DNA from: Chloroflexota bacterium
GTDB taxonomy: Bacteria; Chloroflexota; Anaerolineae; Anaerolineales; Villigracilaceae
Direction: 5' to 3'
NCBI GenBank assembly: GCA_019873655.1
Contig: JAIOAU010000007.1
Span: 1 to 64,000, forward strand
Length of the DNA: 64,000 bases
Shown here: positions 1 to 64,000 of the stretch, in pieces
Numbering within the stretch: position 1 is the first letter of the stretch
Layout of the letters: each line of letters starts with the position of its first letter
Made by a program: the position numbers and the translations under genes
The notes under the pieces: model-generated
Seen by the model: the letters and a program-made list of their open reading frames with translations, nothing else
Told to the model about the DNA's origin: nothing
Databases searched by the model: none

Positions 1-108
1 CATTTCTTGAGCGGTTATGTGGCTATCCACGAGTTTCGCGTCAACCTGAAGCGCATTTCGCCAGAATTCATTTCTGCTCTCGTCGCTGTTCACTCTTTCT
101 ACAGATGA
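1..108 (+). CDS. C-terminal fragment of a gene entering from the left edge
   Basis: An open frame runs from the first base to a TGA at 106-108 (35 codons, beginning HFLSGYVAI and ending VAVHSFYR). It has no start inside the window, so it may be the tail of a plus-strand gene. It converges with the lipoprotein gene at 285-1517, and the hairpin repeats lie between them. No family is recognisable from this length, and chance open reading is possible. Confidence 0.3.
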   Translation, partial: HFLSGYVAIHEFRVNLKRISPEFISALVAVHSFYR

Positions 109-115
109 GCCTTGT

Positions 116-252
116 TGTTTCTTCGGGGGCCAAGCCCCCGAAGAAACAGACTAGAAACAGACTACTACGGTCGTTGTTCCTTCGAGGGCTAAGCCCTCGA
201 AGGAACAGACTTCTTCCGAAGAAACGGACTTCTCCCGAAGAAACAGACTTCT
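116..252. repeat. Two homologous hairpin repeats with compensatory changes
   Basis: Two perfect 15-bp inverted repeats with 3-base loops lie at 116-130/134-148 and 175-189/193-207. The first arm is TGTTTCTTCGGGGGC and the second is TGTTCCTTCGAGGGC; where they differ, the opposite arm differs to match, so pairing is kept. Both are preceded by GTTGTT context and followed by ACAGACT. Two further partial copies of the right flank (GAAGAAAC[A/G]GACTTCT) follow to 252. The block sits between convergent genes, so it may act as a bidirectional terminator, but its family-like structure suggests a dispersed repeat. Confidence 0.75.
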
Positions 253-284
253 ATCACTATCTCGCCCTGGCGTCTCTGCCTCTT

Positions 285-1517
285 TTAGCGCAGCGTAAAA
301 TCGTAAGAGTCCACGCTGTGGTCAATCAACAGGCCGGAAGCCGGGCCGGTGCGCAGGCGCAGATCGCCGCCGGCCAGGAAGAGCAGCCGGGACGGGTCCA
401 CCCAGCGGACGCGCTCGGCCTCCGTACCAACGTCCGAGACAAACGAGAACCCCAGAGCAGGATAGCCGTAATAGGCGTTGGCCGGCAGGGGATTCCAGTA
501 GGCAAATTGGGTCGAATCGGGCGCCCAGCCAATCGTCCCGAACTGACCACCCGAGCCGGTCAGGATGGTCGTTTCAGCGCCGCCGATCTGACGCAGCAGC
601 AAGGTGTACGAGCCGCCGCTTTCCTGCGTGTACAGCACCCGCGTCCCATCCGGAGACAGGCGCGGGAAATCCACGAAAACCGGGGCGGCGACGAAGGAAT
701 CGATCAGCGCCGCGCCGCCCGCCAGCGGAACGTACCAGACCTCGGTCGGCTCGGTCGGGACGCCGAGCGAATCGTGGGCGGGAATCACCGTCCAGAACCC
801 CGAGGCGTCGGCCTTCCAGGTCACCTCGGGCAGGTAGAACCACTCGCTGTAGGTCATCACGAATTCGAAACTCAGCAAGGAGTTTATGCTCCCGTTCAGC
901 GTGTCGAACAAGACGATGGCCTCGGGCTGCGACAAGGCCAGGTAGCGGCCGTCCGGCGAGAAATATCCCCAGCCGCCGGCGCCGGCCGGTAGAAGCAGCG
1001 AGGGCGGCGCGCTGGCGTCCGCGTCCACGCGGTGCAGATCGAGGACGGGCACCGTGTAGGCCTCGCCCTGGGCCGAAGCGCCGAAGTAAACGACGTGCGT
1101 CGAGGGCTGCCAGGCAAACCAGTGCAGGACGCCCGTGCCATAGTCGGGCGGGACGAGGGTTGCCAGATAAGAGGCCCCCACAAGGACGCGCTCGTTGCTG
1201 CCGTCGCTGTTGACCGCCCACAACTCTTCGCCGCGCCGGAAAGCGACCACCGCGCCGTCGGAAGAAATCCGGGGGTCAAAAGCCCCGCCGGAGTAGGTCA
1301 ACCGATTCGACCCGCCCGCCTCGCTCCACAGCCAGATATCGCCAAGTCTGGCATAAGCCACGCGCAGTTCGGCCGACGGAGGGGGAGGAGAAGCGGGGGT
1401 ATCGGTCGTCGTCCCGGGCGGTTCGGTCACGACGGGCGTTTCCGTCAGGCCAGGGATCGAACATGCTAGGACGAATAAGACCAAGATAGCAATCGGAAAG
1501 AACAGTTTTTTATACAT
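285..1517 (-). CDS. Lipoprotein with TolB/WD40-like beta-propeller
   Basis: The 410-residue product has a short basic start, a hydrophobic signal segment and a lipobox ending LVLFVLAC, so Cys19 is the likely lipidated residue. A Thr/Pro-rich linker of about 25 residues follows. The rest shows repeated blocks of the PD40/TolB propeller type (FDPRISSDG, YFSPDGRYLA, RLSPDGTRVLY, GWAPDSTQFAY). Such proteins are surface-anchored propellers of unknown ligand. The ATG at 1517 has a good AAGGAG site and its own promoter just upstream. It is the last gene of a leftward run after the Fe-S protein and acyltransferase. The propeller assignment is firm; the function is unknown. Confidence 0.8.
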   Translation of the reverse strand: MYKKLFFPIAILVLFVLACSIPGLTETPVVTEPPGTTTDTPASPPPPSAELRVAYARLGDIWLWSEAGGSNRLTYSGGAFDPRISSDGAVVAFRRGEELWAVNSDGSNERVLVGASYLATLVPPDYGTGVLHWFAWQPSTHVVYFGASAQGEAYTVPVLDLHRVDADASAPPSLLLPAGAGGWGYFSPDGRYLALSQPEAIVLFDTLNGSINSLLSFEFVMTYSEWFYLPEVTWKADASGFWTVIPAHDSLGVPTEPTEVWYVPLAGGAALIDSFVAAPVFVDFPRLSPDGTRVLYTQESGGSYTLLLRQIGGAETTILTGSGGQFGTIGWAPDSTQFAYWNPLPANAYYGYPALGFSFVSDVGTEAERVRWVDPSRLLFLAGGDLRLRTGPASGLLIDHSVDSYDFTLR

Positions 1518-1536
1518 GTTTTGTCTCCTTTGTCAG

Positions 1537-1564
1537 AATATAACACAAAGTAGAGGAGAATCAA
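1537..1564 (-). promoter_or_regulatory. Sigma70-type promoter for the lipoprotein gene
   Basis: On the minus strand, TTGATT (1559-1564) and TATATT (1537-1542) are separated by 16 bases. The lipoprotein ATG follows at 1517 with an AAGGAG site between. The -10 has five of six consensus bases. Confidence 0.55.
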
Positions 1565-1585
1565 AGGTACAAATTTCCCCCCTCT

Positions 1586-2392
1586 TCACCAGAGTCCTGC
1601 TGCAACGGGATTCTCCGCCCTCGGTTGGAGGACAATCGCGGCGCGACGGCAGGCCGCCCGGCAGACGCCGCAGCCGTAACACAGGCGCGGATCGACGCTG
1701 ACCTTCTTATTCGCCGCCGACCAGCGTAGCGCCCCAAACTGACACTGGCGCAGACAGGCCTTGCAGCCGTTGCAAGCCTCGGGTTCGATCCGGGCAAGCC
1801 ACTCGCCGCGGAACATGTTCTTGAAATAGTGATGACTGTAGGTGGCGCGATAGGCCATGCAGTCCTGATCGCAGTTGCACAGGCCGCCGATGTAGGGCGT
1901 CTTGAACGTCCAGACGGAGTGAATCAGCCCCTCGGCGTCATGCCGGCGAATGGCGGCCAGCGCCTCGGCCGGGGTCAGGATTTCCAGGCTGAAGGAGGCG
2001 TCGAGCAGGCCGTTCAAGCGGGGATCGACCATCAGACCGTAGCAGTAGCGGGCGTCCATGCGGCCGGTCGTCAGCCGGCGGCAGACGCACGGCAGGCGCA
2101 CCACCTCGCCGACGATGGCGAGGATTTGTTCGACCTCCTCGATGGTCACCACCTGACCGAAGTGATTGCGGCGGGCGTTGCGCTGCAAAACCGTCCGCAC
2201 GGCCGGATAGAGCGGAGTCCGCATCACCGCCTCCAACTGGCGAATGCCGGGGCCTTTTTCCTCGACGAAGTGGTTCAGGAAGTGGGCAATATACTCGCGC
2301 CGGCCGTCCTGGTCGAGCAGGTCGCGGGCGTAATTTTCGACTGCCAGGTACCATTTCTTGCCTTCCCCATGCTGAGTGCAAAAATCGCACAT
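1586..2392 (-). CDS. Cys-rich 4Fe-4S ferredoxin-domain protein
   Basis: The 268-residue protein ends in two classic [4Fe-4S] motifs, CNGCKACLRQC and CYGCGVCRAAC (about residues 208-255). It also carries Cys pairs upstream: CDFC at residues 2-5, PCVCR near 103, and CNCDQDC near 180. That makes it richer in potential metal ligands than a two-cluster ferredoxin. No signal peptide or membrane segment is seen, so it should be cytoplasmic. The middle region matches nothing I can name. It follows the acyltransferase gene by 46 bases and precedes the lipoprotein gene. Probably an electron-transfer or Fe-S sensor protein; the redox partner is not visible here. Confidence 0.7.
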   Translation of the reverse strand: MCDFCTQHGEGKKWYLAVENYARDLLDQDGRREYIAHFLNHFVEEKGPGIRQLEAVMRTPLYPAVRTVLQRNARRNHFGQVVTIEEVEQILAIVGEVVRLPCVCRRLTTGRMDARYCYGLMVDPRLNGLLDASFSLEILTPAEALAAIRRHDAEGLIHSVWTFKTPYIGGLCNCDQDCMAYRATYSHHYFKNMFRGEWLARIEPEACNGCKACLRQCQFGALRWSAANKKVSVDPRLCYGCGVCRAACRRAAIVLQPRAENPVAAGLW

Positions 2393-2438
2393 AAGACTCC
2401 TTTCGAGACCGTTTCCCCCACAGGAACGAAGTGGGGCG

Positions 2439-3069
2439 TCATCCCTGCCGGGACTTCCAATCGTAGCGGCTCATCACCACCGAGGCCGGCGCGCCGCCGA
2501 TCAAAAGACGATTACCCACGAATTTACGCGTCACCACGCTCCCCAGCGCCACCATGACGCCATCCTCGATGACGGCTCCCGGCCCGAACAGCACCGCGCT
2601 GCCGAGGTAACAATCCTTGCCGATCCGGACGTAACGCCGGGCAATGCCCGCCCCGTGCGTCCAGAACTGCGAGCCGATTCCAGCCACCCACGAGCCGGCG
2701 CCGATCTCCAGCGATCCGCAAACGTCGAAGTAATGAGACGAGGTAATGAGAGCATTTTCACCGATAGTGAGACGGCGGGCGTATTGCTCACCATACTCGA
2801 GGGTCCAGAAACCGCACACGAAACGATTCTGGTCGCCGATTTTGACGCCATCGCCAATCTCGAGCATCATGGGTCCGACGAATTGATTAAGGAAGCCAAT
2901 CTTGCAACGCCCCAGTCTGGCCGAGGCAACGCCCAGGATAGTCCCCCAACCGATCCTTGCCCCTTTTTTTGATGCGGTAACCAAAGAACAACCGGTAAGC
3001 CCACACCCGCATCCAATTGAAGGGCAAGAAAGCCGCAAGGATGGCGCCGACGAGTTTTAACTTCGACAT
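2439..3069 (-). pseudogene. Hexapeptide-repeat acyltransferase split by a +1 frameshift
   Basis: The natural start is the ATG at 3069 (MSKLKLVGAI...), preceded by an AGGAG-like site. The first 35 codons encode a typical N-terminus ending FFGYRIKK. Then at a run of seven As (2964-2970 on the plus strand as Ts) the frame is lost. The next frame continues exactly in register with a left-handed beta-helix acyltransferase (GARIGWGTIL..., IGDGVKIGDQ, IGKDCYLGSA, VVTRKFVGN) to 2439. Deleting one A restores a single protein of about 209 residues. Family members transfer acetyl or other acyl groups to sugars. It could be a sequencing or assembly error, a real mutation, or slippage; the sequence alone cannot decide. 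Confidence 0.75.
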
Positions 3070-3157
3070 CGAAAACGCTCCTGCTCAAGTATGACAGTCG
3101 CTCTAGACAGGTCGATTATAGCATCTCTCCTCTTTCGCGCCGGGCGACCAAAAAGGG

Positions 3158-3186
3158 TTGATTCTGGAACGAATTTCGCCTATACT
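3158..3186 (+). promoter_or_regulatory. Sigma70-type promoter for the PilZ-like pair
   Basis: TTGATT (3158-3163) is followed after exactly 17 bases by TATACT (3181-3186). A start at 3158 would make this -35 box coding; the ATG at 3212, with its GAAAGGA site, is therefore preferred. Confidence 0.65.
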
Positions 3187-3211
3187 TAGTACAAGCAGAG
3201 AAAGGACGGGC

Positions 3212-3610
3212 ATGCAAGAGCGCAGAAAAGCCAAACGGCACACGCTAATCTACTACATGCGCGCTTTCGACGTGCGCACGCGCAATCTTTTGGGCTACCT
3301 GGTCGATATCGCCGAAAAAGGAGCCATGCTCCTCTGCGATGACCCGGTGCCGGTCGGCGAAACCTTCCGCATCAAACTGGAACTCACCGAAGACATCGCC
3401 AACAAACCCTTCCTGGAAATGACCGCCCGCAGCATCTGGTGCCATCCCGACATCGACCCGCACTTCTACAACGCCGGCTTCGAAATCATCGAAATCGCCC
3501 CCGAAGGCAAAGAGGTCATCGACCGCATCATCGACACCTACGGCCTGCAAGAACAGCGCCGCGCCATTTCGAACCGGCCCACCGAACCGCCCCAGGCAGC
3601 CAAACCGTAG
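3212..3610 (+). CDS. PilZ-domain-like protein
   Basis: The product has 132 residues. It begins [10 protein letters not shown], matching the RxxxR-type basic motif that opens PilZ domains, followed by a beta-rich body with [11 protein letters not shown] at the position of the (D/N)xSxxG motif. The serine is replaced by alanine, so cyclic-di-GMP binding is uncertain. It is a paralog of the next gene, which starts 26 bases downstream, and the two probably form an operon with the adenosine deaminase gene. PilZ proteins usually pass a cyclic-di-GMP signal to a partner; no GGDEF or EAL gene is present in this window. The family call is fairly sure; the ligand is not. Confidence 0.75.
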
Positions 3611-3636
3611 GCTGGCGGAACAAACGAAGAGAACCT

Positions 3637-4014
3637 ATGCACGAACGACGCAAACAGAAACGGAAAGAGATTTCCTACTACATCTGCGTCATGGACAGCA
3701 CTTCCGGGCAGATGATCGGGCATCTGGTGGACGTCGCCCCGTCCGGCCTGCGCATCGACAGCCACCTCCAGATTCCCCCCGGCATGCCGTTCCTGTTGCA
3801 AATCGAACTGGTCGGCGAACTGACCGACAACCCCCTGGTGACCCTCGCCACTCGCACCGTCTGGTGCAAGCCCGACGAACTCGAACCGAACGTCTACAAC
3901 ATCGGCCTGAAAGTCGAAAACCTGACCCCTCACCAGGCCCAGTTGCTCGAAAAAATCGCCGAACAATTCGGCAAGCGCGAAACCCCCACCTACTTCACCC
4001 CCTCCCGCTTTTGA
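3637..4014 (+). CDS. Second PilZ-domain-like protein
   Basis: This 125-residue paralog of the preceding gene begins [11 protein letters not shown] (RxxxR-type) and carries [11 protein letters not shown] where PilZ domains have DxSxxG; again alanine replaces serine. Both paralogs share the motif TxWCxPDxxxxxYNxG in the C-terminal half ([16 protein letters not shown] and [17 protein letters not shown]), which implies a recent duplication. The TGA stop overlaps a TTG that opens the adenosine deaminase gene, so translation is probably coupled. The specific partner or function is unknown. Confidence 0.72.
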
Positions 4015-5012
4015 TCGATCCCCGCCTGCCCCTCGCCGAACTTCATCGTCACCTCGACGGCGCGGTCCGCCTCGAGACCATCCTCGATCTCGGCCGCCGC
4101 TACAACCTGCCCCTCCCGGCCTTCGACCTCGAGGGGCTGCGCCCTCACGTCCAAGTCACCGACCCCCAGCCGGGCGTGATGGCCTTCATCGCTAAATTTC
4201 ACTGGATGACCGCCGTGATGGTAAACGGCGACGCAATCCGCCGCATCGCCTATGAGAACGTCGAAGACCTGAAGCGCGAAGGGCTGGACTACGCCGAACT
4301 GCGCTTCAGCCCCTGGTTCATGGCCGAGGCCAACCGCCTCGACCCCCAGGCCGTGACCGAGGCCGTCGTGGACGGCGTCGCCGCCGGGGCGCGCGACTTC
4401 GGCGTGCGCGTCCGCCTGATCGGCATCCTCAGCCGCACCTACGGCCCGGAGTCCGCCCGCCGCGAACTGGACGCCCTGCTGCATCACCGCGACCACATCA
4501 CCGCCCTCGACCTGGCCGGCGACGAGGCCAATTTCCCCGCCGAATGGTTCCGCGACCACTTCCGCCGCGCCCGCGACGCCGGCTGGCATATCACCGTCCA
4601 TGCCGGCGAAAGCGCCGGGCCGGAAAGCATCTGGAGCGCCCTCCGCAACCTGGGGGCCGAACGCATCGGCCACGCCCTGCGCGCCGCCGAAGACCCCGCC
4701 TTGCTCGATTACCTCGCCGAGCACCGCATAGGGGTCGAATCCTGCCTGACCAGCAACGTACAGACCTCCTGCGTACCCGACTACGCCAGTCACCCGCTGA
4801 AGACCTTCCTGGAGCATGGCATCCTGGCCAGCCTCAACACCGACGACCCGGGCATCAGCGCCATCACCCTGCCCTACGAATACGAAGTCGCCGCCCCGCA
4901 GGCCGGGCTGACGGACGAGCAAATCCGCCAGGCGCAGGTCAACGCCCTCGAAACGGCGTTCCTGAGCGCCGAGGAAAAACGCGCCCTGCAGGAACAAGCC
5001 GCCAAACGATGA
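4011..5012 (+). CDS. add: Adenosine deaminase family protein
   Basis: The metal-dependent hydrolase of 333 residues should deaminate adenosine (possibly adenine) to inosine in purine salvage. Hallmarks are visible: the HxH zinc pair in ELHRHLDG (H12, H14), HAGES in the middle carrying the catalytic His/Glu region, TSNVQT, and NTDDP with the conserved Asp pair near the C-terminus. The start chosen is TTG at 4011, which overlaps the TGA of the PilZ gene (TTGA); it places the first family block at residue 6, as is usual. A longer frame upstream only translates the shadow of the PilZ gene. Adenosine versus adenine or N6-methyl substrate cannot be told apart by eye. Confidence 0.88.
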
Positions 5013-5059
5013 AATCACCCGGACGGGGCGGAATGCCCTTCCGCCGCCGCAAAAACAAA

Positions 5060-5096
5060 GGCAGAGAACGCCCTATGGAACGATCTCTGCCTGTTT
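5060..5096. terminator. Bidirectional terminator-like hairpin
   Basis: GGCAGAGA (5060-5067) and TCTCTGCC (5084-5091) form an 8-bp stem. TGTTTTC follows on the plus strand and an A-rich tract (AAAAACAAA) precedes it, giving U-runs in both directions. It lies between the convergent adenosine deaminase and flavoprotein genes. A second small palindrome, GCGGAA/TTCCGC, lies just before it at 5028-5044. Confidence 0.6.
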
Positions 5097-5161
5097 TCGT
5101 CGCTTAAACGGTTTGTACGATTCGCGCAATTCGATGCAAAAAAGCCCTCCAGAAAACTCGC

Positions 5162-6496
5162 TCACAATCCCATCGCCGCGAACATCTCATCGTTCGAAGC
5201 GAACTTGAAGTCCGGCAGGCCCAATTCGGCCGCCCTGGCCTGCTCGGCCGCCTCCAGCCGTTGCAGATCGGCGCGGCGCACCACCCGCAGGTGCGTCTCC
5301 AGCAAGCGATTCACGAAACGCTGATAGAGGCCGTCCACATCCGCCAGCGCCGGCAGAGTCCGCAAATATTGCAAGACGGCCTCGGCCGCCAGTTCGCCGT
5401 CCTTGCGGGCATACCCGACCAGCCCCGTGCTGGCCTGGCGCGCCCAGCCCGCCAGAAAAACCCCTTCGATCGGCTGATTGGTATCGGGGTTGAACGCCTC
5501 AAAGGAAATGCCTTCCACCGGAAAGCGCGGCTGTTTACAGGCCATATAAGAATCGTTGAAGACCGGGATACAAAAATCACGGTCCACCGTGTCGCCGATC
5601 GCAAAGATAACCGTATCGGCCTCGATCTGCCGGGTCTGAGCGGTGCCGCGCGCCTTGATCGTCCCATCCACCGCGACCAGCGTGTTCTCCTCCACCTTGA
5701 GTCCGCTGACGCCGTTCAGCCAATCGCCCATGACGCGCACCGGCGAGGCCAGGAACTCGAAGCGGAAACGGGTCGAGGAGACCGGCGGGAGGGCGCGCGG
5801 CAGGGCGTCGGTAAACGCCGCCCGGGCCGCTTCCACATCCTGACCGACCGCCCGCATCACCGGCCCGACGCGGGCGAACTCGGCCTCCAGCGCCGCCAGG
5901 TCGAGATTGGCCGCCAGAGCCTCCATCTCCTGCTTCGAGAATTTGACCTCCGCCGGGCCGCGCCGCACCACCGCGATGACCTCCTCCACTTTCCGCTCGC
6001 GAATCAGGTAACGGGCGATGTCCATCATCACATTGCCCGCCCCCACGATGGCCACGCGCTTCCCCAGCAAATACTTCTTCTGACTGTAGGGCGGCAGCAG
6101 ATTGTAATGATAGACGATTTCTTTGGCGTGATACACGCCCGGCAAATTCTCGCCCGGCAGGCGCAGCCACTTCGTACCCTGCGCGCCGGTCGCCACCAGG
6201 ACGGCCTGGAAACCGGCCATCAACAAATCTTCGACTACAAAACTGCCGCCTGCACAGACGCTGACGTTGCCGAAATATTCGATGTGCGGATGCGCCAGGA
6301 TGCTGGCAAATTGACGGCGCAGCCCCTCCTTCATCTTCAACTTATCCGGGTAGATTCCGTACTCGGCCAGTCCGCCCGGCTTGACATCCCGATTGAAGAG
6401 CGCCACCCGCGCCCCATTCTCGGCCAGTTTGCGGGCCGCGAACAGGCCAGCCGGCCCGGCCCCGGCCACCGCAACCAGATATTTGCAATCTCCCAT
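5162..6496 (-). CDS. FAD/NAD(P)-dependent ferredoxin-NADP reductase-like oxidoreductase
   Basis: The 444-residue flavoprotein resembles adrenodoxin reductase/FprA and the small-subunit fold of glutamate synthase. The N-terminus has the FAD-binding dinucleotide motif GAGPAGLFAARKLAE, then GGLAEYGIYPDKLK typical of this group. The second Rossmann motif GAGNVMMDIAR (near residue 170) should bind NAD(P)H, and the C-terminal FAD motif FLAGWARQASTGLVG is in the expected place. The ATG at 6496 has an AGGAG site and a well-formed promoter. It likely moves electrons between NADPH and a ferredoxin. It stands alone between convergent and divergent neighbours, so the electron partner is not given by context. 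Confidence 0.82.
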   Translation of the reverse strand: MGDCKYLVAVAGAGPAGLFAARKLAENGARVALFNRDVKPGGLAEYGIYPDKLKMKEGLRRQFASILAHPHIEYFGNVSVCAGGSFVVEDLLMAGFQAVLVATGAQGTKWLRLPGENLPGVYHAKEIVYHYNLLPPYSQKKYLLGKRVAIVGAGNVMMDIARYLIRERKVEEVIAVVRRGPAEVKFSKQEMEALAANLDLAALEAEFARVGPVMRAVGQDVEAARAAFTDALPRALPPVSSTRFRFEFLASPVRVMGDWLNGVSGLKVEENTLVAVDGTIKARGTAQTRQIEADTVIFAIGDTVDRDFCIPVFNDSYMACKQPRFPVEGISFEAFNPDTNQPIEGVFLAGWARQASTGLVGYARKDGELAAEAVLQYLRTLPALADVDGLYQRFVNRLLETHLRVVRRADLQRLEAAEQARAAELGLPDFKFASNDEMFAAMGL

Positions 6497-6527
6497 AGAA
6501 ACGTCTCTCCTTTGAATTCCGGGCGGT

Positions 6528-6556
6528 ATTATAGCCGCGCCGGAGAAGGGCGGCAA
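6528..6556 (-). promoter_or_regulatory. Sigma70-type promoter for the flavoprotein gene
   Basis: On the minus strand TTGCCG (6551-6556), a 17-base spacer and a perfect TATAAT (6528-6533) precede the ATG at 6496. Confidence 0.65.
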
Positions 6557-6694
6557 GTACAAAAGTCACACTCCCAAGTTCGTCCTCTCCTGCCCAAACG
6601 AATTTTCTCAGCCTATGCTATATTTATACACAGATCGGATTTCGCGACGAAACATCCTTCCCCAAAACAATGGCTCCTGCGCTTGAGGAGGTGA

Positions 6695-7708
6695 ATGATG
6701 AGCATGCCCGACTCGTCCTCCAAAGACAAAGACGAAAAAGAGTCTATCGAACGCGGTGAAACGTTCCCCAAGCGGCCGAGACCGGCGCAGCCGCGTCCCC
6801 GGCCGACCTTCATCCCGCCGCGCCTGCAAGCGGGGACGCAACAGCCCCCCTCCCCCGCGCCGACCGCCGACCGGCCGCGTCCATCGCGGCCGCTCAGCGC
6901 CTCGCAGCCGGCGACCGCCCAACCGCCGGCAAGCGCTCCTAAAGAGACGGCCCAACGCCCGCGCGAGCGCGGTCTCAATCCCGGCCTGCGTCTGCGCGCC
7001 ATCGAGAGCGCCGGCCGCGACTCGGAACCGCCGCGGCTGCCCTTCTTGAAACGCCTCTTCCGCCGCCCCGAAGGCCGACTGACCATGCAGGCTTACTGGA
7101 CGGTCACCGGCACCATTTCCCTCATCGTCAACGCCATCCTCATCGCCGCAGTGATCATCCTGAGCCGCTACGTCTACGTCCTGTCGGCGCGCCTCTCCAA
7201 CGACTTGCTCTACAACGGCCTGTACGAGTCCTTCGGCGCGATGGACGCCGCCAGCATCCGCACCCAGATCCCTGTCAACACCACCGTCCACGCCAGCCTG
7301 CCCGTGACCATCAACCAGGTCACCGAGGTGGTCTTGACCCGCGACACGACCATCAACCGCGCCTACGTCACCCTCAGCACCGGCGGCCTGGAAATCGTCC
7401 GCGCCCCGACCAACATCATCCTGCCGGCCGGCACCGTCCTGCCCGTCCAACTCAACCTGACCGTGCCGGTCGAAGCCGACATCCCCGTCTCGATGGTCGT
7501 CCCGGTCAACATCCCGCTCAATCAGACCGAACTGCACGCTCCCTTCGTCACCCTGCGCCGGGCCGTCGAACCCTACGCCCTGGCCTTCCACGATCCCAGC
7601 CGCGTCCCCACCGAGTGGGAACGCCCCTGGCTCGATTCGCCCGCCTGCCAATCCTTGCGCGGCTTATGCAACCTGTGGTTCGTCGAGGTGGGCTTTCCGC
7701 AGCCGTGA
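6695..7708 (+). CDS. Membrane-anchored protein with Pro/Arg-rich cytoplasmic head
   Basis: The 337-residue protein is of no named family. Residues 1-125 are disordered, rich in Pro, Arg and charged residues. One long hydrophobic segment (about 133-160, GTISLIVNAILIAAVIIL) crosses the membrane. The remaining 175 residues are predicted outside, with repeated short beta-like strings of the pattern PVxxxxVHASLPVTI and VPVxADIPVSMVVPVNI. The ATG at 6695 follows a strong GAGGAGGTG site; a second ATG directly follows. It precedes the M16 protease pair by 35 bases in the same direction, so it may act with them at the envelope, but this is only context. Confidence 0.7.
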   Translation: MMSMPDSSSKDKDEKESIERGETFPKRPRPAQPRPRPTFIPPRLQAGTQQPPSPAPTADRPRPSRPLSASQPATAQPPASAPKETAQRPRERGLNPGLRLRAIESAGRDSEPPRLPFLKRLFRRPEGRLTMQAYWTVTGTISLIVNAILIAAVIILSRYVYVLSARLSNDLLYNGLYESFGAMDAASIRTQIPVNTTVHASLPVTINQVTEVVLTRDTTINRAYVTLSTGGLEIVRAPTNIILPAGTVLPVQLNLTVPVEADIPVSMVVPVNIPLNQTELHAPFVTLRRAVEPYALAFHDPSRVPTEWERPWLDSPACQSLRGLCNLWFVEVGFPQP

Positions 7709-7743
7709 GGACTGTGATACAATCCGCCCTCCGTGGAGATGCC

Positions 7744-9030
7744 ATGTCCCAACCCATCACCCGCGCCACACTTGCTAACGGCCTGCTCGTCCTGCTGAAG
7801 GAAATCCACACCGCCCCGCTGACCAGTTTCTGGATCTGGTACCGCGTCGGCTCGCGCGACGAACCGACCGGACGGACGGGAATCTCCCACTGGGTCGAAC
7901 ACATGCAGTTCAAGGGAACGCCGCGTTTTCCTCCCGGCGTCCTCGACAAAGCCATCTCCCGAGACGGCGGCTTCTGGAACGCCATGACCTTCTTGGATTG
8001 GACGACCTACTACGAAACCATGCCGGCCGACAAAATCGACCTGGCCCTGCGCCTGGAAGCCGACCGGATGACCAATTGCACCTACGAGGTCCAGGAAGTC
8101 GAATCGGAACGGACGGTCATCATCTCCGAGCGCGAAGGCAACGAAAACGAGCCGCTCTTCCGGCTGGGAGAGGCCGTCCAGAACGCCGCCTTCCGCGTCC
8201 ATCCCTATCATCACGAAGTCATCGGCGACATGGCCGACCTGCACGCCATCCGCCGCGACGACCTCTACCAGCACTACCGCGCCTACTACGCCCCCAACAA
8301 CGCCGTCATCGCCGTCGCTGGCGATTTCGAGACCGGCCAGATGCTCGACCGTCTGCGCGAACTCTTCGAGCCGATTCCGCCGGTCGAGCCGCCTGCCCGT
8401 CTCTACCGCCCCGAACCGCCTCCGCAGGGCGAACACCGCCTGACCCTCGAAGGCCCCGGCGAGACCACCTACCTCCAAATCTGCTACCGCGCCCCGGCCG
8501 GCAACGACCCCGATTTCTTCCCCCTGACCGTCCTCGACAGCCTGCTGACCGGCCCCACCAGCCTCAACATGTTCGGCGGCGGCGGGATTTCCAACAAGAC
8601 CTCGCGCCTGTACCAGGCGCTGGTCGAAAGAGACTTGGCCGTCTCGGTCAGCGGCGGCCTGTTCGTCACGGCCGACCCCTTCCTGTACACCATCACCATC
8701 ACCGTCCACCCCCAGCGCAAGGCCGAAGAAGCCCTGGCCGCCTTCGACGAGCAAATCAAGCGCATCCAGGACGAACCCGTCCCGGAGGAAGAGGTTCGGC
8801 GGGCCATCAAACAGGCGCGGGCGCTGTTTGCCTACGGCTCCGAAAACGTCACCAACCAGGCCTACTGGCTGGGGCAGGCCGAGATGTTCGCCACGTACGA
8901 TTGGTTCCTGAACTATTTGAAAAAGTTGGCGCGGGTCACCCCGGCCGGGATTCAGGAAATCGCCCGTCGTCTGCTGCGCCCGCAAAACCGGGTCGTGGGC
9001 GTTTACCTGCCCAGCGGAGGCGCGGCATGA
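7744..9030 (+). CDS. M16 family zinc metallopeptidase (catalytic subunit)
   Basis: The product has 428 residues. The inverted zinc motif HxxEH is visible as HWVEH (about residues 54-58), with the distal Glu in VESERTVIISERE about 75 residues later. These are the ligands and catalytic base of the pitrilysin/PqqF family. Two M16 halves follow. There is no signal peptide. Its stop overlaps the start of the next gene (ATGA), which encodes a non-catalytic M16 partner; such pairs usually make a heterodimer like mitochondrial processing peptidase or PqqF/G-type proteins. The ATG at 7744 has a GTGGAG site. The substrate is unknown. Confidence 0.9.
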   Translation: MSQPITRATLANGLLVLLKEIHTAPLTSFWIWYRVGSRDEPTGRTGISHWVEHMQFKGTPRFPPGVLDKAISRDGGFWNAMTFLDWTTYYETMPADKIDLALRLEADRMTNCTYEVQEVESERTVIISEREGNENEPLFRLGEAVQNAAFRVHPYHHEVIGDMADLHAIRRDDLYQHYRAYYAPNNAVIAVAGDFETGQMLDRLRELFEPIPPVEPPARLYRPEPPPQGEHRLTLEGPGETTYLQICYRAPAGNDPDFFPLTVLDSLLTGPTSLNMFGGGGISNKTSRLYQALVERDLAVSVSGGLFVTADPFLYTITITVHPQRKAEEALAAFDEQIKRIQDEPVPEEEVRRAIKQARALFAYGSENVTNQAYWLGQAEMFATYDWFLNYLKKLARVTPAGIQEIARRLLRPQNRVVGVYLPSGGAA

Positions 9031-10310
9031 ACCGAAACCGCCGTCCCGTCCCCGCCTCCCTGCCCGGGCCGGAAGACATTTTCCGCGTAACGCTGCCCAA
9101 TGGAATCACCATCCTGGCGCGCGCCAACGACAACAGCCCGTCGGTGGTCATCAGCGGCTACCTGCTGGCCGGCAGCCTGTTCGACCCGGATGAATACCTC
9201 GGACTGGCCGACTTCACCGCCGCCGCCCTGCTGCGCGGCACCGAGAACTATTCCATGCAGCGCCTGTACAACGCCCTCGAATCGGTCGCGGCCAGCCTGG
9301 CCTTCAACGCCAGCGTCCACACCGCCGGCTTTCATGGCCGCTGCCTGGCCGAGGATCTCCCGCTGCTGCTCGAACTGCTGGCCGAGGCGCTCCGCCGCCC
9401 CGTCTTCCCCGACGATCAAGTGGAAAAACTGCGCGCCCGCCTGCTCACCGACCTGGCCATCCGCGCCCAGGACACGGGCGAGATGGCCAGCCTGACCTTC
9501 GACGAAATCGTCTACGCCGGCCACCCCTACCGCCGCCCCGAAGACGGCTACCCCGAAACCATCCAGGCCATCGAGCGCCAGCGCCTGGCCGATTTCCACC
9601 GCCGACATTACGGGCCGCGCGGCATGGTCATCGCCGTCGTCGGGGCGGTGCAGCCGCGCCGGGCGGCGGCGCAAATCGAAAAAGTGCTGGGCGACTGGTC
9701 GAATCCCGAACAGCCCGATCCGCCGCCTCTGCCTCCCCTCCAGCCCCTCAAGAAGACGGTCGAGCGGCGGGTCAAAATTCCCGGCAAATCGCAAAGCGAC
9801 CTGGTCATCGGCGCCGCCGGCCCCAGCCGCCTGGACCCCGAGTTCCACGCCGCCGCCCTGGGCAACTCGATCCTGGGGCAATTCGGCATGATGGGACGGA
9901 TCGGCGAGGTGGTGCGCGAAAAATCCGGCCTGGCCTATTACGCCTATTCCTCCCTCAGCGCCGGCGTCGGCCCCGGCTCGTGGGAGGTCAGCGCCGGCGT
10001 CAACCCGCGCAACGTGCGCAAGGCGCTCGACTTGGTGCAAGCCGAGATCGCCCGCTTCGTGAAAGAGGGCGTCAGCGCCGAGGAACTGGCCGACAGCCAG
10101 TCCAATTTCATCGGCCGCCTGCCGCTCTCGCTCGAATCCAACGCCGGAGTCGCCGGCGCGCTCATCAACATCGAACGCTTCGGCCTCGGCCTGGACTACT
10201 ACCGCCGCTACGCCGACCTCATCCGCGCCGTCACGCCCGAGCAGGTGGTCGAAGCCGTCCGCAAATACCTTGACCCCGACCGGCTGGCAATTGCCATCGC
10301 CGGGCCTTAA
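9027..10310 (+). CDS. M16 family peptidase-like protein, non-catalytic partner
   Basis: The 427-residue paralog of the preceding peptidase keeps the overall M16 fold. At the position of HxxEH it reads LADFTAAALLRG, so the zinc site is gone. The C-terminal half retains the R/Y substrate-binding region seen as GRIGEVVREKSGLAYYAYS. This is the usual division of labour in two-subunit M16 proteases, where the inactive subunit helps form the closed chamber. It starts at ATG 9027 within the stop of the upstream gene, which implies coupled translation and equal amounts. acpS follows by 3 bases. Confidence 0.88.
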   Translation: MNRNRRPVPASLPGPEDIFRVTLPNGITILARANDNSPSVVISGYLLAGSLFDPDEYLGLADFTAAALLRGTENYSMQRLYNALESVAASLAFNASVHTAGFHGRCLAEDLPLLLELLAEALRRPVFPDDQVEKLRARLLTDLAIRAQDTGEMASLTFDEIVYAGHPYRRPEDGYPETIQAIERQRLADFHRRHYGPRGMVIAVVGAVQPRRAAAQIEKVLGDWSNPEQPDPPPLPPLQPLKKTVERRVKIPGKSQSDLVIGAAGPSRLDPEFHAAALGNSILGQFGMMGRIGEVVREKSGLAYYAYSSLSAGVGPGSWEVSAGVNPRNVRKALDLVQAEIARFVKEGVSAEELADSQSNFIGRLPLSLESNAGVAGALINIERFGLGLDYYRRYADLIRAVTPEQVVEAVRKYLDPDRLAIAIAGP

Positions 10311-10313
10311 GCC

Positions 10314-10685
10314 ATGAAACTCAAAACCGGAATCGACCTGATCGAAATCCCGCGCCTGCGCGCCGCCCTGGAGCGTTTCGGCGAACGCTTTCTGGAACGC
10401 ATCTTCACCGACCATGAAATTGCCGACTGCCGCGGACGGCCCGAGGCCCTGGCCGCCTGCTTCGCTGCCAAAGAGGCCGCCTCGAAGGCCCTCGGCACCG
10501 GAATCGGACCGATCGGCTGGCGCGAGGTCGAGGTGCGCCACCATCCCAGCGGCGAACCTTACCTGACGCTGTACGGGCGCGCCGCGGACATCGCCGCCCG
10601 GCTGGGCCTGACAGCCTGGTCCGTCAGCCTGACTCACAGCCGCGAAATGGCCGCCGCGGTCGTCGTCGCCCTCGGTCCGGGCTGA
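10314..10685 (+). CDS. acpS: Holo-[acyl-carrier-protein] synthase
   Basis: The product has 123 residues, the usual AcpS size. It transfers phosphopantetheine from CoA to the serine of ACP in the cytoplasm. The signature is clear: TGIDLIEIPRL at residues 5-15 with the Mg-binding Asp, and FAAKEAASKALG in the middle with the conserved Lys-Glu. The C-terminal VSLTHSREMAAAVVV is also typical. It follows the M16 pair after three bases, so it is probably cotranscribed with it. The assignment is secure. Confidence 0.95.
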   Translation: MKLKTGIDLIEIPRLRAALERFGERFLERIFTDHEIADCRGRPEALAACFAAKEAASKALGTGIGPIGWREVEVRHHPSGEPYLTLYGRAADIAARLGLTAWSVSLTHSREMAAAVVVALGPG

Positions 10686-10711
10686 CGGACGCGCCTCTCT
10701 TCGTTCGAATC

Positions 10712-10744
10712 GAAAGTCTCCACGGCCTCTACGTGGAGACTTTC
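10712..10744. terminator. Strong 13-bp hairpin between convergent genes
   Basis: GAAAGTCTCCACG (10712-10724) pairs perfectly with CGTGGAGACTTTC (10732-10744) around a 7-base loop. It lies between acpS and the convergent 77-residue gene. There is no good T-run on either side, so it may stop transcription weakly or protect 3' ends. Confidence 0.55.
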
Positions 10745-10791
10745 CACACCGGCAAATTTCCCCCTGCATGAGACATGAGAACTGAAAAGGC

Positions 10792-11025
10792 CTAGGCTTG
10801 CTCTTCGACGCCGATCCACAAGTGGCCGGGCAGGATGACGGGATTCGGGCGAACGGTCACTTTGCCCACCCGGTCGGCGGGCGCGGCCGACAGCATGCTC
10901 GGATGCACCAGACACACATCCGGCAGATGGCCGTACTTCTGGCGATAATAGCCCACGGCGCGCTCGATCTTGGCTGCGAGCGCCGTGCGAGGGTCGTCAT
11001 CGAACCACAACATGCCAACGTTCAT
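10792..11025 (-). CDS. Small conserved-looking protein of unknown function
   Basis: The product has 77 residues, starts MNVGMLWFDDDPRTALAAKIERAVGYYRQKYGHLPD and ends in a beta-rich tail with HLWIGVEEQA. No domain is recognised. The start ATG lies inside the stop of the ATPase gene upstream (overlap 11022-11025), so it is translationally coupled to it and probably works with it. Composition and length are those of a real gene: there is a helical N-half, then LPDVCLVHPSML with one Cys. Function unknown. Confidence 0.65.
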   Translation of the reverse strand: MNVGMLWFDDDPRTALAAKIERAVGYYRQKYGHLPDVCLVHPSMLSAAPADRVGKVTVRPNPVILPGHLWIGVEEQA

Positions 11026-11897
11026 GGCAATCTCCTTTCCGGATTCAAGGCCGGGATCCAGAACTTGAGCCAGCCATCCGGCAATTCCAAAAGGTATTCG
11101 CCGGGCATCAGGTCGTCGAGGGCGGCTGCGGGGTCATCGGTCAGGAACTCGGCCAGCGGACGACTGGCAACCCGGGCGTAAATGCGGCTGGAAAAATAGT
11201 CCAGCCAGGCGCGCAACTCGCCTGCCTGGGCCGCTTCGACCGTCGCCGCCGGCCAGATGCGGCGCGAAGGGCCGTAGAGCAGCAGATAGCGCAAATCACG
11301 GCGAATCTCGGGCGTTGCATTCGCCAGCCATTCCAAGCCGTCGATCAGCAAGATGACCCCCGCCCGATGATGACGCGAGGCCTCGGCCCAGGCGCACAAT
11401 TGCCCCAGCAGGCGGGCCATCAAGGGGGGACGAGTCGGCCAAATGCCGAGCGACGACGGATGAGCCTCGAAGGCTTCCCATTCCGCCAGGCGCGGCGTCA
11501 ACACGCCAAACAAAATATCGCCGGGTTCGTCGCCTGCATCCAGGCCGGCAGCCAGGGTTTGCAGCAAAGCGGTCTTGCCGCTGCGGGCGTCGCCCACGAT
11601 GAGCAAGGGGCCAGCCGCGGCCTGCTGTTCCCCGGGAGGGAACAGGTCGTGCAAGAGCGGCGAACCGTCGTCGGCCAGGCCGAGGAAAATCGCCCCGGGA
11701 GGCAGCGGGCCAATCTCCTCGAGCGCCTGATTCAGGTCGGGACGGTCGGGCGGGGAGACCGGCGTCTCGTTCTCCGGAGACGGCGGCGCTTCGGGCGCGG
11801 GGACTTCTTTTGGGGGAGCCTCGCCTCGAAGTTCGGCCTGCAATTCGCGGTAGGCCTGGAAAGCAATTTCGACTTGATCGATAGGCGGCAATTCCAT
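11022..11897 (-). CDS. P-loop ATPase with Pro-rich N-terminus
   Basis: The 291-residue protein has a Pro/Glu-rich disordered stretch (about residues 22-60), then a single P-loop domain. Walker A is GDARSGKTALL and Walker B is VILLIDGLEWL. The arrangement, with LFGVLTPRLAEW after Walker A, is reminiscent of FtsK/EccC-type ATPase modules, but no close family can be named. The ATG at 11897 is preferred over an upstream in-frame start because the extension lacks a ribosome site. It overlaps the 77-residue gene by four bases, so the pair is likely functional. ATP hydrolysis is likely; the task is unknown. Confidence 0.7.
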   Translation of the reverse strand: MELPPIDQVEIAFQAYRELQAELRGEAPPKEVPAPEAPPSPENETPVSPPDRPDLNQALEEIGPLPPGAIFLGLADDGSPLLHDLFPPGEQQAAAGPLLIVGDARSGKTALLQTLAAGLDAGDEPGDILFGVLTPRLAEWEAFEAHPSSLGIWPTRPPLMARLLGQLCAWAEASRHHRAGVILLIDGLEWLANATPEIRRDLRYLLLYGPSRRIWPAATVEAAQAGELRAWLDYFSSRIYARVASRPLAEFLTDDPAAALDDLMPGEYLLELPDGWLKFWIPALNPERRLP

Positions 11898-12012
11898 AAA
11901 ACCAACTCGGCAAAGGAAAGAAAGTTCCAACCGGATCGTCTTGCGGCTTAATAATAGCACAAATGTTCTGTTAAATGCAAGCCCTTTACAAAACTCTAAT
12001 CTTTCCGAGACC

Positions 12013-12041
12013 TTGCCACTCCCCCATCTGTGCGCTATAAT
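12013..12041 (+). promoter_or_regulatory. Sigma70-type promoter for the fmdB-like gene
   Basis: TTGCCA (12013-12018), a 17-base spacer and a perfect TATAAT (12036-12041) precede the start at 12078 by about 37 bases. Confidence 0.7.
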
Positions 12042-12077
12042 CCCGCCGGTCAGTCTCAGAAAGCATCAGGTTGGACT

Positions 12078-12341
12078 ATGCCCGTTTATACGTACCATTG
12101 TGATGCCTGCGGCATCGAATTCGAAAAACAACAAAAGTTCAGCGACGAACCGCTCGTCCGCTGTCCAGAGTGCCGTAAGAAGGCGTTGCGCAAAGTGTAT
12201 TACCCGGTGGGAATCACCTTCAAAGGGTCGGGATTCTACGCTACCGACCACAGATCGCCTTCGGGGCAAACCCACACCCATCATAAAAAAGACGAGCCCA
12301 AGGAGGCCGGAAAAGCCCCCGAAAGCACGCCCAAAGAATAA
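12078..12341 (+). CDS. FmdB-type zinc-ribbon protein
   Basis: The 87-residue protein carries a zinc ribbon with two CxxC knuckles, HCDACGIEFEK (residues 7-17) and CPECRKK (residues 29-35). The phrase VYYPVGITFKGSGFYATD is characteristic of the FmdB/CxxC_CxxC_SSSS family of putative regulators. The tail is hydrophilic, rich in Lys, Glu and His. FmdB was named from formamidase operons, but most members have no proven role. The ATG at 12078 fits the family N-terminus MPxYxYxC. It is monocistronic, with its own promoter and a terminator just downstream. Confidence 0.88.
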   Translation: MPVYTYHCDACGIEFEKQQKFSDEPLVRCPECRKKALRKVYYPVGITFKGSGFYATDHRSPSGQTHTHHKKDEPKEAGKAPESTPKE

Positions 12342-12362
12342 GCGGCCAGGAGATGGCCTCTG

Positions 12363-12391
12363 ACCGGCTCACAGGCGTGGGCCGGTTTTCG
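12363..12391 (+). terminator. Rho-independent terminator of the fmdB-like gene
   Basis: ACCGGCTCAC and GTGGGCCGGT form a 10-bp stem (one G-U pair) around AGGC, followed by TTTTC. Confidence 0.7.
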
Positions 12392-12445
12392 TCTGTTGCG
12401 GCGGAGGAGTCCCCCTGGACAGAAGAGAGAGGAACTATCCCGGCC

Positions 12446-12474
12446 TTGACGATTTTCCTCCAATCGTCTACAAT
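12446..12474 (+). promoter_or_regulatory. Sigma70-type promoter for rplY
   Basis: TTGACG (12446-12451), 17 bases, and TACAAT (12469-12474). The predicted start of transcription leaves a leader of about 85 bases before rplY. Confidence 0.7.
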
Positions 12475-12483
12475 TCGGCCCGC

Positions 12484-12543
12484 TTCCGGCGCACTCGCCG
12501 GAAAATCATTCACAGAGCGAAGGTAATCCCTCCGCCGGAGGGG
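12484..12543 (+). promoter_or_regulatory. Two-hairpin 5' leader of rplY
   Basis: Within the leader, TTCCGGCG/CGCCGGAA (12484-12491/12496-12503) form an 8-bp stem with a 4-base loop. CCCTCC/GGAGGG (12528-12533/12537-12542) form a second short stem just before the ribosome site. Ribosomal protein genes are often autoregulated through leaders; that this one is used so is an inference. Confidence 0.4.
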
Positions 12544-12568
12544 TGAGAGGCGCTCGAGGAAGGTAAAG

Positions 12569-13225
12569 ATGGAGAAAGTCGTATTGAAAGCCGACCGCCG
12601 CAGTGTGACGGGGAAACAGGTCCGCGCCCTGCGCCGGGCGGGAATCCTGCCAGCGGTTCTCTACGGACACAATATGGAGCCGCTGAGCATTTCGCTGAAC
12701 GCCCATGACGCCAGCAAAATCCTGAACCGGTTGACCGCTTCGAGCCTGGTGACGGTGGACGTAGAGGGCAAGGAATATCCGGCTCTGGTGCGCGAACGCC
12801 AGCGCAATCCCATCAAGGGCAACCTGATTCATGTGGATTTCCAGGTCGTCTCGCTGACCGAGAAGATTCGCGCCAACGTGGGCATCGTCATCACCGGCAC
12901 GGCCCCGGCCGTCAAGGATTTCTCGGCCGTCCTGGTCACCACCCTCAACGAACTCGAGGTGGAAGCCTATCCGCAAGACCTGCCGGAACGCATCGTGGTG
13001 GACATCTCGGGCCTGAAGAAGATCGGCGATGGAATCCGGGTGGGCGACCTGGTGTTGTCCGAAAAGGTCACCGTCCTGACCGACGCCGACGAAATGATCA
13101 TCCTGGCCACCGCTCCGAAGGAAGAGGTCCTGGAAGAGGTCACGCCGGAGGCGGCCGCGGTCGAAGAGGCTGCCGAGCCCGAGGTCATCGAAAAGGGCAA
13201 GAAGGAAGAGGAAGGCGAAGAGTAA
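12569..13225 (+). CDS. rplY: 50S ribosomal protein L25 (TL5/Ctc form)
   Basis: The 218-residue protein is the long, two-domain general-stress (Ctc/TL5) form of L25, which binds 5S rRNA. The N-terminal domain shows GKQVRALRRAGILPAVLYG, and RNPIKGNLIHVDF marks the family. The TL5 C-domain follows (residues about 95-185), with an acidic Lys/Glu tail at the end. The ATG at 12569 has a GAGGAAGG site. It is monocistronic between a promoter with a structured leader and a strong terminator. Confidence 0.95.
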   Translation: MEKVVLKADRRSVTGKQVRALRRAGILPAVLYGHNMEPLSISLNAHDASKILNRLTASSLVTVDVEGKEYPALVRERQRNPIKGNLIHVDFQVVSLTEKIRANVGIVITGTAPAVKDFSAVLVTTLNELEVEAYPQDLPERIVVDISGLKKIGDGIRVGDLVLSEKVTVLTDADEMIILATAPKEEVLEEVTPEAAAVEEAAEPEVIEKGKKEEEGEE

Positions 13226-13246
13226 TTCGCTGCTCGTTGGAATCGC

Positions 13247-13283
13247 AACTCCCGGCTTCGTGCAGAGGCCGGGAGTTTGTTTA
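13247..13283 (+). terminator. Rho-independent terminator of rplY
   Basis: AACTCCCGGC (13247-13256) pairs with GCCGGGAGTT (13268-13277) and is followed by TGTTTAT. Confidence 0.8.
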
Positions 13284-13368
13284 TGAATCTCGTTGCATCG
13301 AATTGCACGAAATCATCCAAAAAGGATTGCCCAACGCGCGTCCGCAGATCCAGAGTTGTGGGCTGTGG

Positions 13369-13977
13369 TTAAATCCCCAAAGTATCCAAGAAATTCAACA
13401 CGATCCGGGCGCTGGCCCCCCATAACACTTCGCCATCGTATTCGCGGTAAATCACCACCGGGAAGGGACGCGGCTGACCGGCAGGCGTGACGGGCTGTTC
13501 GGAATAATTTCCGCGCTGCGCCAGCCAGGTCAGCGGGATGGTGAATACCCGCGCCACCTCGCGCGGGGCCGGCCGAAAGGGATACGGCCAGGGAACGACC
13601 CCCACCACCGGCGTGACGCGGTAACGGGTGATGGTGACCACATCATTCAGCCGCCCCAGCAGGCGGACATCCTCCGGCTTCAGCCCAATCTCCTCCTCGA
13701 CCTCGCGCAGGGCGGTCGCTTCGGGGCCGGAATCGCCGGGGTCGCAGGCCCCGCCGGGGAAGGAGACCTGTCCCTTGTGGTGTTCCACCGTCTCGGCGCG
13801 GCGGGTGAACACGATGCGCCACTCCTCGCCGATGCGCGCCAGCGGAATCAGCACCGCCGCGCAGGTCAGCGGGACGCCAGCGTACATCTCGGCGTAGCCG
13901 TCGGTGGAGGCAATCACGCCGGGACGGTAGGCGCGCTGAAGGCGGAGGGAGATTTCGTCTTCGGAGAGAAAAGCCAC
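13369..13977 (-). CDS. NUDIX hydrolase, CoA pyrophosphatase-like
   Basis: The 202-residue protein has a full Nudix box (GX5EX7REUXEEXGU) at GGACDPGD...REVEEEIGL, around residues 76-98. The preceding text FTRRAETVEHHKGQVSFPGG matches the extra signature of CoA diphosphatases (NudL/PCD1 group). It would therefore cleave CoA or acyl-CoA to 3',5'-ADP and phosphopantetheine derivatives. The start is GTG at 13977 and lies inside a short dispersed repeat, with no clear ribosome site; an internal start is possible but would trim the N-terminus. It is the last gene of a leftward group. Confidence 0.85.
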   Translation of the reverse strand: MAFLSEDEISLRLQRAYRPGVIASTDGYAEMYAGVPLTCAAVLIPLARIGEEWRIVFTRRAETVEHHKGQVSFPGGACDPGDSGPEATALREVEEEIGLKPEDVRLLGRLNDVVTITRYRVTPVVGVVPWPYPFRPAPREVARVFTIPLTWLAQRGNYSEQPVTPAGQPRPFPVVIYREYDGEVLWGASARIVLNFLDTLGI

Positions 13978-14004
13978 AGATTACACGGATTACACAGATT
14001 GGAT
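13974..14004. repeat. Short ATTACACGG/ATTACACAG intergenic repeat
   Basis: The spacer before the NUDIX gene reads CACAGATTACACGGATTACACAGATT. This is a near-tandem of a 10-base unit, of a type common in intergenic DNA of large GC-rich genomes. It overlaps the GTG start of the NUDIX gene. Confidence 0.55.
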
Positions 14005-14008
14005 GGAT

Positions 14009-14563
14009 TTATTCGGCCCGCACCGCGCCGCCGCAGTAAGGGCACTCGGCGGTGAACTCGTCCGACCATTCGACCTCGTCGGCGTGGAGCGGCGCGCCGC
14101 AGGCCGGGCAGGCGGTGGGCAGGAGACGGGGACGGGCGGGGGCCGCAACGGCGGGACTTTCGGCAAACCCCGCTGGCAGGGTTTGCTTTAGCCAGGCCTC
14201 GATTTCGGCGGCTTCGGCGGTCAGGCCGCGGGCGTTCAGGTCGGCTGCGGCGCGCCGGGCAGCGTTGAGCAGGCGCGGCCAGCGGCCGCGTGCGGCAAGG
14301 ATGGCCAGTCCCTGTTTCAGGTCGGTCATTCCGGCCGGAATCTGACCGGCGAGAATGCGGCAGCGTCCGGCCTGGAGGAAGAGTTGGGCGTCGTGCGGCA
14401 GGCCGCGGGTCTGGGCGCCGCGCGCCAGTTGTTCGTAGGCCTCAGCCGCGGCCGGGTAATTGCCCGAGGCGAGCAATTCGTTGGCGCGCATCAGCGCCGG
14501 GGGGATGGCCGGCATGACGGCGCGGCGGAAAGGACGGACGAAGGGTCGTCGGCGAAACATCAT
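14009..14563 (-). CDS. Zinc-ribbon protein with helical-repeat domain
   Basis: The 184-residue protein starts with a basic stretch (FRRRPFVRPFRR). About 90 residues of alanine-rich helical repeats of tetratricopeptide style follow (ANELLASGNYPAAAEAYEQLARGA, then RCRILAGQIPAGMTDLKQGL). It ends in a zinc ribbon, CPACGAPL...CPYCGGAVRAE. The start ATG at 14563 overlaps the stop of trmI, so the two are coupled. No named function; a scaffold or adaptor role is only a guess. Confidence 0.7.
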   Translation of the reverse strand: MMFRRRPFVRPFRRAVMPAIPPALMRANELLASGNYPAAAEAYEQLARGAQTRGLPHDAQLFLQAGRCRILAGQIPAGMTDLKQGLAILAARGRWPRLLNAARRAAADLNARGLTAEAAEIEAWLKQTLPAGFAESPAVAAPARPRLLPTACPACGAPLHADEVEWSDEFTAECPYCGGAVRAE

Positions 14564-15423
14564 TCCTCTCCTTCTAAAAACGGTTCCCCGCCGCTCCCCT
14601 GTTCCTCCAGCAACTCCTGTACGCGCCCATCCTCTACCGGTTCGACGCGGCGGGCGAAAATCAGGAAGCCGGTGTGCGCCACCATGCGGTCGGTGGGGCG
14701 CAGGCGGGTCGGTTCGGGTTTGTAGTAACGCAGCAGGATTTCGCACACTTCGACAAAAGCAAAATTCTCGCGCCGAAGGGCGTGAAGCAGATTCTCGACC
14801 TGGTTGAAAGTCGGCAGCAAACTGGCAAAGAAGCCGCCCGGCTTGAGCGCGGCGCGTACATGAGCGACGTAATCCCAGGGGTTGGGGACGTCGAGGAAGA
14901 AGGCGTCGGCGTCGGTTTCGTCGAAGCCCTCGGCGATGTCGCGCAGTTTAAACTCGACGCGTTCCGCCAGGCCGAGACGTTCCAGGTTCTTGCGCGCCAG
15001 GTTCTGGAACTCGGGGCGCTTCTCGTAACTGACGACGCGTCCGCCCGGGCCGACAGCGAAGGCCAGCGCCACGGTCATGGACCCGGAGCCGGTCCCCGCT
15101 TCGAGGACGGTCTGCCCCGGCCCGACCGAGAGATGCGTCAGGATGTAGCCGATGTCCTTCGGGTACATGATTTGCGTGCTGCGCTTCAGGTCGGTCAGAA
15201 TGTCGGCCAGCGAGGGCTGGAGCAGGAAGAACGGACTGCCCTGATGGCTAAAAACCTGACTGCCCCACGGCTTGCCGATGAGGTCGTCATGGTTGAGCAT
15301 GCCGCGGTGCGTATGCATCACGCCGCCGGGGATGAGCGGAAAGATGTAGTATTTGTGCCGCAGGCCGACGAGCAGGGCCAGGTCGCCGGGCTGGGCGTGG
15401 GTGGAGGTGAGATTCCAGGGCAT
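14560..15423 (-). CDS. trmI: tRNA (adenine-58-N1)-methyltransferase
   Basis: The 287-residue protein belongs to the TrmI/GCD14 family, which methylates N1 of A58 in the tRNA T-loop. The N-terminal beta domain includes PGGVMHTHRGMLNHDDLIGKPWG. The Rossmann methyltransferase core has VLEAGTGSGSMTVALA (SAM motif I) and DADAFFLDVPNPWDY, the motif IV that contacts the adenine. The length is right for the bacterial enzyme. It overlaps the downstream zinc-ribbon gene by four bases. m1A58 is associated with thermal stability of tRNA, but the enzyme also occurs in mesophiles. Confidence 0.9.
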   Translation of the reverse strand: MPWNLTSTHAQPGDLALLVGLRHKYYIFPLIPGGVMHTHRGMLNHDDLIGKPWGSQVFSHQGSPFFLLQPSLADILTDLKRSTQIMYPKDIGYILTHLSVGPGQTVLEAGTGSGSMTVALAFAVGPGGRVVSYEKRPEFQNLARKNLERLGLAERVEFKLRDIAEGFDETDADAFFLDVPNPWDYVAHVRAALKPGGFFASLLPTFNQVENLLHALRRENFAFVEVCEILLRYYKPEPTRLRPTDRMVAHTGFLIFARRVEPVEDGRVQELLEEQGSGGEPFLEGEE

Positions 15424-15430
15424 AGAGAGT

Positions 15431-15462
15431 TGAAGGTCAAAAGTTCAAAGTCGAGGAACGAG
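15431..15462. repeat. Short GTCAAAAGTTCAAAGTC-type repeat
   Basis: The 41-base spacer between the S9 peptidase stop and trmI contains GGTCAAAAGTTCAAAGTCG followed by GGAACGAGG; GGAACGAGG(A) recurs across the S9 stop. These are low-complexity intergenic repeats, not coding. Confidence 0.45.
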
Positions 15463-15464
15463 GC

Positions 15465-17375
15465 TCAGGGAACGAGGAATCTGGCAAAAAAGTCAGTGAT
15501 GGCGTTGTAACAAGTCACGCGGTTGGCGTATTTCAGCACATCGTGGCCTTCGTCCTCGAAGATGAGCAGTTCCACCTGTTTGCCTTTGGCGCGCAGGTCG
15601 GCGACCAGTTCCTCGGATTCTTTCGCCACCACGCGCGGGTCGTTGCGTCCCTGAATGACGAGCAGGGGGCAGGCGAGGTTGTCGAGGTAGGTCCTGGGCG
15701 AGCGCTCGGTCAGGAAGGCGCGGCCCTCGGGCGTTTCGGGGTCGCCGAGCGCCACCTTGAAGTACGGCTTCCAGGTCTCCGGGATGCGCTCGGAGAAGGT
15801 CAGCAGGTCGTAGGGGCCGAACATGTCGCAGGCGGCCTTCCAGAGTTCGGGGTGACGGCCGGCCAGCGTCAGGGTCATATAGCCGCCGTAGGAGCGGCCG
15901 ACGACCGCGGCGCGGCTCACATCCAGGCGTTTGTCCTTCGGCAGGACTTTGGTCATCGCGTGGACGTGGTCGAGGCGGTCCTGACCGCCCCAGTCGCGGT
16001 CCACCTGCTTGGTGTAGGACAGGCCATAGCCGGTCGAGCCGCGCACGTTGGGGACGAAGACGGCAAACCCGCGCAGGGTCAGGAACTGGATGAGCGGCAT
16101 GGAGAACCAGGCGAAATCGGGGCGCTCCTGGCTTTGCGGGCCGCCGTGAATGTAATAAACGAGCGGGCGCGGACCGGTGAAGCCGAGTTCGGGCGAGGGG
16201 AGGTAGAGGCGGGCCGAGACGCGCGTCCCGTCGAAGGAGGTGAAGGAGGCGTCCTCGCCCTTCGAGAGCAGAGTCTCCGGGATGCCGAGAATCCGCTCTT
16301 CGGTGTGCATGACGATGACATCCCGCTCCTTGCCCTCGATGGTGTAGATTTGCGTCGGGCTGACGGCGGTGGAGAAGGAAATCACGAAGCGGTCTTTGGC
16401 CTTGTCGTAATGCCAGTGTTCGAGGACGCCGTCCGAGAGGTCGCCCTCGCCGACCAGGACGTGGCGCAGGGACATCGTGCGCTTCTCCTCGTTGAAGACG
16501 CCTTCGTAGAGCCAGGAACAGCCGTCAATGTTGAGCTGCACGGCGTAATGCGCGCCTTTCAAATGCTGGAACCCTTCCAGCACGCCGACGCCGCTGTGCC
16601 GGACGCCTTCGAGTTTGACCGGCGCGGCCTCGCCGGGCTTGTCGAGCGCAATCAGGCCGAGGCTGTATTTGTCGTCGAAGAGGGCCGAAGAGATGAGGAC
16701 ATTGTTTTCGGAGGGCGTCCAGGCAACGCTCTGCAGACCGTTGGGCGGGACGACCTCGCCCTCGGCGCGCTGTTCGAGGGGCTTGCCCAGCAGGAGGGTC
16801 TTGCGGCCGGCCTCCCACAGGTACAGCACCGAGTCGCCCATGGTGTAGCCGTCCATGAGGAACAGGCGGCGGTGGTCTTTGTCCGGCGCGCCGGGGTAGG
16901 CGCCCCAGGCCGATTCGTCCAGTTTTTCCAGTTTTCCGGTGCGCAGGTCGCCGCGGTAGGCTTCCTGGACGGGTTTATCGCGCCGCTCGGCGTTGAAGTA
17001 AACGATGTTCTTCTCGATGTCGCAATCGGCCAGGTGGACGCGGTGATTGGCAAAGAAATTGTCAAAAGCCGGCTCCGGGTAGCCGCCGTCGAGCGGGATG
17101 AGCATCGGCTGGTAGTTTTCGTCGCCGTCGCGGTCGAGCATGACCAGGATTTTGTCGAGCAGGGGGAAAACGTAGAACGGGTAGCCGCCGACCAGATGAG
17201 GGTTCTGCATGGCGATATGCGGCGGCAGGAGCGGCTCCGGGACCGAGCCGCCGTAGTACATGGCGTAGAGGCTGAGTTTGCCCGAAAGACTGCTGACGAA
17301 GAAGATGCGGTCTTCGACAATTTGCGGCGAAAGGTGCAGGCGGGCAGAGAGGAAGGATTCGATACGGTAGGACAT
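15465..17375 (-). CDS. S9 family prolyl oligopeptidase-like serine peptidase
   Basis: The product has 636 residues. The first ~370 form a WD40-like propeller (YFSPD-type blocks are less regular here), and the last 260 an alpha/beta hydrolase. The nucleophile elbow is GRSYGGYM (Ser near residue 490). The acid lies in GRNDPRV and the catalytic His in EDEGHDV, giving a complete triad. HGGPQSQERPDF matches the oxyanion-hole region of S9C acylaminoacyl-peptidases. There is no signal peptide, so it is cytoplasmic and likely acts on peptides. The ATG at 17375 has a GGAGAT site. It is divergent from the cold-shock gene. Confidence 0.9.
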   Translation of the reverse strand: MSYRIESFLSARLHLSPQIVEDRIFFVSSLSGKLSLYAMYYGGSVPEPLLPPHIAMQNPHLVGGYPFYVFPLLDKILVMLDRDGDENYQPMLIPLDGGYPEPAFDNFFANHRVHLADCDIEKNIVYFNAERRDKPVQEAYRGDLRTGKLEKLDESAWGAYPGAPDKDHRRLFLMDGYTMGDSVLYLWEAGRKTLLLGKPLEQRAEGEVVPPNGLQSVAWTPSENNVLISSALFDDKYSLGLIALDKPGEAAPVKLEGVRHSGVGVLEGFQHLKGAHYAVQLNIDGCSWLYEGVFNEEKRTMSLRHVLVGEGDLSDGVLEHWHYDKAKDRFVISFSTAVSPTQIYTIEGKERDVIVMHTEERILGIPETLLSKGEDASFTSFDGTRVSARLYLPSPELGFTGPRPLVYYIHGGPQSQERPDFAWFSMPLIQFLTLRGFAVFVPNVRGSTGYGLSYTKQVDRDWGGQDRLDHVHAMTKVLPKDKRLDVSRAAVVGRSYGGYMTLTLAGRHPELWKAACDMFGPYDLLTFSERIPETWKPYFKVALGDPETPEGRAFLTERSPRTYLDNLACPLLVIQGRNDPRVVAKESEELVADLRAKGKQVELLIFEDEGHDVLKYANRVTCYNAITDFFARFLVP

Positions 17376-17498
17376 GGAAATCTCCTTGAACAGAGCAACC
17401 TACAAACAGAATAATCTTATCACAGAACTTTGTCCTGCAATTTTATAGGGAAATGAAATCTTGTCTTCCGCCAACCGCAGGCAGGACAAAGATAAAAC

Positions 17499-17527
17499 TT
17501 GACGAATCCTCCCCACCCTGATAGACT
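17499..17527 (+). promoter_or_regulatory. Promoter of the cold-shock gene
   Basis: TTGACG (17499-17504), 17 bases, TAGACT (17522-17527). The start codon is 132 bases further on, giving a long leader of the kind cold-shock mRNAs use; I could not fold it reliably by eye. The rest of the 283-base gap shows no gene. Confidence 0.55.
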
Positions 17528-17658
17528 CGGCCATGGTCTGTTGCAAGCGTTCTTGCTGGATAGAAAGACGGCCGAGACAGCGGGCCGAATTTTTATAACC
17601 GCAGGACTGCAACGCCCATCCTATTCTTTTTTCATCGCAAGTAAGGAGAAGTAGAGAA

Positions 17659-17868
17659 ATGGCAGAGCGCGTGACCGGAACGGTCAAATGGTTCAATGCA
17701 TCGAAGGGCTATGGCTTCATCGCCCGCGAAGGCGGCCCGGACGTCTTCGTCCACTTCAGCGCCATTCAAACCGAGGGCTTCAGAACCCTCAATGAAGGCC
17801 AGCAAGTCGAGTTCGAGATCGAACAGGGGCCGAAGGGGTTGCAGGCCGCCAACGTCAAACCCCTATAA
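17659..17868 (+). CDS. Cold-shock protein
   Basis: The 69-residue single cold-shock domain protein binds single-stranded RNA or DNA. RNP1 (KGYGFI) and RNP2 (VFVHFS) are both intact, and [16 protein letters not shown] is the standard N-terminus. It acts as an RNA chaperone or anti-terminator in the cytoplasm. The ATG follows AAGGAGAAG. It is monocistronic, with a promoter 130 bases upstream and a strong terminator after the stop. Confidence 0.96.
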
Positions 17869-17890
17869 TCCTCGATTTGAACCGATCCAC

Positions 17891-17914
17891 CCTCCCCTGC
17901 CGGGGAGGTTTTTT
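17891..17914 (+). terminator. Rho-independent terminator of the cold-shock gene
   Basis: CCTCCCC and GGGGAGG form a 7-bp stem with a 4-base loop, followed by TTTTTT. Confidence 0.85.
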
Positions 17915-17924
17915 GTCGGAAAAA

Positions 17925-18194
17925 TCAACGCTGCGACACTTCCACCCGGCCGAGCCACTCGCCCACGAACAGGAAGACCGCCGCGCCCAGCGTGGCCATG
18001 CCAGCGTTCAGGGGTCCAATGGCGGCAAACGTCCAGCCCAGCGCCGAGCCGAGCAAATGACCGGCCCAGAATCCCACCCAGGCCAATACCACATAGAGAA
18101 CCAGTTTGCCCAGGCTGCCGCCTTTCCAAAAGTGAAAGGCCGTCCCATAGGCAGAGGCAAGCACCATGCCAAACAAGAGCGCGGGGAGAGTCAT
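17925..18194 (-). CDS. Small integral membrane protein
   Basis: The 89-residue product starts MTLPALLFGMVLASAYG and has three hydrophobic segments (about 3-20, 32-50 and 57-78), so nearly the whole protein lies in the membrane. It has no recognised family. The ATG at 18194 is preferred over an upstream in-frame start because the extension is basic, non-conserved in style and crosses a low-complexity spacer. The stop is 10 bases from the cold-shock terminator. Function unknown. Confidence 0.6.
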   Translation of the reverse strand: MTLPALLFGMVLASAYGTAFHFWKGGSLGKLVLYVVLAWVGFWAGHLLGSALGWTFAAIGPLNAGMATLGAAVFLFVGEWLGRVEVSQR

Positions 18195-18347
18195 ATTGCC
18201 ATCCGGATGAATCTTAGACTTTATTCGTAACAACCGCCAGGACGCGGAGAACGCCAAGAAATATTCCAAAGTCGCCAAGAGACGGTTTTATTTCGTTTGC
18301 GCCTTGGCCGGGAACGTTATTCTGGATAATATTATATCATTTTATGA

Positions 18348-19424
18348 CTACACGAAATTCGAGACAATCGTCCCGCCGCCGAGGACGAGGTCGCCGACGT
18401 AGAAGACGGCGGCCTGACCTGGCGTCAGGTCGCGCGCCGGCGCGTCGAAGCGGACCCGCGCCCGGCTGCCCGCTTCGAGGGGCGTCACCTCGGCCGGGAC
18501 TTCGCGGGCGGTGTAGCGCGTCTTGACCTCGGCGCGGAAGGGCGCAGCGGGCGGCGCGCCCGAAATCCAGTGGACGCCGTCGACGAGGGCCTCGGTTGCG
18601 CCCAGTTCCTCCGCCGGGCCGACGATGAGGGCGTTGCGGGCGACGTCCTTTTCCAGCACATAGAGCGACGCGGGCGAGGCAATCCCCAGCCCCTTGCGCT
18701 GGCCGATGGTGTAATCGGCCAGGCCGGTGTGCGTTCCGAGCGTCCGCCCGTCGCGGGTCAGGATGGGGCCGGGGAGAAGCGCCTGCGGGGCGTGACGGCG
18801 CAGGAAGGCGCGGTAATCCTCTCCGGCGAGGAAGCACAGGTCCTGGCTGTCGGGGCGGCGGGCGGTGGGCAGGCCGAAGGTCTGGGCGAGGGCGCGGATT
18901 TCGGGCTTGGTGTACTCGCCCACCGGAAAGAGGCTGCGGGCGAGTTGTTCCTGGTTCAGCACGTGGAGGACGTAGGACTGGTCTTTGGCGCGGTCCACGG
19001 CGCGCAGCAACTCCACCTGTCCATCGTCAGCCGTCCGCCGCCGGACGTAGTGGCCGGTGGCCAGGAATTCGGCGCCCATGTCGAGGGCGCGGTCGAGCAG
19101 GAGGCCCCAGCGGATGAGGCGGTTGCAGACCAGGCACGGGTTCGGGGTCCGGCCGGCGGCGTAGCCCTGGAGGAAGGATTCGACGACCGTCTGGCGAAAA
19201 CGTTCTTTGGCGTCCACCACGTAGAAAGGGATGTCGAGTCTGGCGGCGACGCGGCGGGCCAGCGCCATCGAATCGGGCGTGCAGCAACGATTCGAGTCTT
19301 CTCTGCCCGGCTCGGACCAAAGACGGAGCATCATGCCGATGACTTCATGCCCCCGCCCTTTGAGCAGCGCGGCGGCGACGGAGGAGTCCACCCCTCCGGA
19401 CATGGCGACGACGACTCTGGACAT
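18348..19424 (-). CDS. mnmA: tRNA-specific 2-thiouridylase
   Basis: The 358-residue enzyme introduces the 2-thio group into U34 of Lys, Glu and Gln tRNAs, taking persulfide sulfur from an upstream carrier. The PP-loop SGGVDSSVAA at residues 9-18 activates the tRNA with ATP. The catalytic cysteine pair is visible as NPCLVCNR and DLCFLAG, and TGHYVRR and DYTIGQRKGLGI are family hallmarks. The gene follows the class I methyltransferase gene on the other side of a 3-base gap order: mnmA starts at 19424 and the methyltransferase ends at 19428. A dispersed-repeat-like spacer lies downstream (18231-18285). Confidence 0.95.
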   Translation of the reverse strand: MSRVVVAMSGGVDSSVAAALLKGRGHEVIGMMLRLWSEPGREDSNRCCTPDSMALARRVAARLDIPFYVVDAKERFRQTVVESFLQGYAAGRTPNPCLVCNRLIRWGLLLDRALDMGAEFLATGHYVRRRTADDGQVELLRAVDRAKDQSYVLHVLNQEQLARSLFPVGEYTKPEIRALAQTFGLPTARRPDSQDLCFLAGEDYRAFLRRHAPQALLPGPILTRDGRTLGTHTGLADYTIGQRKGLGIASPASLYVLEKDVARNALIVGPAEELGATEALVDGVHWISGAPPAAPFRAEVKTRYTAREVPAEVTPLEAGSRARVRFDAPARDLTPGQAAVFYVGDLVLGGGTIVSNFV

Positions 19425-19427
19425 CGT

Positions 19428-20168
19428 TTACCCCTCGACCTTCTCCATCACCCAAAGATGCGAGAGGCCCAGCGCCCTGAGCGGCGTCTTTTCGAGGAAC
19501 TGGAGGACGGCGCGCAGGGCTCTGCCCAGCCCGCCAAAACGGGCGATCAGATTGTCGTACGCGCCGAAGATGACAGTCTGCTCGACCGGCCGAAAGGGCA
19601 GACCGGCGAACAGGCGCGTCAGGTCGCGGCGGGCGTAGACGCGCACGTGCGGGGCGAGCCGGTCCCGCCAGCGGCGCGGCAGGTAGTTGACCAGCGGGAT
19701 GTTGCCAAACCGATAGCGGCCGCGCCAGTAAACGCCGTGCGTCTCGAAAGGATAGCCGCGGTTGGGGACGAACAGGACCAGCCGTCCGCCCGGTTTGAGG
19801 ACGCGGGCGATCTCCTCGAGGGCGCGGCGGTCGTCCGAAACGTGTTCGAGCACCTCGTGGCTGAGAATCAGGTCAAAGGTCGCGGCCGGGTAGGGCAGGC
19901 CCTCGCCGGCGGCGTTGACGATGCGGGGCGAACGGCGGCGGGCTTCGGCGGCGCGTTCGAAGTCGAATTCCAGGCCAAAGACCCGGCCGCCGAAAGTCTG
20001 CAAATGTTCGACGTACATGCCCACGCCGCAGCCGTTCTCCAGAATCCGGCCGCGAATGCGCTCGCCGGCGGCGCGGACGATCATCTCCAGGCGGCGCTGC
20101 TGTCCCGCCCGCCAGACGTAGGAAGGCTCGCCGCACAGGGCGGCTTTGTCGAAATCGCGTGGCTGCAT
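19428..20168 (-). CDS. Class I SAM-dependent methyltransferase
   Basis: The 246-residue protein has SAM motif I as ILENGCGVGMYVEHL and the Methyltransf_11-type block LSHEVLEHVSDDRRALEEIARVLKPGGRLVLFVPN. That pattern is common in methyltransferases acting on small molecules, lipids or sugars; nothing identifies the substrate. The C-terminus is basic and partly hydrophobic (GLGRALRAVLQFLEKTPL), which might touch the membrane. The start is ATG 20168, since further upstream the frame is antisense to nusA. It is divergent from nusA and three bases upstream of mnmA. Confidence 0.82.
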   Translation of the reverse strand: MQPRDFDKAALCGEPSYVWRAGQQRRLEMIVRAAGERIRGRILENGCGVGMYVEHLQTFGGRVFGLEFDFERAAEARRRSPRIVNAAGEGLPYPAATFDLILSHEVLEHVSDDRRALEEIARVLKPGGRLVLFVPNRGYPFETHGVYWRGRYRFGNIPLVNYLPRRWRDRLAPHVRVYARRDLTRLFAGLPFRPVEQTVIFGAYDNLIARFGGLGRALRAVLQFLEKTPLRALGLSHLWVMEKVEG

Positions 20169-20183
20169 GGCGATGATTATACC

Positions 20184-20212
20184 TTGCACATCTGCCGCTT
20201 GTGTGCTAGAAT
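20184..20212 (+). promoter_or_regulatory. Promoter of the nusA operon
   Basis: TTGCAC (20184-20189), 17 bases, TAGAAT (20207-20212). nusA begins about 80 bases downstream of the predicted start of transcription. Confidence 0.65.
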
Positions 20213-20245
20213 CCGGCCTGTTCGTAACCCGATACCGCACGCACC

Positions 20246-20270
20246 GAAAAGTGGGCAGCCCCCACTTTTC
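20246..20270 (+). promoter_or_regulatory. Hairpin in the nusA leader
   Basis: GAAAAGTGGG (20246-20255) pairs perfectly with CCCACTTTTC (20261-20270) around a 5-base loop, 30 bases before the nusA start. The right arm carries the only short T-run, so it resembles an imperfect attenuator. Confidence 0.5.
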
Positions 20271-20300
20271 TGCTTGTAAACCCCAACGGAGCAAGAGAGC

Positions 20301-22169
20301 ATGAAGAACGAGTTTGCGCTGGCTTTCAACGAGGTCATCGAAGAAAAACAACTGCCCAAAGAGGTCATCCTGGCGGCGATCGAGTCGGCCATGGCCTCGG
20401 CCTATCGGCGGGCGGTCAACGCCTCCAATGCGCAGCATGTCGAGGCCAAGATAGACCCGGAGACCGGCCGAGTGATCATCTACGCCGAGAAAGAGGTCGT
20501 CGAGGAAGTCCAGGACGAGCGCACCGAGGTCTCGGTGGAAGAGGCGCGGCGGGTCAATCCGGAGGCCAAGGTGGGCGACATGGTGATCGTCGAGTCGACG
20601 CCGAAGGACTTTGGGCGCGTGGCGGCCCAAACGGCCCGCCAGGTGATTCAACAGCGCATCCGGGAAGCCGAGCGCCAGATTCAGACCGACTATTACGCCA
20701 AGCAAATCGGCGAAATCATCAGCGGCGTGGTGCAGGCGGTCAGCGCCAGCCAGGGCATCACCATCGGGCTGGACATGAAAGCCGAGGGCATCATGCCGCC
20801 CAACCAGAAGATTCCGGGCGAGCGCTTCAAAGTGCATGACCGGGTGCGGGCGATCATCCTGGAAGTCAAGGACAGCCCGCGCGGGCCGCAGATTATCCTC
20901 TCGCGCTCGCACCGCAACTTCCTGCGCCGTCTGCTCGAAAACGAGGTGCCCGAAATCTATCACGGCATCGTCGAGATTCGGGCGATCGCCCGCGAACCCG
21001 GCCAGCGCGCCAAGGTGGCGGTCTCGGCGACCCAGCCCAACGTGGACCCGGTGGGGGCCTGCGTGGGCATCCGCGGCGTGCGCATCCAGGCCATCGTCAA
21101 GGAATTGCACGACGAGAAAATCGACATCATCGAGTGGAATCCCGACCCGGTGATTTACATTTCCAAGGCCATCAGCCCGGCGCGCGTCTCGGGCGTCTAT
21201 CTGAACGAGGCCGAAAAGACGGCGACCGTGGTCGTCCAGGAGGATCAACTCAGCCTGGCCATCGGCCGCGACGGGCAGAACGCCCGCCTGGCCGCCAAAC
21301 TGACCGGCTGGCGCATCGACATCAAGTCGCTGCCCGAAGCGGCGGCAGACGCCCTGTCCAAGTTGCAGAGCGACCCGGCGCTCGAATCGCTGCGCGAAAA
21401 GGAAGCCGAGCAGATTCCGGTCATCGCGGCCATCCTGGCCAAGAAGGCCGAGGAGCGCCCGGTGACGCCCGAAGAATACGCCCTGCTGATTCAATTCATC
21501 GACCGCGTCGAGCGGCGCACGGTGGAACAGAAACGGGCCGAGATCGCCGCCGAGGAGGAACGCCTGAGCGCGGCGCGGGCCGAGATTCCGGCCGCCGCCT
21601 TCGAGACCGATCTGGCAGCCCTCAATCTGCCCGACCATGTGTACGCCATCCTGACCGAGGCCGAACACCGCACGGTCGGCGATCTGATGCTGGCGATGAA
21701 ATTGAACCCCGACAGCGTGCTGGGACTGGCCGGAATCGGCCCCAAGGCTATGCAAGCCATCCAAAGCGCGCTGGAAACGGTTTCCTTCCCCGAACCGGAA
21801 AAGCCGGTCGAGGCCGAGGCAGGAGCGCCGAGCGAGTTAGCCGAGGCAGGAGTGCCGAGCGGCTTAGCCGAGGCGGGACTGCCGGGCGAGCCGGTCGAAG
21901 CGCCCGAAGCGGCCGCCGCCGAGGAAACCGCCCCGGCGCCCGTCGCCGAAGCCGAGGAGGCCGAAGCGCCCGCCGAGGAAGAATTCGAGAAGATGTTCTC
22001 GCTGGAGAGCATCACCATCCAACCGGCGGTCATCGAAACCGCCGAGGAAAAGAAAGGCAAGAAGAAAGCCAAGAAAGACCGCGCCCTGGAATTCGACGAG
22101 GAGCGCGGCGAGGTCGTAGCCCGCAAGAAGCACAAGCGCGGCGAAGACAGTTGGGACGAGGACTGGTAG
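20301..22169 (+). CDS. nusA: Transcription termination/antitermination factor NusA
   Basis: The 622-residue protein binds RNA polymerase and controls pausing, termination and antitermination. The N-terminal domain is at 1-125, S1 near 135-200 ([14 protein letters not shown]...), and two KH domains follow with [18 protein letters not shown] and [23 protein letters not shown]. The C-terminal ~280 residues hold one helix-hairpin-helix-like segment ([16 protein letters not shown]) and a long acidic Ala/Glu/Pro-rich tail. That tail contains three 9-residue repeats and is longer than in typical NusA. It heads the operon nusA-ylxR-infB-rbfA-nrnA-truB-ribF; rimP, usually just upstream, is absent here. 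Confidence 0.95.
21813..21893 (+). repeat. Three 27-base tandem repeats inside nusA
   Basis: In-frame units at 21813-21839, 21840-21866 and 21867-21893 encode [18 protein letters not shown] and AEAGLPGEP. The first two use GCA, GGA and TTA codons that are rare in the surrounding gene, which suggests an inserted repeat rather than a conserved domain. Confidence 0.8.
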
Positions 22170-22221
22170 TCCCGCCGCCGCGGCGAGCCAAACGACTGAA
22201 CGAGATCGAAAAGAAACCAAG

Positions 22222-22533
22222 GTGTCTGGCAAACCTGCAAAACGACCGAAACACATCCCCCAGCGGACCTGCGTGGGCTGCCGAAGCGTGCTGCCCAAGC
22301 GGTCGCTGATCCGCCTGGTGCGGCGGCCGGAGGGCGTGCAAATCGACCCAACCGGCAAACTGGCCGGGCGGGGGGCTTATCTGCATGACCGTCGTGCTTG
22401 CTGGGAGAGAGGTCTGCGAGGATCGCTCGCCCATGCATTGAAAATCGACCTGACGCCTGCCGATCTCGAACGCCTGCGACAATTCATGGCGTCCCTGCCG
22501 GCAGAAAACGAGACGGAGAGCGTCGAGCGGTAA
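22222..22533 (+). CDS. ylxR: YlxR family RNA-binding protein (DUF448)
   Basis: The 103-residue protein has the family core RTCVGCRSVLPKRSLIRLVR and GRGAYLHDRRACWERGLR. It is encoded between nusA and infB in most bacteria, and structures of relatives suggest RNA binding. The start is GTG at 22222 (V as fMet), 52 bases after nusA, with a weak AAGAAA-type site. The position and motif together make the call secure; its cellular role is still poorly defined. Confidence 0.92.
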   Translation: MSGKPAKRPKHIPQRTCVGCRSVLPKRSLIRLVRRPEGVQIDPTGKLAGRGAYLHDRRACWERGLRGSLAHALKIDLTPADLERLRQFMASLPAENETESVER

Positions 22534-22642
22534 GGTCCTATGGGCTGATACACTCCCCATTCGCTCAGCAAGCACGCTCTGTTCCCAGACACGAACCGCC
22601 TCTTGTTGTAACGGCGGCATTCCTGAACTTATGAGGTGCATG

Positions 22643-24427
<1,785 letters not shown>

Positions 24428-24477
24428 CGCCAGCCGCTCCCCGCCGCGCGCATCCATCTGAAGTACTCTACCGAATT

Positions 24478-24828
24478 ATGCCAAGCAAGATTAGACTCCA
24501 GCGTATCTCCGACCGCTTGCGCCAGGAACTTTCGGAACTCCTGCTGCAGGAGATTCACGATCCGCGCCTGCGCCAGATTTTCGTCACCGATGTGCGCGTC
24601 GACCGCGAACTGGCCTACGCCGACATCTACGTCTCGGCGGTCGAGGGATCGGCCCGCAGCGCCGAAATCCTCGAGGGACTCGAACACGCCAGCGGCTACC
24701 TGCGCCGCGAACTCGCTGCCCGGGTCGAACTGCGCGTCTTCCCCCGCCTGCGCTTCCACTGGGACCCGACGCCCGAAAACGCCGACCACATCGAGCGCCT
24801 GCTCGCCTCCTTGCGCAAGAATGACTGA
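24478..24828 (+). CDS. rbfA: 30S ribosome-binding factor A
   Basis: The 116-residue KH-like protein is needed for late 16S rRNA maturation at the 5' helix. The family pattern RLQRISDRLRQELSELLLQEIHDPRL and VTDVRVDRELAYADIYVSA is clear, as is LRFHWDPTPENADHIERLL at the end. It starts 50 bases after infB and its stop overlaps the nrnA start by 8 bases. Secure on motif and context. Confidence 0.94.
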   Translation: MPSKIRLQRISDRLRQELSELLLQEIHDPRLRQIFVTDVRVDRELAYADIYVSAVEGSARSAEILEGLEHASGYLRRELAARVELRVFPRLRFHWDPTPENADHIERLLASLRKND

Positions 24829-25777
24829 CCTGCACACCGCCATTCGCCAAAAACTCCAGGCCGCCCAGCGCATTCTGATCCTCTCGCACGTCCGCCCCGA
24901 CGGCGACGCCATCGGCTCGATGCTGGCGCTCGGCCTGGCTTTACAGGACGCCGGCAAACAGGTCCAGATGGTGCTGAGCGACGGCCTGCCGGCCACCTTC
25001 AAGCATCTGCCGGGGGCGGAGCAGATTCGCGCCCAGGCGGAGGGCGAATTCGACCTCATCATCACGGTGGACTGCTCCGACGCGGCGCGCGCCGGCCCAG
25101 CCCTGCCGCCCAACCGCCGGCCCGACATCGTCATCGACCATCACCTGACCACCGAAGCCTTTGGCGAACTCAACCTGGTCGATCCGGCCGCCGCCGCCAC
25201 CGCCTCGGTGCTGACCCGTCACCTGCCCGCCTGGGGGCTGACCATCACTGCCCCCATCGCCGCCAACCTGCTGACCGGCCTGGTCACCGACACGCTCGGC
25301 TTCCGCACCTCGAACACCACCCCGGAAGTCCTGCGTCAGGCCGCCGACCTGCTCGAACTGGGCGTGGACATGAGCACGCTCTACTTCCGCAGCCTGGTGC
25401 GCCGCACCTTCGCCGCTGCCCGCTACTGGGGAGCCGGCCTCTCGCGCCTGCAGCGCAGCGACGGCATCGTCTACACCTCTCTCACCCTGGCCGACCGCCA
25501 GGCCAGCGGCTACAGCGGCCGCGACGACGCCGACCTGATTAGCGTCGTCTCCTCGATCGACGAGAGCGAGATCGCCATCATCTTCGTCGAGCAGGATAGC
25601 GAGCGCGTCAAAGTCTCCTGGCGCGGGCTGAAGCCGCACCTCGACGTGGCCCAAATCGCCAAACAATTCGGCGGCGGCGGGCATCGCGCCGCGGCCGGGG
25701 CCGAGGTGCGCGGCAGCCTGCCCGAGGTCCAGGAACGCGTCCTGCGTCTCACCCGCCGGGCGCTCAATCACGAGTGA
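24821..25777 (+). CDS. nrnA: DHH/DHHA1 phosphoesterase, NrnA-like oligoribonuclease
   Basis: The product has 318 residues. The manganese-binding DHH module shows LSHVRPDGDAIGSMLALG (motif I), TVDCSD and VIDHH, and the DHHA1 domain ends with the substrate-binding FGGGGHRAAAGAE. It should degrade short RNA oligonucleotides and pAp, and possibly pApA/pGpG from cyclic dinucleotides. Its position between rbfA and truB is the usual one in Gram-positives and Chloroflexota. It starts inside the rbfA stop region (ATG 24821). Confidence 0.92.
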   Translation: MTDLHTAIRQKLQAAQRILILSHVRPDGDAIGSMLALGLALQDAGKQVQMVLSDGLPATFKHLPGAEQIRAQAEGEFDLIITVDCSDAARAGPALPPNRRPDIVIDHHLTTEAFGELNLVDPAAAATASVLTRHLPAWGLTITAPIAANLLTGLVTDTLGFRTSNTTPEVLRQAADLLELGVDMSTLYFRSLVRRTFAAARYWGAGLSRLQRSDGIVYTSLTLADRQASGYSGRDDADLISVVSSIDESEIAIIFVEQDSERVKVSWRGLKPHLDVAQIAKQFGGGGHRAAAGAEVRGSLPEVQERVLRLTRRALNHE

Positions 25778-25836
25778 TCAATCCGCCCGCGCCCCAAGCG
25801 GCGCGCCGCGGTCAGTTTCATCAGGAGGAATTCGAT

Positions 25837-26757
25837 ATGGAAAGTCAAGACATCAAAAACGCCATCTCCGGCATCCTGGTCGTGGATAAGCCGGTCGGGA
25901 TGACCTCTCACGACGTGGTCGAGGTCATCCGCAAAGGGACCGGCATCCGCCGCGCCGGGCACACCGGCACGCTCGACCCGCGCGCCTCCGGCGTGCTGGT
26001 CATCCTGATTGGCCCGGCCGTGCGCCTGAGCGAATTCGTCTCGGCCTCCGACAAGCGCTACCAGGCCATCCTGCGCCTGGGCAGCACGACCGACACCTAC
26101 GACGCCGACGGCCGCTTCACCCGTCAGGCCAGCGCCCCGGTCAACATCACTGAGGAACAATTCGAGAAAGTGCTCAAAGGCTTTATCGGCGAGATCGAAC
26201 AGGTGCCGCCGCCCTACTCGGCGGTCAAAGTCCAGGGCCGCAAAGCCTACGAAATGGCCCGTCAGGGAGAGGAAGTAGACCTCGAACCGCGCAAGATCAC
26301 CGTCTATCACCTCGAGGTGCTGGAATGGGCGCCGCCGGAGGTGGTCATCGACGTACACTGCTCCTCGGGCACGTACGTGCGCTCGCTGGCCAACGACCTG
26401 GGCGCGGCCCTCGGCTGCGGCGCTTACCTGGTCGGCCTGCGGCGGACGAAATCGGGACGCTTCAGCCTGCGCGACGCCGTCCCCCTGCGCAAACTGCAAG
26501 AGGCCTTCGCCGCTGGCAACTGGTACCAGTACCTCATCCCGGCCGCCGAAGCCCTGGCCGATTGGCCGGCCGTCGAACTCAACCCCGACGAGGTCGAGGA
26601 AGTCAAACACGGCCACCGCGTCAAGGCCGCTCCTGATTCCAAGCCCGGCCTGGTGCGCGGCGTTTCCATGGCCGGCGAACTGATCGCCATCATGGACCTG
26701 GCAACCGGCGAGGATGGCTCCCTTGAGTGGCAGCCCAAGAAAGTCTTCTTCTCCTGA
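25837..26757 (+). CDS. truB: tRNA pseudouridine-55 synthase
   Basis: The 306-residue enzyme isomerises U55 in the tRNA T-loop. GHTGTLDPRASGVLVI contains the catalytic Asp; KPVGMTSHDVV at the start and SGTYVRSLANDLGAALGCGAYL later are family blocks. The start ATG 25837 has a very good AGGAGG site seven bases upstream; a longer in-frame reading from 25774 would begin inside the nrnA stop but lacks homology. The C-terminal PUA-like part is short. Confidence 0.94.
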   Translation: MESQDIKNAISGILVVDKPVGMTSHDVVEVIRKGTGIRRAGHTGTLDPRASGVLVILIGPAVRLSEFVSASDKRYQAILRLGSTTDTYDADGRFTRQASAPVNITEEQFEKVLKGFIGEIEQVPPPYSAVKVQGRKAYEMARQGEEVDLEPRKITVYHLEVLEWAPPEVVIDVHCSSGTYVRSLANDLGAALGCGAYLVGLRRTKSGRFSLRDAVPLRKLQEAFAAGNWYQYLIPAAEALADWPAVELNPDEVEEVKHGHRVKAAPDSKPGLVRGVSMAGELIAIMDLATGEDGSLEWQPKKVFFS

Positions 26758-26802
26758 ACCCTGCGCCTGGAACTCCTTCCGCAAGACCTCAACAGGGCAA
26801 AT

Positions 26803-27726
26803 GTGACTCATTTCCGCTCCCTCGATGATCTTGCCCTGCAAAACGCCTGGCTGACCATCGGCGTCTTCGACGGCGTCCACCGCGGCCATCGTCAACTGCT
26901 GGAGCGCCTGGTCGAAGGCGCCCGCCGCGCCGCCAGCCCCTCGGTGGTGGTGACTTTCTACCCGCATCCGGCCGTGGTCCTGGGGGGCCAAAAGGACTTC
27001 GCTTACCTGTCTCTGCCGGACGAAAAAGCCGCCCTACTGAGCGAACTGGGCGTCGAACATGTCGTCACCCTGCCCTTCGACCGCGCCCTGGCCCAGCAAA
27101 GCGCCGAGACCTTCATGGACCGCGTCTGGCGCGCCATCGGCCTGCGCCATCTCCTGATCGGCCACGACTTCGCTCTCGGCCGCGGCCGTCAGGGCGACGC
27201 CGCCCGTCTGACGGACATCGGCCGCCGGCTGGGGTACACCGTCGAGGTCTTCGCGCCGGTACGGCGGGAGGGAGCGATCATCTCCTCGACGGCCATCCGC
27301 GCCGCGCTGGCCGCGGGTCGGGTCGCCGAAGCCGCCGCCTTGCTCGGCCGTCCCTACGCCCTGAGCGGGCCGGTCATCCACGGCGACGGGCGCGGCCGGC
27401 ACATCAACATCCCGACCGCCAACCTGCAGATCGCGCCCGAAAAACTCATCCCCGGGCGAGGAATCTACGCCGCCTGGGCCTGGGTCGGCGGCGAGCGCCG
27501 TCCCGCCGCCGTCAACATCGGCGTCAACCCGACTTTCACGCCCAGCCGTCAGACCGTCAGCGTGGAAGCCCACCTGCTCGATTTCTCCGGCAACCTGTAC
27601 GGGCGGGAACTGCGTCTCGAATTCATCGAATGGCTGCGCGGCGAACAAAAATTCCCCTCCGTCGAGGCGCTCCTCGCCCAAATCCAGGCCGACATCGGCC
27701 GCGTGAGGAAAATCCTTATCGAGTAG
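26803..27726 (+). CDS. ribF: Bifunctional riboflavin kinase/FAD synthetase
   Basis: The 307-residue enzyme makes FMN and then FAD. The N-terminal adenylyltransferase domain has GVFDGVHRGHRQLL and FYPHPAVVLG, with SSTAIRAALAAG closing the site. The C-terminal kinase domain has GHGDGRGRHINIPTANL-type blocks (here VIHGDGRGRHINIPTANL), then NIGVNPTF and EAHLLDFSGNLYG. Start GTG 26803 lacks a strong ribosome site. It ends the nusA operon, followed by a hairpin terminator. Confidence 0.94.
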   Translation: MTHFRSLDDLALQNAWLTIGVFDGVHRGHRQLLERLVEGARRAASPSVVVTFYPHPAVVLGGQKDFAYLSLPDEKAALLSELGVEHVVTLPFDRALAQQSAETFMDRVWRAIGLRHLLIGHDFALGRGRQGDAARLTDIGRRLGYTVEVFAPVRREGAIISSTAIRAALAAGRVAEAAALLGRPYALSGPVIHGDGRGRHINIPTANLQIAPEKLIPGRGIYAAWAWVGGERRPAAVNIGVNPTFTPSRQTVSVEAHLLDFSGNLYGRELRLEFIEWLRGEQKFPSVEALLAQIQADIGRVRKILIE

Positions 27727-27731
27727 TCAAA

Positions 27732-27757
27732 CGCCCCGGTGGTCAACCGGGGCGTCT
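27732..27757 (+). terminator. Terminator after ribF
   Basis: CGCCCCGGT (27732-27740) and ACCGGGGCG (27746-27754) form a 9-bp stem, followed by TCTTC. The T-run is weak. The following gap to 27956 shows no gene. Confidence 0.6.
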
Positions 27758-27956
27758 TCATCAGATGCAGGATCAGCCAAGCTTACTTGTCTTTTCCATT
27801 TCTCTCCCCGCCTATCAGCCTTTCACGGAAAGAGCGAATACCGTTATCCAATTCTCCCGCAATCTTCCCGATCCGGCCCGCACTAAAAAGGAACATCCTA
27901 CTGCCAGAATAACAGGTCATTTAGGGAGACCCAATTTGGCAAATATTGCTCTTTCT

Positions 27957-29015
27957 TTACGAAGCAGCGGGAGTCAGCACGCGGGCAAAATCGGCCGGCT
28001 GAACGCCGGGCGACTCGACCGAGCGACGAGCGTAGAACTGCGCCACTGCTTCGGTCACGGACTCTGGATCTGCGCTAACACCGTCCAGGCTTTTTTCCAG
28101 CGCAGGCAAATCTCCCGCCGGGAAAAAGAAGAAGTCGCCTGAAATATGCACATCGCGCAGTTTTCCGTTCTCATTGACTGCTGTGACTCGGATCAGTCCG
28201 CCCGGCGTTTTGAGCATGTTCTGGACTACGTACACACCCTCGCGAATCTTGATCTGGCGGGCATCGGGACGGCGGCGATCGTTGGCGAACAACCACTCAT
28301 CCGTGTACCGTTCGGCTTGCAGTTCATCGGCTTTGGCAACCAGTTCCGGATCCGGAACAGTTTTATACGTCATTGGACCAAGAAGGGCCTCGTAACGGCG
28401 GGCCAGCGCGTCGCCCAACGCACGCGTCTCGGGCATTTTTCCAGTCTCGCGTAGGAAGGTGCTCAGATTTTCCTGGAGGGTTTTGAAAACCTTGTCGCGG
28501 AACTTTTCATCCGGCACCCGCAGACATTTGCTCATCATATCGTAATCGAAATCGAGGATGAAATTGCCCACAAGGATGACCATGTCGTTAATCTCGGCCG
28601 CTCCGGTGCCGGATACTTTGCGCCCGTTCGCAATGATGTCGTTGACCGGCTTGTACTCCGCCGCCACGCCAAACTCCCGGTAGGTCTCGATGACCGGCGC
28701 GAGGAATTTACGATAGAACTCATCCTTGCTTTCCGGAATCTCGGGCCTGTCCTTATGCAGGATGAGCTGGAAAAATAACTGGTTGCCATCCAGATAGACC
28801 GCGCCGCCGCCCACTTCGCGCCGGAAGACAGGAATATTATTCTCGCGGACAAAGTCCAGGTCGATTTCCTGCTCGGCATCCTGGTGAAACCCGATGCAAA
28901 CGTAAGGCGTAGCAGGGCGCAGGATGAAAAATGCCTCGTGTTGCAAATAGGCTGCTGCATGGTAAAGGGCCTGACTGTGTTCCCAGGAAACCTTGTCGAG
29001 AAAGAAATAATCCAT
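27957..29015 (-). CDS. lplA: Lipoate-protein ligase A-like protein
   Basis: The 352-residue protein attaches lipoate to a target lysine via lipoyl-AMP. The LplA blocks are visible: FRREVGGGAVYLDGNQLFFQLIL near residues 65-85, the carrier-binding lysine in NGRKVSGTGAAE near 135-145, and a C-terminal accessory domain (GGLIRVTAVNENGKLRDVHISGDFFFFP). It is the last gene of the hydrogenase cluster. With the lipoyl carrier gene at 34525-34971 in the same cluster, a dedicated ligase/carrier pair is the obvious reading, as in sHdr clusters. Start ATG 29015 has AAGGAG. Octanoate versus lipoate as substrate cannot be told. Confidence 0.88.
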   Translation of the reverse strand: MDYFFLDKVSWEHSQALYHAAAYLQHEAFFILRPATPYVCIGFHQDAEQEIDLDFVRENNIPVFRREVGGGAVYLDGNQLFFQLILHKDRPEIPESKDEFYRKFLAPVIETYREFGVAAEYKPVNDIIANGRKVSGTGAAEINDMVILVGNFILDFDYDMMSKCLRVPDEKFRDKVFKTLQENLSTFLRETGKMPETRALGDALARRYEALLGPMTYKTVPDPELVAKADELQAERYTDEWLFANDRRRPDARQIKIREGVYVVQNMLKTPGGLIRVTAVNENGKLRDVHISGDFFFFPAGDLPALEKSLDGVSADPESVTEAVAQFYARRSVESPGVQPADFARVLTPAAS

Positions 29016-29065
29016 TTGTATTCTCCTTTGTGGTATTCTGAATTCAAATGACTGTCAAGAACCGT

Positions 29066-29557
29066 TCATTCGATCAATCCCCACTCCCTTAGAACGCGCT
29101 CGGCGCGGGTCAGGATTTCTGGCATGACCGCTTCGATTTGCGGGCTGATGCCGTAGCCGATAGAGAGATCTACAGGCTGGGCGCCGACCAAATGCAAATA
29201 TTCAGGGAATTTGTCGCGGAACTTCGCTAGTCCGAGCACTTCCTGGAACGTGATCTGATGGTCAGACATCTTGATATTACGATAGAGGGGAATTTCGTCT
29301 TTGGCCAACTCCATGACCGATCCCGGCAGGGAGAAACGGGAAACCATCGAATCCAACACCAGCAGATGGGAAGCCTCTTCCACCCAGGGCAATAAATTCA
29401 GCCCCAGCGCTCCGCCATCGAGGAATTCGATTTGCGGATATTTTCTCCCAAAACGTTCCTCGAGCCGTTTTAAGGCGAAGACCCCCAATCCTTCGTCACG
29501 GTTAAGTGTATTACCCAAGCCAAGGACGATTCTCCGGGTTGCTCCAATCATGTTCAT
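29066..29557 (-). CDS. hynD: [NiFe] hydrogenase maturation protease
   Basis: The endopeptidase of about 163 residues trims the C-terminus of the hydrogenase large subunit after nickel insertion. LGLGNTLNRDEGLGVFALKRLEE matches the HyaD/HycI signature with a nickel-binding acidic residue; LDSMV supplies the second and SDHQITFQEVLGLAKF the conserved His region. The substrate, the large subunit encoded just upstream, still carries its C-terminal extension. Start is ATG 29557 (or 29551); neither has a clear ribosome site, and a strong 15-bp hairpin lies just upstream. That may lower its output relative to the structural genes. Confidence 0.88.
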   Translation of the reverse strand: MNMIGATRRIVLGLGNTLNRDEGLGVFALKRLEERFGRKYPQIEFLDGGALGLNLLPWVEEASHLLVLDSMVSRFSLPGSVMELAKDEIPLYRNIKMSDHQITFQEVLGLAKFRDKFPEYLHLVGAQPVDLSIGYGISPQIEAVMPEILTRAERVLREWGLIE

Positions 29558-29579
29558 TGCCAGAAACGAATGATTATCT

Positions 29580-29621
29580 ATTGGATCAGGGCGCAGTCCT
29601 AGAACCGCGCCCTGATCCAAT
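29580..29621 (-). promoter_or_regulatory. 15-bp intercistronic hairpin between hynL and hynD
   Basis: ATTGGATCAGGGCGC (29580-29594) and GCGCCCTGATCCAAT (29607-29621) are perfect complements around a 12-base loop. It fills the gap between the large-subunit stop and the protease start, with no T-run after it. It is likely an RNA-processing, stability or translation-tuning element. Confidence 0.75.
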
Positions 29622-29633
29622 GCTTGTTTGGCA

Positions 29634-31373
29634 TCAATCGATGCACACCGTCAAACCGGTCGCAACCTCGCTCAGGTCATTCCCGTCTGCATCCACCATG
29701 TGGATGGCGCAAGCCATGCATGGATCAAACGAATGGATGGTACGCAGGATCTCAAGCGGCAGTTCGGGATTGGCCAACGGTGTTCCGACCAGCGACGCCT
29801 CGTAGGCGCCAGGTTGTCCCTTATGATCACGCGGTGAACCGTTCCAAGTGGTGGGCACGACCATCTGGTAGTTGGTCAGTTTGCCGTTGTCAATCACGCA
29901 CCAGTGACCGAGGGCGCCACGCGGGGCTTCCATATAGCCGAAACCTTCGGCATGGGCGGGCCAGGTGGTCGGTTCCCATTTCTCGCCGTTGAAGGTGTCG
30001 GTGTCACCAGCCTTGATCGCGTCGATCAGGTCGTTGTAAGTCTTGAGCATAAAGTCGGCAAAGACCTTGGTCTCGATGGCGCGGGCGGCGGTGCGTCCCA
30101 GCGTGGAGAAGACAGCGGAGAGCGGCGCGCCGAGCGCGTCGAGAACCATGTTGGTCAGTTCCACGGTCTGCTCGTGACCCTTGGCATACATCGCCAGCAC
30201 ACGCGCCAGCGGGCCGACTTCCATCGGGGTCTCTGCCCAGCGCGGGGCCTTGAGCCAGGAGTACTTCTGCTCGACTTCCAGCTGCTCATAGGGCGGTCTG
30301 GGGCCGGTGTAGTTGAACTTGGTCTCACCTTCCCAGGGATGCAGACCGGCTTCGTCGCCGACGCTCTGCTCGTACCACGAGTGCGCCACAAATTCCTGCA
30401 TCTTCTCGAAGTCGCGCGGATCGGGTTCCTGAATATTGGCCAGGTCGCGGCCAATAATGACCGAACGCGGCACAAGGAACTTGGAAGTGTCGCTGTTGTC
30501 AGTATCTGGGAACTCGCCCCAGGTCAGGAAGTTGCCAAGCCCTTCCCCCAAACCGGCATAATCCAAGTAGTAGGGCGCAATAGCCAGCAGGTCCGGCAAA
30601 TAGACCTGATCAACGAACTGAATCATCCGGTCAATGCTGTCCTTGATGATGGACAGGCGTTCTGCATTGATAGCCGTGTCAGAATTCATGTCAATTGGCA
30701 TGGGCACGCCGCCCACCACAAAGTTCGGGTGCGGATTCTTGCCGCCGAAGATGGTGTGGATCTTGGTAAACGTGCGCTGCGCGTCCAAGGCTTCCAGGTA
30801 GTGCGCCACAGCCAGCAGGTTAATTTCGGGCGGGAGCTTGTAAGCCGGATGGCCCCAGTAGGCGTTGGCAAAGATGGAGAGCTGGCCGCTGTCCACAATC
30901 GCCTTGACCTTGTTCTTCACATCCGAGAAGTAACCCGGTGAAGCGTTCGGCCAGGGGGAGATCGCCTTCTGAATGTCAGCGGTTGCAGCCGGGTCCGCGC
31001 TAAGGCATCCGGTAACATCGACCCAGTCGAGGGCGTGCAGGTGATAGAAATGCATCACGTGGTCATGGACGTATTGCTGGGCGATCATCAGGTTGCGAAT
31101 CAGGTTGGCGGCCTTGGGGATTTTGATGTTCAAGGCATCTTCCACCGAGCGGATCGAAGCAAAGGAATGGACGGTGGTGCAAACGCCGCAGGCGCGCTGG
31201 GCAAAAGCCCAGGCATCGCGCGGGTCGCGGCCTTTCAGGATGATTTCGATGCCGCGTACCATTGTGCCGGAGGAATATGCCTTCGTGATGGTGTTACGGG
31301 AGTCCACTTCCGCTTCGATGCGCAGGTGGCCTTCGATACGGGTAATGGGGTCAATAACTAGTCTCTGTGCCAT
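29634..31373 (-). CDS. hynL: [NiFe] hydrogenase large subunit (Isp-type, group 1-like)
   Basis: The 579-residue subunit holds the Ni-Fe site. The N-terminal L1 motif is RIEGH...RACGVCTTVH and the C-terminal L2 motif is DPCMACAIH; all four nickel-binding cysteines are present. After the His a 21-residue tail remains (MVDADGND..., ending TVCID), which the protease gene downstream would remove. Gene order small-Isp1-Isp2-large matches the Isp-type hydrogenases known from Allochromatium, Thiocapsa and Aquifex relatives. H2 oxidation or production would pass electrons through the small subunit to Isp1/Isp2. Start ATG 31373 has AGGAGG. The exact group number needs a tree. Confidence 0.93.
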   Translation of the reverse strand: MAQRLVIDPITRIEGHLRIEAEVDSRNTITKAYSSGTMVRGIEIILKGRDPRDAWAFAQRACGVCTTVHSFASIRSVEDALNIKIPKAANLIRNLMIAQQYVHDHVMHFYHLHALDWVDVTGCLSADPAATADIQKAISPWPNASPGYFSDVKNKVKAIVDSGQLSIFANAYWGHPAYKLPPEINLLAVAHYLEALDAQRTFTKIHTIFGGKNPHPNFVVGGVPMPIDMNSDTAINAERLSIIKDSIDRMIQFVDQVYLPDLLAIAPYYLDYAGLGEGLGNFLTWGEFPDTDNSDTSKFLVPRSVIIGRDLANIQEPDPRDFEKMQEFVAHSWYEQSVGDEAGLHPWEGETKFNYTGPRPPYEQLEVEQKYSWLKAPRWAETPMEVGPLARVLAMYAKGHEQTVELTNMVLDALGAPLSAVFSTLGRTAARAIETKVFADFMLKTYNDLIDAIKAGDTDTFNGEKWEPTTWPAHAEGFGYMEAPRGALGHWCVIDNGKLTNYQMVVPTTWNGSPRDHKGQPGAYEASLVGTPLANPELPLEILRTIHSFDPCMACAIHMVDADGNDLSEVATGLTVCID

Positions 31374-31383
31374 GGGATACCTC

Positions 31384-32649
31384 CTACTCCACCAGGGCGT
31401 CGGCGACCATCTGCGCCAGCCCGATGACTTTCCAATCGAGTTTGAAATGATCCACGCTGTCGGTAAACTGCAAGCGGCAGTTGGAACAGGTCATGACAAC
31501 CGTCTTTGCTCCGACTTTGTTCACCTGGTCAATCTTGAGTTCGAATGCAGCGTAGCGGACCGGATCGGCAGCCTTGACAGCAATCACGCCGCCGCCGCCG
31601 CCACAGCAAACAGACTGCTCGCGGTTGGGGGTCATTTCCTTGAACGATTCAGGAGCCAGAACCTTGAGGATGTCGCGCGGCTCCTGGATATGACCACCCT
31701 TGCGCTGGATCTTACAGGCGTCGTGGAAGGTGATCGTACCATCGCCGTCAAAAGCGCCCGGCTTCAGCCTGATCCTGCCGCTGCCCACCAGTTCTCCCAG
31801 AACGCCGGTGATGTGGATGATTTCGAAATCATTGGCCTCGGGCAGCCAGTTGGCAGCATGCCAGCGCAGAGCGTCGTAGGCATGGCCGCACTCGGTCACC
31901 ACGATGCGCTTGACGCCCAGTTCCTTCGCGCCTTCCAGCACACGGCTGAGAAAGAGTTTGGTGTTCTCCTCACTGCCCTGGTAGAAACCGAAGTTGACAA
32001 CTTCGCGCGCCTTGCTGCTCACCGTCCATTTTTCGCCAGCCGCGTTGAGAATTTTGGCAATGGCGGCAATATTGGTGGGGAATTTCATCACTTCGATGGA
32101 AGAGAAGACAACCAGGGTATCTGCTCCCTGCACGTCGCGCGGAATCTCGACTTCCCATTCGTCGGCCACCCACTCCAGGCGCTGGTCCCAGACCGAGTCG
32201 GTCATACCCAGCGGGCTGCCCTCCTCGATCTGTTTGTTGACCGCCGTCATCAGGTCTGCGGGGACCATCCCGGCGGCGGCCAGACCGGCTCGCATTCCAT
32301 GGAGAAGCGAGCCAAGGTCAATGCCCATCGGGCAGACCATCGAGCACTTGTTGCAGACGGTGCAGGCGTAGTAGTTCAAGTCGCTCCAGTGCTGGAGGTC
32401 TTCGTCGGTGATGCGTTTGTCAATGCCCAAAGCGGTCTTGATAGCGCCAAAGATGGTGAAACGTTGCTCATAAGCGCGGCGCAGCAGTTCGACTTTCCAG
32501 ACAGGAGCATATTCCGGGTTGCCGGTCGCCTGATAGAAGTGGCAGGCCTCGGCGCACATCCCACAACGGGTACAGGCTTCGAGTTGGGAAGCCACCCAGC
32601 CGCCGGTCTCATGAACGAACGCGTTCAATGCTTGTTTGGTAGCAGTCAT
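31384..32649 (-). CDS. isp2: Isp2: HdrD-like Fe-S protein with CCG domains
   Basis: The 421-residue protein resembles the fused HdrC/HdrB (HdrD) subunit of heterodisulfide reductase. Two [4Fe-4S] motifs open it (CTRCGMCAEACH near 26-37; CTVCNKCSMVCP near 95-106). A first CCG-like domain is degenerate (TECGHAY only). The second is complete, with HDACKIQ, CCGGGGG and CSNCRLQF, the pattern that binds the non-cubane cluster doing disulfide chemistry. No membrane segment is seen, so it should dock on Isp1. Starts with AGGAGGTG before ATG 32649 and follows Isp1 by 10 bases. In this cluster it is the best candidate for a disulfide or persulfide-reducing site. Confidence 0.9.
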   Translation of the reverse strand: MTATKQALNAFVHETGGWVASQLEACTRCGMCAEACHFYQATGNPEYAPVWKVELLRRAYEQRFTIFGAIKTALGIDKRITDEDLQHWSDLNYYACTVCNKCSMVCPMGIDLGSLLHGMRAGLAAAGMVPADLMTAVNKQIEEGSPLGMTDSVWDQRLEWVADEWEVEIPRDVQGADTLVVFSSIEVMKFPTNIAAIAKILNAAGEKWTVSSKAREVVNFGFYQGSEENTKLFLSRVLEGAKELGVKRIVVTECGHAYDALRWHAANWLPEANDFEIIHITGVLGELVGSGRIRLKPGAFDGDGTITFHDACKIQRKGGHIQEPRDILKVLAPESFKEMTPNREQSVCCGGGGGVIAVKAADPVRYAAFELKIDQVNKVGAKTVVMTCSNCRLQFTDSVDHFKLDWKVIGLAQMVADALVE

Positions 32650-32659
32650 GTCACACCTC

Positions 32660-33337
32660 CTATACCCTCACGCCGCGCTTGCCGAATTCCTGGCCATGGA
32701 TGGCGCGCGAGAAGAAGTAAAAGATAAAGTGGGAGATGCGGCTGAGCGGGATCCAGATCAGCAACACATTCACCGAAATCATGTGCAGGCTGTACATGAC
32801 TTCATAGCGTGGGCCGAGGTGGTGGGTTAAAGCGTATCCCGTAATCATCGGCAGGAAAACGAACAGCCAAGCCAAGTATTCCGCCGGACCGGAGATGAGT
32901 CTCAAGACCGGGTGGATGATGCGGTTGATTAGCAGGATCAACATCCCAACGATGCCCGCTGCCGCCAGCCAGTCCACAATCGGCAAAGGCAGGGTTCCCC
33001 AACCAAAGCCGAGCAGGCTCTTGAAGACCAGCATGTGAGCGGTTCCCAGGAAAACGACCACGAACAATCCCAGGTGGAACAATCCGCCGCCGATGTAGAT
33101 CAAGGGATTGCGCTTGAAGGTGTTCTTGACCCACGGGATGAACGGCCAGACCAGGATGCCCTTCAGGAAGGACATGACCACGCCGCCGGCCTTGCTTCCC
33201 TTTGCCGGAACCCGGTCTTTGCTCCAGCCAAGTCCGATCACAGTCACCAGCCGGTAGATCATCCCGGCCACAAAGATGAGCAGCGCGGCATAGAAAAACG
33301 GGCCGCGTGCAAATTCAAGGATAGCAGTCCAGTTCAT
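32660..33337 (-). CDS. isp1: Isp1: NarI/DsrM-like membrane cytochrome b subunit
   Basis: The 225-residue protein has five hydrophobic segments. Histidines suited to b-heme binding occur in LFHLGLF, GTAHML, THHLG and YSLHMIS. The family includes NarI, DsrM, HdrE and hydrogenase Isp1, which pass electrons between a periplasmic enzyme, quinones and a cytoplasmic partner. The ATG at 33337 shares bases with the small-subunit stop (TGATG), so they are translationally coupled. An upstream in-frame extension is only the shadow of the small subunit. It should anchor the hydrogenase and connect it to Isp2. Confidence 0.88.
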   Translation of the reverse strand: MNWTAILEFARGPFFYAALLIFVAGMIYRLVTVIGLGWSKDRVPAKGSKAGGVVMSFLKGILVWPFIPWVKNTFKRNPLIYIGGGLFHLGLFVVVFLGTAHMLVFKSLLGFGWGTLPLPIVDWLAAAGIVGMLILLINRIIHPVLRLISGPAEYLAWLFVFLPMITGYALTHHLGPRYEVMYSLHMISVNVLLIWIPLSRISHFIFYFFSRAIHGQEFGKRGVRV

Positions 33338-34443
33338 CACTCGCCTCCTTTGGCCTTCTTCTTTGCTTGATTGACCAGCGTTGCTCCAACGCCAAGCGCC
33401 GCGCCAGCCGCCGCTGCAGCGCCGATCGCGGCCAGTTCGGGACGATCCAGCGGAGCCGACTGGCCCTGGTAGAACCCGCCGCCGTCCCAGAAATCGGGCT
33501 GCGAGCATCCCAGGCACGGATGCCCGGACTGGACCGGGAACGACAGCCCCGTATCCCAGCGGATGGAAGCGCAGGCGTTGTAAGTCGTGGGACCTTTGCA
33601 GCCCAACTTGTACAAGCAGTAGCCCTTCTTGGCGCCTTCGTCATCGAACGAGAGGGCAAACTTGCCCGCCTCGTAGAACGGGCGGCGCAGGCAGCGGTCG
33701 TGGACGGTCACACCGTAGAACGGCATCGGGCGGTGCAACCCGTCCAGTTCCGGCAGGGTACCGAAAATGGCAAAATGGGCGATCGTGCCAGTGGTGGCTT
33801 CTGGAATGGCCGGGCAGCCAGGAATGTTCACAACCGGCTTGTCGGTGATGAGTTCCCAAACGCCTTTCGCATCGGTGGGATTGGGCTTGGCCTTCGGCAG
33901 TCCGCCGAACGAAGCGCAGTTGCCGGTGGCGATGATCGCCGCCGCTCCGGCCGCGGCTTCCTGCAACAGGTCCAGAGCCGTCCGTCCGCCGACGGTGCAA
34001 TAAACCCCATCGTCTGCAACCGGGATGCTGCCTTCCACGACCAGGATGTACTGGCCGGCGTACCTTTGCATGGCGTCCTGCTTGGCCTGCTCCACCTGGA
34101 AACCGGCAGCAGCCGAAAGCGTCTCATGGTATTCGATGGTCAGCGTGTTGAGGACCAGGTTCACCAGCGTGGGCGAGTTCGATCGGGTGATGGCCTCGCT
34201 GCAGCCGGCGCAGTCCTGGAATTCCAGCCAGATGACCGGCAGGCGGGGCCTGGTCTCCAGGGCCTTGGCGATGACACGGTTGACGCTATAGCCGCGTCCC
34301 AGTCTGGGAGGCAATCCGCTGGCAGAGACCGGCGGAACGTTCGTCAACCCCATCGCGGCGGCCAGCAAGCCGCTCAGCTTGAGAAAATCGCGCCGTGAAA
34401 CGCCGCTTTTTTTCAAGCCCTCAGCAATGGTTTCTTCGGGCAT
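33337..34443 (-). CDS. hynS: [NiFe] hydrogenase small subunit with Tat signal
   Basis: The 368-residue subunit carries the Fe-S relay. A twin-arginine signal SRRDFLKLSG is at residues 16-25, so the enzyme is exported with its large subunit. Cluster ligands are seen in DCAGCSEA (proximal), GNCASFGG and PGCP, and in HDRC, YCLYKLGCKG, YNAC and HPCLGCSQPDFWD for the medial and distal clusters. A C-terminal Ala/Gly-rich hydrophobic stretch with a Lys-rich end (about 335-365) can serve as a membrane anchor. The ATG at 34443 has GGAGGA. A hairpin separates it from the lipoyl carrier gene upstream. Confidence 0.93.
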   Translation of the reverse strand: MPEETIAEGLKKSGVSRRDFLKLSGLLAAAMGLTNVPPVSASGLPPRLGRGYSVNRVIAKALETRPRLPVIWLEFQDCAGCSEAITRSNSPTLVNLVLNTLTIEYHETLSAAAGFQVEQAKQDAMQRYAGQYILVVEGSIPVADDGVYCTVGGRTALDLLQEAAAGAAAIIATGNCASFGGLPKAKPNPTDAKGVWELITDKPVVNIPGCPAIPEATTGTIAHFAIFGTLPELDGLHRPMPFYGVTVHDRCLRRPFYEAGKFALSFDDEGAKKGYCLYKLGCKGPTTYNACASIRWDTGLSFPVQSGHPCLGCSQPDFWDGGGFYQGQSAPLDRPELAAIGAAAAAGAALGVGATLVNQAKKKAKGGE

Positions 34444-34481
34444 ATCCTCCTCCTTCAGTAAGACAAGGTTAGAATAAATTT

Positions 34482-34518
34482 AGGAAGCATGCGCCGGTCA
34501 ACCGTTCGCATGCTTCCT
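34482..34518 (-). promoter_or_regulatory. 12-bp intercistronic hairpin between lbpA-like gene and hynS
   Basis: AGGAAGCATGCG (34482-34493) and CGCATGCTTCCT (34507-34518) pair perfectly; the 13-base loop can form a further CGGT/ACCG stem. On the coding strand it is followed by AAATTTATT, so partial termination between the sulfur-carrier and hydrogenase genes is possible. Confidence 0.7.
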
Positions 34519-34524
34519 GAACCA

Positions 34525-34971
34525 CTAAGCGCAAGAGATATTGTCAGCTTCCAGCTTCTTTTGGTAGGCTGTCAGACCATCCGCTCCGGTGACCAAGCCG
34601 CTTTTCTCAACCTCCCAGTTGCTCGGCTTGAGCTCAGCAATCCAGCCTTCCCCGTAGGGATCGGTGATTGCCAGGTTGGGATCGGCAGCCAGTTTGTCGT
34701 TGCCACGCACCAGTATACCGGTTACAGGCGCAGGAACAGGACCGACAAATTTGCTGCTCTCGACCGTCGCCAGACTCTTCCCCTGGGCCACTTCCTGCCC
34801 GACAGCCTTTGCCTTGACCGTCACCGCGGCCAGCTTGCCGCCGGACAATTTTCCAGCCACCGCCGTCATGCCGACGCGCACCAGCCCGCCTTCAATTGGT
34901 TTTGCCCAGACGTGCTTTTCGATCAAGTAGTACAAATCTTCGGGCAAATAGCAACCACGAATATCGGCCAT
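34525..34971 (-). CDS. lbpA: Lipoyl carrier protein, GcvH/LbpA-like
   Basis: The 148-residue protein has the GcvH fold. The modified lysine is K74 in VESSKFVGPVPAPVTG; glycine-cleavage H proteins typically have AASDI-like residues after the lysine, whereas FVGP is closer to the lipoate-binding proteins of sHdr sulfur oxidation. No other glycine-cleavage gene is nearby, while a lipoate ligase, TusA and DsrE genes are. I therefore infer a carrier of lipoamide-bound sulfur rather than glycine cleavage. Start ATG 34971 has AAAGGAG. Sure of the fold and lysine; the sHdr-type role is inference. Confidence 0.82.
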   Translation of the reverse strand: MADIRGCYLPEDLYYLIEKHVWAKPIEGGLVRVGMTAVAGKLSGGKLAAVTVKAKAVGQEVAQGKSLATVESSKFVGPVPAPVTGILVRGNDKLAADPNLAITDPYGEGWIAELKPSNWEVEKSGLVTGADGLTAYQKKLEADNISCA

Positions 34972-34994
34972 TGAAATTCTCCTTTCCTGATTTG

Positions 34995-35360
34995 TCAGAA
35001 GGTCAGCGTCTTGCTATCCTCGGCCATCTGCCACATGGCAGCCCCGCCGACCATTTTTACGCCATCGATCAGATCTTGCTGGGTGAGGCCGTGGAGTTCC
35101 ATGGATGCCGTACAGGCTGTGAATTCAACGCCGGCATCCAAGGCATCTTGGATGAAATCACTGACCGGCTTTCCTCCAGCCTTGGGATAGACGTTCTCGG
35201 CCAGCCCTTTCTTGAGAAGCAAAGTTCCATCGATGGTGAAGAACATGGTAACCTCATAGTCCATCGCGGCCGCCAAGGTGGCAAAGAAGAACGGCGTGGC
35301 GCAGCGGCGCGGCGTATCAGGACCACTGGTCATAATGATGAGGATTTTTTCGTCAGCCAT
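34995..35360 (-). CDS. DsrE family sulfur-transfer protein (first)
   Basis: The 121-residue DsrE/TusD-fold protein has FTACTASMELHGL, with Cys83 in the conserved cysteine position of the DsrE/DsrE3-like group. A second Cys20 is near the N-terminus. The flanking LIDGVKMVGGAAMWQMA is nearly the same as in the second paralog. Family members carry persulfide on the cysteine and exchange it with TusA-type proteins. ATG 35360 with an AGGAGA site. It is 25 bases downstream of the next dsrE gene and 23 upstream of lbpA. Confidence 0.82.
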   Translation of the reverse strand: MADEKILIIMTSGPDTPRRCATPFFFATLAAAMDYEVTMFFTIDGTLLLKKGLAENVYPKAGGKPVSDFIQDALDAGVEFTACTASMELHGLTQQDLIDGVKMVGGAAMWQMAEDSKTLTF

Positions 35361-35385
35361 TTGTATTCTCCTAAATATGGGGGGA

Positions 35386-35865
35386 TCAGAATGTGAGGGC
35401 AATGGCGTCGTTGGCAGCATACTCAATGAAGGCCGCCGCGCCAGCCACTTCCACACCATCAATCAGGTCTTCCTTTTTGATTCCCAAGACATCCATGGAC
35501 ATCTGGCAGGCGATGATGCGCACTCCGCTTTCGACGGCCATTTCAAGCAATTCGCTGAGTTTGGCGACATTGGCCTTCTTCATCCAACTGTTCATCATGC
35601 TCGTCGCAACCGCCGTCATGCCGGGCAGAACTCCAAGAATGTTTGGGACAGAAATGCCAGGGATGGGCTGGGGCATGGCCGGGTTGGCAATTGGCGCTAC
35701 TTGGAGTTTATCCGCCTTTCCTTTTTTGATGATTTCCAACCCATAGAAAGTGAAGAAGATCGCCACTTCCATATCCATCGCAGCCGCGGCAGTAGCAAGA
35801 ATCAGAGGCGGATAGGCCGCGTCCAGACTGCCATGCGCAGCAATGATTGCCATTCGTTTTGCCAT
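35386..35865 (-). CDS. DsrE2-like sulfur-transfer protein (second)
   Basis: The 159-residue member of the DsrE/F/H fold has an insertion (ISVPNILGVLPGMTAVATSMMNSWMKK) that is typical of the DsrE2 branch. The cysteine lies in IIACQMSMDVLGIKK (Cys120), followed by DLIDGVEVAGAAAF. DsrE2 genes are found in sHdr and related sulfur clusters, but their chemistry is less clear than that of DsrE3. The ATG at 35865 has AAGGAG. It lies between the other two DsrE genes. Confidence 0.8.
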   Translation of the reverse strand: MAKRMAIIAAHGSLDAAYPPLILATAAAAMDMEVAIFFTFYGLEIIKKGKADKLQVAPIANPAMPQPIPGISVPNILGVLPGMTAVATSMMNSWMKKANVAKLSELLEMAVESGVRIIACQMSMDVLGIKKEDLIDGVEVAGAAAFIEYAANDAIALTF

Positions 35866-35882
35866 AAGAATCTCCTTATTTA

Positions 35883-36248
35883 TTAATAGACCAACACGTT
35901 GGTAGCCTCGGCGCACTCTTTCACGAAAGTGGTCGCGTTGACAACCACCGCGCCTTTGACAAACTCTTTCTCTGGGTCAATTTGGCGGGACTTGACGCAA
36001 GGCCCGCACACCAGCAGTTTGCCGCCATTCTCAAGGTAAATATCCAACAGTTCCTTGAGGGGCGGGAAGCCGGCTGCAAAGACGTGCTCGGCTACACCCT
36101 GCATGATGAGCATCACGCCATTGGCTTGGAACCCCAGAGTCACATCCATATCTGAAGCCTGGGCCGCAGTCGCCATCACGAAGGGAATGGTGGCTCGCTC
36201 AGGGTCTTCGGGGCCATGTGTACACATAAGAATTAACTTTTCCGCCAT
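35883..36248 (-). CDS. DsrE family sulfur-transfer protein with CxxC (third)
   Basis: The 121-residue DsrE-fold protein has LLVCGPCVKSRQI (Cys81 and Cys84), a CxxC pair instead of the single cysteine of its neighbours. Another Cys is at residue 9. The pair could form a disulfide or bind persulfide on one Cys. ATG 36248 with GGAGGTG. It is the first of the three dsrE genes, just after the tusA terminator. Confidence 0.8.
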   Translation of the reverse strand: MAEKLILMCTHGPEDPERATIPFVMATAAQASDMDVTLGFQANGVMLIMQGVAEHVFAAGFPPLKELLDIYLENGGKLLVCGPCVKSRQIDPEKEFVKGAVVVNATTFVKECAEATNVLVY

Positions 36249-36293
36249 AGCACCTCCATAAATTAAACTAATTCAGGCAAAGTTGAGCCAAAT

Positions 36294-36319
36294 AAAAAAG
36301 GACTGCCGTTTGGCAGACC
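36294..36319 (-). terminator. Rho-independent terminator after tusA
   Basis: On the minus strand GGTCTGCC, loop AAAC, GGCAGTCC (one mismatch) is followed by TTTTTT. It lies between tusA and the dsrE genes and could end or attenuate the regulator-tusA transcript. Confidence 0.75.
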
Positions 36320-36324
36320 TTTCT

Positions 36325-36561
36325 CTACTTCACCTTCTTGATATAGAACGTGAATTTTCCACCGTCCTGCTCATGGCCGAGCAGTTCCTGTCCGGTCTTG
36401 GCTGTCCACGCCTGGACATCGGGCAGCGAGCCCGGATCGGTGGCAATCATCTTGAGCACCTGTCCCACCCGCAAGCCGTCCACTGCCTTCTTGGTTTTCA
36501 AGATTGGCATTGGGCAAGCCAAACCACTGCAATCCAGTTCCTGATCAAAGTTGAACGACAT
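36325..36561 (-). CDS. tusA: TusA-like sulfurtransferase
   Basis: The 78-residue TusA/SirA protein has the CPxP motif LACPMPILKTKKAV (catalytic Cys16) and another Cys11. It relays persulfide sulfur in tRNA thiolation or in dissimilatory sulfur pathways; the position between a regulator and dsrE genes favours the latter. ATG 36561 has AAGGAGG. Secure on motif. Confidence 0.92.
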   Translation of the reverse strand: MSFNFDQELDCSGLACPMPILKTKKAVDGLRVGQVLKMIATDPGSLPDVQAWTAKTGQELLGHEQDGGKFTFYIKKVK

Positions 36562-36571
36562 ACGAGCCTCC

Positions 36572-37324
36572 TTAAGGGTTGATAGCACTCATCTCGGCAA
36601 TCTGCCGCAGACGACTCATGAAATTGGCGCGTTCCAAACTGATCTGCTCAAACGTGCGCGCCACGCGCTCCAGCCAGCCGCTGATCTGCGCCACCTTACG
36701 CTCTTCCAGTATCGGGATTTGTTCAGAGGCCTGCTTCAGCAAATCTTTATCAATGTGATACTGCTGAGACAAATTTCGCAGGCGCTCATCTTCCTCTTCC
36801 GCATTGGGAGCCTGCAAATAAAATTGACCCGCCACCAAAATGGCGATCAACTCTCCCTCCGCCTCAATGCGGGCGCGGGCATATTGGAGACCGGCGTGGC
36901 AGGATATGAATTCTGGCTCGGAATTCCTTTGTTCCACCAACTTCCGCCACGAGGCCATGCAGGCCTGCCGGCCTTCTTCGCTCCCTAAAATTAATTTACA
37001 AAAATCACACGAATTACTGATGCGCGTGAGCGGACGGCCTTCCTTATCAGCCGTCACCGCGCCAATCTCGGCAATTTCAGCAAATACATCCTGCACAGGC
37101 TGCATGCAATGCAATGGCAGAATATTTGCATCGAGGGGGATACTCCGTTGATTGACATACCTGGGCCCGGAAAGCATTTCTTCCAAATCGCTTGCGTAGA
37201 AACGCCATTGGTTTCCCACCTTCACACCATTCAAACGACCATCTTTCAACATGCGATAGATAGTGGTGCGATCCACTTTAAGCAATTCCTGGGCCTGCTT
37301 GGCTGTTAGAAGCGTATTATTCAT
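36572..37324 (-). CDS. HTH transcriptional regulator with PocR sensory domain
   Basis: The 250-residue protein has an N-terminal MerR/excisionase-type helix-turn-helix (LTAKQAQELLKVDRTTIYRMLKDG, near 6-27) and a wing (KVGNQWRFYASDLEEML). A PocR ligand-sensing domain with clustered cysteines follows (NSCDFCKLI, RQACMASW, FISCHAGLQYAR). PocR domains bind small molecules or metals/hydrocarbons; the Cys pattern also fits an Fe-S or metal site. It is 11 bases upstream of tusA, with a palindrome covering its promoter. It probably controls the cluster and itself. Confidence 0.8.
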   Translation of the reverse strand: MNNTLLTAKQAQELLKVDRTTIYRMLKDGRLNGVKVGNQWRFYASDLEEMLSGPRYVNQRSIPLDANILPLHCMQPVQDVFAEIAEIGAVTADKEGRPLTRISNSCDFCKLILGSEEGRQACMASWRKLVEQRNSEPEFISCHAGLQYARARIEAEGELIAILVAGQFYLQAPNAEEEDERLRNLSQQYHIDKDLLKQASEQIPILEERKVAQISGWLERVARTFEQISLERANFMSRLRQIAEMSAINP

Positions 37325-37359
37325 AGGTGATGTAAGATGAGCCAACCGCGCTTGCAATC

Positions 37360-37402
37360 ATTTGCTATAATATACTATAGCAAATTATAAGGTTTATGAA
37401 AA
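37360..37402 (-). promoter_or_regulatory. Promoter with overlapping 10-bp palindrome operator
   Basis: On the minus strand TTTTCA (37397-37402), 17 bases, TATAGT (37374-37379). The inverted repeat ATTTGCTATA...TATAGCAAAT (37360-37369/37376-37385, 6-base spacer) covers the -10 box, the place for a repressor site. The regulator start is 36 bases downstream of the palindrome. Confidence 0.65.
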
Positions 37403-37417
37403 CAATATGCACATGTA

Positions 37418-37443
37418 ATTTGTCACTATAAAATATGACAAAT
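37418..37443. promoter_or_regulatory. Second palindrome upstream of the regulator promoter
   Basis: ATTTGTCA (37418-37425) and TGACAAAT (37436-37443) are perfect complements with a 10-base AT-rich spacer. It lies about 60 bases upstream of the predicted transcription start on the minus strand, a typical activator position, and it is also upstream of the thyX-like gene. Confidence 0.5.
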
Positions 37444-37552
37444 GTCATGTCCCGCCTGTATCCATGGGACGTTGAGAAAAAAGAAAAGCCAGCCTGCAAA
37501 TACTCTCAACAGCCCGGTTGACTGCCGGGGCGTTTTCGTCTATAGTTTGCCC

Positions 37553-38998
37553 ATGCCCAACCGCCAAATCTACCTCCTGTCCCCCAAAGAACTCCCCCCC
37601 GAAACCATCGCCGTCGCCTTTGCCAAGACCTCCCGCTCGCCAGAGTCGTTCCGCCAGATTGCCGCCGAACTAAGCGAGGAAAAATCCGCCCGCTTCCACG
37701 AAAAATGGGTGGTCGGCTACGGTCACGCCTCGGTGGCCGAACACGCCGTCCTGCACATCGCCATCGAAAACGTCTCGCGGCTGGCGGTCGAATGCATCGA
37801 GTCGAACCGGCTGGCCTCCTACACCGAGAAATCCACCCGCTACCAGAAGTGGGATTCGGACGCCTTTTTCACTCCGCCCGAACTGGACGGCCATCCTCTG
37901 CTCGAAACCTACACCCGGACCTGCCGCCTGCTCTTCGAGACCTACGCGCGGTCGCTGGCCCCGGTCAAGGCGCTGGTCGAAAAGCAGTCCCCGCGCCGGC
38001 CCGACGAGAGCGAGGACGCCTACGACCGGCGCATCCGCTCACAGTACGTCGACTCGTGCCGCTTCCTGCTCCCGGCCGCCTCGCTCGCCAACCTGGGCAT
38101 GACCGCCAACGCCCGCGTCCTCGAACACGCCATCGGCAAGATGCTCTCGCATCCGCTGGAGGAAGTGCGTCAGATCGGCGAAGAGATGAAACGGGTGGCA
38201 CAGGCCGAGGTCCCGACCCTGGTCAAATACGCCGAGGCCCTCCCCTACCTCACAGAAACCCGCGCCGACATCGAGAATCACCCTCTCCTGAGCGCCAATC
38301 GTCAATCGCCAATCGCCAATCGTCAATCGCCAATCGTCAATCCCCAATCGTCCGACTGGTGCATTCTGCACGACTACGACCCCGAGGGCGAGACCAAAGT
38401 CCTGGCCGCGGCGCTCTTTCGTTTCAGCGAGATGTCCTTCCGCGAGGCTTTGGAGACCGTCCGCGCCGCGCCGCCCGAAGAGTGCGAAAGTCTGGCCGCC
38501 GCGCTGCTCGCCAAACTGGGCAAACACGACGCGCCCCTGCGCGAACTCGAACACACCGCCTACACCTTCGAAATCCTCCTCGACCAGGGCGCGTACGCCG
38601 AGTTCAAGCGCCACCGCATGATGACCCAGACGCCCCAGGCGCTGACCGCCCGCCTGGGTTACGCCCTGCCGCGTCGGATCGCGGAGGCCGGTTGCGAGGT
38701 CCCGTATCGGGCCGCGATGGAGGCCGCCGCCGAAACGTACGAAAAGTTAGCCGAGTGGAATCCGCATGTCGCCGCTTACATCGTCCCCAACGGCTTCTAT
38801 CGGCGCGTCTTGTTCACCATGAACCTGCGCGAGGCGTTTGCCTTCTGCCGTCTGCGCGCCGCGCCCAACGCCCACTTCTCGATGCGCCGCCTGGCCCAGC
38901 GCCTGGCCAAAGAAATCCGTCGCGTCCACCCCCTGCTGGCGAAATACATAAACCTGCCAGACGAAACCTGGCAGGAACTCGGACGAGAATTCTTATGA
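37553..38998 (+). CDS. Tandem-domain ThyX-like protein
   Basis: The 481-residue protein contains two ThyX-like (flavin-dependent thymidylate synthase) domains. Domain 1 has GHASVAEHAVLHIAIENVSR (residues 57-76) and SNRLASYTEKSTRY (84-97), which keeps the second half of the RHRxxSxxxxSxR signature but not the RH. Domain 2 (near 350-380) keeps RHRMMTQTPQ but not the SxxxxSxR part. The linker near residue 248-266 is encoded by a heptanucleotide repeat. ATG 37553 fits the domain start; longer reading begins in the promoter region. Whether it makes dTMP is uncertain. A hairpin terminator follows. Confidence 0.78.
   Translation: MPNRQIYLLSPKELPPETIAVAFAKTSRSPESFRQIAAELSEEKSARFHEKWVVGYGHASVAEHAVLHIAIENVSRLAVECIESNRLASYTEKSTRYQKWDSDAFFTPPELDGHPLLETYTRTCRLLFETYARSLAPVKALVEKQSPRRPDESEDAYDRRIRSQYVDSCRFLLPAASLANLGMTANARVLEHAIGKMLSHPLEEVRQIGEEMKRVAQAEVPTLVKYAEALPYLTETRADIENHPLLSANRQSPIANRQSPIVNPQSSDWCILHDYDPEGETKVLAAALFRFSEMSFREALETVRAAPPEECESLAAALLAKLGKHDAPLRELEHTAYTFEILLDQGAYAEFKRHRMMTQTPQALTARLGYALPRRIAEAGCEVPYRAAMEAAAETYEKLAEWNPHVAAYIVPNGFYRRVLFTMNLREAFAFCRLRAAPNAHFSMRRLAQRLAKEIRRVHPLLAKYINLPDETWQELGREFL
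38296..38351 (+). repeat. Eight copies of a CAATCGY heptanucleotide in the ThyX-like gene
   Basis: Eight tandem 7-base units (CAATCGT or CAATCGC, one CAATCCC) run from 38296 to 38351 inside the linker. Since 7 is not a multiple of 3, loss or gain of one unit would shift the frame. Confidence 0.85.
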
Positions 38999-39000
38999 AC

Positions 39001-39036
39001 TCCTTGCCCCGGCCATTCCCGGGGCAAGGACGTTTA
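39001..39036. terminator. Strong hairpin between convergent genes
   Basis: TCCTTGCCCCGG (39001-39012) and CCGGGGCAAGGA (39019-39030) form a 12-bp stem right after the ThyX-like stop, followed by CGTTTATA. It probably ends both convergent transcripts. Confidence 0.7.
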
Positions 39037-39453
39037 TAGACTGGCCAATTGACCGAGAAAGCCGATGATGGTCAAGCCGCAAAAGGACAGCACCACCAAC
39101 CCGCTCAGGATGACGGCGACGACCGCTAGCGTCTTCTTGACATCCTTCTGCAGGAGGGCCACAATCCCCATGATGAGCGCGATGAAATTCAAGAGCGGGC
39201 CGCACCAGGAGAGAATCGAGGAGGCCACCATCAGCGGCGAAGACGGATCGATGGCCTGAAAAGGATTTTGCGCCGCGGCGGGATTGCTCAGCCCCACCGA
39301 AGCGCCATATACGGCGGAGAGCATTACGGCGACGCAGAAGACCAACACGCCCACCAAACTGACAATGAAGGCAGCCACGCCCAGTTTGGATTGCTTTTGT
39401 CCGGCGGGAGGCAAAGCCGCGTCAGAAACGGGGGGAAGAGAGGAATCATTCAT
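39034..39453 (-). CDS. Small multi-spanning membrane protein (DUF4190-like)
   Basis: The 139-residue protein starts MNDSSLPPVSDAALPPAGQKQSKLGVAAFIVSLV. It has a Pro-rich cytoplasmic head and three hydrophobic stretches (about 24-48, 74-98, 107-135). KLGVAAFIVSLVGV and IMGIVALLQKDVKKTLAVVAVILS are of the DUF4190 style. It is a paralog of the next leftward gene. Start ATG 39453 has AAGGAG. Function unknown. Confidence 0.65.
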   Translation of the reverse strand: MNDSSLPPVSDAALPPAGQKQSKLGVAAFIVSLVGVLVFCVAVMLSAVYGASVGLSNPAAAQNPFQAIDPSSPLMVASSILSWCGPLLNFIALIMGIVALLQKDVKKTLAVVAVILSGLVVLSFCGLTIIGFLGQLASL

Positions 39454-39499
39454 AGGGCACACTCCTTGGTTGTTTAGATTCGTCGGCCAGAACAGCCGG

Positions 39500-39883
39500 C
39501 TACATACTCCCCATGACCCGAATCAAATTGAGACCAACGATGAGGCAATAGCCGACCAGGAACAGGGCGCTGAGGACGAGGCCCAAAATGCCAAAAATCT
39601 TCTTGGTGTTTTTCTGCGTCACTGCGCCGATGCCCAACCCCAGCGCCGCCAGCGCCAGGATGCCGCTGAAGCAGGAAAAGGCGACGTCGATCGTATTATA
39701 AGCGGGATTCACCTGGAGGCCGCCGCTCAACGAAAAGATGATGACCATATCGATGCAGATGACCAACATCGCCAGAATGGCCAGGACGAAGGAGATGATT
39801 CCCAGCGTAGAATGTTTCTGGGGCGCCGGCTCGGCGGCTGCTTCGAGAGGCGGAGGGGGATAGGACGAACTCGAGTCGTACAT
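39500..39883 (-). CDS. Small multi-spanning membrane protein, paralog (DUF4190-like)
   Basis: This 127-residue paralog of the preceding-numbered gene has the same plan: Pro-rich head (YPPPPLEAAAEPAPQ), STLGIISFVLAILAMLV, a second segment around ILALAALGLGIGAVTQKNTKKIFG and a third at the end. It is transcribed first, and its neighbour follows after 46 bases. Function unknown; a tandem duplication is evident. Confidence 0.65.
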   Translation of the reverse strand: MYDSSSSYPPPPLEAAAEPAPQKHSTLGIISFVLAILAMLVICIDMVIIFSLSGGLQVNPAYNTIDVAFSCFSGILALAALGLGIGAVTQKNTKKIFGILGLVLSALFLVGYCLIVGLNLIRVMGSM

Positions 39884-39977
39884 GATGCGCTCCTTTGAAC
39901 AAAAGATTTGAATAAGTATATCCCAAAACGCTTGTCAAAACAACAGCATCGAATTTGTCCTGGGGTAAAATTACCCT

Positions 39978-40448
39978 ATGCCCTACCTGATTGACGGACA
40001 CAATCTGATTCCGAGCCTCGGCCTGCGCCTGGACTCGCCCGACGACGAACTGGCGCTGATCGAACGCCTGCAGCAATTCTGCCGCCTGCAGCGCACGCGG
40101 GCAGAAGTCTACTTCGACGGCGCGCCGCCCGGCTACGCCGGCAAGCGCGGCTTCGGGCTGGTGACCGCCCATTTCGTCCGCCAGGGGTCCAGCGCCGACG
40201 CCGCGCTCGAACAACGGCTGCAAGCCCTGGGACGCGCCGCCCGCAACTGGACAGTCGTCAGTTCGGATGGGCGCGTCCGCCGCGCCGCCCAGGCCGTCCA
40301 CGCCCGGGCGCTCTCGGCGGGCGAGTTCGCCGCCCAGGTTCGGGCAGCCTCTCTCCATGAAACGCAGTCCCCTCCGGCCGAGCCCGGACTCAGCCCCGAA
40401 GAACTGGAAGAATGGCTGACCCTCTTCAGAGAGCGGCGGGGGAAATAA
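39978..40448 (+). CDS. NYN domain ribonuclease, YacP/Rae1-like
   Basis: The 156-residue PIN-like NYN protein starts MPYLIDGHNLIPSLGL, with the first acidic residue of the active site. VYFDGAPPG and VVSSDGRVRRAAQ supply further conserved acidic/Ser positions, as in YacP/Rae1 endonucleases that cut mRNA on ribosomes. The -10 box TAAAAT (39966-39971) lies only six bases before the ATG and no ribosome site is visible, so the mRNA may be leaderless. Confidence 0.85.
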   Translation: MPYLIDGHNLIPSLGLRLDSPDDELALIERLQQFCRLQRTRAEVYFDGAPPGYAGKRGFGLVTAHFVRQGSSADAALEQRLQALGRAARNWTVVSSDGRVRRAAQAVHARALSAGEFAAQVRAASLHETQSPPAEPGLSPEELEEWLTLFRERRGK

Positions 40449-40519
40449 TTCGTACAATTTAGATAATTCTAATCTAAATTTAATGCAATCCCGGCGATTT
40501 TTGGGTATAGTATGACCAA

Positions 40520-40660
40520 CATACCTGCCTCCCTTTTACTGGTATTGCAGGTATGAACCATCGCAGGTCAGCATGTCCCCCCCATGCTGGCCGGGATCGG
40601 TGGTGTCCCCTCCCCTCAGGATCACCAGGCCTCGGCCTGGTGATCGAGGTTAACGGCCAG
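40520..40660. ncRNA. Structured intergenic element with alternative pairings
   Basis: Three stems are visible: CATACCTGC/GCAGGTATG (40520-40528/40547-40555), GGTCAGCATG/CATGCTGGCC (40566-40575/40583-40592) and a perfect 12-bp GATCACCAGGCC/GGCCTGGTGATC (40620-40631/40634-40645). ACCTGC can instead pair with GCAGGT at 40563-40568. CTGGCCG (40587-40593) can pair with CGGCCAG (40654-40660), excluding the second stem. No known RNA family was recognised. It may be a small RNA, a cis-regulator of the deacetylase gene or a repeat. Confidence 0.45.
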
Positions 40661-40704
40661 TCGTCCCTAATCAAAAGCAGAGATTGTCGACTATAATCCC
40701 GCTC

Positions 40705-41715
40705 GTGAAAACCGCCTGCGCTCTCGTCCGTTCACCCGACCACACCTTTCCCGGCCACCCGGAAAATCCCTCCCGCCTGCAATTCACAGACAGGTTGGCA
40801 GAACGGCCTTACGCCGAGCGGCTGATTTTCCTGGACCCGCAGCCGGCCCCCCTCGAAACGGTCGCCGCCGTCCACACCGACCGGATGCTAGGCGCTCTCC
40901 AGGCCGCCTGTCAAGAGGGGACGTCCATCGTGGACTACGCTCCGACCTACGTCACGCCCTCGACGTATGCCGACGCCCTCCTGGCCGCCGGCGGGGCGCT
41001 GGCCTGCGCCCAGGCTGTGCTTGCGGGCCAGGCGCGCAACGCCTTTGCCATCGTCCGCCCGCCCGGCCACCACGCCGAACCAGACCGGCCGATGGGCTTC
41101 TGCCTGCTCAACAACATCGCCATCGCCGTCCGCTTTGCGCTCTCCCACGGAATCGAGCGGGCGCTGATCTTCGATTTCGACGTCCATCACGGCAACGGCA
41201 CCCAGACGATTTTCTGGGACGAGCCGCGGGTGGCGTTCTTCTCCACCCATCAGGAAAACATCTACCCCGCCGGCAGCGGCCGCCTCGACGACGCCCCGCA
41301 CGCCCGCGGCCGGATCGTCAACCTGCCGCTGCCGCCCCTGGCCGGCGACTCCGCCTTTGCGCGCCTGGCCGAGGAGATTCTCGTCCCGCTGGCGCGCCGC
41401 TTCGCCCCGCAGATGATGTTCGTCTCGGCCGGCTTCGACGGACACTGGAGCGACCCGTTGGCTCACCTCGGCCTGTCTTCGGCCGGGTACTTTTCGCTGG
41501 CCCAGCGACTGACCGCCCTGGCCGAGGAACTCTGCGGCGGGAAACTCGTCTTCGTCCTGGAAGGCGGCTACGAGCCGAGAAATATAGCCGCCGGGCTGGA
41601 CGCCGTCCTCTCGGCGCTGACCGGCAGCCCGTTCACCCCCGCCGATCCCAGTCCGTACCTGGAGCCGGACATCGGGGCAAGGCTGAACGAACTGCGCCAG
41701 CGGCATGGCCTTTAA
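40705..41715 (+). CDS. Histone-deacetylase superfamily amidohydrolase
   Basis: The zinc deacetylase of 336 residues has RPPGHHAEP (the charge-relay His pair), IFDFDVHHGNGTQ with the zinc ligands Asp and His, and the distal SAGFDGH with another zinc Asp. HPENPSRL near the start and LEGGYEP at the end are superfamily signatures. Bacterial members act on acetylpolyamines, acetoin-related or protein acetyl groups. Start GTG 40705 lies about 7 bases after a TATAAT at 40692-40697, so the mRNA may have no leader. Substrate uncertain. Confidence 0.88.
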   Translation: MKTACALVRSPDHTFPGHPENPSRLQFTDRLAERPYAERLIFLDPQPAPLETVAAVHTDRMLGALQAACQEGTSIVDYAPTYVTPSTYADALLAAGGALACAQAVLAGQARNAFAIVRPPGHHAEPDRPMGFCLLNNIAIAVRFALSHGIERALIFDFDVHHGNGTQTIFWDEPRVAFFSTHQENIYPAGSGRLDDAPHARGRIVNLPLPPLAGDSAFARLAEEILVPLARRFAPQMMFVSAGFDGHWSDPLAHLGLSSAGYFSLAQRLTALAEELCGGKLVFVLEGGYEPRNIAAGLDAVLSALTGSPFTPADPSPYLEPDIGARLNELRQRHGL

Positions 41716-41720
41716 AACAC

Positions 41721-41757
41721 AGGAACCCGTTTCCTGAGAGGAAACGGGTTCCTGTTA
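41721..41757. terminator. Strong bidirectional terminator hairpin
   Basis: AGGAACCCGTTTCCT (41721-41735) pairs perfectly with AGGAAACGGGTTCCT (41739-41753) around GAG. It lies between the convergent deacetylase and kinase-like genes. Confidence 0.8.
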
Positions 41758-41762
41758 CTCAT

Positions 41763-42467
41763 CTAAAAGAGCAAGTGCCCCAGCAAGGCCGCGGCCAGCG
41801 TGACGGTGATATTGTCTACGTCATGGAGGGGCAGCGATTCGACCAGCGTCCCGGCCAGGGCGATGAGGGTGATCGGGAGCAGGTAGCCGCTGAAGGGTCC
41901 GGGAAAAGCGCCGACCAAGACATAGATCCCGACGATGAGCGCCGCCAGTCCCCAGCCGCCGAGGAACATGCCCGCCGTCCCGGCCCAGGATTTCTGCTTG
42001 TTCCAGGGCAAGGCGGGCGACTTGAGGCCGCGGCCGGTGATGTCGGCCAGACCGTCGCCGCCGCACATCAGCATCAGAGCCACCATGCCGATCGGCGTCT
42101 CGCGCCAGTAGACCAGCGTCAGGACGACGAAGATGACGCCGTAGAAAAGCGGGCCTTTGAGAATTTCGCGCCGGTCTCCGGAACGCGACATGGCCTTGAC
42201 CGAGGCCTCGTCCTTGACCACCCCCAGGCCGATCAGCGCGAATTGAACCGTGAACAGCAGCGGCACCAGCGCCGCCAGCCAGCGCGCTTCGGGAGCGTCG
42301 GGTTGGAAGAGCAGCCAGCACAGGACGAACAACGGGCCGGTCAGAATGTGGATGAGTTTGCGGCTCAGGCGCGAGCCAATCCAGCCGCGATGGGCGGCGA
42401 AATCCAGCGAGCGAATCTCGACCAGGGCAACGATCAGGGTGATGAGCAAAGCAAGATAACTGTTCAT
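41763..42467 (-). CDS. Dolichol/phytol kinase-like membrane protein
   Basis: The 234-residue protein has six or seven hydrophobic segments. RKLIHILTGPLFVLCW near residue 36 and GDGLADITGRGL, then KSWAGTAGMFLGGW, match the CTP-dependent polyprenol/phytol kinase family (DGK1/SEC59/VTE5), related to CDP-diglyceride synthases. It would phosphorylate a lipid alcohol in the membrane. Start ATG 42467 has GGAGAGG. The next gene upstream in direction is a glycosyltransferase of the surface-sugar locus, so it may be the last gene of that run; a lipid-carrier role would fit but is not shown. Confidence 0.78.
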   Translation of the reverse strand: MNSYLALLITLIVALVEIRSLDFAAHRGWIGSRLSRKLIHILTGPLFVLCWLLFQPDAPEARWLAALVPLLFTVQFALIGLGVVKDEASVKAMSRSGDRREILKGPLFYGVIFVVLTLVYWRETPIGMVALMLMCGGDGLADITGRGLKSPALPWNKQKSWAGTAGMFLGGWGLAALIVGIYVLVGAFPGPFSGYLLPITLIALAGTLVESLPLHDVDNITVTLAAALLGHLLF

Positions 42468-42493
42468 GGCCTCTCCAATGATGGAATTTTACC

Positions 42494-44833
42494 CTAGGGG
42501 GAAGGATGTGTGCTCCAGCGCCAAACGTACTCATCGGCAAACTGGCCCCGATACTCGACCAGCCGCCCGCCGCTCGAAAAGGTCTCCAGCGGGATCGGCT
42601 GCGATTGTTCGTAGCGAATCTGGTCCAAAACGATCCAGCCGGATGGGTGCTGCTCGACCAGCGACAGGAGGTAGTCGCGGCCGTCGGGCCGCCGGTAATC
42701 GAAGGAGTAGATCGCCCGGAAGGGCGGCTGCTCGACCCATTGGCTGTAGTTCGCGTACACGGTGGCGACGAGCACATCCTGATCCGTCGCCCGGTCGAGC
42801 AGATAGGCGTGGACTTCCGCGACGTTCTCGTGATACTGGCCGGTGACGGGCATCAGGCCGGGCTGATCCCAGAAGGTGGGAAGTAGAATCTGTCGGGGGT
42901 TGAGGCTGAGCGCCAGCAGGAGCAGCGCCGTCAGGCCCGCTGCGGCAGAGGGCAATTTCAAGCGCGTCAGCAGAATCCGCAGGAAGAACCAGAGGGAGTA
43001 CAGGCCGACCGCCATCAGCGGAAGATGCCACAGCAAGAGATGAAAATAGTAGCGGGGAGAGGCAAAACCGGCGAAAAACAGACTGAACACCAGGGCGCTG
43101 CCAAAATACAGGAAAACGAAGAAAGGAAGAACAAATCGTTCGCGCAAATACACGCTCACCAGCAGGACGCTGCCCAGCGCCAGAAGCGGCACGATGATGG
43201 TCCGCCCGTAGAACCACTGCTGCGGGGCATCCGAGAAAAACAGGTCTCTCACGCGGGAGGCGGTGTAAAAAAGGTTCGAGGAGAGGCCGCCTGCTCCCAC
43301 AAACCAGCGATAGCCGACCCCAATTCCCACCGCGATGAGCGCCAAGAGGACGAGATTTTCTCTGCTTTTCCAATCGAGGCGGGCGAGGAGGAAGAGAATC
43401 AGCGTCAGGTAAGCCAATAACACCACAGAAAACGTGGAATTCTCATCGAGAAAGCGGCTGTACACCACCGGCAAGAGGAGCAGCAGAGTCAAAGAGAGAA
43501 AGCCGGGCCTGAACAGCGCCTTCCAGTCGCGGCGCAGGGCAAAGCGGGGCGGGAAGCGTTCGATCAGCGCAATCATCCCCAGGAGGAGAAGGTAGAAATA
43601 AAAAGGGTAATAGGCGTACTCGCGCACCGTCCGCGCCATGCCGATGACCCAGGGACTGGCGGCATACAACAGACCGGCGGTCACGGCCAGCGGGCGGTTG
43701 ACTTTCCTGACCGCAAAGTACAGGGGGAAGACAGCCAACGCGTTGAACACGACGCTCGCCAGGCGGGCCGACCAGAGGCTTTCTCCAAAGAGACGAAAGA
43801 AGAGAGCCACCGGCAGGGTGACGATGAACAGACTGCGTTCATAGCCCACCTGCGCAATCGCCGCGCCGTGGACGATTTGCCGGGCCGCTAGGAGATGCAT
43901 GTACTCATCCGTGTAGGGAGAGAGGGCGTCCAGGTTGAAAACGCGCAGGAGGAGGGTCAGCGTGAACAGGGCGAGCAGCGCAGCCCCATCCAGAAGAAAA
44001 CGTCGGCGCTTCGTCTCCGGCCGGTCAACCGTCAGCCAGGACGATTGCAATTGCCGGAGAGGAGCCTGCATGCCGAACCAGGCCAGGGCGCTCACCGCGG
44101 CAAAGAAGACGACCGCGTTCAGCCAGCCCAGAAAAAAGACCATGCCGGGCGAGGCGTAGAACGGCACATCGAAGGCGTAGGCGCGGGTCAACTGGCCGGG
44201 GGTTTCCGAAAACAAGTCGATCGTCTCGCCGACGCCGTTCCAGGCGACCACCCCCTCGCCGCCGGCGGGCGAACTCGCCCAGACGAGGACCGCCTCGGCC
44301 CCCGTCCGGCCGCGCCAGCGGACGAAATTGCCCTCCGCCTGGCGCAGGACGAGCGTCCCCTCGACCTTTTCCCAGCCGTTCAACTCGGCGGCGTCGAAAG
44401 AGACCTCGCCGACCGAGGTATTGAGCCACAACACCTGCGCCTCGCCCCCCAGCCCCGGCCGGGCCGACAGTTCGAGGCTTTGACGGGGCAGCAGGAAGGT
44501 GAGATAGTCCGTCTGCGCCTGCCCCACATTCGAACCGAAGAACAAGGCCAGGAAGCCCCCCGCCAAACTCCAGGCCAGGAAGAACCAGCGCCCGCCCGCC
44601 TGGAAACGCCGCCAGGCCGGCAGGAGAATCGCCTTGAGTAGGAGAAAATGTCCCGCCGCGCCCAACAGGCAGGCCAGGAGGGTGAAAGCCAGCAAGCGTT
44701 TGCTGGCAGGCGGCCAAAGATGACTCAGCCAGTGGGCATAGACGAACAAGCCAAAGGCCAGTCCCAAAACAGCGGCTGCGGGAAACAGCCAGAGGGGTCC
44801 GCTGGCGAGGAACTTCGAAAGCGACCGTTTCAT
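42494..44833 (-). CDS. Large membrane glycosyltransferase (GT-C/PMT-like)
   Basis: The 779-residue protein has about eleven to thirteen hydrophobic segments. LSPYTDEYMHLLAARQIVHG near residue 308 carries the acidic DE motif at the first loop, where GT-C enzymes (GT39, ArnT-like) use it for catalysis. An unusual beta-rich extracytoplasmic-looking insertion lies near 110-230. The lipid-linked sugar donor and acceptor are unknown. Its ATG at 44833 overlaps the upstream glycosyltransferase stop (ATGA). Confidence 0.8.
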   Translation of the reverse strand: MKRSLSKFLASGPLWLFPAAAVLGLAFGLFVYAHWLSHLWPPASKRLLAFTLLACLLGAAGHFLLLKAILLPAWRRFQAGGRWFFLAWSLAGGFLALFFGSNVGQAQTDYLTFLLPRQSLELSARPGLGGEAQVLWLNTSVGEVSFDAAELNGWEKVEGTLVLRQAEGNFVRWRGRTGAEAVLVWASSPAGGEGVVAWNGVGETIDLFSETPGQLTRAYAFDVPFYASPGMVFFLGWLNAVVFFAAVSALAWFGMQAPLRQLQSSWLTVDRPETKRRRFLLDGAALLALFTLTLLLRVFNLDALSPYTDEYMHLLAARQIVHGAAIAQVGYERSLFIVTLPVALFFRLFGESLWSARLASVVFNALAVFPLYFAVRKVNRPLAVTAGLLYAASPWVIGMARTVREYAYYPFYFYLLLLGMIALIERFPPRFALRRDWKALFRPGFLSLTLLLLLPVVYSRFLDENSTFSVVLLAYLTLILFLLARLDWKSRENLVLLALIAVGIGVGYRWFVGAGGLSSNLFYTASRVRDLFFSDAPQQWFYGRTIIVPLLALGSVLLVSVYLRERFVLPFFVFLYFGSALVFSLFFAGFASPRYYFHLLLWHLPLMAVGLYSLWFFLRILLTRLKLPSAAAGLTALLLLALSLNPRQILLPTFWDQPGLMPVTGQYHENVAEVHAYLLDRATDQDVLVATVYANYSQWVEQPPFRAIYSFDYRRPDGRDYLLSLVEQHPSGWIVLDQIRYEQSQPIPLETFSSGGRLVEYRGQFADEYVWRWSTHPSP

Positions 44834-45933
44834 CGGCCGGCTCCTTTGCGGCGGGCGATCGCTTCCTGAAAAAAGGCCAATCGTTCGGCCTCTTTGTGGG
44901 CCTGGTCGATGGCGGCAATGGCGGCGCGATCGACGCGCCGGCCGCGCATGCGATAGGCGAAATCGCGGATGGCCTCGGCGTGAGTCTGCACGTTATCCTC
45001 GGTGTTGGGAATCCGCAAGAGAAAATCACAATCCAAGTCGTGCAAATCGGTATCGCGGTAGGCCAGGATGAGCGGAAGGCCGTAGGCCAGGCACTCGCGG
45101 CTTTTGAGGGGAGAGGCCTCTTGCAGACCAATGCGATGCAATCCGAGCGAACTGATCGCCGCGTCTGCCTGAGCAAGAATGCGTCGATATTCATCGGCGG
45201 TCAGGTAACCATGCAGATGCAAATTTGAAGGAACTGGCTCGGCTGCCGGGAGAGTTTCATAGCCAATCACGTCGAATTGAATTTCGGGAAGCAAACGAGC
45301 GAGGGAGACCAATTTATCCGCCCCATGCCAGACGTAGCCGGGGCTGCCAATAAAAACGAGACGGGGCTGGGAGTTGGCCGGGGCAGGCAACGGATCGAAT
45401 TGTTGAAGATCGATGCCGTTGGCAATCACGCGGGTCGGTTTGCGGAAAGCGGCAAACGCCGGGGCCTCGGCCAATTCGCGCGAGACGGCCGCCAGGCCGT
45501 CCAGGCGGCGCAACAAGATGCCGCGCGTCAGGCGGTTGTAGAGGGCGTAGAGTTTTCCCAGTTCTTCGTGCTGGGTCAAGTCGTTGGTGTTGACTTCGCC
45601 CACCAGGGGAGCGATCCGGGCCAGGCGATGGACAGGATAGACGTACATGGCCAGGCGCAGGTAGATCACGTCCGGGCGGTAGGCGCGGACGGCGTCCACC
45701 AAGCGGCGGGCGGCGCGGCTGCGGGCCAGTTCGGCGCGGAGTCCGCCGGACGAATCGTAGGGGATCACCTCCGCAGGCACGAGGTCCGCGGCCGGCTCGT
45801 AGCGGGAGGTGTGCATGAAGAGGCGGGCTTCGTGTCCGGCCGCCTGCCAGGATTCAATCTGACGATTCAACTTCTTGCCGACCCCGCTGTGACGCGTGCG
45901 CGGCCAGTGCAGGCTGACGTAGGCGATCCGCAT
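44830..45933 (-). CDS. Glycosyltransferase family 4 protein
   Basis: The 367-residue enzyme has a GT-B fold. The N-terminal domain opens MRIAYVSLHWPRTRHSGVGKKL with the GxG-type loop; the C-terminal donor domain has PRLVFIGSPGYVWHGADKLV and LQEASPLKSRECLAYGLPLI, the E-x7-E-like segment of GT4. ATG 45933 overlaps the stop of the amidotransferase gene (TGATG) and has GGAGG. It should add a sugar from a nucleotide donor during polysaccharide assembly. Substrates unknown. Confidence 0.85.
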   Translation of the reverse strand: MRIAYVSLHWPRTRHSGVGKKLNRQIESWQAAGHEARLFMHTSRYEPAADLVPAEVIPYDSSGGLRAELARSRAARRLVDAVRAYRPDVIYLRLAMYVYPVHRLARIAPLVGEVNTNDLTQHEELGKLYALYNRLTRGILLRRLDGLAAVSRELAEAPAFAAFRKPTRVIANGIDLQQFDPLPAPANSQPRLVFIGSPGYVWHGADKLVSLARLLPEIQFDVIGYETLPAAEPVPSNLHLHGYLTADEYRRILAQADAAISSLGLHRIGLQEASPLKSRECLAYGLPLILAYRDTDLHDLDCDFLLRIPNTEDNVQTHAEAIRDFAYRMRGRRVDRAAIAAIDQAHKEAERLAFFQEAIARRKGAGR

Positions 45934-47090
45934 CAATCCGCCTCCAGACGATGCTGACGCTTCTGGCGCGCCCGGTACCAGTCACGCGCCAGGCGGTACG
46001 CGCCTCGCAAGAGCGGTCCCTCGACGATCCGGCTGTAGGACGGGTAATCCCAGAACGTTTTGGGCGGCGCTTTCATGATGGCTTCGAATTCCTCTTCGGT
46101 CAGGCCGAGTTTCTTGATCACATATTCGCGGTCTTCCTCCTGCAAGGAAGGCGCGTAGGTGGGTTTTTGGATTTCCTGCAAGGCCGCTTCGCGGCTGATC
46201 TCGCCCGAACAAATCAGGCTGGAAAGGTGGCAGCGGCGTTTGTCGAAGCCGAACTTGACCGGCAGGATGTAGCCCTGATAAAAGCGCGTGTAAATGGACT
46301 CATGATGCTTGCCGCCGTAGTAGCGCCAGCCAAGTTCCTGCTCCAAGACCCGCATGGCCTCGGTTTTGTTGTAGTCGATATAATTCAAGATGTCCACCCG
46401 CCGCTGAGTCAACAGGCGGCGGTAATAGGTGAAAAAGCCGATGTGCGGGAAGGTCTCAAGACGCCGCTTGCTACCAAACCGCCGGTAGAGGCTGCGAATG
46501 TACTTCCAGTCGAAGTGACCGTACGACCAGGCGCGCGGCAGATGCGACTCGGTGCGGACGTTGAAGCCGGAGAGGATGTAGCGAACCTTGAGTTTATCGG
46601 CCATATCGCCCAGCACAGCCCAGATGGCGTGATCGGTCGGGATTTCCGAATCGGGCGTGGAGGCCTTGAGAAAGGCGACTTGCAAATCGCGGAACTCTTC
46701 CCAGTCCAGCACCTCGGTGTACAGGTCGATGCCCAGGCGGGTGAGGGCCTGCTCGATGTTCTTGACGGCCAGTTCGGAGTCCCAGCCGTTGTCCAGGTGG
46801 ACGGCAAGGGGACGCAGTCCCATCTTCTTGACCAGGTAGGCCACGTAGGTGCTGTCCACCCCGCCGCTGACGCCGATGACGCAGTCGTAGGGCTTGCCGC
46901 GCCCGTCGCGCTGAATCCGCTCGACCAGGCGCTCCAGGTAGATGCGCCCGGCCTCGCCGGGGATGACCTTCTGCGCCATCATGCGGTCATAATCGTGACA
47001 GTGGTTGCAGACGCCGTTCTCGTCGAAGACGATCTCCGGGTCGCTGGTGTCCATGATGCAGCGGGTGCAAATGCGATATTCGGCAGGCAT
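45933..47090 (-). CDS. N-acetyl sugar amidotransferase, WbpG-like
   Basis: The 385-residue protein has a PP-loop ATPase core, SGGVDSTYVAYLVKK near residue 76, and a zinc-type pair of Cys at the start (CTRCIMDTSDP... CNHCHDYDR). This is the WbpG/PseA family, which with HisH/HisF-like partners converts an acetamido group of a sugar into an acetamidino group using ammonia. The two partners are encoded immediately upstream. The target sugar in this locus is not known. Start ATG 47090 has AGGAGA. Confidence 0.88.
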   Translation of the reverse strand: MPAEYRICTRCIMDTSDPEIVFDENGVCNHCHDYDRMMAQKVIPGEAGRIYLERLVERIQRDGRGKPYDCVIGVSGGVDSTYVAYLVKKMGLRPLAVHLDNGWDSELAVKNIEQALTRLGIDLYTEVLDWEEFRDLQVAFLKASTPDSEIPTDHAIWAVLGDMADKLKVRYILSGFNVRTESHLPRAWSYGHFDWKYIRSLYRRFGSKRRLETFPHIGFFTYYRRLLTQRRVDILNYIDYNKTEAMRVLEQELGWRYYGGKHHESIYTRFYQGYILPVKFGFDKRRCHLSSLICSGEISREAALQEIQKPTYAPSLQEEDREYVIKKLGLTEEEFEAIMKAPPKTFWDYPSYSRIVEGPLLRGAYRLARDWYRARQKRQHRLEAD

Positions 47091-47101
47091 GGTTTCTCCT
47101 G

Positions 47102-47863
47102 TCAGGCCGGCAGGAGCCGGCTGAGTTCTTCACGCGAGGGATAACTGATCAAGACGCCGCGCAGCGGCCCCTGGAAGACGAACATGCTCCCGGCCGCGGC
47201 CGCCGAGGCCCCGGCGCGGATGGCCTCCGCCAGGTGCTGGATGGTCCCCGCCCCGCCGCAGGCGATGACGGGGATGCTGACCGCCTCGGCCACGCGGCGA
47301 ATCAGGTCGAGGTCGTAGCCTTGCATCGTCCCGTCACGGTCGATCGAATTGACGAACAACTCGCCCGCCCCGCGCCGCTCCATCTCCTGGGCGTGGCGGA
47401 CGGGGTCCAGGCCGGTCGCTTGCCGGCCGCTGCGGGTGAAGACCTCGTATTTTCCCAGCAGGCTGCGCTTGACGTCCATCGAAATCACCACCGCCTGGCT
47501 GCCGGCGTAGTCGGCCGCCTCGCTCACGAAGTCCGGACGTTCGACCGCCGCGGTGTTGAGGATGACCTTCTCGACCCCCAGGCCGAGCAACTGCCGGACA
47601 TCCTCCAGCGTGCGAATCCCGCCGCCGTAGCCGAGCGGCATGAAGCACTCGCTGGTGATCTTGCCCAGCATCTCGAAGGACGGGCGGCGATTCTCGTTGG
47701 TGGCGGTGATATCCAGGAAGATCAGTTCGTCCACTTCCTTGTCGTTGAAAATGCGGACGATGTTGATAGGATCGCCCAGATAGCGCGGCTCTTTGAACCG
47801 AACCGTCTTGACCAGCCCCTGCCCCTTGAGCAGGAGCGCCGGGATGACGCGCGGGCGAATCAT
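47102..47863 (-). CDS. HisF-like amidation-cassette protein
   Basis: The 253-residue TIM barrel is of HisF type (VIPALLLKGQGLVKTVRF, LDITATNE, GYGGGIRTLEDV, GASAAAAGSMF). HisF normally makes imidazole-glycerol phosphate, but here it sits with a HisH-like and a WbpG-like gene and no other histidine gene. It therefore more likely belongs to the sugar-amidation set (WbuZ/WbpI-like). KGQGLVKTVRFK differs from the KGVNFVGLRDAGDP-type sequence of true HisF. The start at 47863 overlaps hisH by four bases (ATGA). Confidence 0.85.
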   Translation of the reverse strand: MIRPRVIPALLLKGQGLVKTVRFKEPRYLGDPINIVRIFNDKEVDELIFLDITATNENRRPSFEMLGKITSECFMPLGYGGGIRTLEDVRQLLGLGVEKVILNTAAVERPDFVSEAADYAGSQAVVISMDVKRSLLGKYEVFTRSGRQATGLDPVRHAQEMERRGAGELFVNSIDRDGTMQGYDLDLIRRVAEAVSIPVIACGGAGTIQHLAEAIRAGASAAAAGSMFVFQGPLRGVLISYPSREELSRLLPA

Positions 47864-48480
47864 GGGATGCGCTCCGCAAAATTCCTGAGCAATTGCATCC
47901 CGAACTTGTGGCTCTTTTCGGGGTGAAACTGCGCGCCCAGGATGTTTTCCCTGGCGATAACGGCCGCCACCGGATGGCCGTAATCGGTCCACGCCACCAC
48001 ATCGGCCGGGTCGGCGCAGACGACGTGGTAGGAGTGGACGAAGTAGAAGCGGGGTTCGGGTCCGAGGTCGGCGACGAGCGGATGCGGGCGGCGGACCTCG
48101 AGCGTGTTCCAGCCCATGTGCGGAATCTTGAGGTGGGCCTGCTCCGGCCCGAAGCGGAAGCGGACCGTCTCGGCCTCGAACCACCCCAGGCCGGCCTCCA
48201 CGCCCTCTTCGCTGCGCCGGGTCATCAACTGCATCCCCAGGCAGAGGCCCAGGATGGGCGTCTTCTTTTCCAGGACCAGTTCGTTCAGGAGCGGCGTCAG
48301 GCCGGACTCGTTCAGTTTGCGCATGCCGGCGTCAAAAGCGCCCACGCCGGGCAGAATCAACTTTTCGGCCCGGCGCAGCGCGGCCGGGTCGGATGCGACT
48401 TCGGCCTTCGCGCCGATCTTCTTGAGCATGTTGGCAATCGAACCCAGATTGCCGACGCCGTAGTCCACGATGGTGATCAT
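47860..48480 (-). CDS. HisH-like glutamine amidotransferase
   Basis: The 206-residue class I glutaminase shows the catalytic Cys80 in LGLCLGMQLM and the His-Glu of QFHPEKSHKFG. It releases ammonia from glutamine for its HisF-like partner, encoded four bases into its stop. In this context it serves sugar amidation rather than histidine synthesis. Start ATG 48480 is the family start (MITIVDYGVGNLGSI). Confidence 0.9.
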   Translation of the reverse strand: MITIVDYGVGNLGSIANMLKKIGAKAEVASDPAALRRAEKLILPGVGAFDAGMRKLNESGLTPLLNELVLEKKTPILGLCLGMQLMTRRSEEGVEAGLGWFEAETVRFRFGPEQAHLKIPHMGWNTLEVRRPHPLVADLGPEPRFYFVHSYHVVCADPADVVAWTDYGHPVAAVIARENILGAQFHPEKSHKFGMQLLRNFAERIP

Positions 48481-49737
48481 TCAGCGTTCCCTGATCTGGC
48501 GAAGCATTTGAGCAAAAGCGTGGAAATTCGTCTCCGCATTATACCTCTCGCGCCAGACCTGCTTGCTGGCCTGACGTTTGCGGGCCGCGGCCTGCGGATC
48601 GTCCAAGAGGGCAAAGAAGCCCTCCGCAATGTCCGCCGGACTCGGATCGGGGGGCAGCAAAAGGCCGTTCCGCTCGGAGACGATTTCGGGGTTGCCGCCC
48701 ACCGCCGTCGCCATGACCGGGATGCCGCAACCGATCGCCTCCATGATCGAGACCGGCGTTCCCTCGGAGGTGCTGGTATTGACGAAAACATCCACTGGAT
48801 GGTCGCGGTAAAAGGAGAACAGCGCCGCCTGCGAGGAATAGCCGGGGAACCAGGCGCGCGCATTGGGGGGCAGGACGGCGTCTGCCCGCGCCTGCATTGC
48901 TTCGCGGACGCCTTCTACCTCGCTGTTCCCAAAATGGCGCCACTCGAATCGCTGGGCCGGGCGGCGGCGCGCCGCCTCGGCGATTCCCTCGAGGAGCAAA
49001 TCCACCCGTTTGAGCGGCCGGATGACCGCGCACGAGACGATGCGGAATACGCCGTCCTGCGAGGCCGGGGTCACGAAGCCGGGGTCTCGAATCCCCAAAA
49101 AGGCGGTCTCGATCTTGGACCGATAGGCCGGGTACCGTTTCCGCAGATACTCCGTCCCGGCCAGCGAATCGGGGTAGACGCCGTCCACCCGGCCAAAGGC
49201 TTCGGTCCGGCAGGGAAGATAAGGGACCGGATAGCGTTCTTCGTAGATGTCGAATCCATGGGCGCGGGAGACGATGCGCATGTCGGGCTGGGATCGGCGC
49301 GCCAGCCCCAGCCCCGTCGCCAGCGATTCGAACCAATACGTGTAGAAGAGGCAGTCGCGGGGAGAATGCCCCGTCCGCCTGAACCAGCGCCTGACCCACT
49401 GCTTCGTCAAAAGGGCCTCGGAAAGATGGACGAGCAGTCTCGCCAGCGCCGAAAAGCGGGCCAAGAGAGACGGGCGCGAAAAGAGGTCCCGGTAAAAACA
49501 GGCGCAAGAGAAGACGGCGGGCAGCCGAAGCGCTCTTCGCCAGAGAGTCAAAGAGGCCGCCAGGCTTTCGTCAACCTCCAGGCCGGGGAGAAGCGGCAAA
49601 CGCTGCCCCCGCAACTGTTTCGGGACGATCACGATTTTGTCGAAATAGGAACGCAAAATGTCCAGTTCGGGTTCAAGGAAGGTCTGTTCCCGCTGGCCGT
49701 CATAAGGGTAAGACAACGGAAAAAGGAACAGAATCAA
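48481..49737 (-). CDS. Glycosyltransferase family 4 protein
   Basis: The 418-residue GT-B enzyme has VSCAVIRPLKRVDLLLEGIAEA opening the donor domain and FVNTSTSEGTPVSIMEAIGCGIPVMATAVGGNPEIV, a textbook GT4 E-x7-E segment. The start is TTG at 49737 overlapping the TGA of the nucleotidyltransferase gene (TTGA); no other start is well placed. It should elongate the surface glycan. Substrates unknown. Confidence 0.85.
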   Translation of the reverse strand: MILFLFPLSYPYDGQREQTFLEPELDILRSYFDKIVIVPKQLRGQRLPLLPGLEVDESLAASLTLWRRALRLPAVFSCACFYRDLFSRPSLLARFSALARLLVHLSEALLTKQWVRRWFRRTGHSPRDCLFYTYWFESLATGLGLARRSQPDMRIVSRAHGFDIYEERYPVPYLPCRTEAFGRVDGVYPDSLAGTEYLRKRYPAYRSKIETAFLGIRDPGFVTPASQDGVFRIVSCAVIRPLKRVDLLLEGIAEAARRRPAQRFEWRHFGNSEVEGVREAMQARADAVLPPNARAWFPGYSSQAALFSFYRDHPVDVFVNTSTSEGTPVSIMEAIGCGIPVMATAVGGNPEIVSERNGLLLPPDPSPADIAEGFFALLDDPQAAARKRQASKQVWRERYNAETNFHAFAQMLRQIRER

Positions 49738-50462
49738 GCCTGTTCTCCTGAATCGGCCGGGGGCAAAAACTCGGCGCGGCGGCGGGCGAATTCGTCCATG
49801 GCGATCTCATAATCCTCATGTCGGCCGATATCCAGCCAATAGCCATCGAAAGGATACACATTGACCCGCTGGCCGTTTTCTCTGAGCCGCAAAACGAGGT
49901 CCGGCAAATCCAGCCGCTGATGGGGGACGATGAAATCCAACACCTGCGGCTCGAAAATATAGACGCCGGTGCTGACCAGGTAGCGAATCGACGGCTTTTC
50001 GATGTAATTTTGCAGCCAATGCTGGTCGTCTACTTCGATGACCCCCAAATCGATCTTGACCTCCCGCTGGCGGGCCGCCAGGGTGGCGATAGCCCCGCGC
50101 TGACGGTGGTAACGATACAGGGCCTGGTAATCCAGCGTGGTCAACAGGTCGCCGTTCATCACCAGAAAGGTCTCCGTCAGGCCAGAAATCAGCCCCAGAG
50201 GGCCGGCCGTTCCCAGCGGCTGCTCTTCGCGCGAATACTGAATCTTGAGGCCGAACTTGCTCCCATCGCCGCAATAAGCCATCAAAAGTTCCGCCAGGTA
50301 ACCGACCGCCAGCACGACCTCGTCGAAGCCGTGATGAGCCAGTTGCCGCAAGACGATTTCCAGGATGGGCATGTCGCCAATGGGCATGAGGGGTTTGGGG
50401 AGGACGGTGGTATAGGGCGCGAGGCGCGTCCCTTTGCCGCCGGCAAGAATGACCGCTTTCAT
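49734..50462 (-). CDS. Sugar-1-phosphate nucleotidyltransferase
   Basis: The 242-residue enzyme starts with MKAVILAGGKGTRLAPYTTVLPKPL, the nucleotide-binding loop of the NTP transferase family, and later has VMNGDLLT (metal Asp) and GYWLDIGRHEDYE. It forms an NDP-sugar; the N-terminus resembles GDP- or UDP-sugar-forming enzymes. The following LegB-like dehydratase gene hints at a GDP- or UDP-N-acetylglucosamine-derived sugar, but the specificity cannot be read. Its stop overlaps a glycosyltransferase start. Confidence 0.85.
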   Translation of the reverse strand: MKAVILAGGKGTRLAPYTTVLPKPLMPIGDMPILEIVLRQLAHHGFDEVVLAVGYLAELLMAYCGDGSKFGLKIQYSREEQPLGTAGPLGLISGLTETFLVMNGDLLTTLDYQALYRYHRQRGAIATLAARQREVKIDLGVIEVDDQHWLQNYIEKPSIRYLVSTGVYIFEPQVLDFIVPHQRLDLPDLVLRLRENGQRVNVYPFDGYWLDIGRHEDYEIAMDEFARRRAEFLPPADSGEQA

Positions 50463-50469
50463 GACAGCC

Positions 50470-51459
50470 TCAAATCATGTATTCATCGGGCCGATAGAGG
50501 TCGAGATGTTCGGCAATCCACTCGATGGTGATTCGCAAGCCCTCGTCCAGGCTGACTTTGGGCTGCCAGCCCAGCAATTGCCCGGCCTTTTGATTGGAGG
50601 CCTGCAAGACCATCACCTCGCTCTTCTCGGGCCGTTTGCGCCGCTCTTCCACGACAATCTGGGGCGATTTTCCCAGAATGGCAAAGATTTTCTGGCACAG
50701 ATCGCCGACCGTGATGGTCTCGTTGTTGCCCAGATTGATCTCTTGGCCCAGAACGCCCTCCGCCTGCGCGCCAAGCAGGAATCCCTCCACCGTGTCCGAG
50801 ACGAAGGTCAGGTCGCGCGCCGGTTCGAGGCTGCCCAGATGCACCTCGGGGCGGGTGAGCGCCTGCGAAATGATGGTCGGGATGACGGCTCGCGCCGATT
50901 GCCGCGGCCCGTAGGTGTTGAACGGGCGAATCGTGACGACCGGCAAATCGAACGAACGGTAAAAACTTTCTGCGATCTTGTCTGCGCTGATTTTGCTGGC
51001 CGAGTAGGGCGACTGTCCCTGGAGAGGGTGGCGCTCGTCGATGGGCGTATATTGGGCCGTGCCGTACACCTCGCTGGTCGAAGTATGAACCACGCGCCGC
51101 GTCCCCAGGTCGCGGGCGGCCATCAGCACGTTCAACGTTCCCAGCACATTTGTCTCGACGACTTCGCGCGGGTGCAAATAAGAATAGGGGATGGCAATCA
51201 AGGCCCCCAGGTGAAAGACCGTATCCACACCCTTCATGGCCGCCCGCACCGCCTCGGCGTCCCGCAAGTCTCCGGCAATGACCTCGACCTGCGAGAACAC
51301 CTCCAGCGGCAGCAGGCGCAGGCGTCCGACGTCGCCGCGCGAATTGTAGCGGACGAAGGCGCGCACGCGCGCCCCTTCAATCGCCAACCGTTCGACCAGG
51401 TGGCTGGCGATGAAACCGCCTGCCCCGGTCACCAGAACCTTTTTCCCTTGCAACATCAT
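50470..51459 (-). CDS. NAD-dependent 4,6-dehydratase, LegB-like
   Basis: The 329-residue SDR enzyme has VTGAGGFIASHLVERL at the start, the catalytic Ser/Tyr in STSEVYGTA and YSASKISADK, and TIRPFNTYGPRQSARAVIPT. These closely match LegB-type dehydratases that start legionaminic acid and other 4-keto-6-deoxy amino sugars. RAFVRYNSRGDVGRL also fits. ATG 51459 overlaps the stop of the upstream epimerase gene. Its product would feed an aminotransferase, of which two (DegT) are in the locus. No LegI/NeuB gene is in view, so legionaminic acid itself is not proved. Confidence 0.85.
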   Translation of the reverse strand: MMLQGKKVLVTGAGGFIASHLVERLAIEGARVRAFVRYNSRGDVGRLRLLPLEVFSQVEVIAGDLRDAEAVRAAMKGVDTVFHLGALIAIPYSYLHPREVVETNVLGTLNVLMAARDLGTRRVVHTSTSEVYGTAQYTPIDERHPLQGQSPYSASKISADKIAESFYRSFDLPVVTIRPFNTYGPRQSARAVIPTIISQALTRPEVHLGSLEPARDLTFVSDTVEGFLLGAQAEGVLGQEINLGNNETITVGDLCQKIFAILGKSPQIVVEERRKRPEKSEVMVLQASNQKAGQLLGWQPKVSLDEGLRITIEWIAEHLDLYRPDEYMI

Positions 51460-52385
51460 CTCTGCTCCATCCTGACTTTCTGGCGCCAATCCTCCAACAA
51501 GTCTGTCAACGATTGCTCGACCGAGATTTCGGGCTTCCAACCCGTCCGCCGTCTCAAGCGTTCCGCGCTCCCCACCTGGACGGGGACGTCGTTCTGCTGC
51601 ACCCGCGCCGGGTCCAGCGCCGTTTCGGTCGGGACCCGCGCCTGGGCGCGCAAAAACTCCAGGCATTCGCGAATGGAGACGGCGCGGCCGGAGGCCACAT
51701 TATAAACCTGACCAGGCCAGCCCTTTCCGGCCAGCAGCGCATAGGCTCGGACCGCGTCGCGCACGTCCACGAAATCGCGGCGGGCGTCGAGGTTGCCGGT
51801 CGAAATCGCGGCCGGTCGGCCGGTCTGCTCCGCCTGGGCAATCTGCCGGGCGAAATCGGAACAAGCCATCTGCGGCGACAGCCCCGGCCCCAGCAAATTG
51901 AACGTTCGGACGAGGATCACCGGCAGGCCGAACGCCCGCCAGTAGCGCATGGCGACCATCTCTTGCGCCAGTTTGCTGACGGCGTAATGGGTCAGCGGGC
52001 GCGGCTCGAAACGTTCAGTGATGGGCTTCTGTCCCGTCCCTGCGCCATAGACGGCGCTGGAACTGGCAATCAGAATGACCGGCCGCAGACCGCTTGCGAT
52101 CACCGCCTCCAGCAAAGCGACCGTCCCCAAAACATGCAAGGTATAGAACTGCTCCGGCCGCTCCGCCTTGAGCGCCCCCGCCAGGTGAAAAACGGCGTCG
52201 GGGCGCGCTTCTTGCAAGGCGCGTTGCAAAGAAGCCTGCTCGATGAGGTCGAATTGGTAAAACTTCGACAAGGCCCCAGCGGTTCGCACATCATGAGCGG
52301 ACAGATCCCAGCCCTCTGCCGCCAAATGCGCTATCAGATGACCACCGACAAAACCTGCTGCGCCAGTGATAAATGCACGAGCCAT
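51456..52385 (-). CDS. NAD-dependent epimerase/dehydratase family protein
   Basis: The 309-residue SDR protein has FITGAAGFVGGHLIAHL, SSSAVYGAGTG and YAVSKLAQEMVAM (Tyr-x3-Lys). It resembles GDP-4-keto-6-deoxy-mannose reductase and related enzymes. ATG 52385 matches the usual Rossmann start; a GTG at 52421 overlapping the upstream stop (GTGA) is an alternative that would add 12 residues. It could epimerise or reduce the product of its neighbour dehydratase. Specificity unknown. Confidence 0.82.
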   Translation of the reverse strand: MARAFITGAAGFVGGHLIAHLAAEGWDLSAHDVRTAGALSKFYQFDLIEQASLQRALQEARPDAVFHLAGALKAERPEQFYTLHVLGTVALLEAVIASGLRPVILIASSSAVYGAGTGQKPITERFEPRPLTHYAVSKLAQEMVAMRYWRAFGLPVILVRTFNLLGPGLSPQMACSDFARQIAQAEQTGRPAAISTGNLDARRDFVDVRDAVRAYALLAGKGWPGQVYNVASGRAVSIRECLEFLRAQARVPTETALDPARVQQNDVPVQVGSAERLRRRTGWKPEISVEQSLTDLLEDWRQKVRMEQR

Positions 52386-52417
52386 AGATACCCAAGATTG
52401 TCCCGTAAGTGGACGGG

Positions 52418-53317
52418 TCACCGGTTTGCCGTTCGACGGCTCATGAAACGACCGATGGACCTTCGCAAAGGCCAGAACAAACGGCGAATCGGCCTTCCGT
52501 ACTGATACACGAACTGATGCGCAAGAACAAAAAACAAGAGCGCAATCTTTTCCCGGGCCGATAAATCACTCTCACGCACAACGCGCCGGTAACTTCGGTA
52601 ATAGGCAGAGTAATCAGCCATTGTCCATCTTTTGAAAGTCAAACTGCCCGGAACGTCACGCTTGTGAAAGAGGAGTTCGTTGACAAAGACGAAATCGCCT
52701 TGGAGGATCACCCGCAGCGCCAGCATATCGTCAGAGCATTCATAAGGTTCATATGCCTTGACTCCCCCTAGAGTCTCGAGCACAGAAAGGCGGAATACGC
52801 CATACACAACCATCGCTCGCCCTTCGTCCGTAGGAAACCATATATAACGCTGCGCTCTCACAAGACGGTTGGGATGCGAAAGGCGAGCATACTTCCGATG
52901 AACACGCGTCACGTTGCCATCGGAATCAATTCTATCACACGAGCAAAAAGCCAAAACCGCGTCTGGTTTTCGTTCTAAAGAGCAGACAAGTTCCGATAGA
53001 AAGCGCGGCTCCCACCGATCGTCATGGGCCGCCCACATAAAATATTTTCCACGCGCCAGGAAAAGCGCCCGATTGAAGTTGTAGATCGCCCCATGATTCT
53101 CTTCGTTGCGCGAATAAACGATGCGACGATCGCGCCGGCAATACTCCTCGCATATTCTTTGGGTTGCATCGGTCGAGGCGTTGTCGGAAATGATCAACTC
53201 AAAATCATCAAAATCTTGCTCCAAGAGAGAATCTAAGGCCTGAGGGAGGAATTGCTCGGCATTATAGACCGGCATTCCAATGCTGACCAGCGGCTTAGGT
53301 GAATCGCCTTTCATCAT
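52418..53317 (-). CDS. Glycosyltransferase family 2 protein
   Basis: The GT-A enzyme of about 299 residues has VSIGMPVYNAEQFLPQALDSLL, then ISDNASTDAT, and a DxD-like site in WAAHDDRW. LEQDFDDFELIISDN is typical of GT2. The C-terminal tail is hydrophobic and basic (KIALLFFVLAHQFVYQYGRPIRRLFW), which could touch the membrane. The DNA here is less GC-rich than the neighbours. ATG 53317 has an AGGA site; GTG 53332 is possible. Confidence 0.82.
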   Translation of the reverse strand: MMKGDSPKPLVSIGMPVYNAEQFLPQALDSLLEQDFDDFELIISDNASTDATQRICEEYCRRDRRIVYSRNEENHGAIYNFNRALFLARGKYFMWAAHDDRWEPRFLSELVCSLERKPDAVLAFCSCDRIDSDGNVTRVHRKYARLSHPNRLVRAQRYIWFPTDEGRAMVVYGVFRLSVLETLGGVKAYEPYECSDDMLALRVILQGDFVFVNELLFHKRDVPGSLTFKRWTMADYSAYYRSYRRVVRESDLSAREKIALLFFVLAHQFVYQYGRPIRRLFWPLRRSIGRFMSRRTANR

Positions 53318-53395
53318 CTTCCTGTCAATCACACTCTGGATGTTTGAAAACGCCTCGAAGGGTCAATCGGTTGCAATCTACCCTTATTTGTCCAC

Positions 53396-54916
53396 TTACT
53401 TGAACCAATTTTTCATCAGAAGGCGTACGACTTCTTTCGGAAAAGAGAGACCGAAACCCATCAACATCGCGATCGCGCCTACAATGAGACCGTTGAGAAT
53501 TCCCAACGAAAGTCTCGGCCAAATCTGAGACGGGAAGAAATGTAATGCCAAATGATGGGCGAACAGCGAGAAGAATAGACCGACCGCGGTGGTCTTCACG
53601 AACGCTGTCGTATAAGTCCTCAAAATGTCCTTCGAGTGAAGACGAGAAATCAAAAGGATATTGCACAACCAGGCTAACACACAATAGACCAACCAACTGA
53701 GAGCCGCGCCCAACAAGTCCATCTTACTGACTGCCCACCACATCAAAACCGGGTACCAGAACATCGCGACAACATTGAACCATACGTTGTAACGAGTTCT
53801 GCCGAGGGCCAGCAGACCATGGTACAAGACCGAGGCGTAAGAGATAAAAACATTCGCCGCTACACAGATCGAAAGAGGAAGCCAGCCCTCGGCAATCACG
53901 GTCGCGTCGCGAGCCCAAACTGCAAGGATCTCTCGTGAAAAAAACGCAATCGTCAATCCTATCGAGACCCCAATGGACATCACCACCTTGGCATTACGAA
54001 GAAGAAGACGATTGAAATCCTCCCTATCGGCAATTTGGCTCTGCTGGCACAACTCAGGATAGGTAGCCGTTAAAAAAGGCCCATAGAAATAGGCCAGAAG
54101 CCGTGCTCCGTTGATCACCACCGTATACACCCCCAGGATAGAAAGCGGCAACAACCACGTAATGACCACCCGGTCAGTTTGTGAAATCAACAACCCCATC
54201 CCGTTGATCCAAATCAGGTCATTCGAGATGCTGATCAATCCTTGGATTTCTTTCCGAGGCAGAATGACAGTCTGATGTTCCGCTTGCGGCAATTTCCGAT
54301 AAGACCAATGGCGTGTAAAGAGAACCTGTAAAATCGTAACCGCCAACCCGCTTACATAGAAGAGAACAACCGATTTCCAAACGATCACTACCAACAAGCC
54401 AATCAGCGCTTGAGACAAAGCGAACATCCCGTTGAGGATATTCAGGACCACTTGCTCTTGTAACCCGTTCAAAGCCGCTTGATACACGCTCAATGGGAAA
54501 CGAAGGGCGATAGAGACCGAAATAATCAACAGGCATATTCTGGCCGTTTCATCTGTGATCGTTTGTGTATTGAGAAAAGAGGCTTTCGAGGTGACCGAGA
54601 CAATTCCCAGGCCAATTCCGATCATCCCCCCGAGCAAGCCATAAACGATCTCGAAAGTGCGCAATAGAGCATACAAAGCGCCTTTCTTTTCGGGATCGCC
54701 GCCTCTGCGAGCAAATTCACGCTGGATCGCTGCGCCCAGGCCATCGCCGAAAAATCCCAGCAACGTAACCACCAGAGAAAAGAAGCCTACTAGACCATAC
54801 GCCTCTAATCCTAAGTAGTGGATAAATATCGGGACAAAGAGCAGCGAAAGCAGCGGATAAACGAACTGCCCAATGCCGTTGGCGACGATGTTTCTCAGGA
54901 TGACTTTACTGGCCAT
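53396..54916 (-). CDS. Wzx-like polysaccharide flippase (MATE/MVF fold)
   Basis: The 506-residue integral membrane protein has about 12 to 14 hydrophobic segments. It resembles the Wzx/RfbX family, which moves lipid-linked glycan units across the membrane; GQFVYPLLSLLFVPIFIHYLG and GLVGFFSLVVTLLGFFGDGLG match the N-terminal pattern. The ATG 54916 (MASKVILRN) is chosen over TTG 54976 because the extension is hydrophilic. GC content is markedly lower than the flanks, suggesting that this gene and the GT2 gene were acquired. No Wzy-type polymerase is certain in view. Confidence 0.8.
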   Translation of the reverse strand: MASKVILRNIVANGIGQFVYPLLSLLFVPIFIHYLGLEAYGLVGFFSLVVTLLGFFGDGLGAAIQREFARRGGDPEKKGALYALLRTFEIVYGLLGGMIGIGLGIVSVTSKASFLNTQTITDETARICLLIISVSIALRFPLSVYQAALNGLQEQVVLNILNGMFALSQALIGLLVVIVWKSVVLFYVSGLAVTILQVLFTRHWSYRKLPQAEHQTVILPRKEIQGLISISNDLIWINGMGLLISQTDRVVITWLLPLSILGVYTVVINGARLLAYFYGPFLTATYPELCQQSQIADREDFNRLLLRNAKVVMSIGVSIGLTIAFFSREILAVWARDATVIAEGWLPLSICVAANVFISYASVLYHGLLALGRTRYNVWFNVVAMFWYPVLMWWAVSKMDLLGAALSWLVYCVLAWLCNILLISRLHSKDILRTYTTAFVKTTAVGLFFSLFAHHLALHFFPSQIWPRLSLGILNGLIVGAIAMLMGFGLSFPKEVVRLLMKNWFK

Positions 54917-54990
54917 GAAATACGCTTCATGTTCCTTTTGACGGTTTTGCGATACCGTTGATGGCTGGTCCTGCAATCTGCCCAGGCGGG

Positions 54991-56124
54991 TTACTGCTTT
55001 CTAGAAGCAAATAGTTCACGGACGATTCCGCAAACATAACGCACATCCTCCCTCGACAAATTCAAGGCCGAGGGAAGATTGACGCTCCTCTCGCTGATCT
55101 GGTAACTGGTCCCGTTTCTCTGACGGGCCGCCAGCGCCTCTTTCGAGTTCTCATAGGCCGGCAGGGAACTCAACGGGAAGAAGAAAGGACGGCAATCGAT
55201 GTTCCTTTCTTTCAACAACGAAATGAGTTGGACTTTGGAGAGATCATATCGGGGCGTCCAAACGATCGTGACCATCCAATAGGTGTTCTTGCTGCCTGGC
55301 AGTTGGTAATTGAGGGTGACGTCCTCTAAATCCTTCAATTCTTCCTGATACCATTGGAAGATTTCGATCTTGCGGGCCAGCAGTTCGTCAATGCGTTCCA
55401 ATTGGGCCAGCCCAAGCGCGGCCTGCATACTGCTCATCTTGTACTTGTGGGCCACCTCGTAATTCCAGAAAAGCGTATCGCCCGGACGCCGCCCGTGATC
55501 GCGCAGTTGCAACACGCGCTGATACACGTCCTCGCGGTCGGTGACCAGCATGCCCCCCTCGCCGGTGGTCAAAGTCTTGGAGCCATGGAAACTGAACACG
55601 CCTGTCTCGCCAAAACTGCCCGCTTTTTTCCCTTTGTATTCGCTTCCAATCGCTTCGGCAGCATCCTCGATAATAAAAATATGATGGCGCTTTGCAACCG
55701 CCCGAAGCGCATCCCAATCCGGCACGCCGCCGTATAGATCGACCGGAATCACTGCCTTGGTGCGCGGCGAGATACACGCCTCAAACGCTTGCGGCGACAG
55801 GCACCAGGTCAGAGGGTCGATGTCCGCGAAGACCGGCGTGGCCCCCACATAACTGATCGGGGCCGCCGTCGCAATCCAGGTCGCCTCGGGGACGATGACC
55901 TCGTCCCCTGGCCCAATCCCCAATGCAAGAAGGGACAGGTGAATCGCCGAGGTGCAAGAGGGCAAAGCCACTGCAAACCGGACTCCCAGATACTCGGCAA
56001 AGGCTTTCTCGAAACGCTGGTGGTACACATTGGCGTTCTCATACCACGCATTCGTGACCGCATCCGTCACATAGTCGATCTCTTTCTGGGTGATCCAGGG
56101 ACCCGCCACCGGGATACGTTTCAT
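54991..56124 (-). CDS. DegT/DnrJ/EryC1 family sugar aminotransferase
   Basis: The 377-residue PLP enzyme forms its internal aldimine at the Lys in FSFHGSKTLTTGEGG. IIEDAAEAIGSEYKGKKAGSFGE is the PLP-ring contact, and LPSCTSAIHLSLLALGI opens the domain. It aminates a 4-keto or 3-keto sugar of the locus. The ATG 56124 has AGGAGG and overlaps the stop of the CmcI-like gene (ATGA). The specific substrate is unknown; the LegB-like product is a candidate. Confidence 0.88.
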   Translation of the reverse strand: MKRIPVAGPWITQKEIDYVTDAVTNAWYENANVYHQRFEKAFAEYLGVRFAVALPSCTSAIHLSLLALGIGPGDEVIVPEATWIATAAPISYVGATPVFADIDPLTWCLSPQAFEACISPRTKAVIPVDLYGGVPDWDALRAVAKRHHIFIIEDAAEAIGSEYKGKKAGSFGETGVFSFHGSKTLTTGEGGMLVTDREDVYQRVLQLRDHGRRPGDTLFWNYEVAHKYKMSSMQAALGLAQLERIDELLARKIEIFQWYQEELKDLEDVTLNYQLPGSKNTYWMVTIVWTPRYDLSKVQLISLLKERNIDCRPFFFPLSSLPAYENSKEALAARQRNGTSYQISERSVNLPSALNLSREDVRYVCGIVRELFASRKQ

Positions 56125-56873
56125 GCCTCGCCTCCTTCCTTCACGCACTTGAGAAAACCGTCCGGCGCAGCCGTAATCAACAGTTTGTCCTCGATTTCTT
56201 TATCGATCACGAAACGGTCGGTCGTCTTCAAGAACTCCCAAACGGCCGTCTTGGGGTTGTTGCCCTTTCCCCAGGGACGGTCGGCAAACAAATCGTCCGG
56301 CATGTCTTCGACCAGCGTATCGAAGACCACCAGATAACTGCCGGGCGTGACCAGCGGAGAGTACAACTGAAGTTCGCGGTAAACATGCTCATGGGTGTGA
56401 TTCGAGTCGAGGACTACCATCACCGGTCTTCGTCCGGCGGCGATCTCTTTCACCTGCTCGATGATCTCCGCGCTCGTGGACGAACCCTCGAGCATTTTGA
56501 TGCGCTTCGACATCGGATGCCTTTCGATTTCCACGCGATTATGGGGGCGGATATCGATATCGATCCCCAAAACCATCCCATCGCCGCCGATCAACTCGAG
56601 CAAAGAGGCGTAGAGAATCAGACTGCCGCCATGGGCGATCCCGGTCTCGATGATGAGTTGAGGCTTGACATCCCAAATAATCTCCTGCATTGCCACCATG
56701 TCTTGCGGGAGTTGAATGATGGGCCGTCCCAGCCACGAAAAATTGTACACATACTTGTAGCGGGCGGTTTCCCGCACCCATACGTTGGAAAGCCCGCGCA
56801 AGGCGCTATCTTGCCCCTGCGCCTCGAGATTTCTCTTTCTCTCTAATCGAAAAGCCTGTTCTGCCTCATGCAT
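56121..56873 (-). CDS. Cephalosporin hydroxylase (CmcI)-family protein
   Basis: The 250-residue protein is of the CmcI/rhamnosyl O-methyltransferase family. LIIETGIAHGGSLILYASLLELIG is the SAM-binding loop, with the Mg-site Asp in VMVVLDSNHTHEHVYREL. YVYNFSWLGRPIIQLPQDMVAMQEIIW is a family block. Despite the name, members in sugar loci are usually methyltransferases. ATG 56873 is chosen for its GAGAGG site and the family N-terminus (MHEAEQAF); GTG 56936 overlaps the upstream stop. Confidence 0.82.
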   Translation of the reverse strand: MHEAEQAFRLERKRNLEAQGQDSALRGLSNVWVRETARYKYVYNFSWLGRPIIQLPQDMVAMQEIIWDVKPQLIIETGIAHGGSLILYASLLELIGGDGMVLGIDIDIRPHNRVEIERHPMSKRIKMLEGSSTSAEIIEQVKEIAAGRRPVMVVLDSNHTHEHVYRELQLYSPLVTPGSYLVVFDTLVEDMPDDLFADRPWGKGNNPKTAVWEFLKTTDRFVIDKEIEDKLLITAAPDGFLKCVKEGGEA

Positions 56874-56932
56874 ATGACCTCTCTTGGACATCCTTACAGA
56901 ATGGTTCAGCCAGGGAGACGAGCCGCGACGGT

Positions 56933-57694
56933 TCACTCCAAAACTGCATACGATAATTGCGGCGTGTAGGGAAAACGCCGGATTCTGATGTTCCGCAGGC
57001 CGACCGTCTCTAAAACCGCCAGCGTCTCTCCGGGCCAGGCGGCCTGGTCGAGTTCGTCGAAAGCGAGCACCGCCCCCTTGGGCATGCGGGGAAGAAACGT
57101 CTCGATTGCGACGCGCGTCGGCTCGAACAAGTCAAAGTCGAGATACAGCATGGCCACGACCAGATGGGGATTGTTCTGCACATATTCCGGAATCGTCTGG
57201 GTTGCATCGCCGACCACCAACTCGACCCGCGGGATGTGTCCAACCGGCCGATTGAGGTCATAGAGGCGAATGGCCTCCTGCAGATCCTCGTAAGCGTTCG
57301 TCGACAAACCGCCCTCGACGGCGTAACTGGGATTGCGGCCGCGGTCCTTCTCCCCGATCTCCGGGAAACCGGTAAACGTATCGAAACCGACAATCCGGCG
57401 GACATGATTGACCGGCTCATAAATCGCGCTCAGTTGTGCCCAGGTCATCAAGCCTCCTCCCAGGAAAACGCCGCATTCTATGATATGCCCATGCACATTG
57501 AGCACCTGTTGGAACAATTCATACTTGGCCAGAAACTGACTCAGCGCCTGGCGGGGAACGAACTTGGCGAAATTCCGCAACTTATCCATGTTCGTTCCCA
57601 TGCTTCGAGAAAAATACTCTTCCATCCCCTGCGAAAAAGCGACGTCTTTTTCCGTCTGATTTTGTGGGAGAAGCATCGAAAAATGTTCGCTCAT
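56933..57694 (-). CDS. TylF/MycF-family O-methyltransferase
   Basis: The 253-residue protein belongs to the macrocin O-methyltransferase family. IIECGVFLGGGLMTWAQ is the SAM-binding loop, VGFDTFTGFPEIGEKD and LVVAMLYLDFDLFEPTRVAIETFLP carry the metal-binding Asp residues, and GAVLAFDELDQ follows. Relatives methylate sugar hydroxyls. It precedes the CmcI-like gene and the two may modify the same or different positions. Start ATG 57694 has GGAG. Confidence 0.85.
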   Translation of the reverse strand: MSEHFSMLLPQNQTEKDVAFSQGMEEYFSRSMGTNMDKLRNFAKFVPRQALSQFLAKYELFQQVLNVHGHIIECGVFLGGGLMTWAQLSAIYEPVNHVRRIVGFDTFTGFPEIGEKDRGRNPSYAVEGGLSTNAYEDLQEAIRLYDLNRPVGHIPRVELVVGDATQTIPEYVQNNPHLVVAMLYLDFDLFEPTRVAIETFLPRMPKGAVLAFDELDQAAWPGETLAVLETVGLRNIRIRRFPYTPQLSYAVLE

Positions 57695-57706
57695 GACATT
57701 GACTCC

Positions 57707-58924
57707 TCAATTCCCTTGAATACACCGGTCCAATCCCTGCGAAATGGTCACCGTCGGCTCCCAACCGAGCAGCGCTCTGGCGCGGCGGGCATCCATCACA
57801 ATATTTCCTACGTAATCGTCTATCGCTGTCTGCGACACCCGGCTGCGAGACCCCGTCTTCTCGACGATCAGGCGCGCCACTTCTGCCGTGGTCACGCCGA
57901 CGCCCGCGCCGAGATTGAGTTCTCCGCAAAGATCCGCCTGGATCGCCTTCCCGAGCGCCGACGCCAAATCGTCCACGTACAACAAATCCAGGGCCGGCAG
58001 CCCATTTAAATACCGATGGGTGACAATCTCTTCGTTCTTCCTTGCCTTTGCGAGAAAATTCCAAATGAACTTGGGACGTTCGCTGCGCGCCCCATAGACC
58101 GGTCCCGAACGAATGATGAGACTCTCCAGCCCGCGCTGCTCGACGAACTGTCGAATCAGAACCTCCGATAGATATTTCGCCTGGCCATACGTCGAACCCG
58201 GACGCGCCGGCAGATTCTCATCGGCCAGCAAACTTTGCGCCCGGTAGCCGGAGTAAATTTCCCAACTGCTCAAGTAGTAAAACTTGACCCCGTTCTGCAC
58301 AGCGACATCCAGCACATTCTTGAGCATGAGCAGGGTGTTTCCCAACGCCTCATTGGTCGTGTAAATGCGCGGCGTGGCCAAATGAACGATTTTGCGCGCC
58401 CCATGTCGCTTGACCAGCAGGTCCAAAGGAACGACATCTCTCAGCAAATCGATTTCCTGATGAGAAGGGGTCAGAACCGTCTCGCCCGCTTCCGACAACC
58501 ATCGAACCAAAGACGAACCGATAAACCCCGAGGCCCCGGTGACCAGTACACTGCCGGGCAGAGAAGAACGAACCGGCGGCTCGACCGCCGACCGGACCGC
58601 GTCGAGCACCTCGAGTTTCACTCCCCCCTCGCCTGTCGCCGCCAAAACGCGCTGGACGGCGGTGTCCATAGGGATTTTTTCATACACCGCCAGAACCCCC
58701 GCCGCAATCGAATTGCTGCGAGAGATTCCATAATCACAACAGATCACCACGCGTTTCCCTTGCTCCAAACCGGCTACCGCCTCGGCAATCTTGGCTCGAA
58801 TCGCTGTCTCGACGTTGCCGCGTTTGTCCACCAGGTCGCGCACATCGACAAGATGAAGGTCGGGGAGAGTGTGGGCAAAATCCCAAGAGGACGTACCCAG
58901 CCGGTCGGTAATCCATCGAATCAC
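57707..58924 (-). CDS. Fusion of phosphatase-like (CX5R) domain and NAD-dependent epimerase
   Basis: The 405-residue protein has an N-terminal ~115-residue domain with VVICCDYGISRSNSIAAGVL, a CX5R loop (C63 to R69) of dual-specificity phosphatases. The last part is an SDR epimerase with VLVTGASGFIGSSL (GxxGxxG at 130-136) and a YxxxK near YGQAKYLSE. The general-acid Asp of the phosphatase is less certain. Such a fusion is unusual: a dephosphorylation step could be combined with sugar epimerisation, or the domain may bind a phosphosugar. Start GTG 58924 overlaps the ATP-grasp stop. Confidence 0.8.
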   Translation of the reverse strand: MIRWITDRLGTSSWDFAHTLPDLHLVDVRDLVDKRGNVETAIRAKIAEAVAGLEQGKRVVICCDYGISRSNSIAAGVLAVYEKIPMDTAVQRVLAATGEGGVKLEVLDAVRSAVEPPVRSSLPGSVLVTGASGFIGSSLVRWLSEAGETVLTPSHQEIDLLRDVVPLDLLVKRHGARKIVHLATPRIYTTNEALGNTLLMLKNVLDVAVQNGVKFYYLSSWEIYSGYRAQSLLADENLPARPGSTYGQAKYLSEVLIRQFVEQRGLESLIIRSGPVYGARSERPKFIWNFLAKARKNEEIVTHRYLNGLPALDLLYVDDLASALGKAIQADLCGELNLGAGVGVTTAEVARLIVEKTGSRSRVSQTAIDDYVGNIVMDARRARALLGWEPTVTISQGLDRCIQGN

Positions 58925-59955
58925 TGCGCCACCTCTTCCTTGGGAACGACGCGCTCGGTGAGACTGCGCAAGTAATATCCCGGCTTGATTTGCGGCCGCT
59001 CCTCGGGAAGCCGCCCATACAGCAGAAATTGAATGAAAAGATCGATCTCATTGACTCCGGCCAGCGCCCGCAGATACGTGGAGGCAGAAAAGCGGGGATT
59101 GATCTCGAAAGGCAGCAGCACGCCGTTTCGGACCCGTCCCTGGACATTGATCGGCCCCCGGCTCCCGATGACTTTTGCGATCTCCTCCGCCTGCCTGCAC
59201 AGGTCTGGAAAATGATCAATCAATCCCTGACTGTATCCGCTGGAAATCAATCCCGTCTTGGTGCTCATCAACACCGACAACTTGGCGTGGAACAGTCTCT
59301 TCAATGCAATCGAGGTGTACACCTGCCCATCCGGGAGAGAGAGAACGCCGATGGTAAATTCCCCTTCGTCGAGAGGAATGTACTCTTGCACCAGGGCGCT
59401 CTCGCAATTTTCCAATACATAACGCAGGTACAGACGGGCTTCCTGCTCATCGGCCGCCAGAAAGACAAAACGGCTTCCGCCCGTCCCGGTCGCAGGTTTG
59501 ATGATGCAAGGAGTAGGAAAATCTTTCAGATCATCCAGATTTGCAACAGATAACGAGTATGGGATGGGAATATCGCGTTGCTTGAGATGCTCGAACAAGC
59601 GATTCTTATCACTGCATAGTGCAATGAGCGCCGCCGAATTTCCGGCCAGAGATATTCCTTCTTTGTTCAGCCTATCGGCTGCTTCGCCCAGCAACTTCAT
59701 CGGCTCTTCGCCGCCGGGAATGACGGCTTTGATCTCGTGCCGCCGACAGATTTCGAGAATGGAATCGACATATCTCTGGCGATCGATGGAATAACTCTTT
59801 TCTACCCCCTCCTGGAAATGCCCAAAAGCAAGGGGGGAAATATCGCATCCATAAACCGTGTAACGGCCGGCCAGGCTCAGGCACTTGATGATTTCAGTGC
59901 CCAGCGAAGCGCCTCCAACGCCGGCGACCAGGACAGGGGTCGAAACGTCACTCAT
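58921..59955 (-). CDS. ATP-grasp enzyme
   Basis: The 344-residue protein starts with a Rossmann-like segment (VLVAGVGGASLGTEIIKCLS) and continues as an ATP-grasp ligase: PTPCIIKPATGTGGSRFVFLA binds ATP, and LPFEINPRFSASTYL carries the Mg ligands. It resembles CarB-type or PylC-like ligases. It would join a carboxylate to an amine or thiol with ATP. Next to sugar-modifying genes it may add an amino acid or other group to a sugar. Substrate unknown. The start ATG overlaps the rfbC stop by 8 bases. Confidence 0.8.
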   Translation of the reverse strand: MSDVSTPVLVAGVGGASLGTEIIKCLSLAGRYTVYGCDISPLAFGHFQEGVEKSYSIDRQRYVDSILEICRRHEIKAVIPGGEEPMKLLGEAADRLNKEGISLAGNSAALIALCSDKNRLFEHLKQRDIPIPYSLSVANLDDLKDFPTPCIIKPATGTGGSRFVFLAADEQEARLYLRYVLENCESALVQEYIPLDEGEFTIGVLSLPDGQVYTSIALKRLFHAKLSVLMSTKTGLISSGYSQGLIDHFPDLCRQAEEIAKVIGSRGPINVQGRVRNGVLLPFEINPRFSASTYLRALAGVNEIDLFIQFLLYGRLPEERPQIKPGYYLRSLTERVVPKEEVAQ

Positions 59956-60484
59956 CGCAGCAAAAATCCTCGAACGATTGATCCCGCTCGGAAAGAATCG
60001 GCGGCTCGATCGGCCAGGAAATCCCAAAACAAGGATCGTTCCAACGCACGCCGCGCGCGCACTCGGGATGAAAGAATTCGGACATTTGATAGAACACTTC
60101 GCTGTTGTCTTCCAGCGTTTGAAAACCATGGGCGAAACCGACCGGCACGTACAAAGCGCGCCGATTCTCCGCCGTCAATTCCACGCCGAACCATTGCTTG
60201 AACGTCGGCGATTCGGGGCGCAAGTCAATGATCACATCATAGATGGCGCCCATGGTGCAACGCACGAGTTTGGCCTCCGGATAGGGCGCAACCTGGTAGT
60301 GCATGCCGCGTAAAGTGCCGCGCTTGATATTGAAAGAAATATTGCACTGAACCAGACTGGCGTCGAGGCCATGAAGGGCAAATTCTTCGCGGCACCAGGA
60401 GCGGGCAAAGAAACCGCGCGCATCTTCGCGGCGTTCCAGTTCGATCACGTAGGCCCCAAGGAGCGGAGTCTCCACAAAAATCAT
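59948..60484 (-). CDS. rfbC: dTDP-4-dehydrorhamnose 3,5-epimerase family protein
   Basis: The 178-residue cupin epimerase has ARGFFARSWCREEFA, NISFNIKRGTLRGMHYQ with the catalytic His (near 62), and GFAHGFQTLEDNSEVFYQMSEFF. It inverts C3 and/or C5 of a 4-keto-6-deoxy sugar nucleotide. Next to rfbF/rfbG and a C-methyltransferase it likely acts on the CDP-linked sugar rather than dTDP-rhamnose, since rmlA, B and D are not in view. Family sure, nucleotide inferred. Confidence 0.88.
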   Translation of the reverse strand: MIFVETPLLGAYVIELERREDARGFFARSWCREEFALHGLDASLVQCNISFNIKRGTLRGMHYQVAPYPEAKLVRCTMGAIYDVIIDLRPESPTFKQWFGVELTAENRRALYVPVGFAHGFQTLEDNSEVFYQMSEFFHPECARGVRWNDPCFGISWPIEPPILSERDQSFEDFCCDE

Positions 60485-60494
60485 GCCTGCAGCC

Positions 60495-61719
60495 TCAAAT
60501 GACGGTCACGTTGGGAATAGGGATGATGAAATGTCCGCCCCGCTGAAGGTATTCCTTTTGCTGCGCGATGACCTCGTCGGCGAAATTCCATACCAGGAGC
60601 AAGGCGTAATCGGGCATTTCGGTCAGCAATTTTTCGGGGGCGTAAATGGGAAGATGAACCCCCGGCATGTAATGGCCTTGTTTGTACGTGCTGCGATCCA
60701 CCACGAAGTCCAGGATGTCTGCGCCGATTCCGAAATAATTGAGCAGGGTGCTCCCCTTCGCCGAGGCCCCGTAGGCCGCCAGACGCTTTCCCTGTCCCTT
60801 CAACGTCCTCAAGTAATCCGTCAGCGACTCTTTGAGCGCCTGCACACGTCGGGCAAAATCCTTATAGAAGGAAAGTCGTTCTACGCCCCATATGGCTTCT
60901 TCTTTCAATAAATCCACCACGCCAGATTGCACTTTGGCCATCGGAGAATGCATCACATAAATGCGCAACGAGCCTCCATGGATGGGGACGCGCCGGACAT
61001 CGAAAATCGTCATCCCATGCCGCCGGAAGAGGCGATCCAGCGCCGTGAGAGAAAAATAGCACAAGTGCTCATGGTAGATCGTATCGAACTCACAGCGATC
61101 GATCATTTCCTTCACATAGGGGACTTCGATGACCGCCATCCCCTCGTCCTTGAGGAGCGTTCGAATGCCTGCTACGAAACCGTTCAAATCGGCCACGTGA
61201 GCCAAGACATTATGAGCATGAATCACGTCGGCCTTTTTGCCCTCCTTGCTCAACCGTTCTGCCAACGATGAACCGAAAAATTCTGCCAGCGTAGGAATGC
61301 CTTTTTCCTCCTGCGCAACCCGCGCAATGTTGATCGCAGGTTCGATGCCAAGAACAGGAATGCCGGCTTGCTGGTAATACTGCAGCAAATACCCATCATT
61401 GCTCGCGATTTCCACAACCAGGCTCTGCGACGTGAGGCCGGCGCGAGGGATGATTTCGCTTACCAGTTCTTGCGCATGGCGCAGCATCGTATCCGAGAAG
61501 GACGAAAAGTATAAATACTCCCGGAACAATTTTTCGGGTGCAATGGTTTCAGTGATTTGCACCAGCGAACAATGGGGACAGAACACAAGATCGAGAGGAA
61601 ATTTCTCCTCCGCCGAAGCAAATTGCAAATCTGGCAAAAGGGAATTGGCTAAAGGCGTCAGGCCCAGCGAGAGAACGGCCTCCAATCCCTTTTGTCCACA
61701 AGAACGGCATGACAAATTT

Positions 61720-61727
<8 letters not shown>
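60495..61727 (-). CDS. Sugar C-methyltransferase (TylCIII/NovU-like)
   Basis: The 410-residue protein has an N-terminal zinc site (CRSCG... CPHC, residues 5-52) and a SAM motif ([19 protein letters not shown]) near residue 100. [16 protein letters not shown] is the conserved catalytic block, and the C-terminal domain ([20 protein letters not shown]) is typical of Methyltransf_14. Members such as TylCIII and NovU methylate carbon 3 or 5 of 4-keto sugars. With rfbF/rfbG it points to a C-methyl-branched deoxysugar. ATG 61727 overlaps the rfbG stop by 8 bases. Confidence 0.9.
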
Positions 61728-62702
<975 letters not shown>

Positions 62703-62706
<4 letters not shown>

Positions 62707-63479
62707 TCCCACACCTTCCAGGGGGCGCGTTTCTCCTGCCAGAGGTTTTCCAGCAGGCGTTTATCCCTCAGCGTATCCATGCACTGCCAGAAATCATCGT
62801 GACGATAGCCTGCCAATTGCCGGTCGGCGGCCAGCGCCTCCAGGGCGTCGGCCTCGAGGCTGCTCTCGTCGCCCTTCAAATAATCGAAGATTCCCGGGTT
62901 GAAGACCAGAAAACCGCCGTTGATCCACCCCTCGCCGATTTGGGGTTTCTCGATAAACGTGCTCACCAGATCGCCGTCGAAGACCAGGCCGCCGAAGCGC
63001 GCCGGCGGACGCACAGCCGTCACTGTGGCAATCCGGCCATGAGACTGATGGAAACGCAGCAGGGCGTGCAAATCCACATTGCTGACGCCATCCCCATAGG
63101 TCACCATAAACGTCTCCCCTCGCAGCCAGGGTTCCAGCCGCTTGACGCGCCCCCCCGTATAGGTGTTCAACCCGGTCTCGATCATGTGAATGGTCCAATC
63201 TTCACACTCACGGTCGCGGTTATAGACTTCCACCCGACGCTGGGCATAATCAATGGTCATGCTCCCGCCGAGTTCATATTGATCCCGAAAATAGCGCTTG
63301 ATTTCATTTCCTTTGTATCCCAAAGCGATCAAGAACTCTTTGAAACCATAATGAGCGTAATAGCGCATGATATGCCACAGAATCGGACGTCCGCCGATTT
63401 CCACCATGGGCTTGGGCCGGTTTTCCGTTTCCTCCGCCAAACGGGAACCAAACCCGCCCGCCAGAATGACAACTTTCAT
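62703..63479 (-). CDS. rfbF: Glucose-1-phosphate cytidylyltransferase
   Basis: The 258-residue enzyme makes CDP-glucose from CTP and glucose-1-phosphate. [41 protein letters not shown] is the family signature, and [12 protein letters not shown] and [13 protein letters not shown] follow as expected. Its end overlaps the start of rfbG and its start overlaps the DegT stop (ATGA), so the genes form one translational unit. Confidence 0.94.
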
Positions 63480-64000
63480 GGTTTCACTCCCAAAATTCCA
63501 AGACAAATCGACCGGACACGACCGCTGACTTCCTGCAGTTGACCCTCGGTCATTTCCGGATAGAGCGGCAGCGCCAACAATTCTTTGCTGGCCTGCTCGG
63601 CTACCGGGAACATCCCTTCCTGATGGCCCAGCGCCCGGCACGGCTCGGCCCGATGCAGCGGCTGGGGATAGTAGACCTCGCTGGCAATCCCTGCCTCGCG
63701 CAGCCGCTGCTGGAGTTCATCCCGCCGGGAGAACGAAATCACGTACAGATGATAAATGTGCGTGCGCCCCGGCGCCTCGACCGGCAGCCCCAGCGGCAGG
63801 TCGGCCAGGAGACGGTTGTACGCCGCGGCCAGTTCGCGGCGGCGGCGATTCCACTCGTCGATGTGGCGCAACTTGACCCGCAACACCGCCGCCTGCAATT
63901 CATCGAGCCGCGAATTGTAGCCCAGCATTTCGGGAAAATACTTCTTCTTCCAGCCGTGCGTGCGCAGCATGCGCATCGTTTCCGCCAGGCGGTCGTCGTT
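63476..64000 (-). CDS. DegT/DnrJ/EryC1 aminotransferase, C-terminal part
   Basis: The reading frame continues to the right edge (NDDRLAETMRMLRTHGW), so at least 174 C-terminal residues are seen and the PLP lysine is outside. GYNSRLDELQAAVLRVKL and YHLYVISF, then VYYPQPLH and LALPLYPEMTE, are typical of PLP-dependent sugar aminotransferases of the DegT group (FdtB/DesV style) rather than RfbH. It is the first visible gene of the sugar locus. Confidence 0.88.
   Translation of the reverse strand, partial: NDDRLAETMRMLRTHGWKKKYFPEMLGYNSRLDELQAAVLRVKLRHIDEWNRRRRELAAAYNRLLADLPLGLPVEAPGRTHIYHLYVISFSRRDELQQRLREAGIASEVYYPQPLHRAEPCRALGHQEGMFPVAEQASKELLALPLYPEMTEGQLQEVSGRVRSICLGILGVKP

Follow-up and report, generated by a model that had tools for sequence, protein, structure and literature searches.

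The window analysed is a stretch of 64,000 nucleotides from a Chloroflexota bacterium (contig JAIOAU010000007.1). A check of its open reading frames yielded twelve genes, all on the minus strand, running from 37324 to 27957 in the order PocR, TusA, three DsrE proteins, lipoyl carrier, HynS, Isp1, Isp2, HynL, protease and LplA. An ATG start is possible for each of them; for the protease gene there is an alternative TTG start at 29620. The same genes at the same positions had been listed in a preliminary description of this DNA, and the family matches confirm that list (Table 1). The regulatory gene pocR was found in 29 of the 40 related loci with enough contig. The reading of the palindrome upstream of pocR as an operator is weak, since no matching palindrome was seen in the 14 relatives examined.

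Table 1. Features of the block in the order of the genes on the minus strand
Feature	Coordinates	Strand	Assignment and residues	Profile matches
Palindrome upstream of pocR	37360..37385	-	10-bp arms, 6-bp spacer; possible operator, weak	
pocR	36572..37324	-	Regulator, HTH_17 + PocR sensory domain	PF10114 119 bits, PF12728 54 bits
tusA	36325..36561	-	Sulfur carrier, Cys16	PF01206 88.6 bits
dsrEa (first DsrE)	35883..36248	-	DsrE family, accessory, Cys81/Cys84	PF02635 64 bits
dsrEb (second DsrE)	35386..35865	-	DsrE2-like, Cys120	NF047629 SulfCarrDsrE2 179.6 bits, below cut-off 210
dsrEc (third DsrE)	34995..35360	-	DsrE family, Cys20/Cys83	PF02635 71 bits, PF13686 76 bits
lbpA	34525..34971	-	Lipoate-binding protein, Lys74, Cys7, Cys147	PF01597 (GCV_H) 95 bits
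hynS	33337..34443	-	Hydrogenase small subunit, Tat signal	TIGR00391 416.6 bits, Tat signal models
isp1	32660..33337	-	Membrane cytochrome b-like subunit	TmcC/HmcE models 127/120 bits, below cut-offs 240/275
isp2	31384..32649	-	DsrK/HdrD-like Fe-S subunit	NF045796 DsrK 242 bits, below cut-off 400
hynL	29634..31373	-	[NiFe] hydrogenase large subunit	PF00374 (NiFeSe_Hases) 760 bits
hynD-like maturation protease	29066..29557	-	HycI/HupD-type	TIGR00140 119 bits, below cut-off; TIGR00072 108 bits, above cut-off
lplA	27957..29015	-	Lipoate-protein ligase, catalytic + C-terminal domains	PF21948 128 bits, PF10437 34 bits

The Ni-Fe ligands of HynL (Cys62, 65, 552 and 555) are invariant, and its closest solved structure is 3MYR (818 bits; the next one scores 697 bits), which we take to be the A. 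vinosum enzyme (HydSL). HynS ends in a C-terminal hydrophobic segment at residues 339–357. Gene order, closest solved structure, Ni-Fe ligands, Tat signal and this anchor all point to an Isp-type hydrogenase of group 1e, as far as sequence features can assign it. Isp1 has four hydrophobic segments and five histidines kept in all 46 sequences, with His88, 101, 185, 203 and 214 as predicted candidate heme ligands; it has no match in Pfam or among solved structures. Isp2 contains two CxxCxxCxxxC motifs and a complete CCG domain, CX35CCGX38CxxC, the cysteines of which are kept in 45 of 45 sequences. Its top NCBIfam score is to DsrK and it is also TmcB-like, both matches being below the cut-offs. 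The best solved match of its structural model is EtfD, and HdrB of heterodisulfide reductase was matched as well.

The mark that separates LbpA from GcvH is given in an excerpt of Cao et al. 2018 (PMC6067878) as two cysteines, one near each end of the protein. Lys74, Cys7 and Cys147 of the lipoyl protein of the block, kept in 47 of 47 sequences, match that definition, and we call the protein LbpA. AlphaFold2 predicts the H-protein fold for it (pLDDT 93). On a tree of 53 rows, including 17 of the 47 hydrogenase-linked LbpA, the LbpA part is separated from GcvH with support of 99/99 each, and the hydrogenase-linked proteins form a clade of their own. Two LbpA-like candidates were rejected as both hallmark cysteines are absent: a gene adjoining an Isp2-like gene (locus L133), and the second LbpA of genome G228 (L134), which has no hydrogenase beside it. 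The domain set of LplA would fit the sLpl(AB) lipoate ligase, a type that acts on LbpA and occurs together with LipS1/LipS2; the genome encodes LipA. A homolog of LplA (identity 26–79%) is present in 37 of 39 loci; in L125 and L129 it lies upstream of the block, and in L098 and L151 it was not found nearby.

TusA of the block is the sole TusA match in the genome. Among related loci with enough contig, tusA is present in 39 of 41, dsrEb in 40 of 44 and dsrEc in all 45; both tusA and dsrEb are absent from L150 and L151. Their cysteines do not vary: Cys16 of TusA is kept in 40/40 sequences, Cys120 of DsrEb in 41/41, and Cys20 and Cys83 of DsrEc in 46/46. The set of carriers had been called complete with its three DsrE proteins. 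All three are indeed present here, but dsrEa was found in just 10 of 46 further loci, although Cys81 and Cys84 are kept in all eleven proteins.

For the counts of loci, L132 was removed from the initial 44, as it has 29% identity and lies in no cluster, and L032, L073–L082 and L152, being the same contigs as twelve of L089–L130, were counted once. The gene hynS directly follows lbpA in all 46 further loci with this LbpA, the maturation protease gene is present in 38 of 38, and the order lbpA-hynS-isp1-isp2-hynL is kept in each of the 43 loci holding all five genes. The order small subunit, Isp1, Isp2, large subunit, noted earlier for the window, thus extends to all these relatives. A search based on Isp2, and thus independent of LbpA, gave 15 other genomes in which Isp2 has at least 55% identity; in 14 of them lbpA lies beside isp2. 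As labelled in the records, the genomes belong to Chloroflexota, Aminicenantes/Acidobacteriota, Saccharicenans and, in one case, an Actinomycetota MAG; conservation across several Chloroflexota lineages, proposed in the preliminary description as a check, was therefore found and reaches beyond them. An apparent Isp1-Isp2 fusion in L150 (a 674-aa frame) was rejected, its N-terminal part being a wrong-frame ORF. A plasmid search for more Isp2 gave one record, a Methylovirgula hydrogenase, with no lbpA among the neighbours listed.

The two modules also occur apart. Genome G177 (L083) has the Isp hydrogenase without carrier genes, and three genomes have a DsrMK-like pair with dsrE and lbpA (tusA was seen in two of them) and no hydrogenase. 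The Isp2 of these pairs falls in a distant clade. As LbpA accompanies a DsrK-like subunit there, it does not go with the hydrogenase alone, pointing to LbpA as a partner of the Isp2/DsrK-type subunit; nor is it confined to Hdr clusters. The naming of the carriers as sHdr modules should be recast, as this LbpA forms a separate clade and keeps wider company. The relatives' loci L034–L042 (LbpA identity 44–52%) are called Etf/Hdr-like LbpA clusters here; in the two examined, L036 and L042, Pfam identified EtfAB, Hdr-like CCG and radical-SAM proteins. DsrC had no match in the genome of the window; it was found in 10 of 12 other LbpA-hydrogenase genomes tested, so LbpA is no simple replacement of DsrC there.

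The block sits whole between ribF and thyX. In two genomes of the same genus these flanking genes are adjacent and the block is absent, indicating that it moves as one unit; gene content, order and invariant cofactor and active-site residues are conserved, and presence or absence concerns the block as a whole. A profile search of the block proteins revealed no hdrC1B1A-hyp-hdrC2B2 cluster and no tie of LbpA to hdr-like genes besides Isp2 itself. The earlier statement that sHdr genes are missing is true of the block; elsewhere in the genome (C9:3000-22900) there are an EtfAB/Hdr-like cluster and HdrA/HdrB/Mvh-like genes. This Etf/Hdr-like set is on another contig and has no lbpA; outside the block, the genome was searched with a single Etf-linked Hdr protein, and the best match was 40%. 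The LbpA of the block might also serve that cluster, and it is from sulfur oxidation that LbpA, TusA and DsrE are known; both points speak against a reductase, as do the carrier-free hydrogenase of G177, the genes missing from L098, L150 and L151, and the DsrC of other LbpA-hydrogenase genomes.

These comparisons support the hydrogenase and the carriers as probably one sulfur/H2 system. Our main reading, to which we give a probability of roughly 0.55, is that the block encodes a single membrane-bound, energy-conserving H2-dependent sulfane-sulfur reductase (H2:lipoyl-sulfane oxidoreductase). HynSL, exported by the Tat route, would split H2 on the outer side of the membrane, and Isp1, as a b-type cytochrome, would carry the electrons across to Isp2, which would face the cytoplasm. 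Sulfane sulfur would be gathered by the DsrE proteins and TusA and then loaded onto LbpA, the lipoyl group of which would be attached by the neighbouring LplA. The HdrB/DsrK-type cluster site of Isp2 could then reduce the sulfur-loaded lipoyl (persulfide or trisulfide) or its disulfide, releasing sulfide and resetting LbpA. With protons appearing outside and used inside, a redox loop would conserve energy. LbpA would thus be to Isp1/Isp2 what DsrC is to DsrMK. What we infer here is this reaction of Isp2 with LbpA, its direction, sulfide as the product, the topology and the charge separation.

The potential of H2 is −0.41 V. With lipoamide at −0.29 V according to PMC6067878, its reduction by H2 would be downhill. 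According to PMC10892978, Thiocapsa Hyd has a single known major role, to reduce elemental sulfur with H2 in the dark, and HydDB links group 1e to sulfur respiration, as quoted in PMC7735108. The genome of the window, with no match to DsrC or to heme-copper oxidase, also fits a reductase. The preliminary description had left it open whether H2 is coupled to the reduction of sulfane sulfur or to its oxidation; H2-driven reduction is favoured by the evidence, though not decisively. The same complex might run in reverse or near equilibrium: sulfane sulfur or dihydrolipoyl-LbpA would be oxidised and the electrons released as H2, with the proton-motive force, or the removal of H2 within a syntrophic community, as the driving force. 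Group 1e enzymes are termed bidirectional in a passage of PMC7735108, and the genome gave no match to the one oxidase type searched for, heme-copper oxidase (COX1), so that electrons may need an anaerobic sink. Transfer from lipoamide to H2 would, however, be uphill by about 0.12 V, and the twelve proteins include none that would oxidise sulfane sulfur further; we regard this direction as unlikely.

A little less probable again is an H2:lipoyl reductase without sulfur cargo, in which Isp2 would reduce the lipoyl disulfide of LbpA, and dihydrolipoyl-LbpA would give low-potential thiol electrons to cytosolic enzymes. The HdrB match of Isp2 fits such an enzyme, and on thermodynamic grounds lipoamide could well accept two electrons from H2; against it, tusA, dsrEb and dsrEc travel along with invariant cysteines, and Cys7 and Cys147 never vary, a trait shared with most LbpA of sulfur pathways. 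With EtfD, which serves quinone reduction, as its best structural match, Isp2 could hand on electrons and have no contact with sulfur. The electrons of H2 might then reach menaquinone or another acceptor, as Isp1, a membrane-subunit homolog with conserved histidines, would also allow, while the carriers protect or repair Fe-S and Ni-Fe centres or sense sulfur. This we rank just below the cargo-free enzyme, given that the same carriers accompany the hydrogenase-free pairs and that the hydrogenase of L083 manages without them. Two unrelated units brought together by chance under a shared promoter are very improbable in view of the order kept in 43 of 43 loci from more than one phylum, as labelled, and of the presence of the whole block between ribF and thyX.

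The conserved linkage of hydrogenase and sulfur-carrier genes suggests that these uncultured bacteria breathe sulfur with H2, using a lipoic-acid carrier whose better-known setting is sulfur oxidation. At somewhat less than even odds, the block may represent a third energy-conserving route for sulfane sulfur, in which protein-bound lipoate rather than DsrC or quinone accepts sulfur and electrons at a membrane H2:lipoyl-sulfane oxidoreductase, which would let uncultured Anaerolineae and Aminicenantota live by sulfur respiration on H2; LbpA would then be a general partner of DsrK-type subunits in the reductive direction. Anaerolineae and Aminicenantota have been described mainly as fermenters; if the proposal is true, H2-driven sulfur reduction is predicted in both, and the likeness of Isp2 to heterodisulfide reductase would be explained. 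The abstract of PMC6067878 describes Hdr-like genes of sulfur oxidation as "inevitably associated" with LbpA. LbpA has been studied in that setting; here it has a fixed place next to a hydrogenase in loci labelled with more than one phylum and, in a separate arrangement, next to DsrMK-like pairs. For Isp-type hydrogenases, this supplies a specific candidate electron partner that can be purified.

Among the open-access journal papers listed, no description of a hydrogenase-LbpA block was found. The Isp-type (group 1e) hydrogenases of Thiocapsa and Acidithiobacillus have in common with the block the hynS-isp1-isp2-hynL order, the Tat signal, an Isp2 related to heterodisulfide reductase and 3MYR as the nearest structure. 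Allochromatium also has an Isp-type HynS-Isp1-Isp2-HynL hydrogenase. In the available parts of PMC7735108 and PMC10892978 no lipoyl carrier, TusA, DsrE or lipoate ligase is named for the Thiocapsa and Acidithiobacillus clusters, whereas here they are near-constant. The sHdr-LbpA pathway of Hyphomicrobium and Thioalkalivibrio and the Etf-linked Hdr-LbpA clusters share the lysine and two cysteines of LbpA, a linked lipoate ligase, TusA and DsrE; in contrast to them, the block has no hdr-like gene set, its LbpA belongs to a separate clade, and the electron partner would be the hydrogenase with its DsrMK-like module. Thermomicrobium roseum, also from Chloroflexota, has tusA, dsrE, lbpA and a hydrogenase in its genome, but there, according to PMC6776052, a 19-gene cluster unites the carriers with hdrABC and etfAB, and the group 1h hydrogenase is elsewhere. 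Compared with DsrMK(JOP) and DsrC, Isp1 and Isp2 may fill the roles of DsrM and DsrK, with a small sulfur-carrier protein as the analogous substrate; Isp2 scores under the DsrK cut-off (242 vs 400), a hydrogenase is attached and the genome has no DsrC match. The DsrK-type CCG motif has the form CX31-39CCGX35-36CxxC; the second spacing of Isp2 is longer, and its partner Isp1 has five invariant histidines.

The hydrogenase-carrier block comprises twelve co-directional genes with small gaps or overlaps (see the table), most of them preceded by a clear ribosome-binding site. The gene set and order given in the preliminary description are upheld, the gene names being backed by Pfam and NCBIfam profile matches. 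Isp1 has no Pfam match, and its matches to the TmcC/HmcE membrane-subunit models score under the cut-offs. The top NCBIfam score of Isp2 is DsrK (242 bits, cut-off 400), followed by TmcB. The GC content of the block is 56.4% versus 63.6% upstream and 62.3% in 37325–52000.

Coordinates and content of the features discussed in the text
Feature	Sequence	Position	Strand	Content
Block	window	37324 to 27957	−	pocR, tusA, dsrEa, dsrEb, dsrEc, lbpA, hynS, isp1, isp2, hynL, protease, lplA
Possible operator	window	37360–37385		palindrome with 10-bp arms, AT-rich stretch 5' of pocR
Sugar-modification region	window	52418–62712		lower GC; glycosyltransferase, flippase-like protein, DegT aminotransferase, epimerases, C-methyltransferase, RMNT_CmcI methyltransferase
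Etf/Hdr-like cluster (L156)	contig C9 of the same genome	3000–22900		EtfAB, NarI-HdrCB-like (EtfD-like) and HdrCB-like proteins, then HdrB-/HdrA-like proteins, Mvh-type hydrogenase
STAS-like ORF	related locus L092	13625–13945		about 106 aa, assigned by eye
LbpA-like protein	related locus L133	7142–7582		both hallmark cysteines missing
LbpA-like protein	related locus L134	11078–11524		both hallmark cysteines missing

Related loci were collected from GTDB r220 (one genome per species) using 13 hydrogenase-linked LbpA as queries. The scan yielded 44 loci; a stray one (L132) was removed and three (L033, L150, L151) were added, resulting in 46 loci, the window not counted. The hynS gene directly follows lbpA in all 46, and the order lbpA-hynS-isp1-isp2-hynL on a single strand is retained in 43 of the 43 loci holding all five genes. 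Among loci with enough contig, tusA is present in 39/41, dsrEb in 40/44, dsrEc in 45/45, the protease gene in 38/38, an lplA homolog in 37/39 and pocR in 29/40; dsrEa was found in only 10 of 46. A search independent of LbpA covered two overlapping samples, one with 396 genomes from the class and one with 400 from the phylum. Isp2 with at least 55% identity occurs in 16 genomes including that of the window, 15 of which have lbpA beside it (the exception is locus L083 of genome G177), and the next matches have at most 39% identity. The conservation proposed initially as a check is observed in these loci. In several relatives an STAS-like ORF separates isp2 from hynL; the window lacks it.

Most loci are titled as Anaerolineae and other Chloroflexota, the remainder as Candidatus Aminicenantes, Saccharicenans and Acidobacteriota, and one as Actinomycetota; titles of single MAGs may mislead on taxonomy. 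In the Isp2 tree, L102 bears a Pseudomonadota title but is a near twin of Chloroflexota L097, and L117 (titled Aminicenantes) groups among Anaerolineaceae; seven rows with Saccharicenans, Aminicenantes or Acidobacteriota titles make up a solid clade (100/100). Ten of the eleven loci missing pocR have titles other than Chloroflexota. Of the 45 rows of lbpA-linked hydrogenases, 44 fall in one clade (99/99); the other, L130, and the lbpA-less L083 stand beside it with no resolution of their placement.

The hydrogenase-carrier genes behave as one block. The flanking ribF and thyX are adjacent to each other in the same-genus genomes G001 (86% complete) and G002, where no match to block proteins was found in the stretches read, and LbpA-type matches are only weak, GcvH-like ones.

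By its sequence features the lipoyl protein of the block is LbpA, not GcvH. The accessible text of Cao et al. 2018 (PMC6067878) gives a lipoylation lysine and two cysteines as the LbpA hallmark; the corresponding Lys74, Cys7 and penultimate Cys147 are invariant in 47/47 hydrogenase-linked LbpA, the window counted. In a tree of 53 rows, including 17 of these 47 sequences, the window protein belongs to the LbpA part (99/99), separate from GcvH (99/99). The 17 hydrogenase-linked LbpA form one clade (100/99), into which the degenerate paralog from L134 falls. The LbpA-like gene of L133 adjoins an Isp2-like gene, that of L134 does not. The AlphaFold2 model has the H-protein fold (pLDDT 93).

Candidate active residues of the other proteins are conserved as well. 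Isp2 contains two CxxCxxCxxxC motifs (cysteines invariant in 46/46) and a complete CX35CCGX38CxxC site (45/45); its model (pLDDT 88.9) best matches EtfD, then, among others, HdrB of heterodisulfide reductase complexes. Isp1 has four hydrophobic segments and five histidines invariant in 46/46. TusA Cys16, DsrEb Cys120, and DsrEc Cys20 and Cys83 are invariant. The closest solved structure to HynL is 3MYR (818 bits; next, 697), which we take to be A. vinosum HydSL.

The window's genome (99.8% complete) contains LipA, a PF04143 (YeeE-type) locus and one TusA match; neither DsrC nor COX1 was matched in it. DsrC is present in 10 of 12 other LbpA-hydrogenase genomes tested (G399 and G199 are without it). 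On C9, a VhuA/MvhA-like hydrogenase, under the model's cut-off, lies beside HdrA- and HdrB-like proteins; LbpA matches are elsewhere in the genome. The block LbpA, which may also serve this Etf/Hdr-like cluster, is the sole one, the second match (contig C23) being weak and GcvH-like.

Three genomes (G045, G209, G138) carry dsrE-dsrE-(DsrM-like)-(Isp2-like)-lbpA, with tusA seen in the first two and no hydrogenase gene in the stretches read. The DsrM-like protein, tested in one of them, matches Nitrate_red_gam. Their Isp2 falls within a clade of dsrE-tusA-isp1-isp2 operons having neither lbpA nor hydrogenase. Thus, judging from gene neighbourhoods, LbpA accompanies a DsrK-like subunit also where there is no hydrogenase, which argues against LbpA being solely a hydrogenase maturation factor; either lbpA was combined with subunits of this type on two or more occasions, or it was lost repeatedly. 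Among Isp2 homologs below 40% identity, 20 loci were examined (19 of 38 class-sample matches and one phylum-sample match). In the stretches read, dsrE occurs in 15, tusA in 10 and neither in five, so sulfur carriers are frequent, not universal partners of Isp1/Isp2-like pairs; an LbpA-like gene is nearby in four, three with the hallmark Cys. Small DsrMK-like operons in Chloroflexota genomes of the window's class (L087, L135, L140–L145, L148) consist of dsrE, tusA, isp1-like and isp2-like genes, except that no tusA was seen in L143 and no isp1-like gene was detected in L148. Some include a regulator of the ArsR or PocR type, and none has lbpA or hydrogenase. These operons are possibly the ancestral module.

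The block most likely couples H2 oxidation to reduction of lipoyl-LbpA via Isp1/Isp2. HynSL would oxidise H2 outside the membrane and pass electrons through Isp1 to Isp2 on the inner side, where Isp2 would reduce lipoyl-LbpA, sulfur-loaded or oxidised; TusA and DsrE would feed LbpA, and LplA would make its lipoyl form. The direction, product, topology and Isp2-LbpA contact we infer. The potential of H2 is −0.41 V. That of lipoamide is given as −0.29 V in the accessible text of PMC6067878, and the known role of Thiocapsa Hyd, from that of PMC10892978, is H2-dependent sulfur reduction; the downhill transfer and this role favour the reductive direction.

According to the accessible part of PMC10504309, DsrMK reduces the DsrC-trisulfide, recycling DsrC and conserving energy; in the block, LbpA would take the place of DsrC. 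In T. roseum, also of Chloroflexota, lbpA, tusA and dsrE are present as in the block, but they sit with hdr and etf genes, away from the hydrogenase, as far as the accessible text of PMC6776052 describes. No description of lbpA beside a hydrogenase was found in the accessible open-access texts among the matches listed. The individual parts are already known; combined in this fixed way, they appear to make up a new variant.
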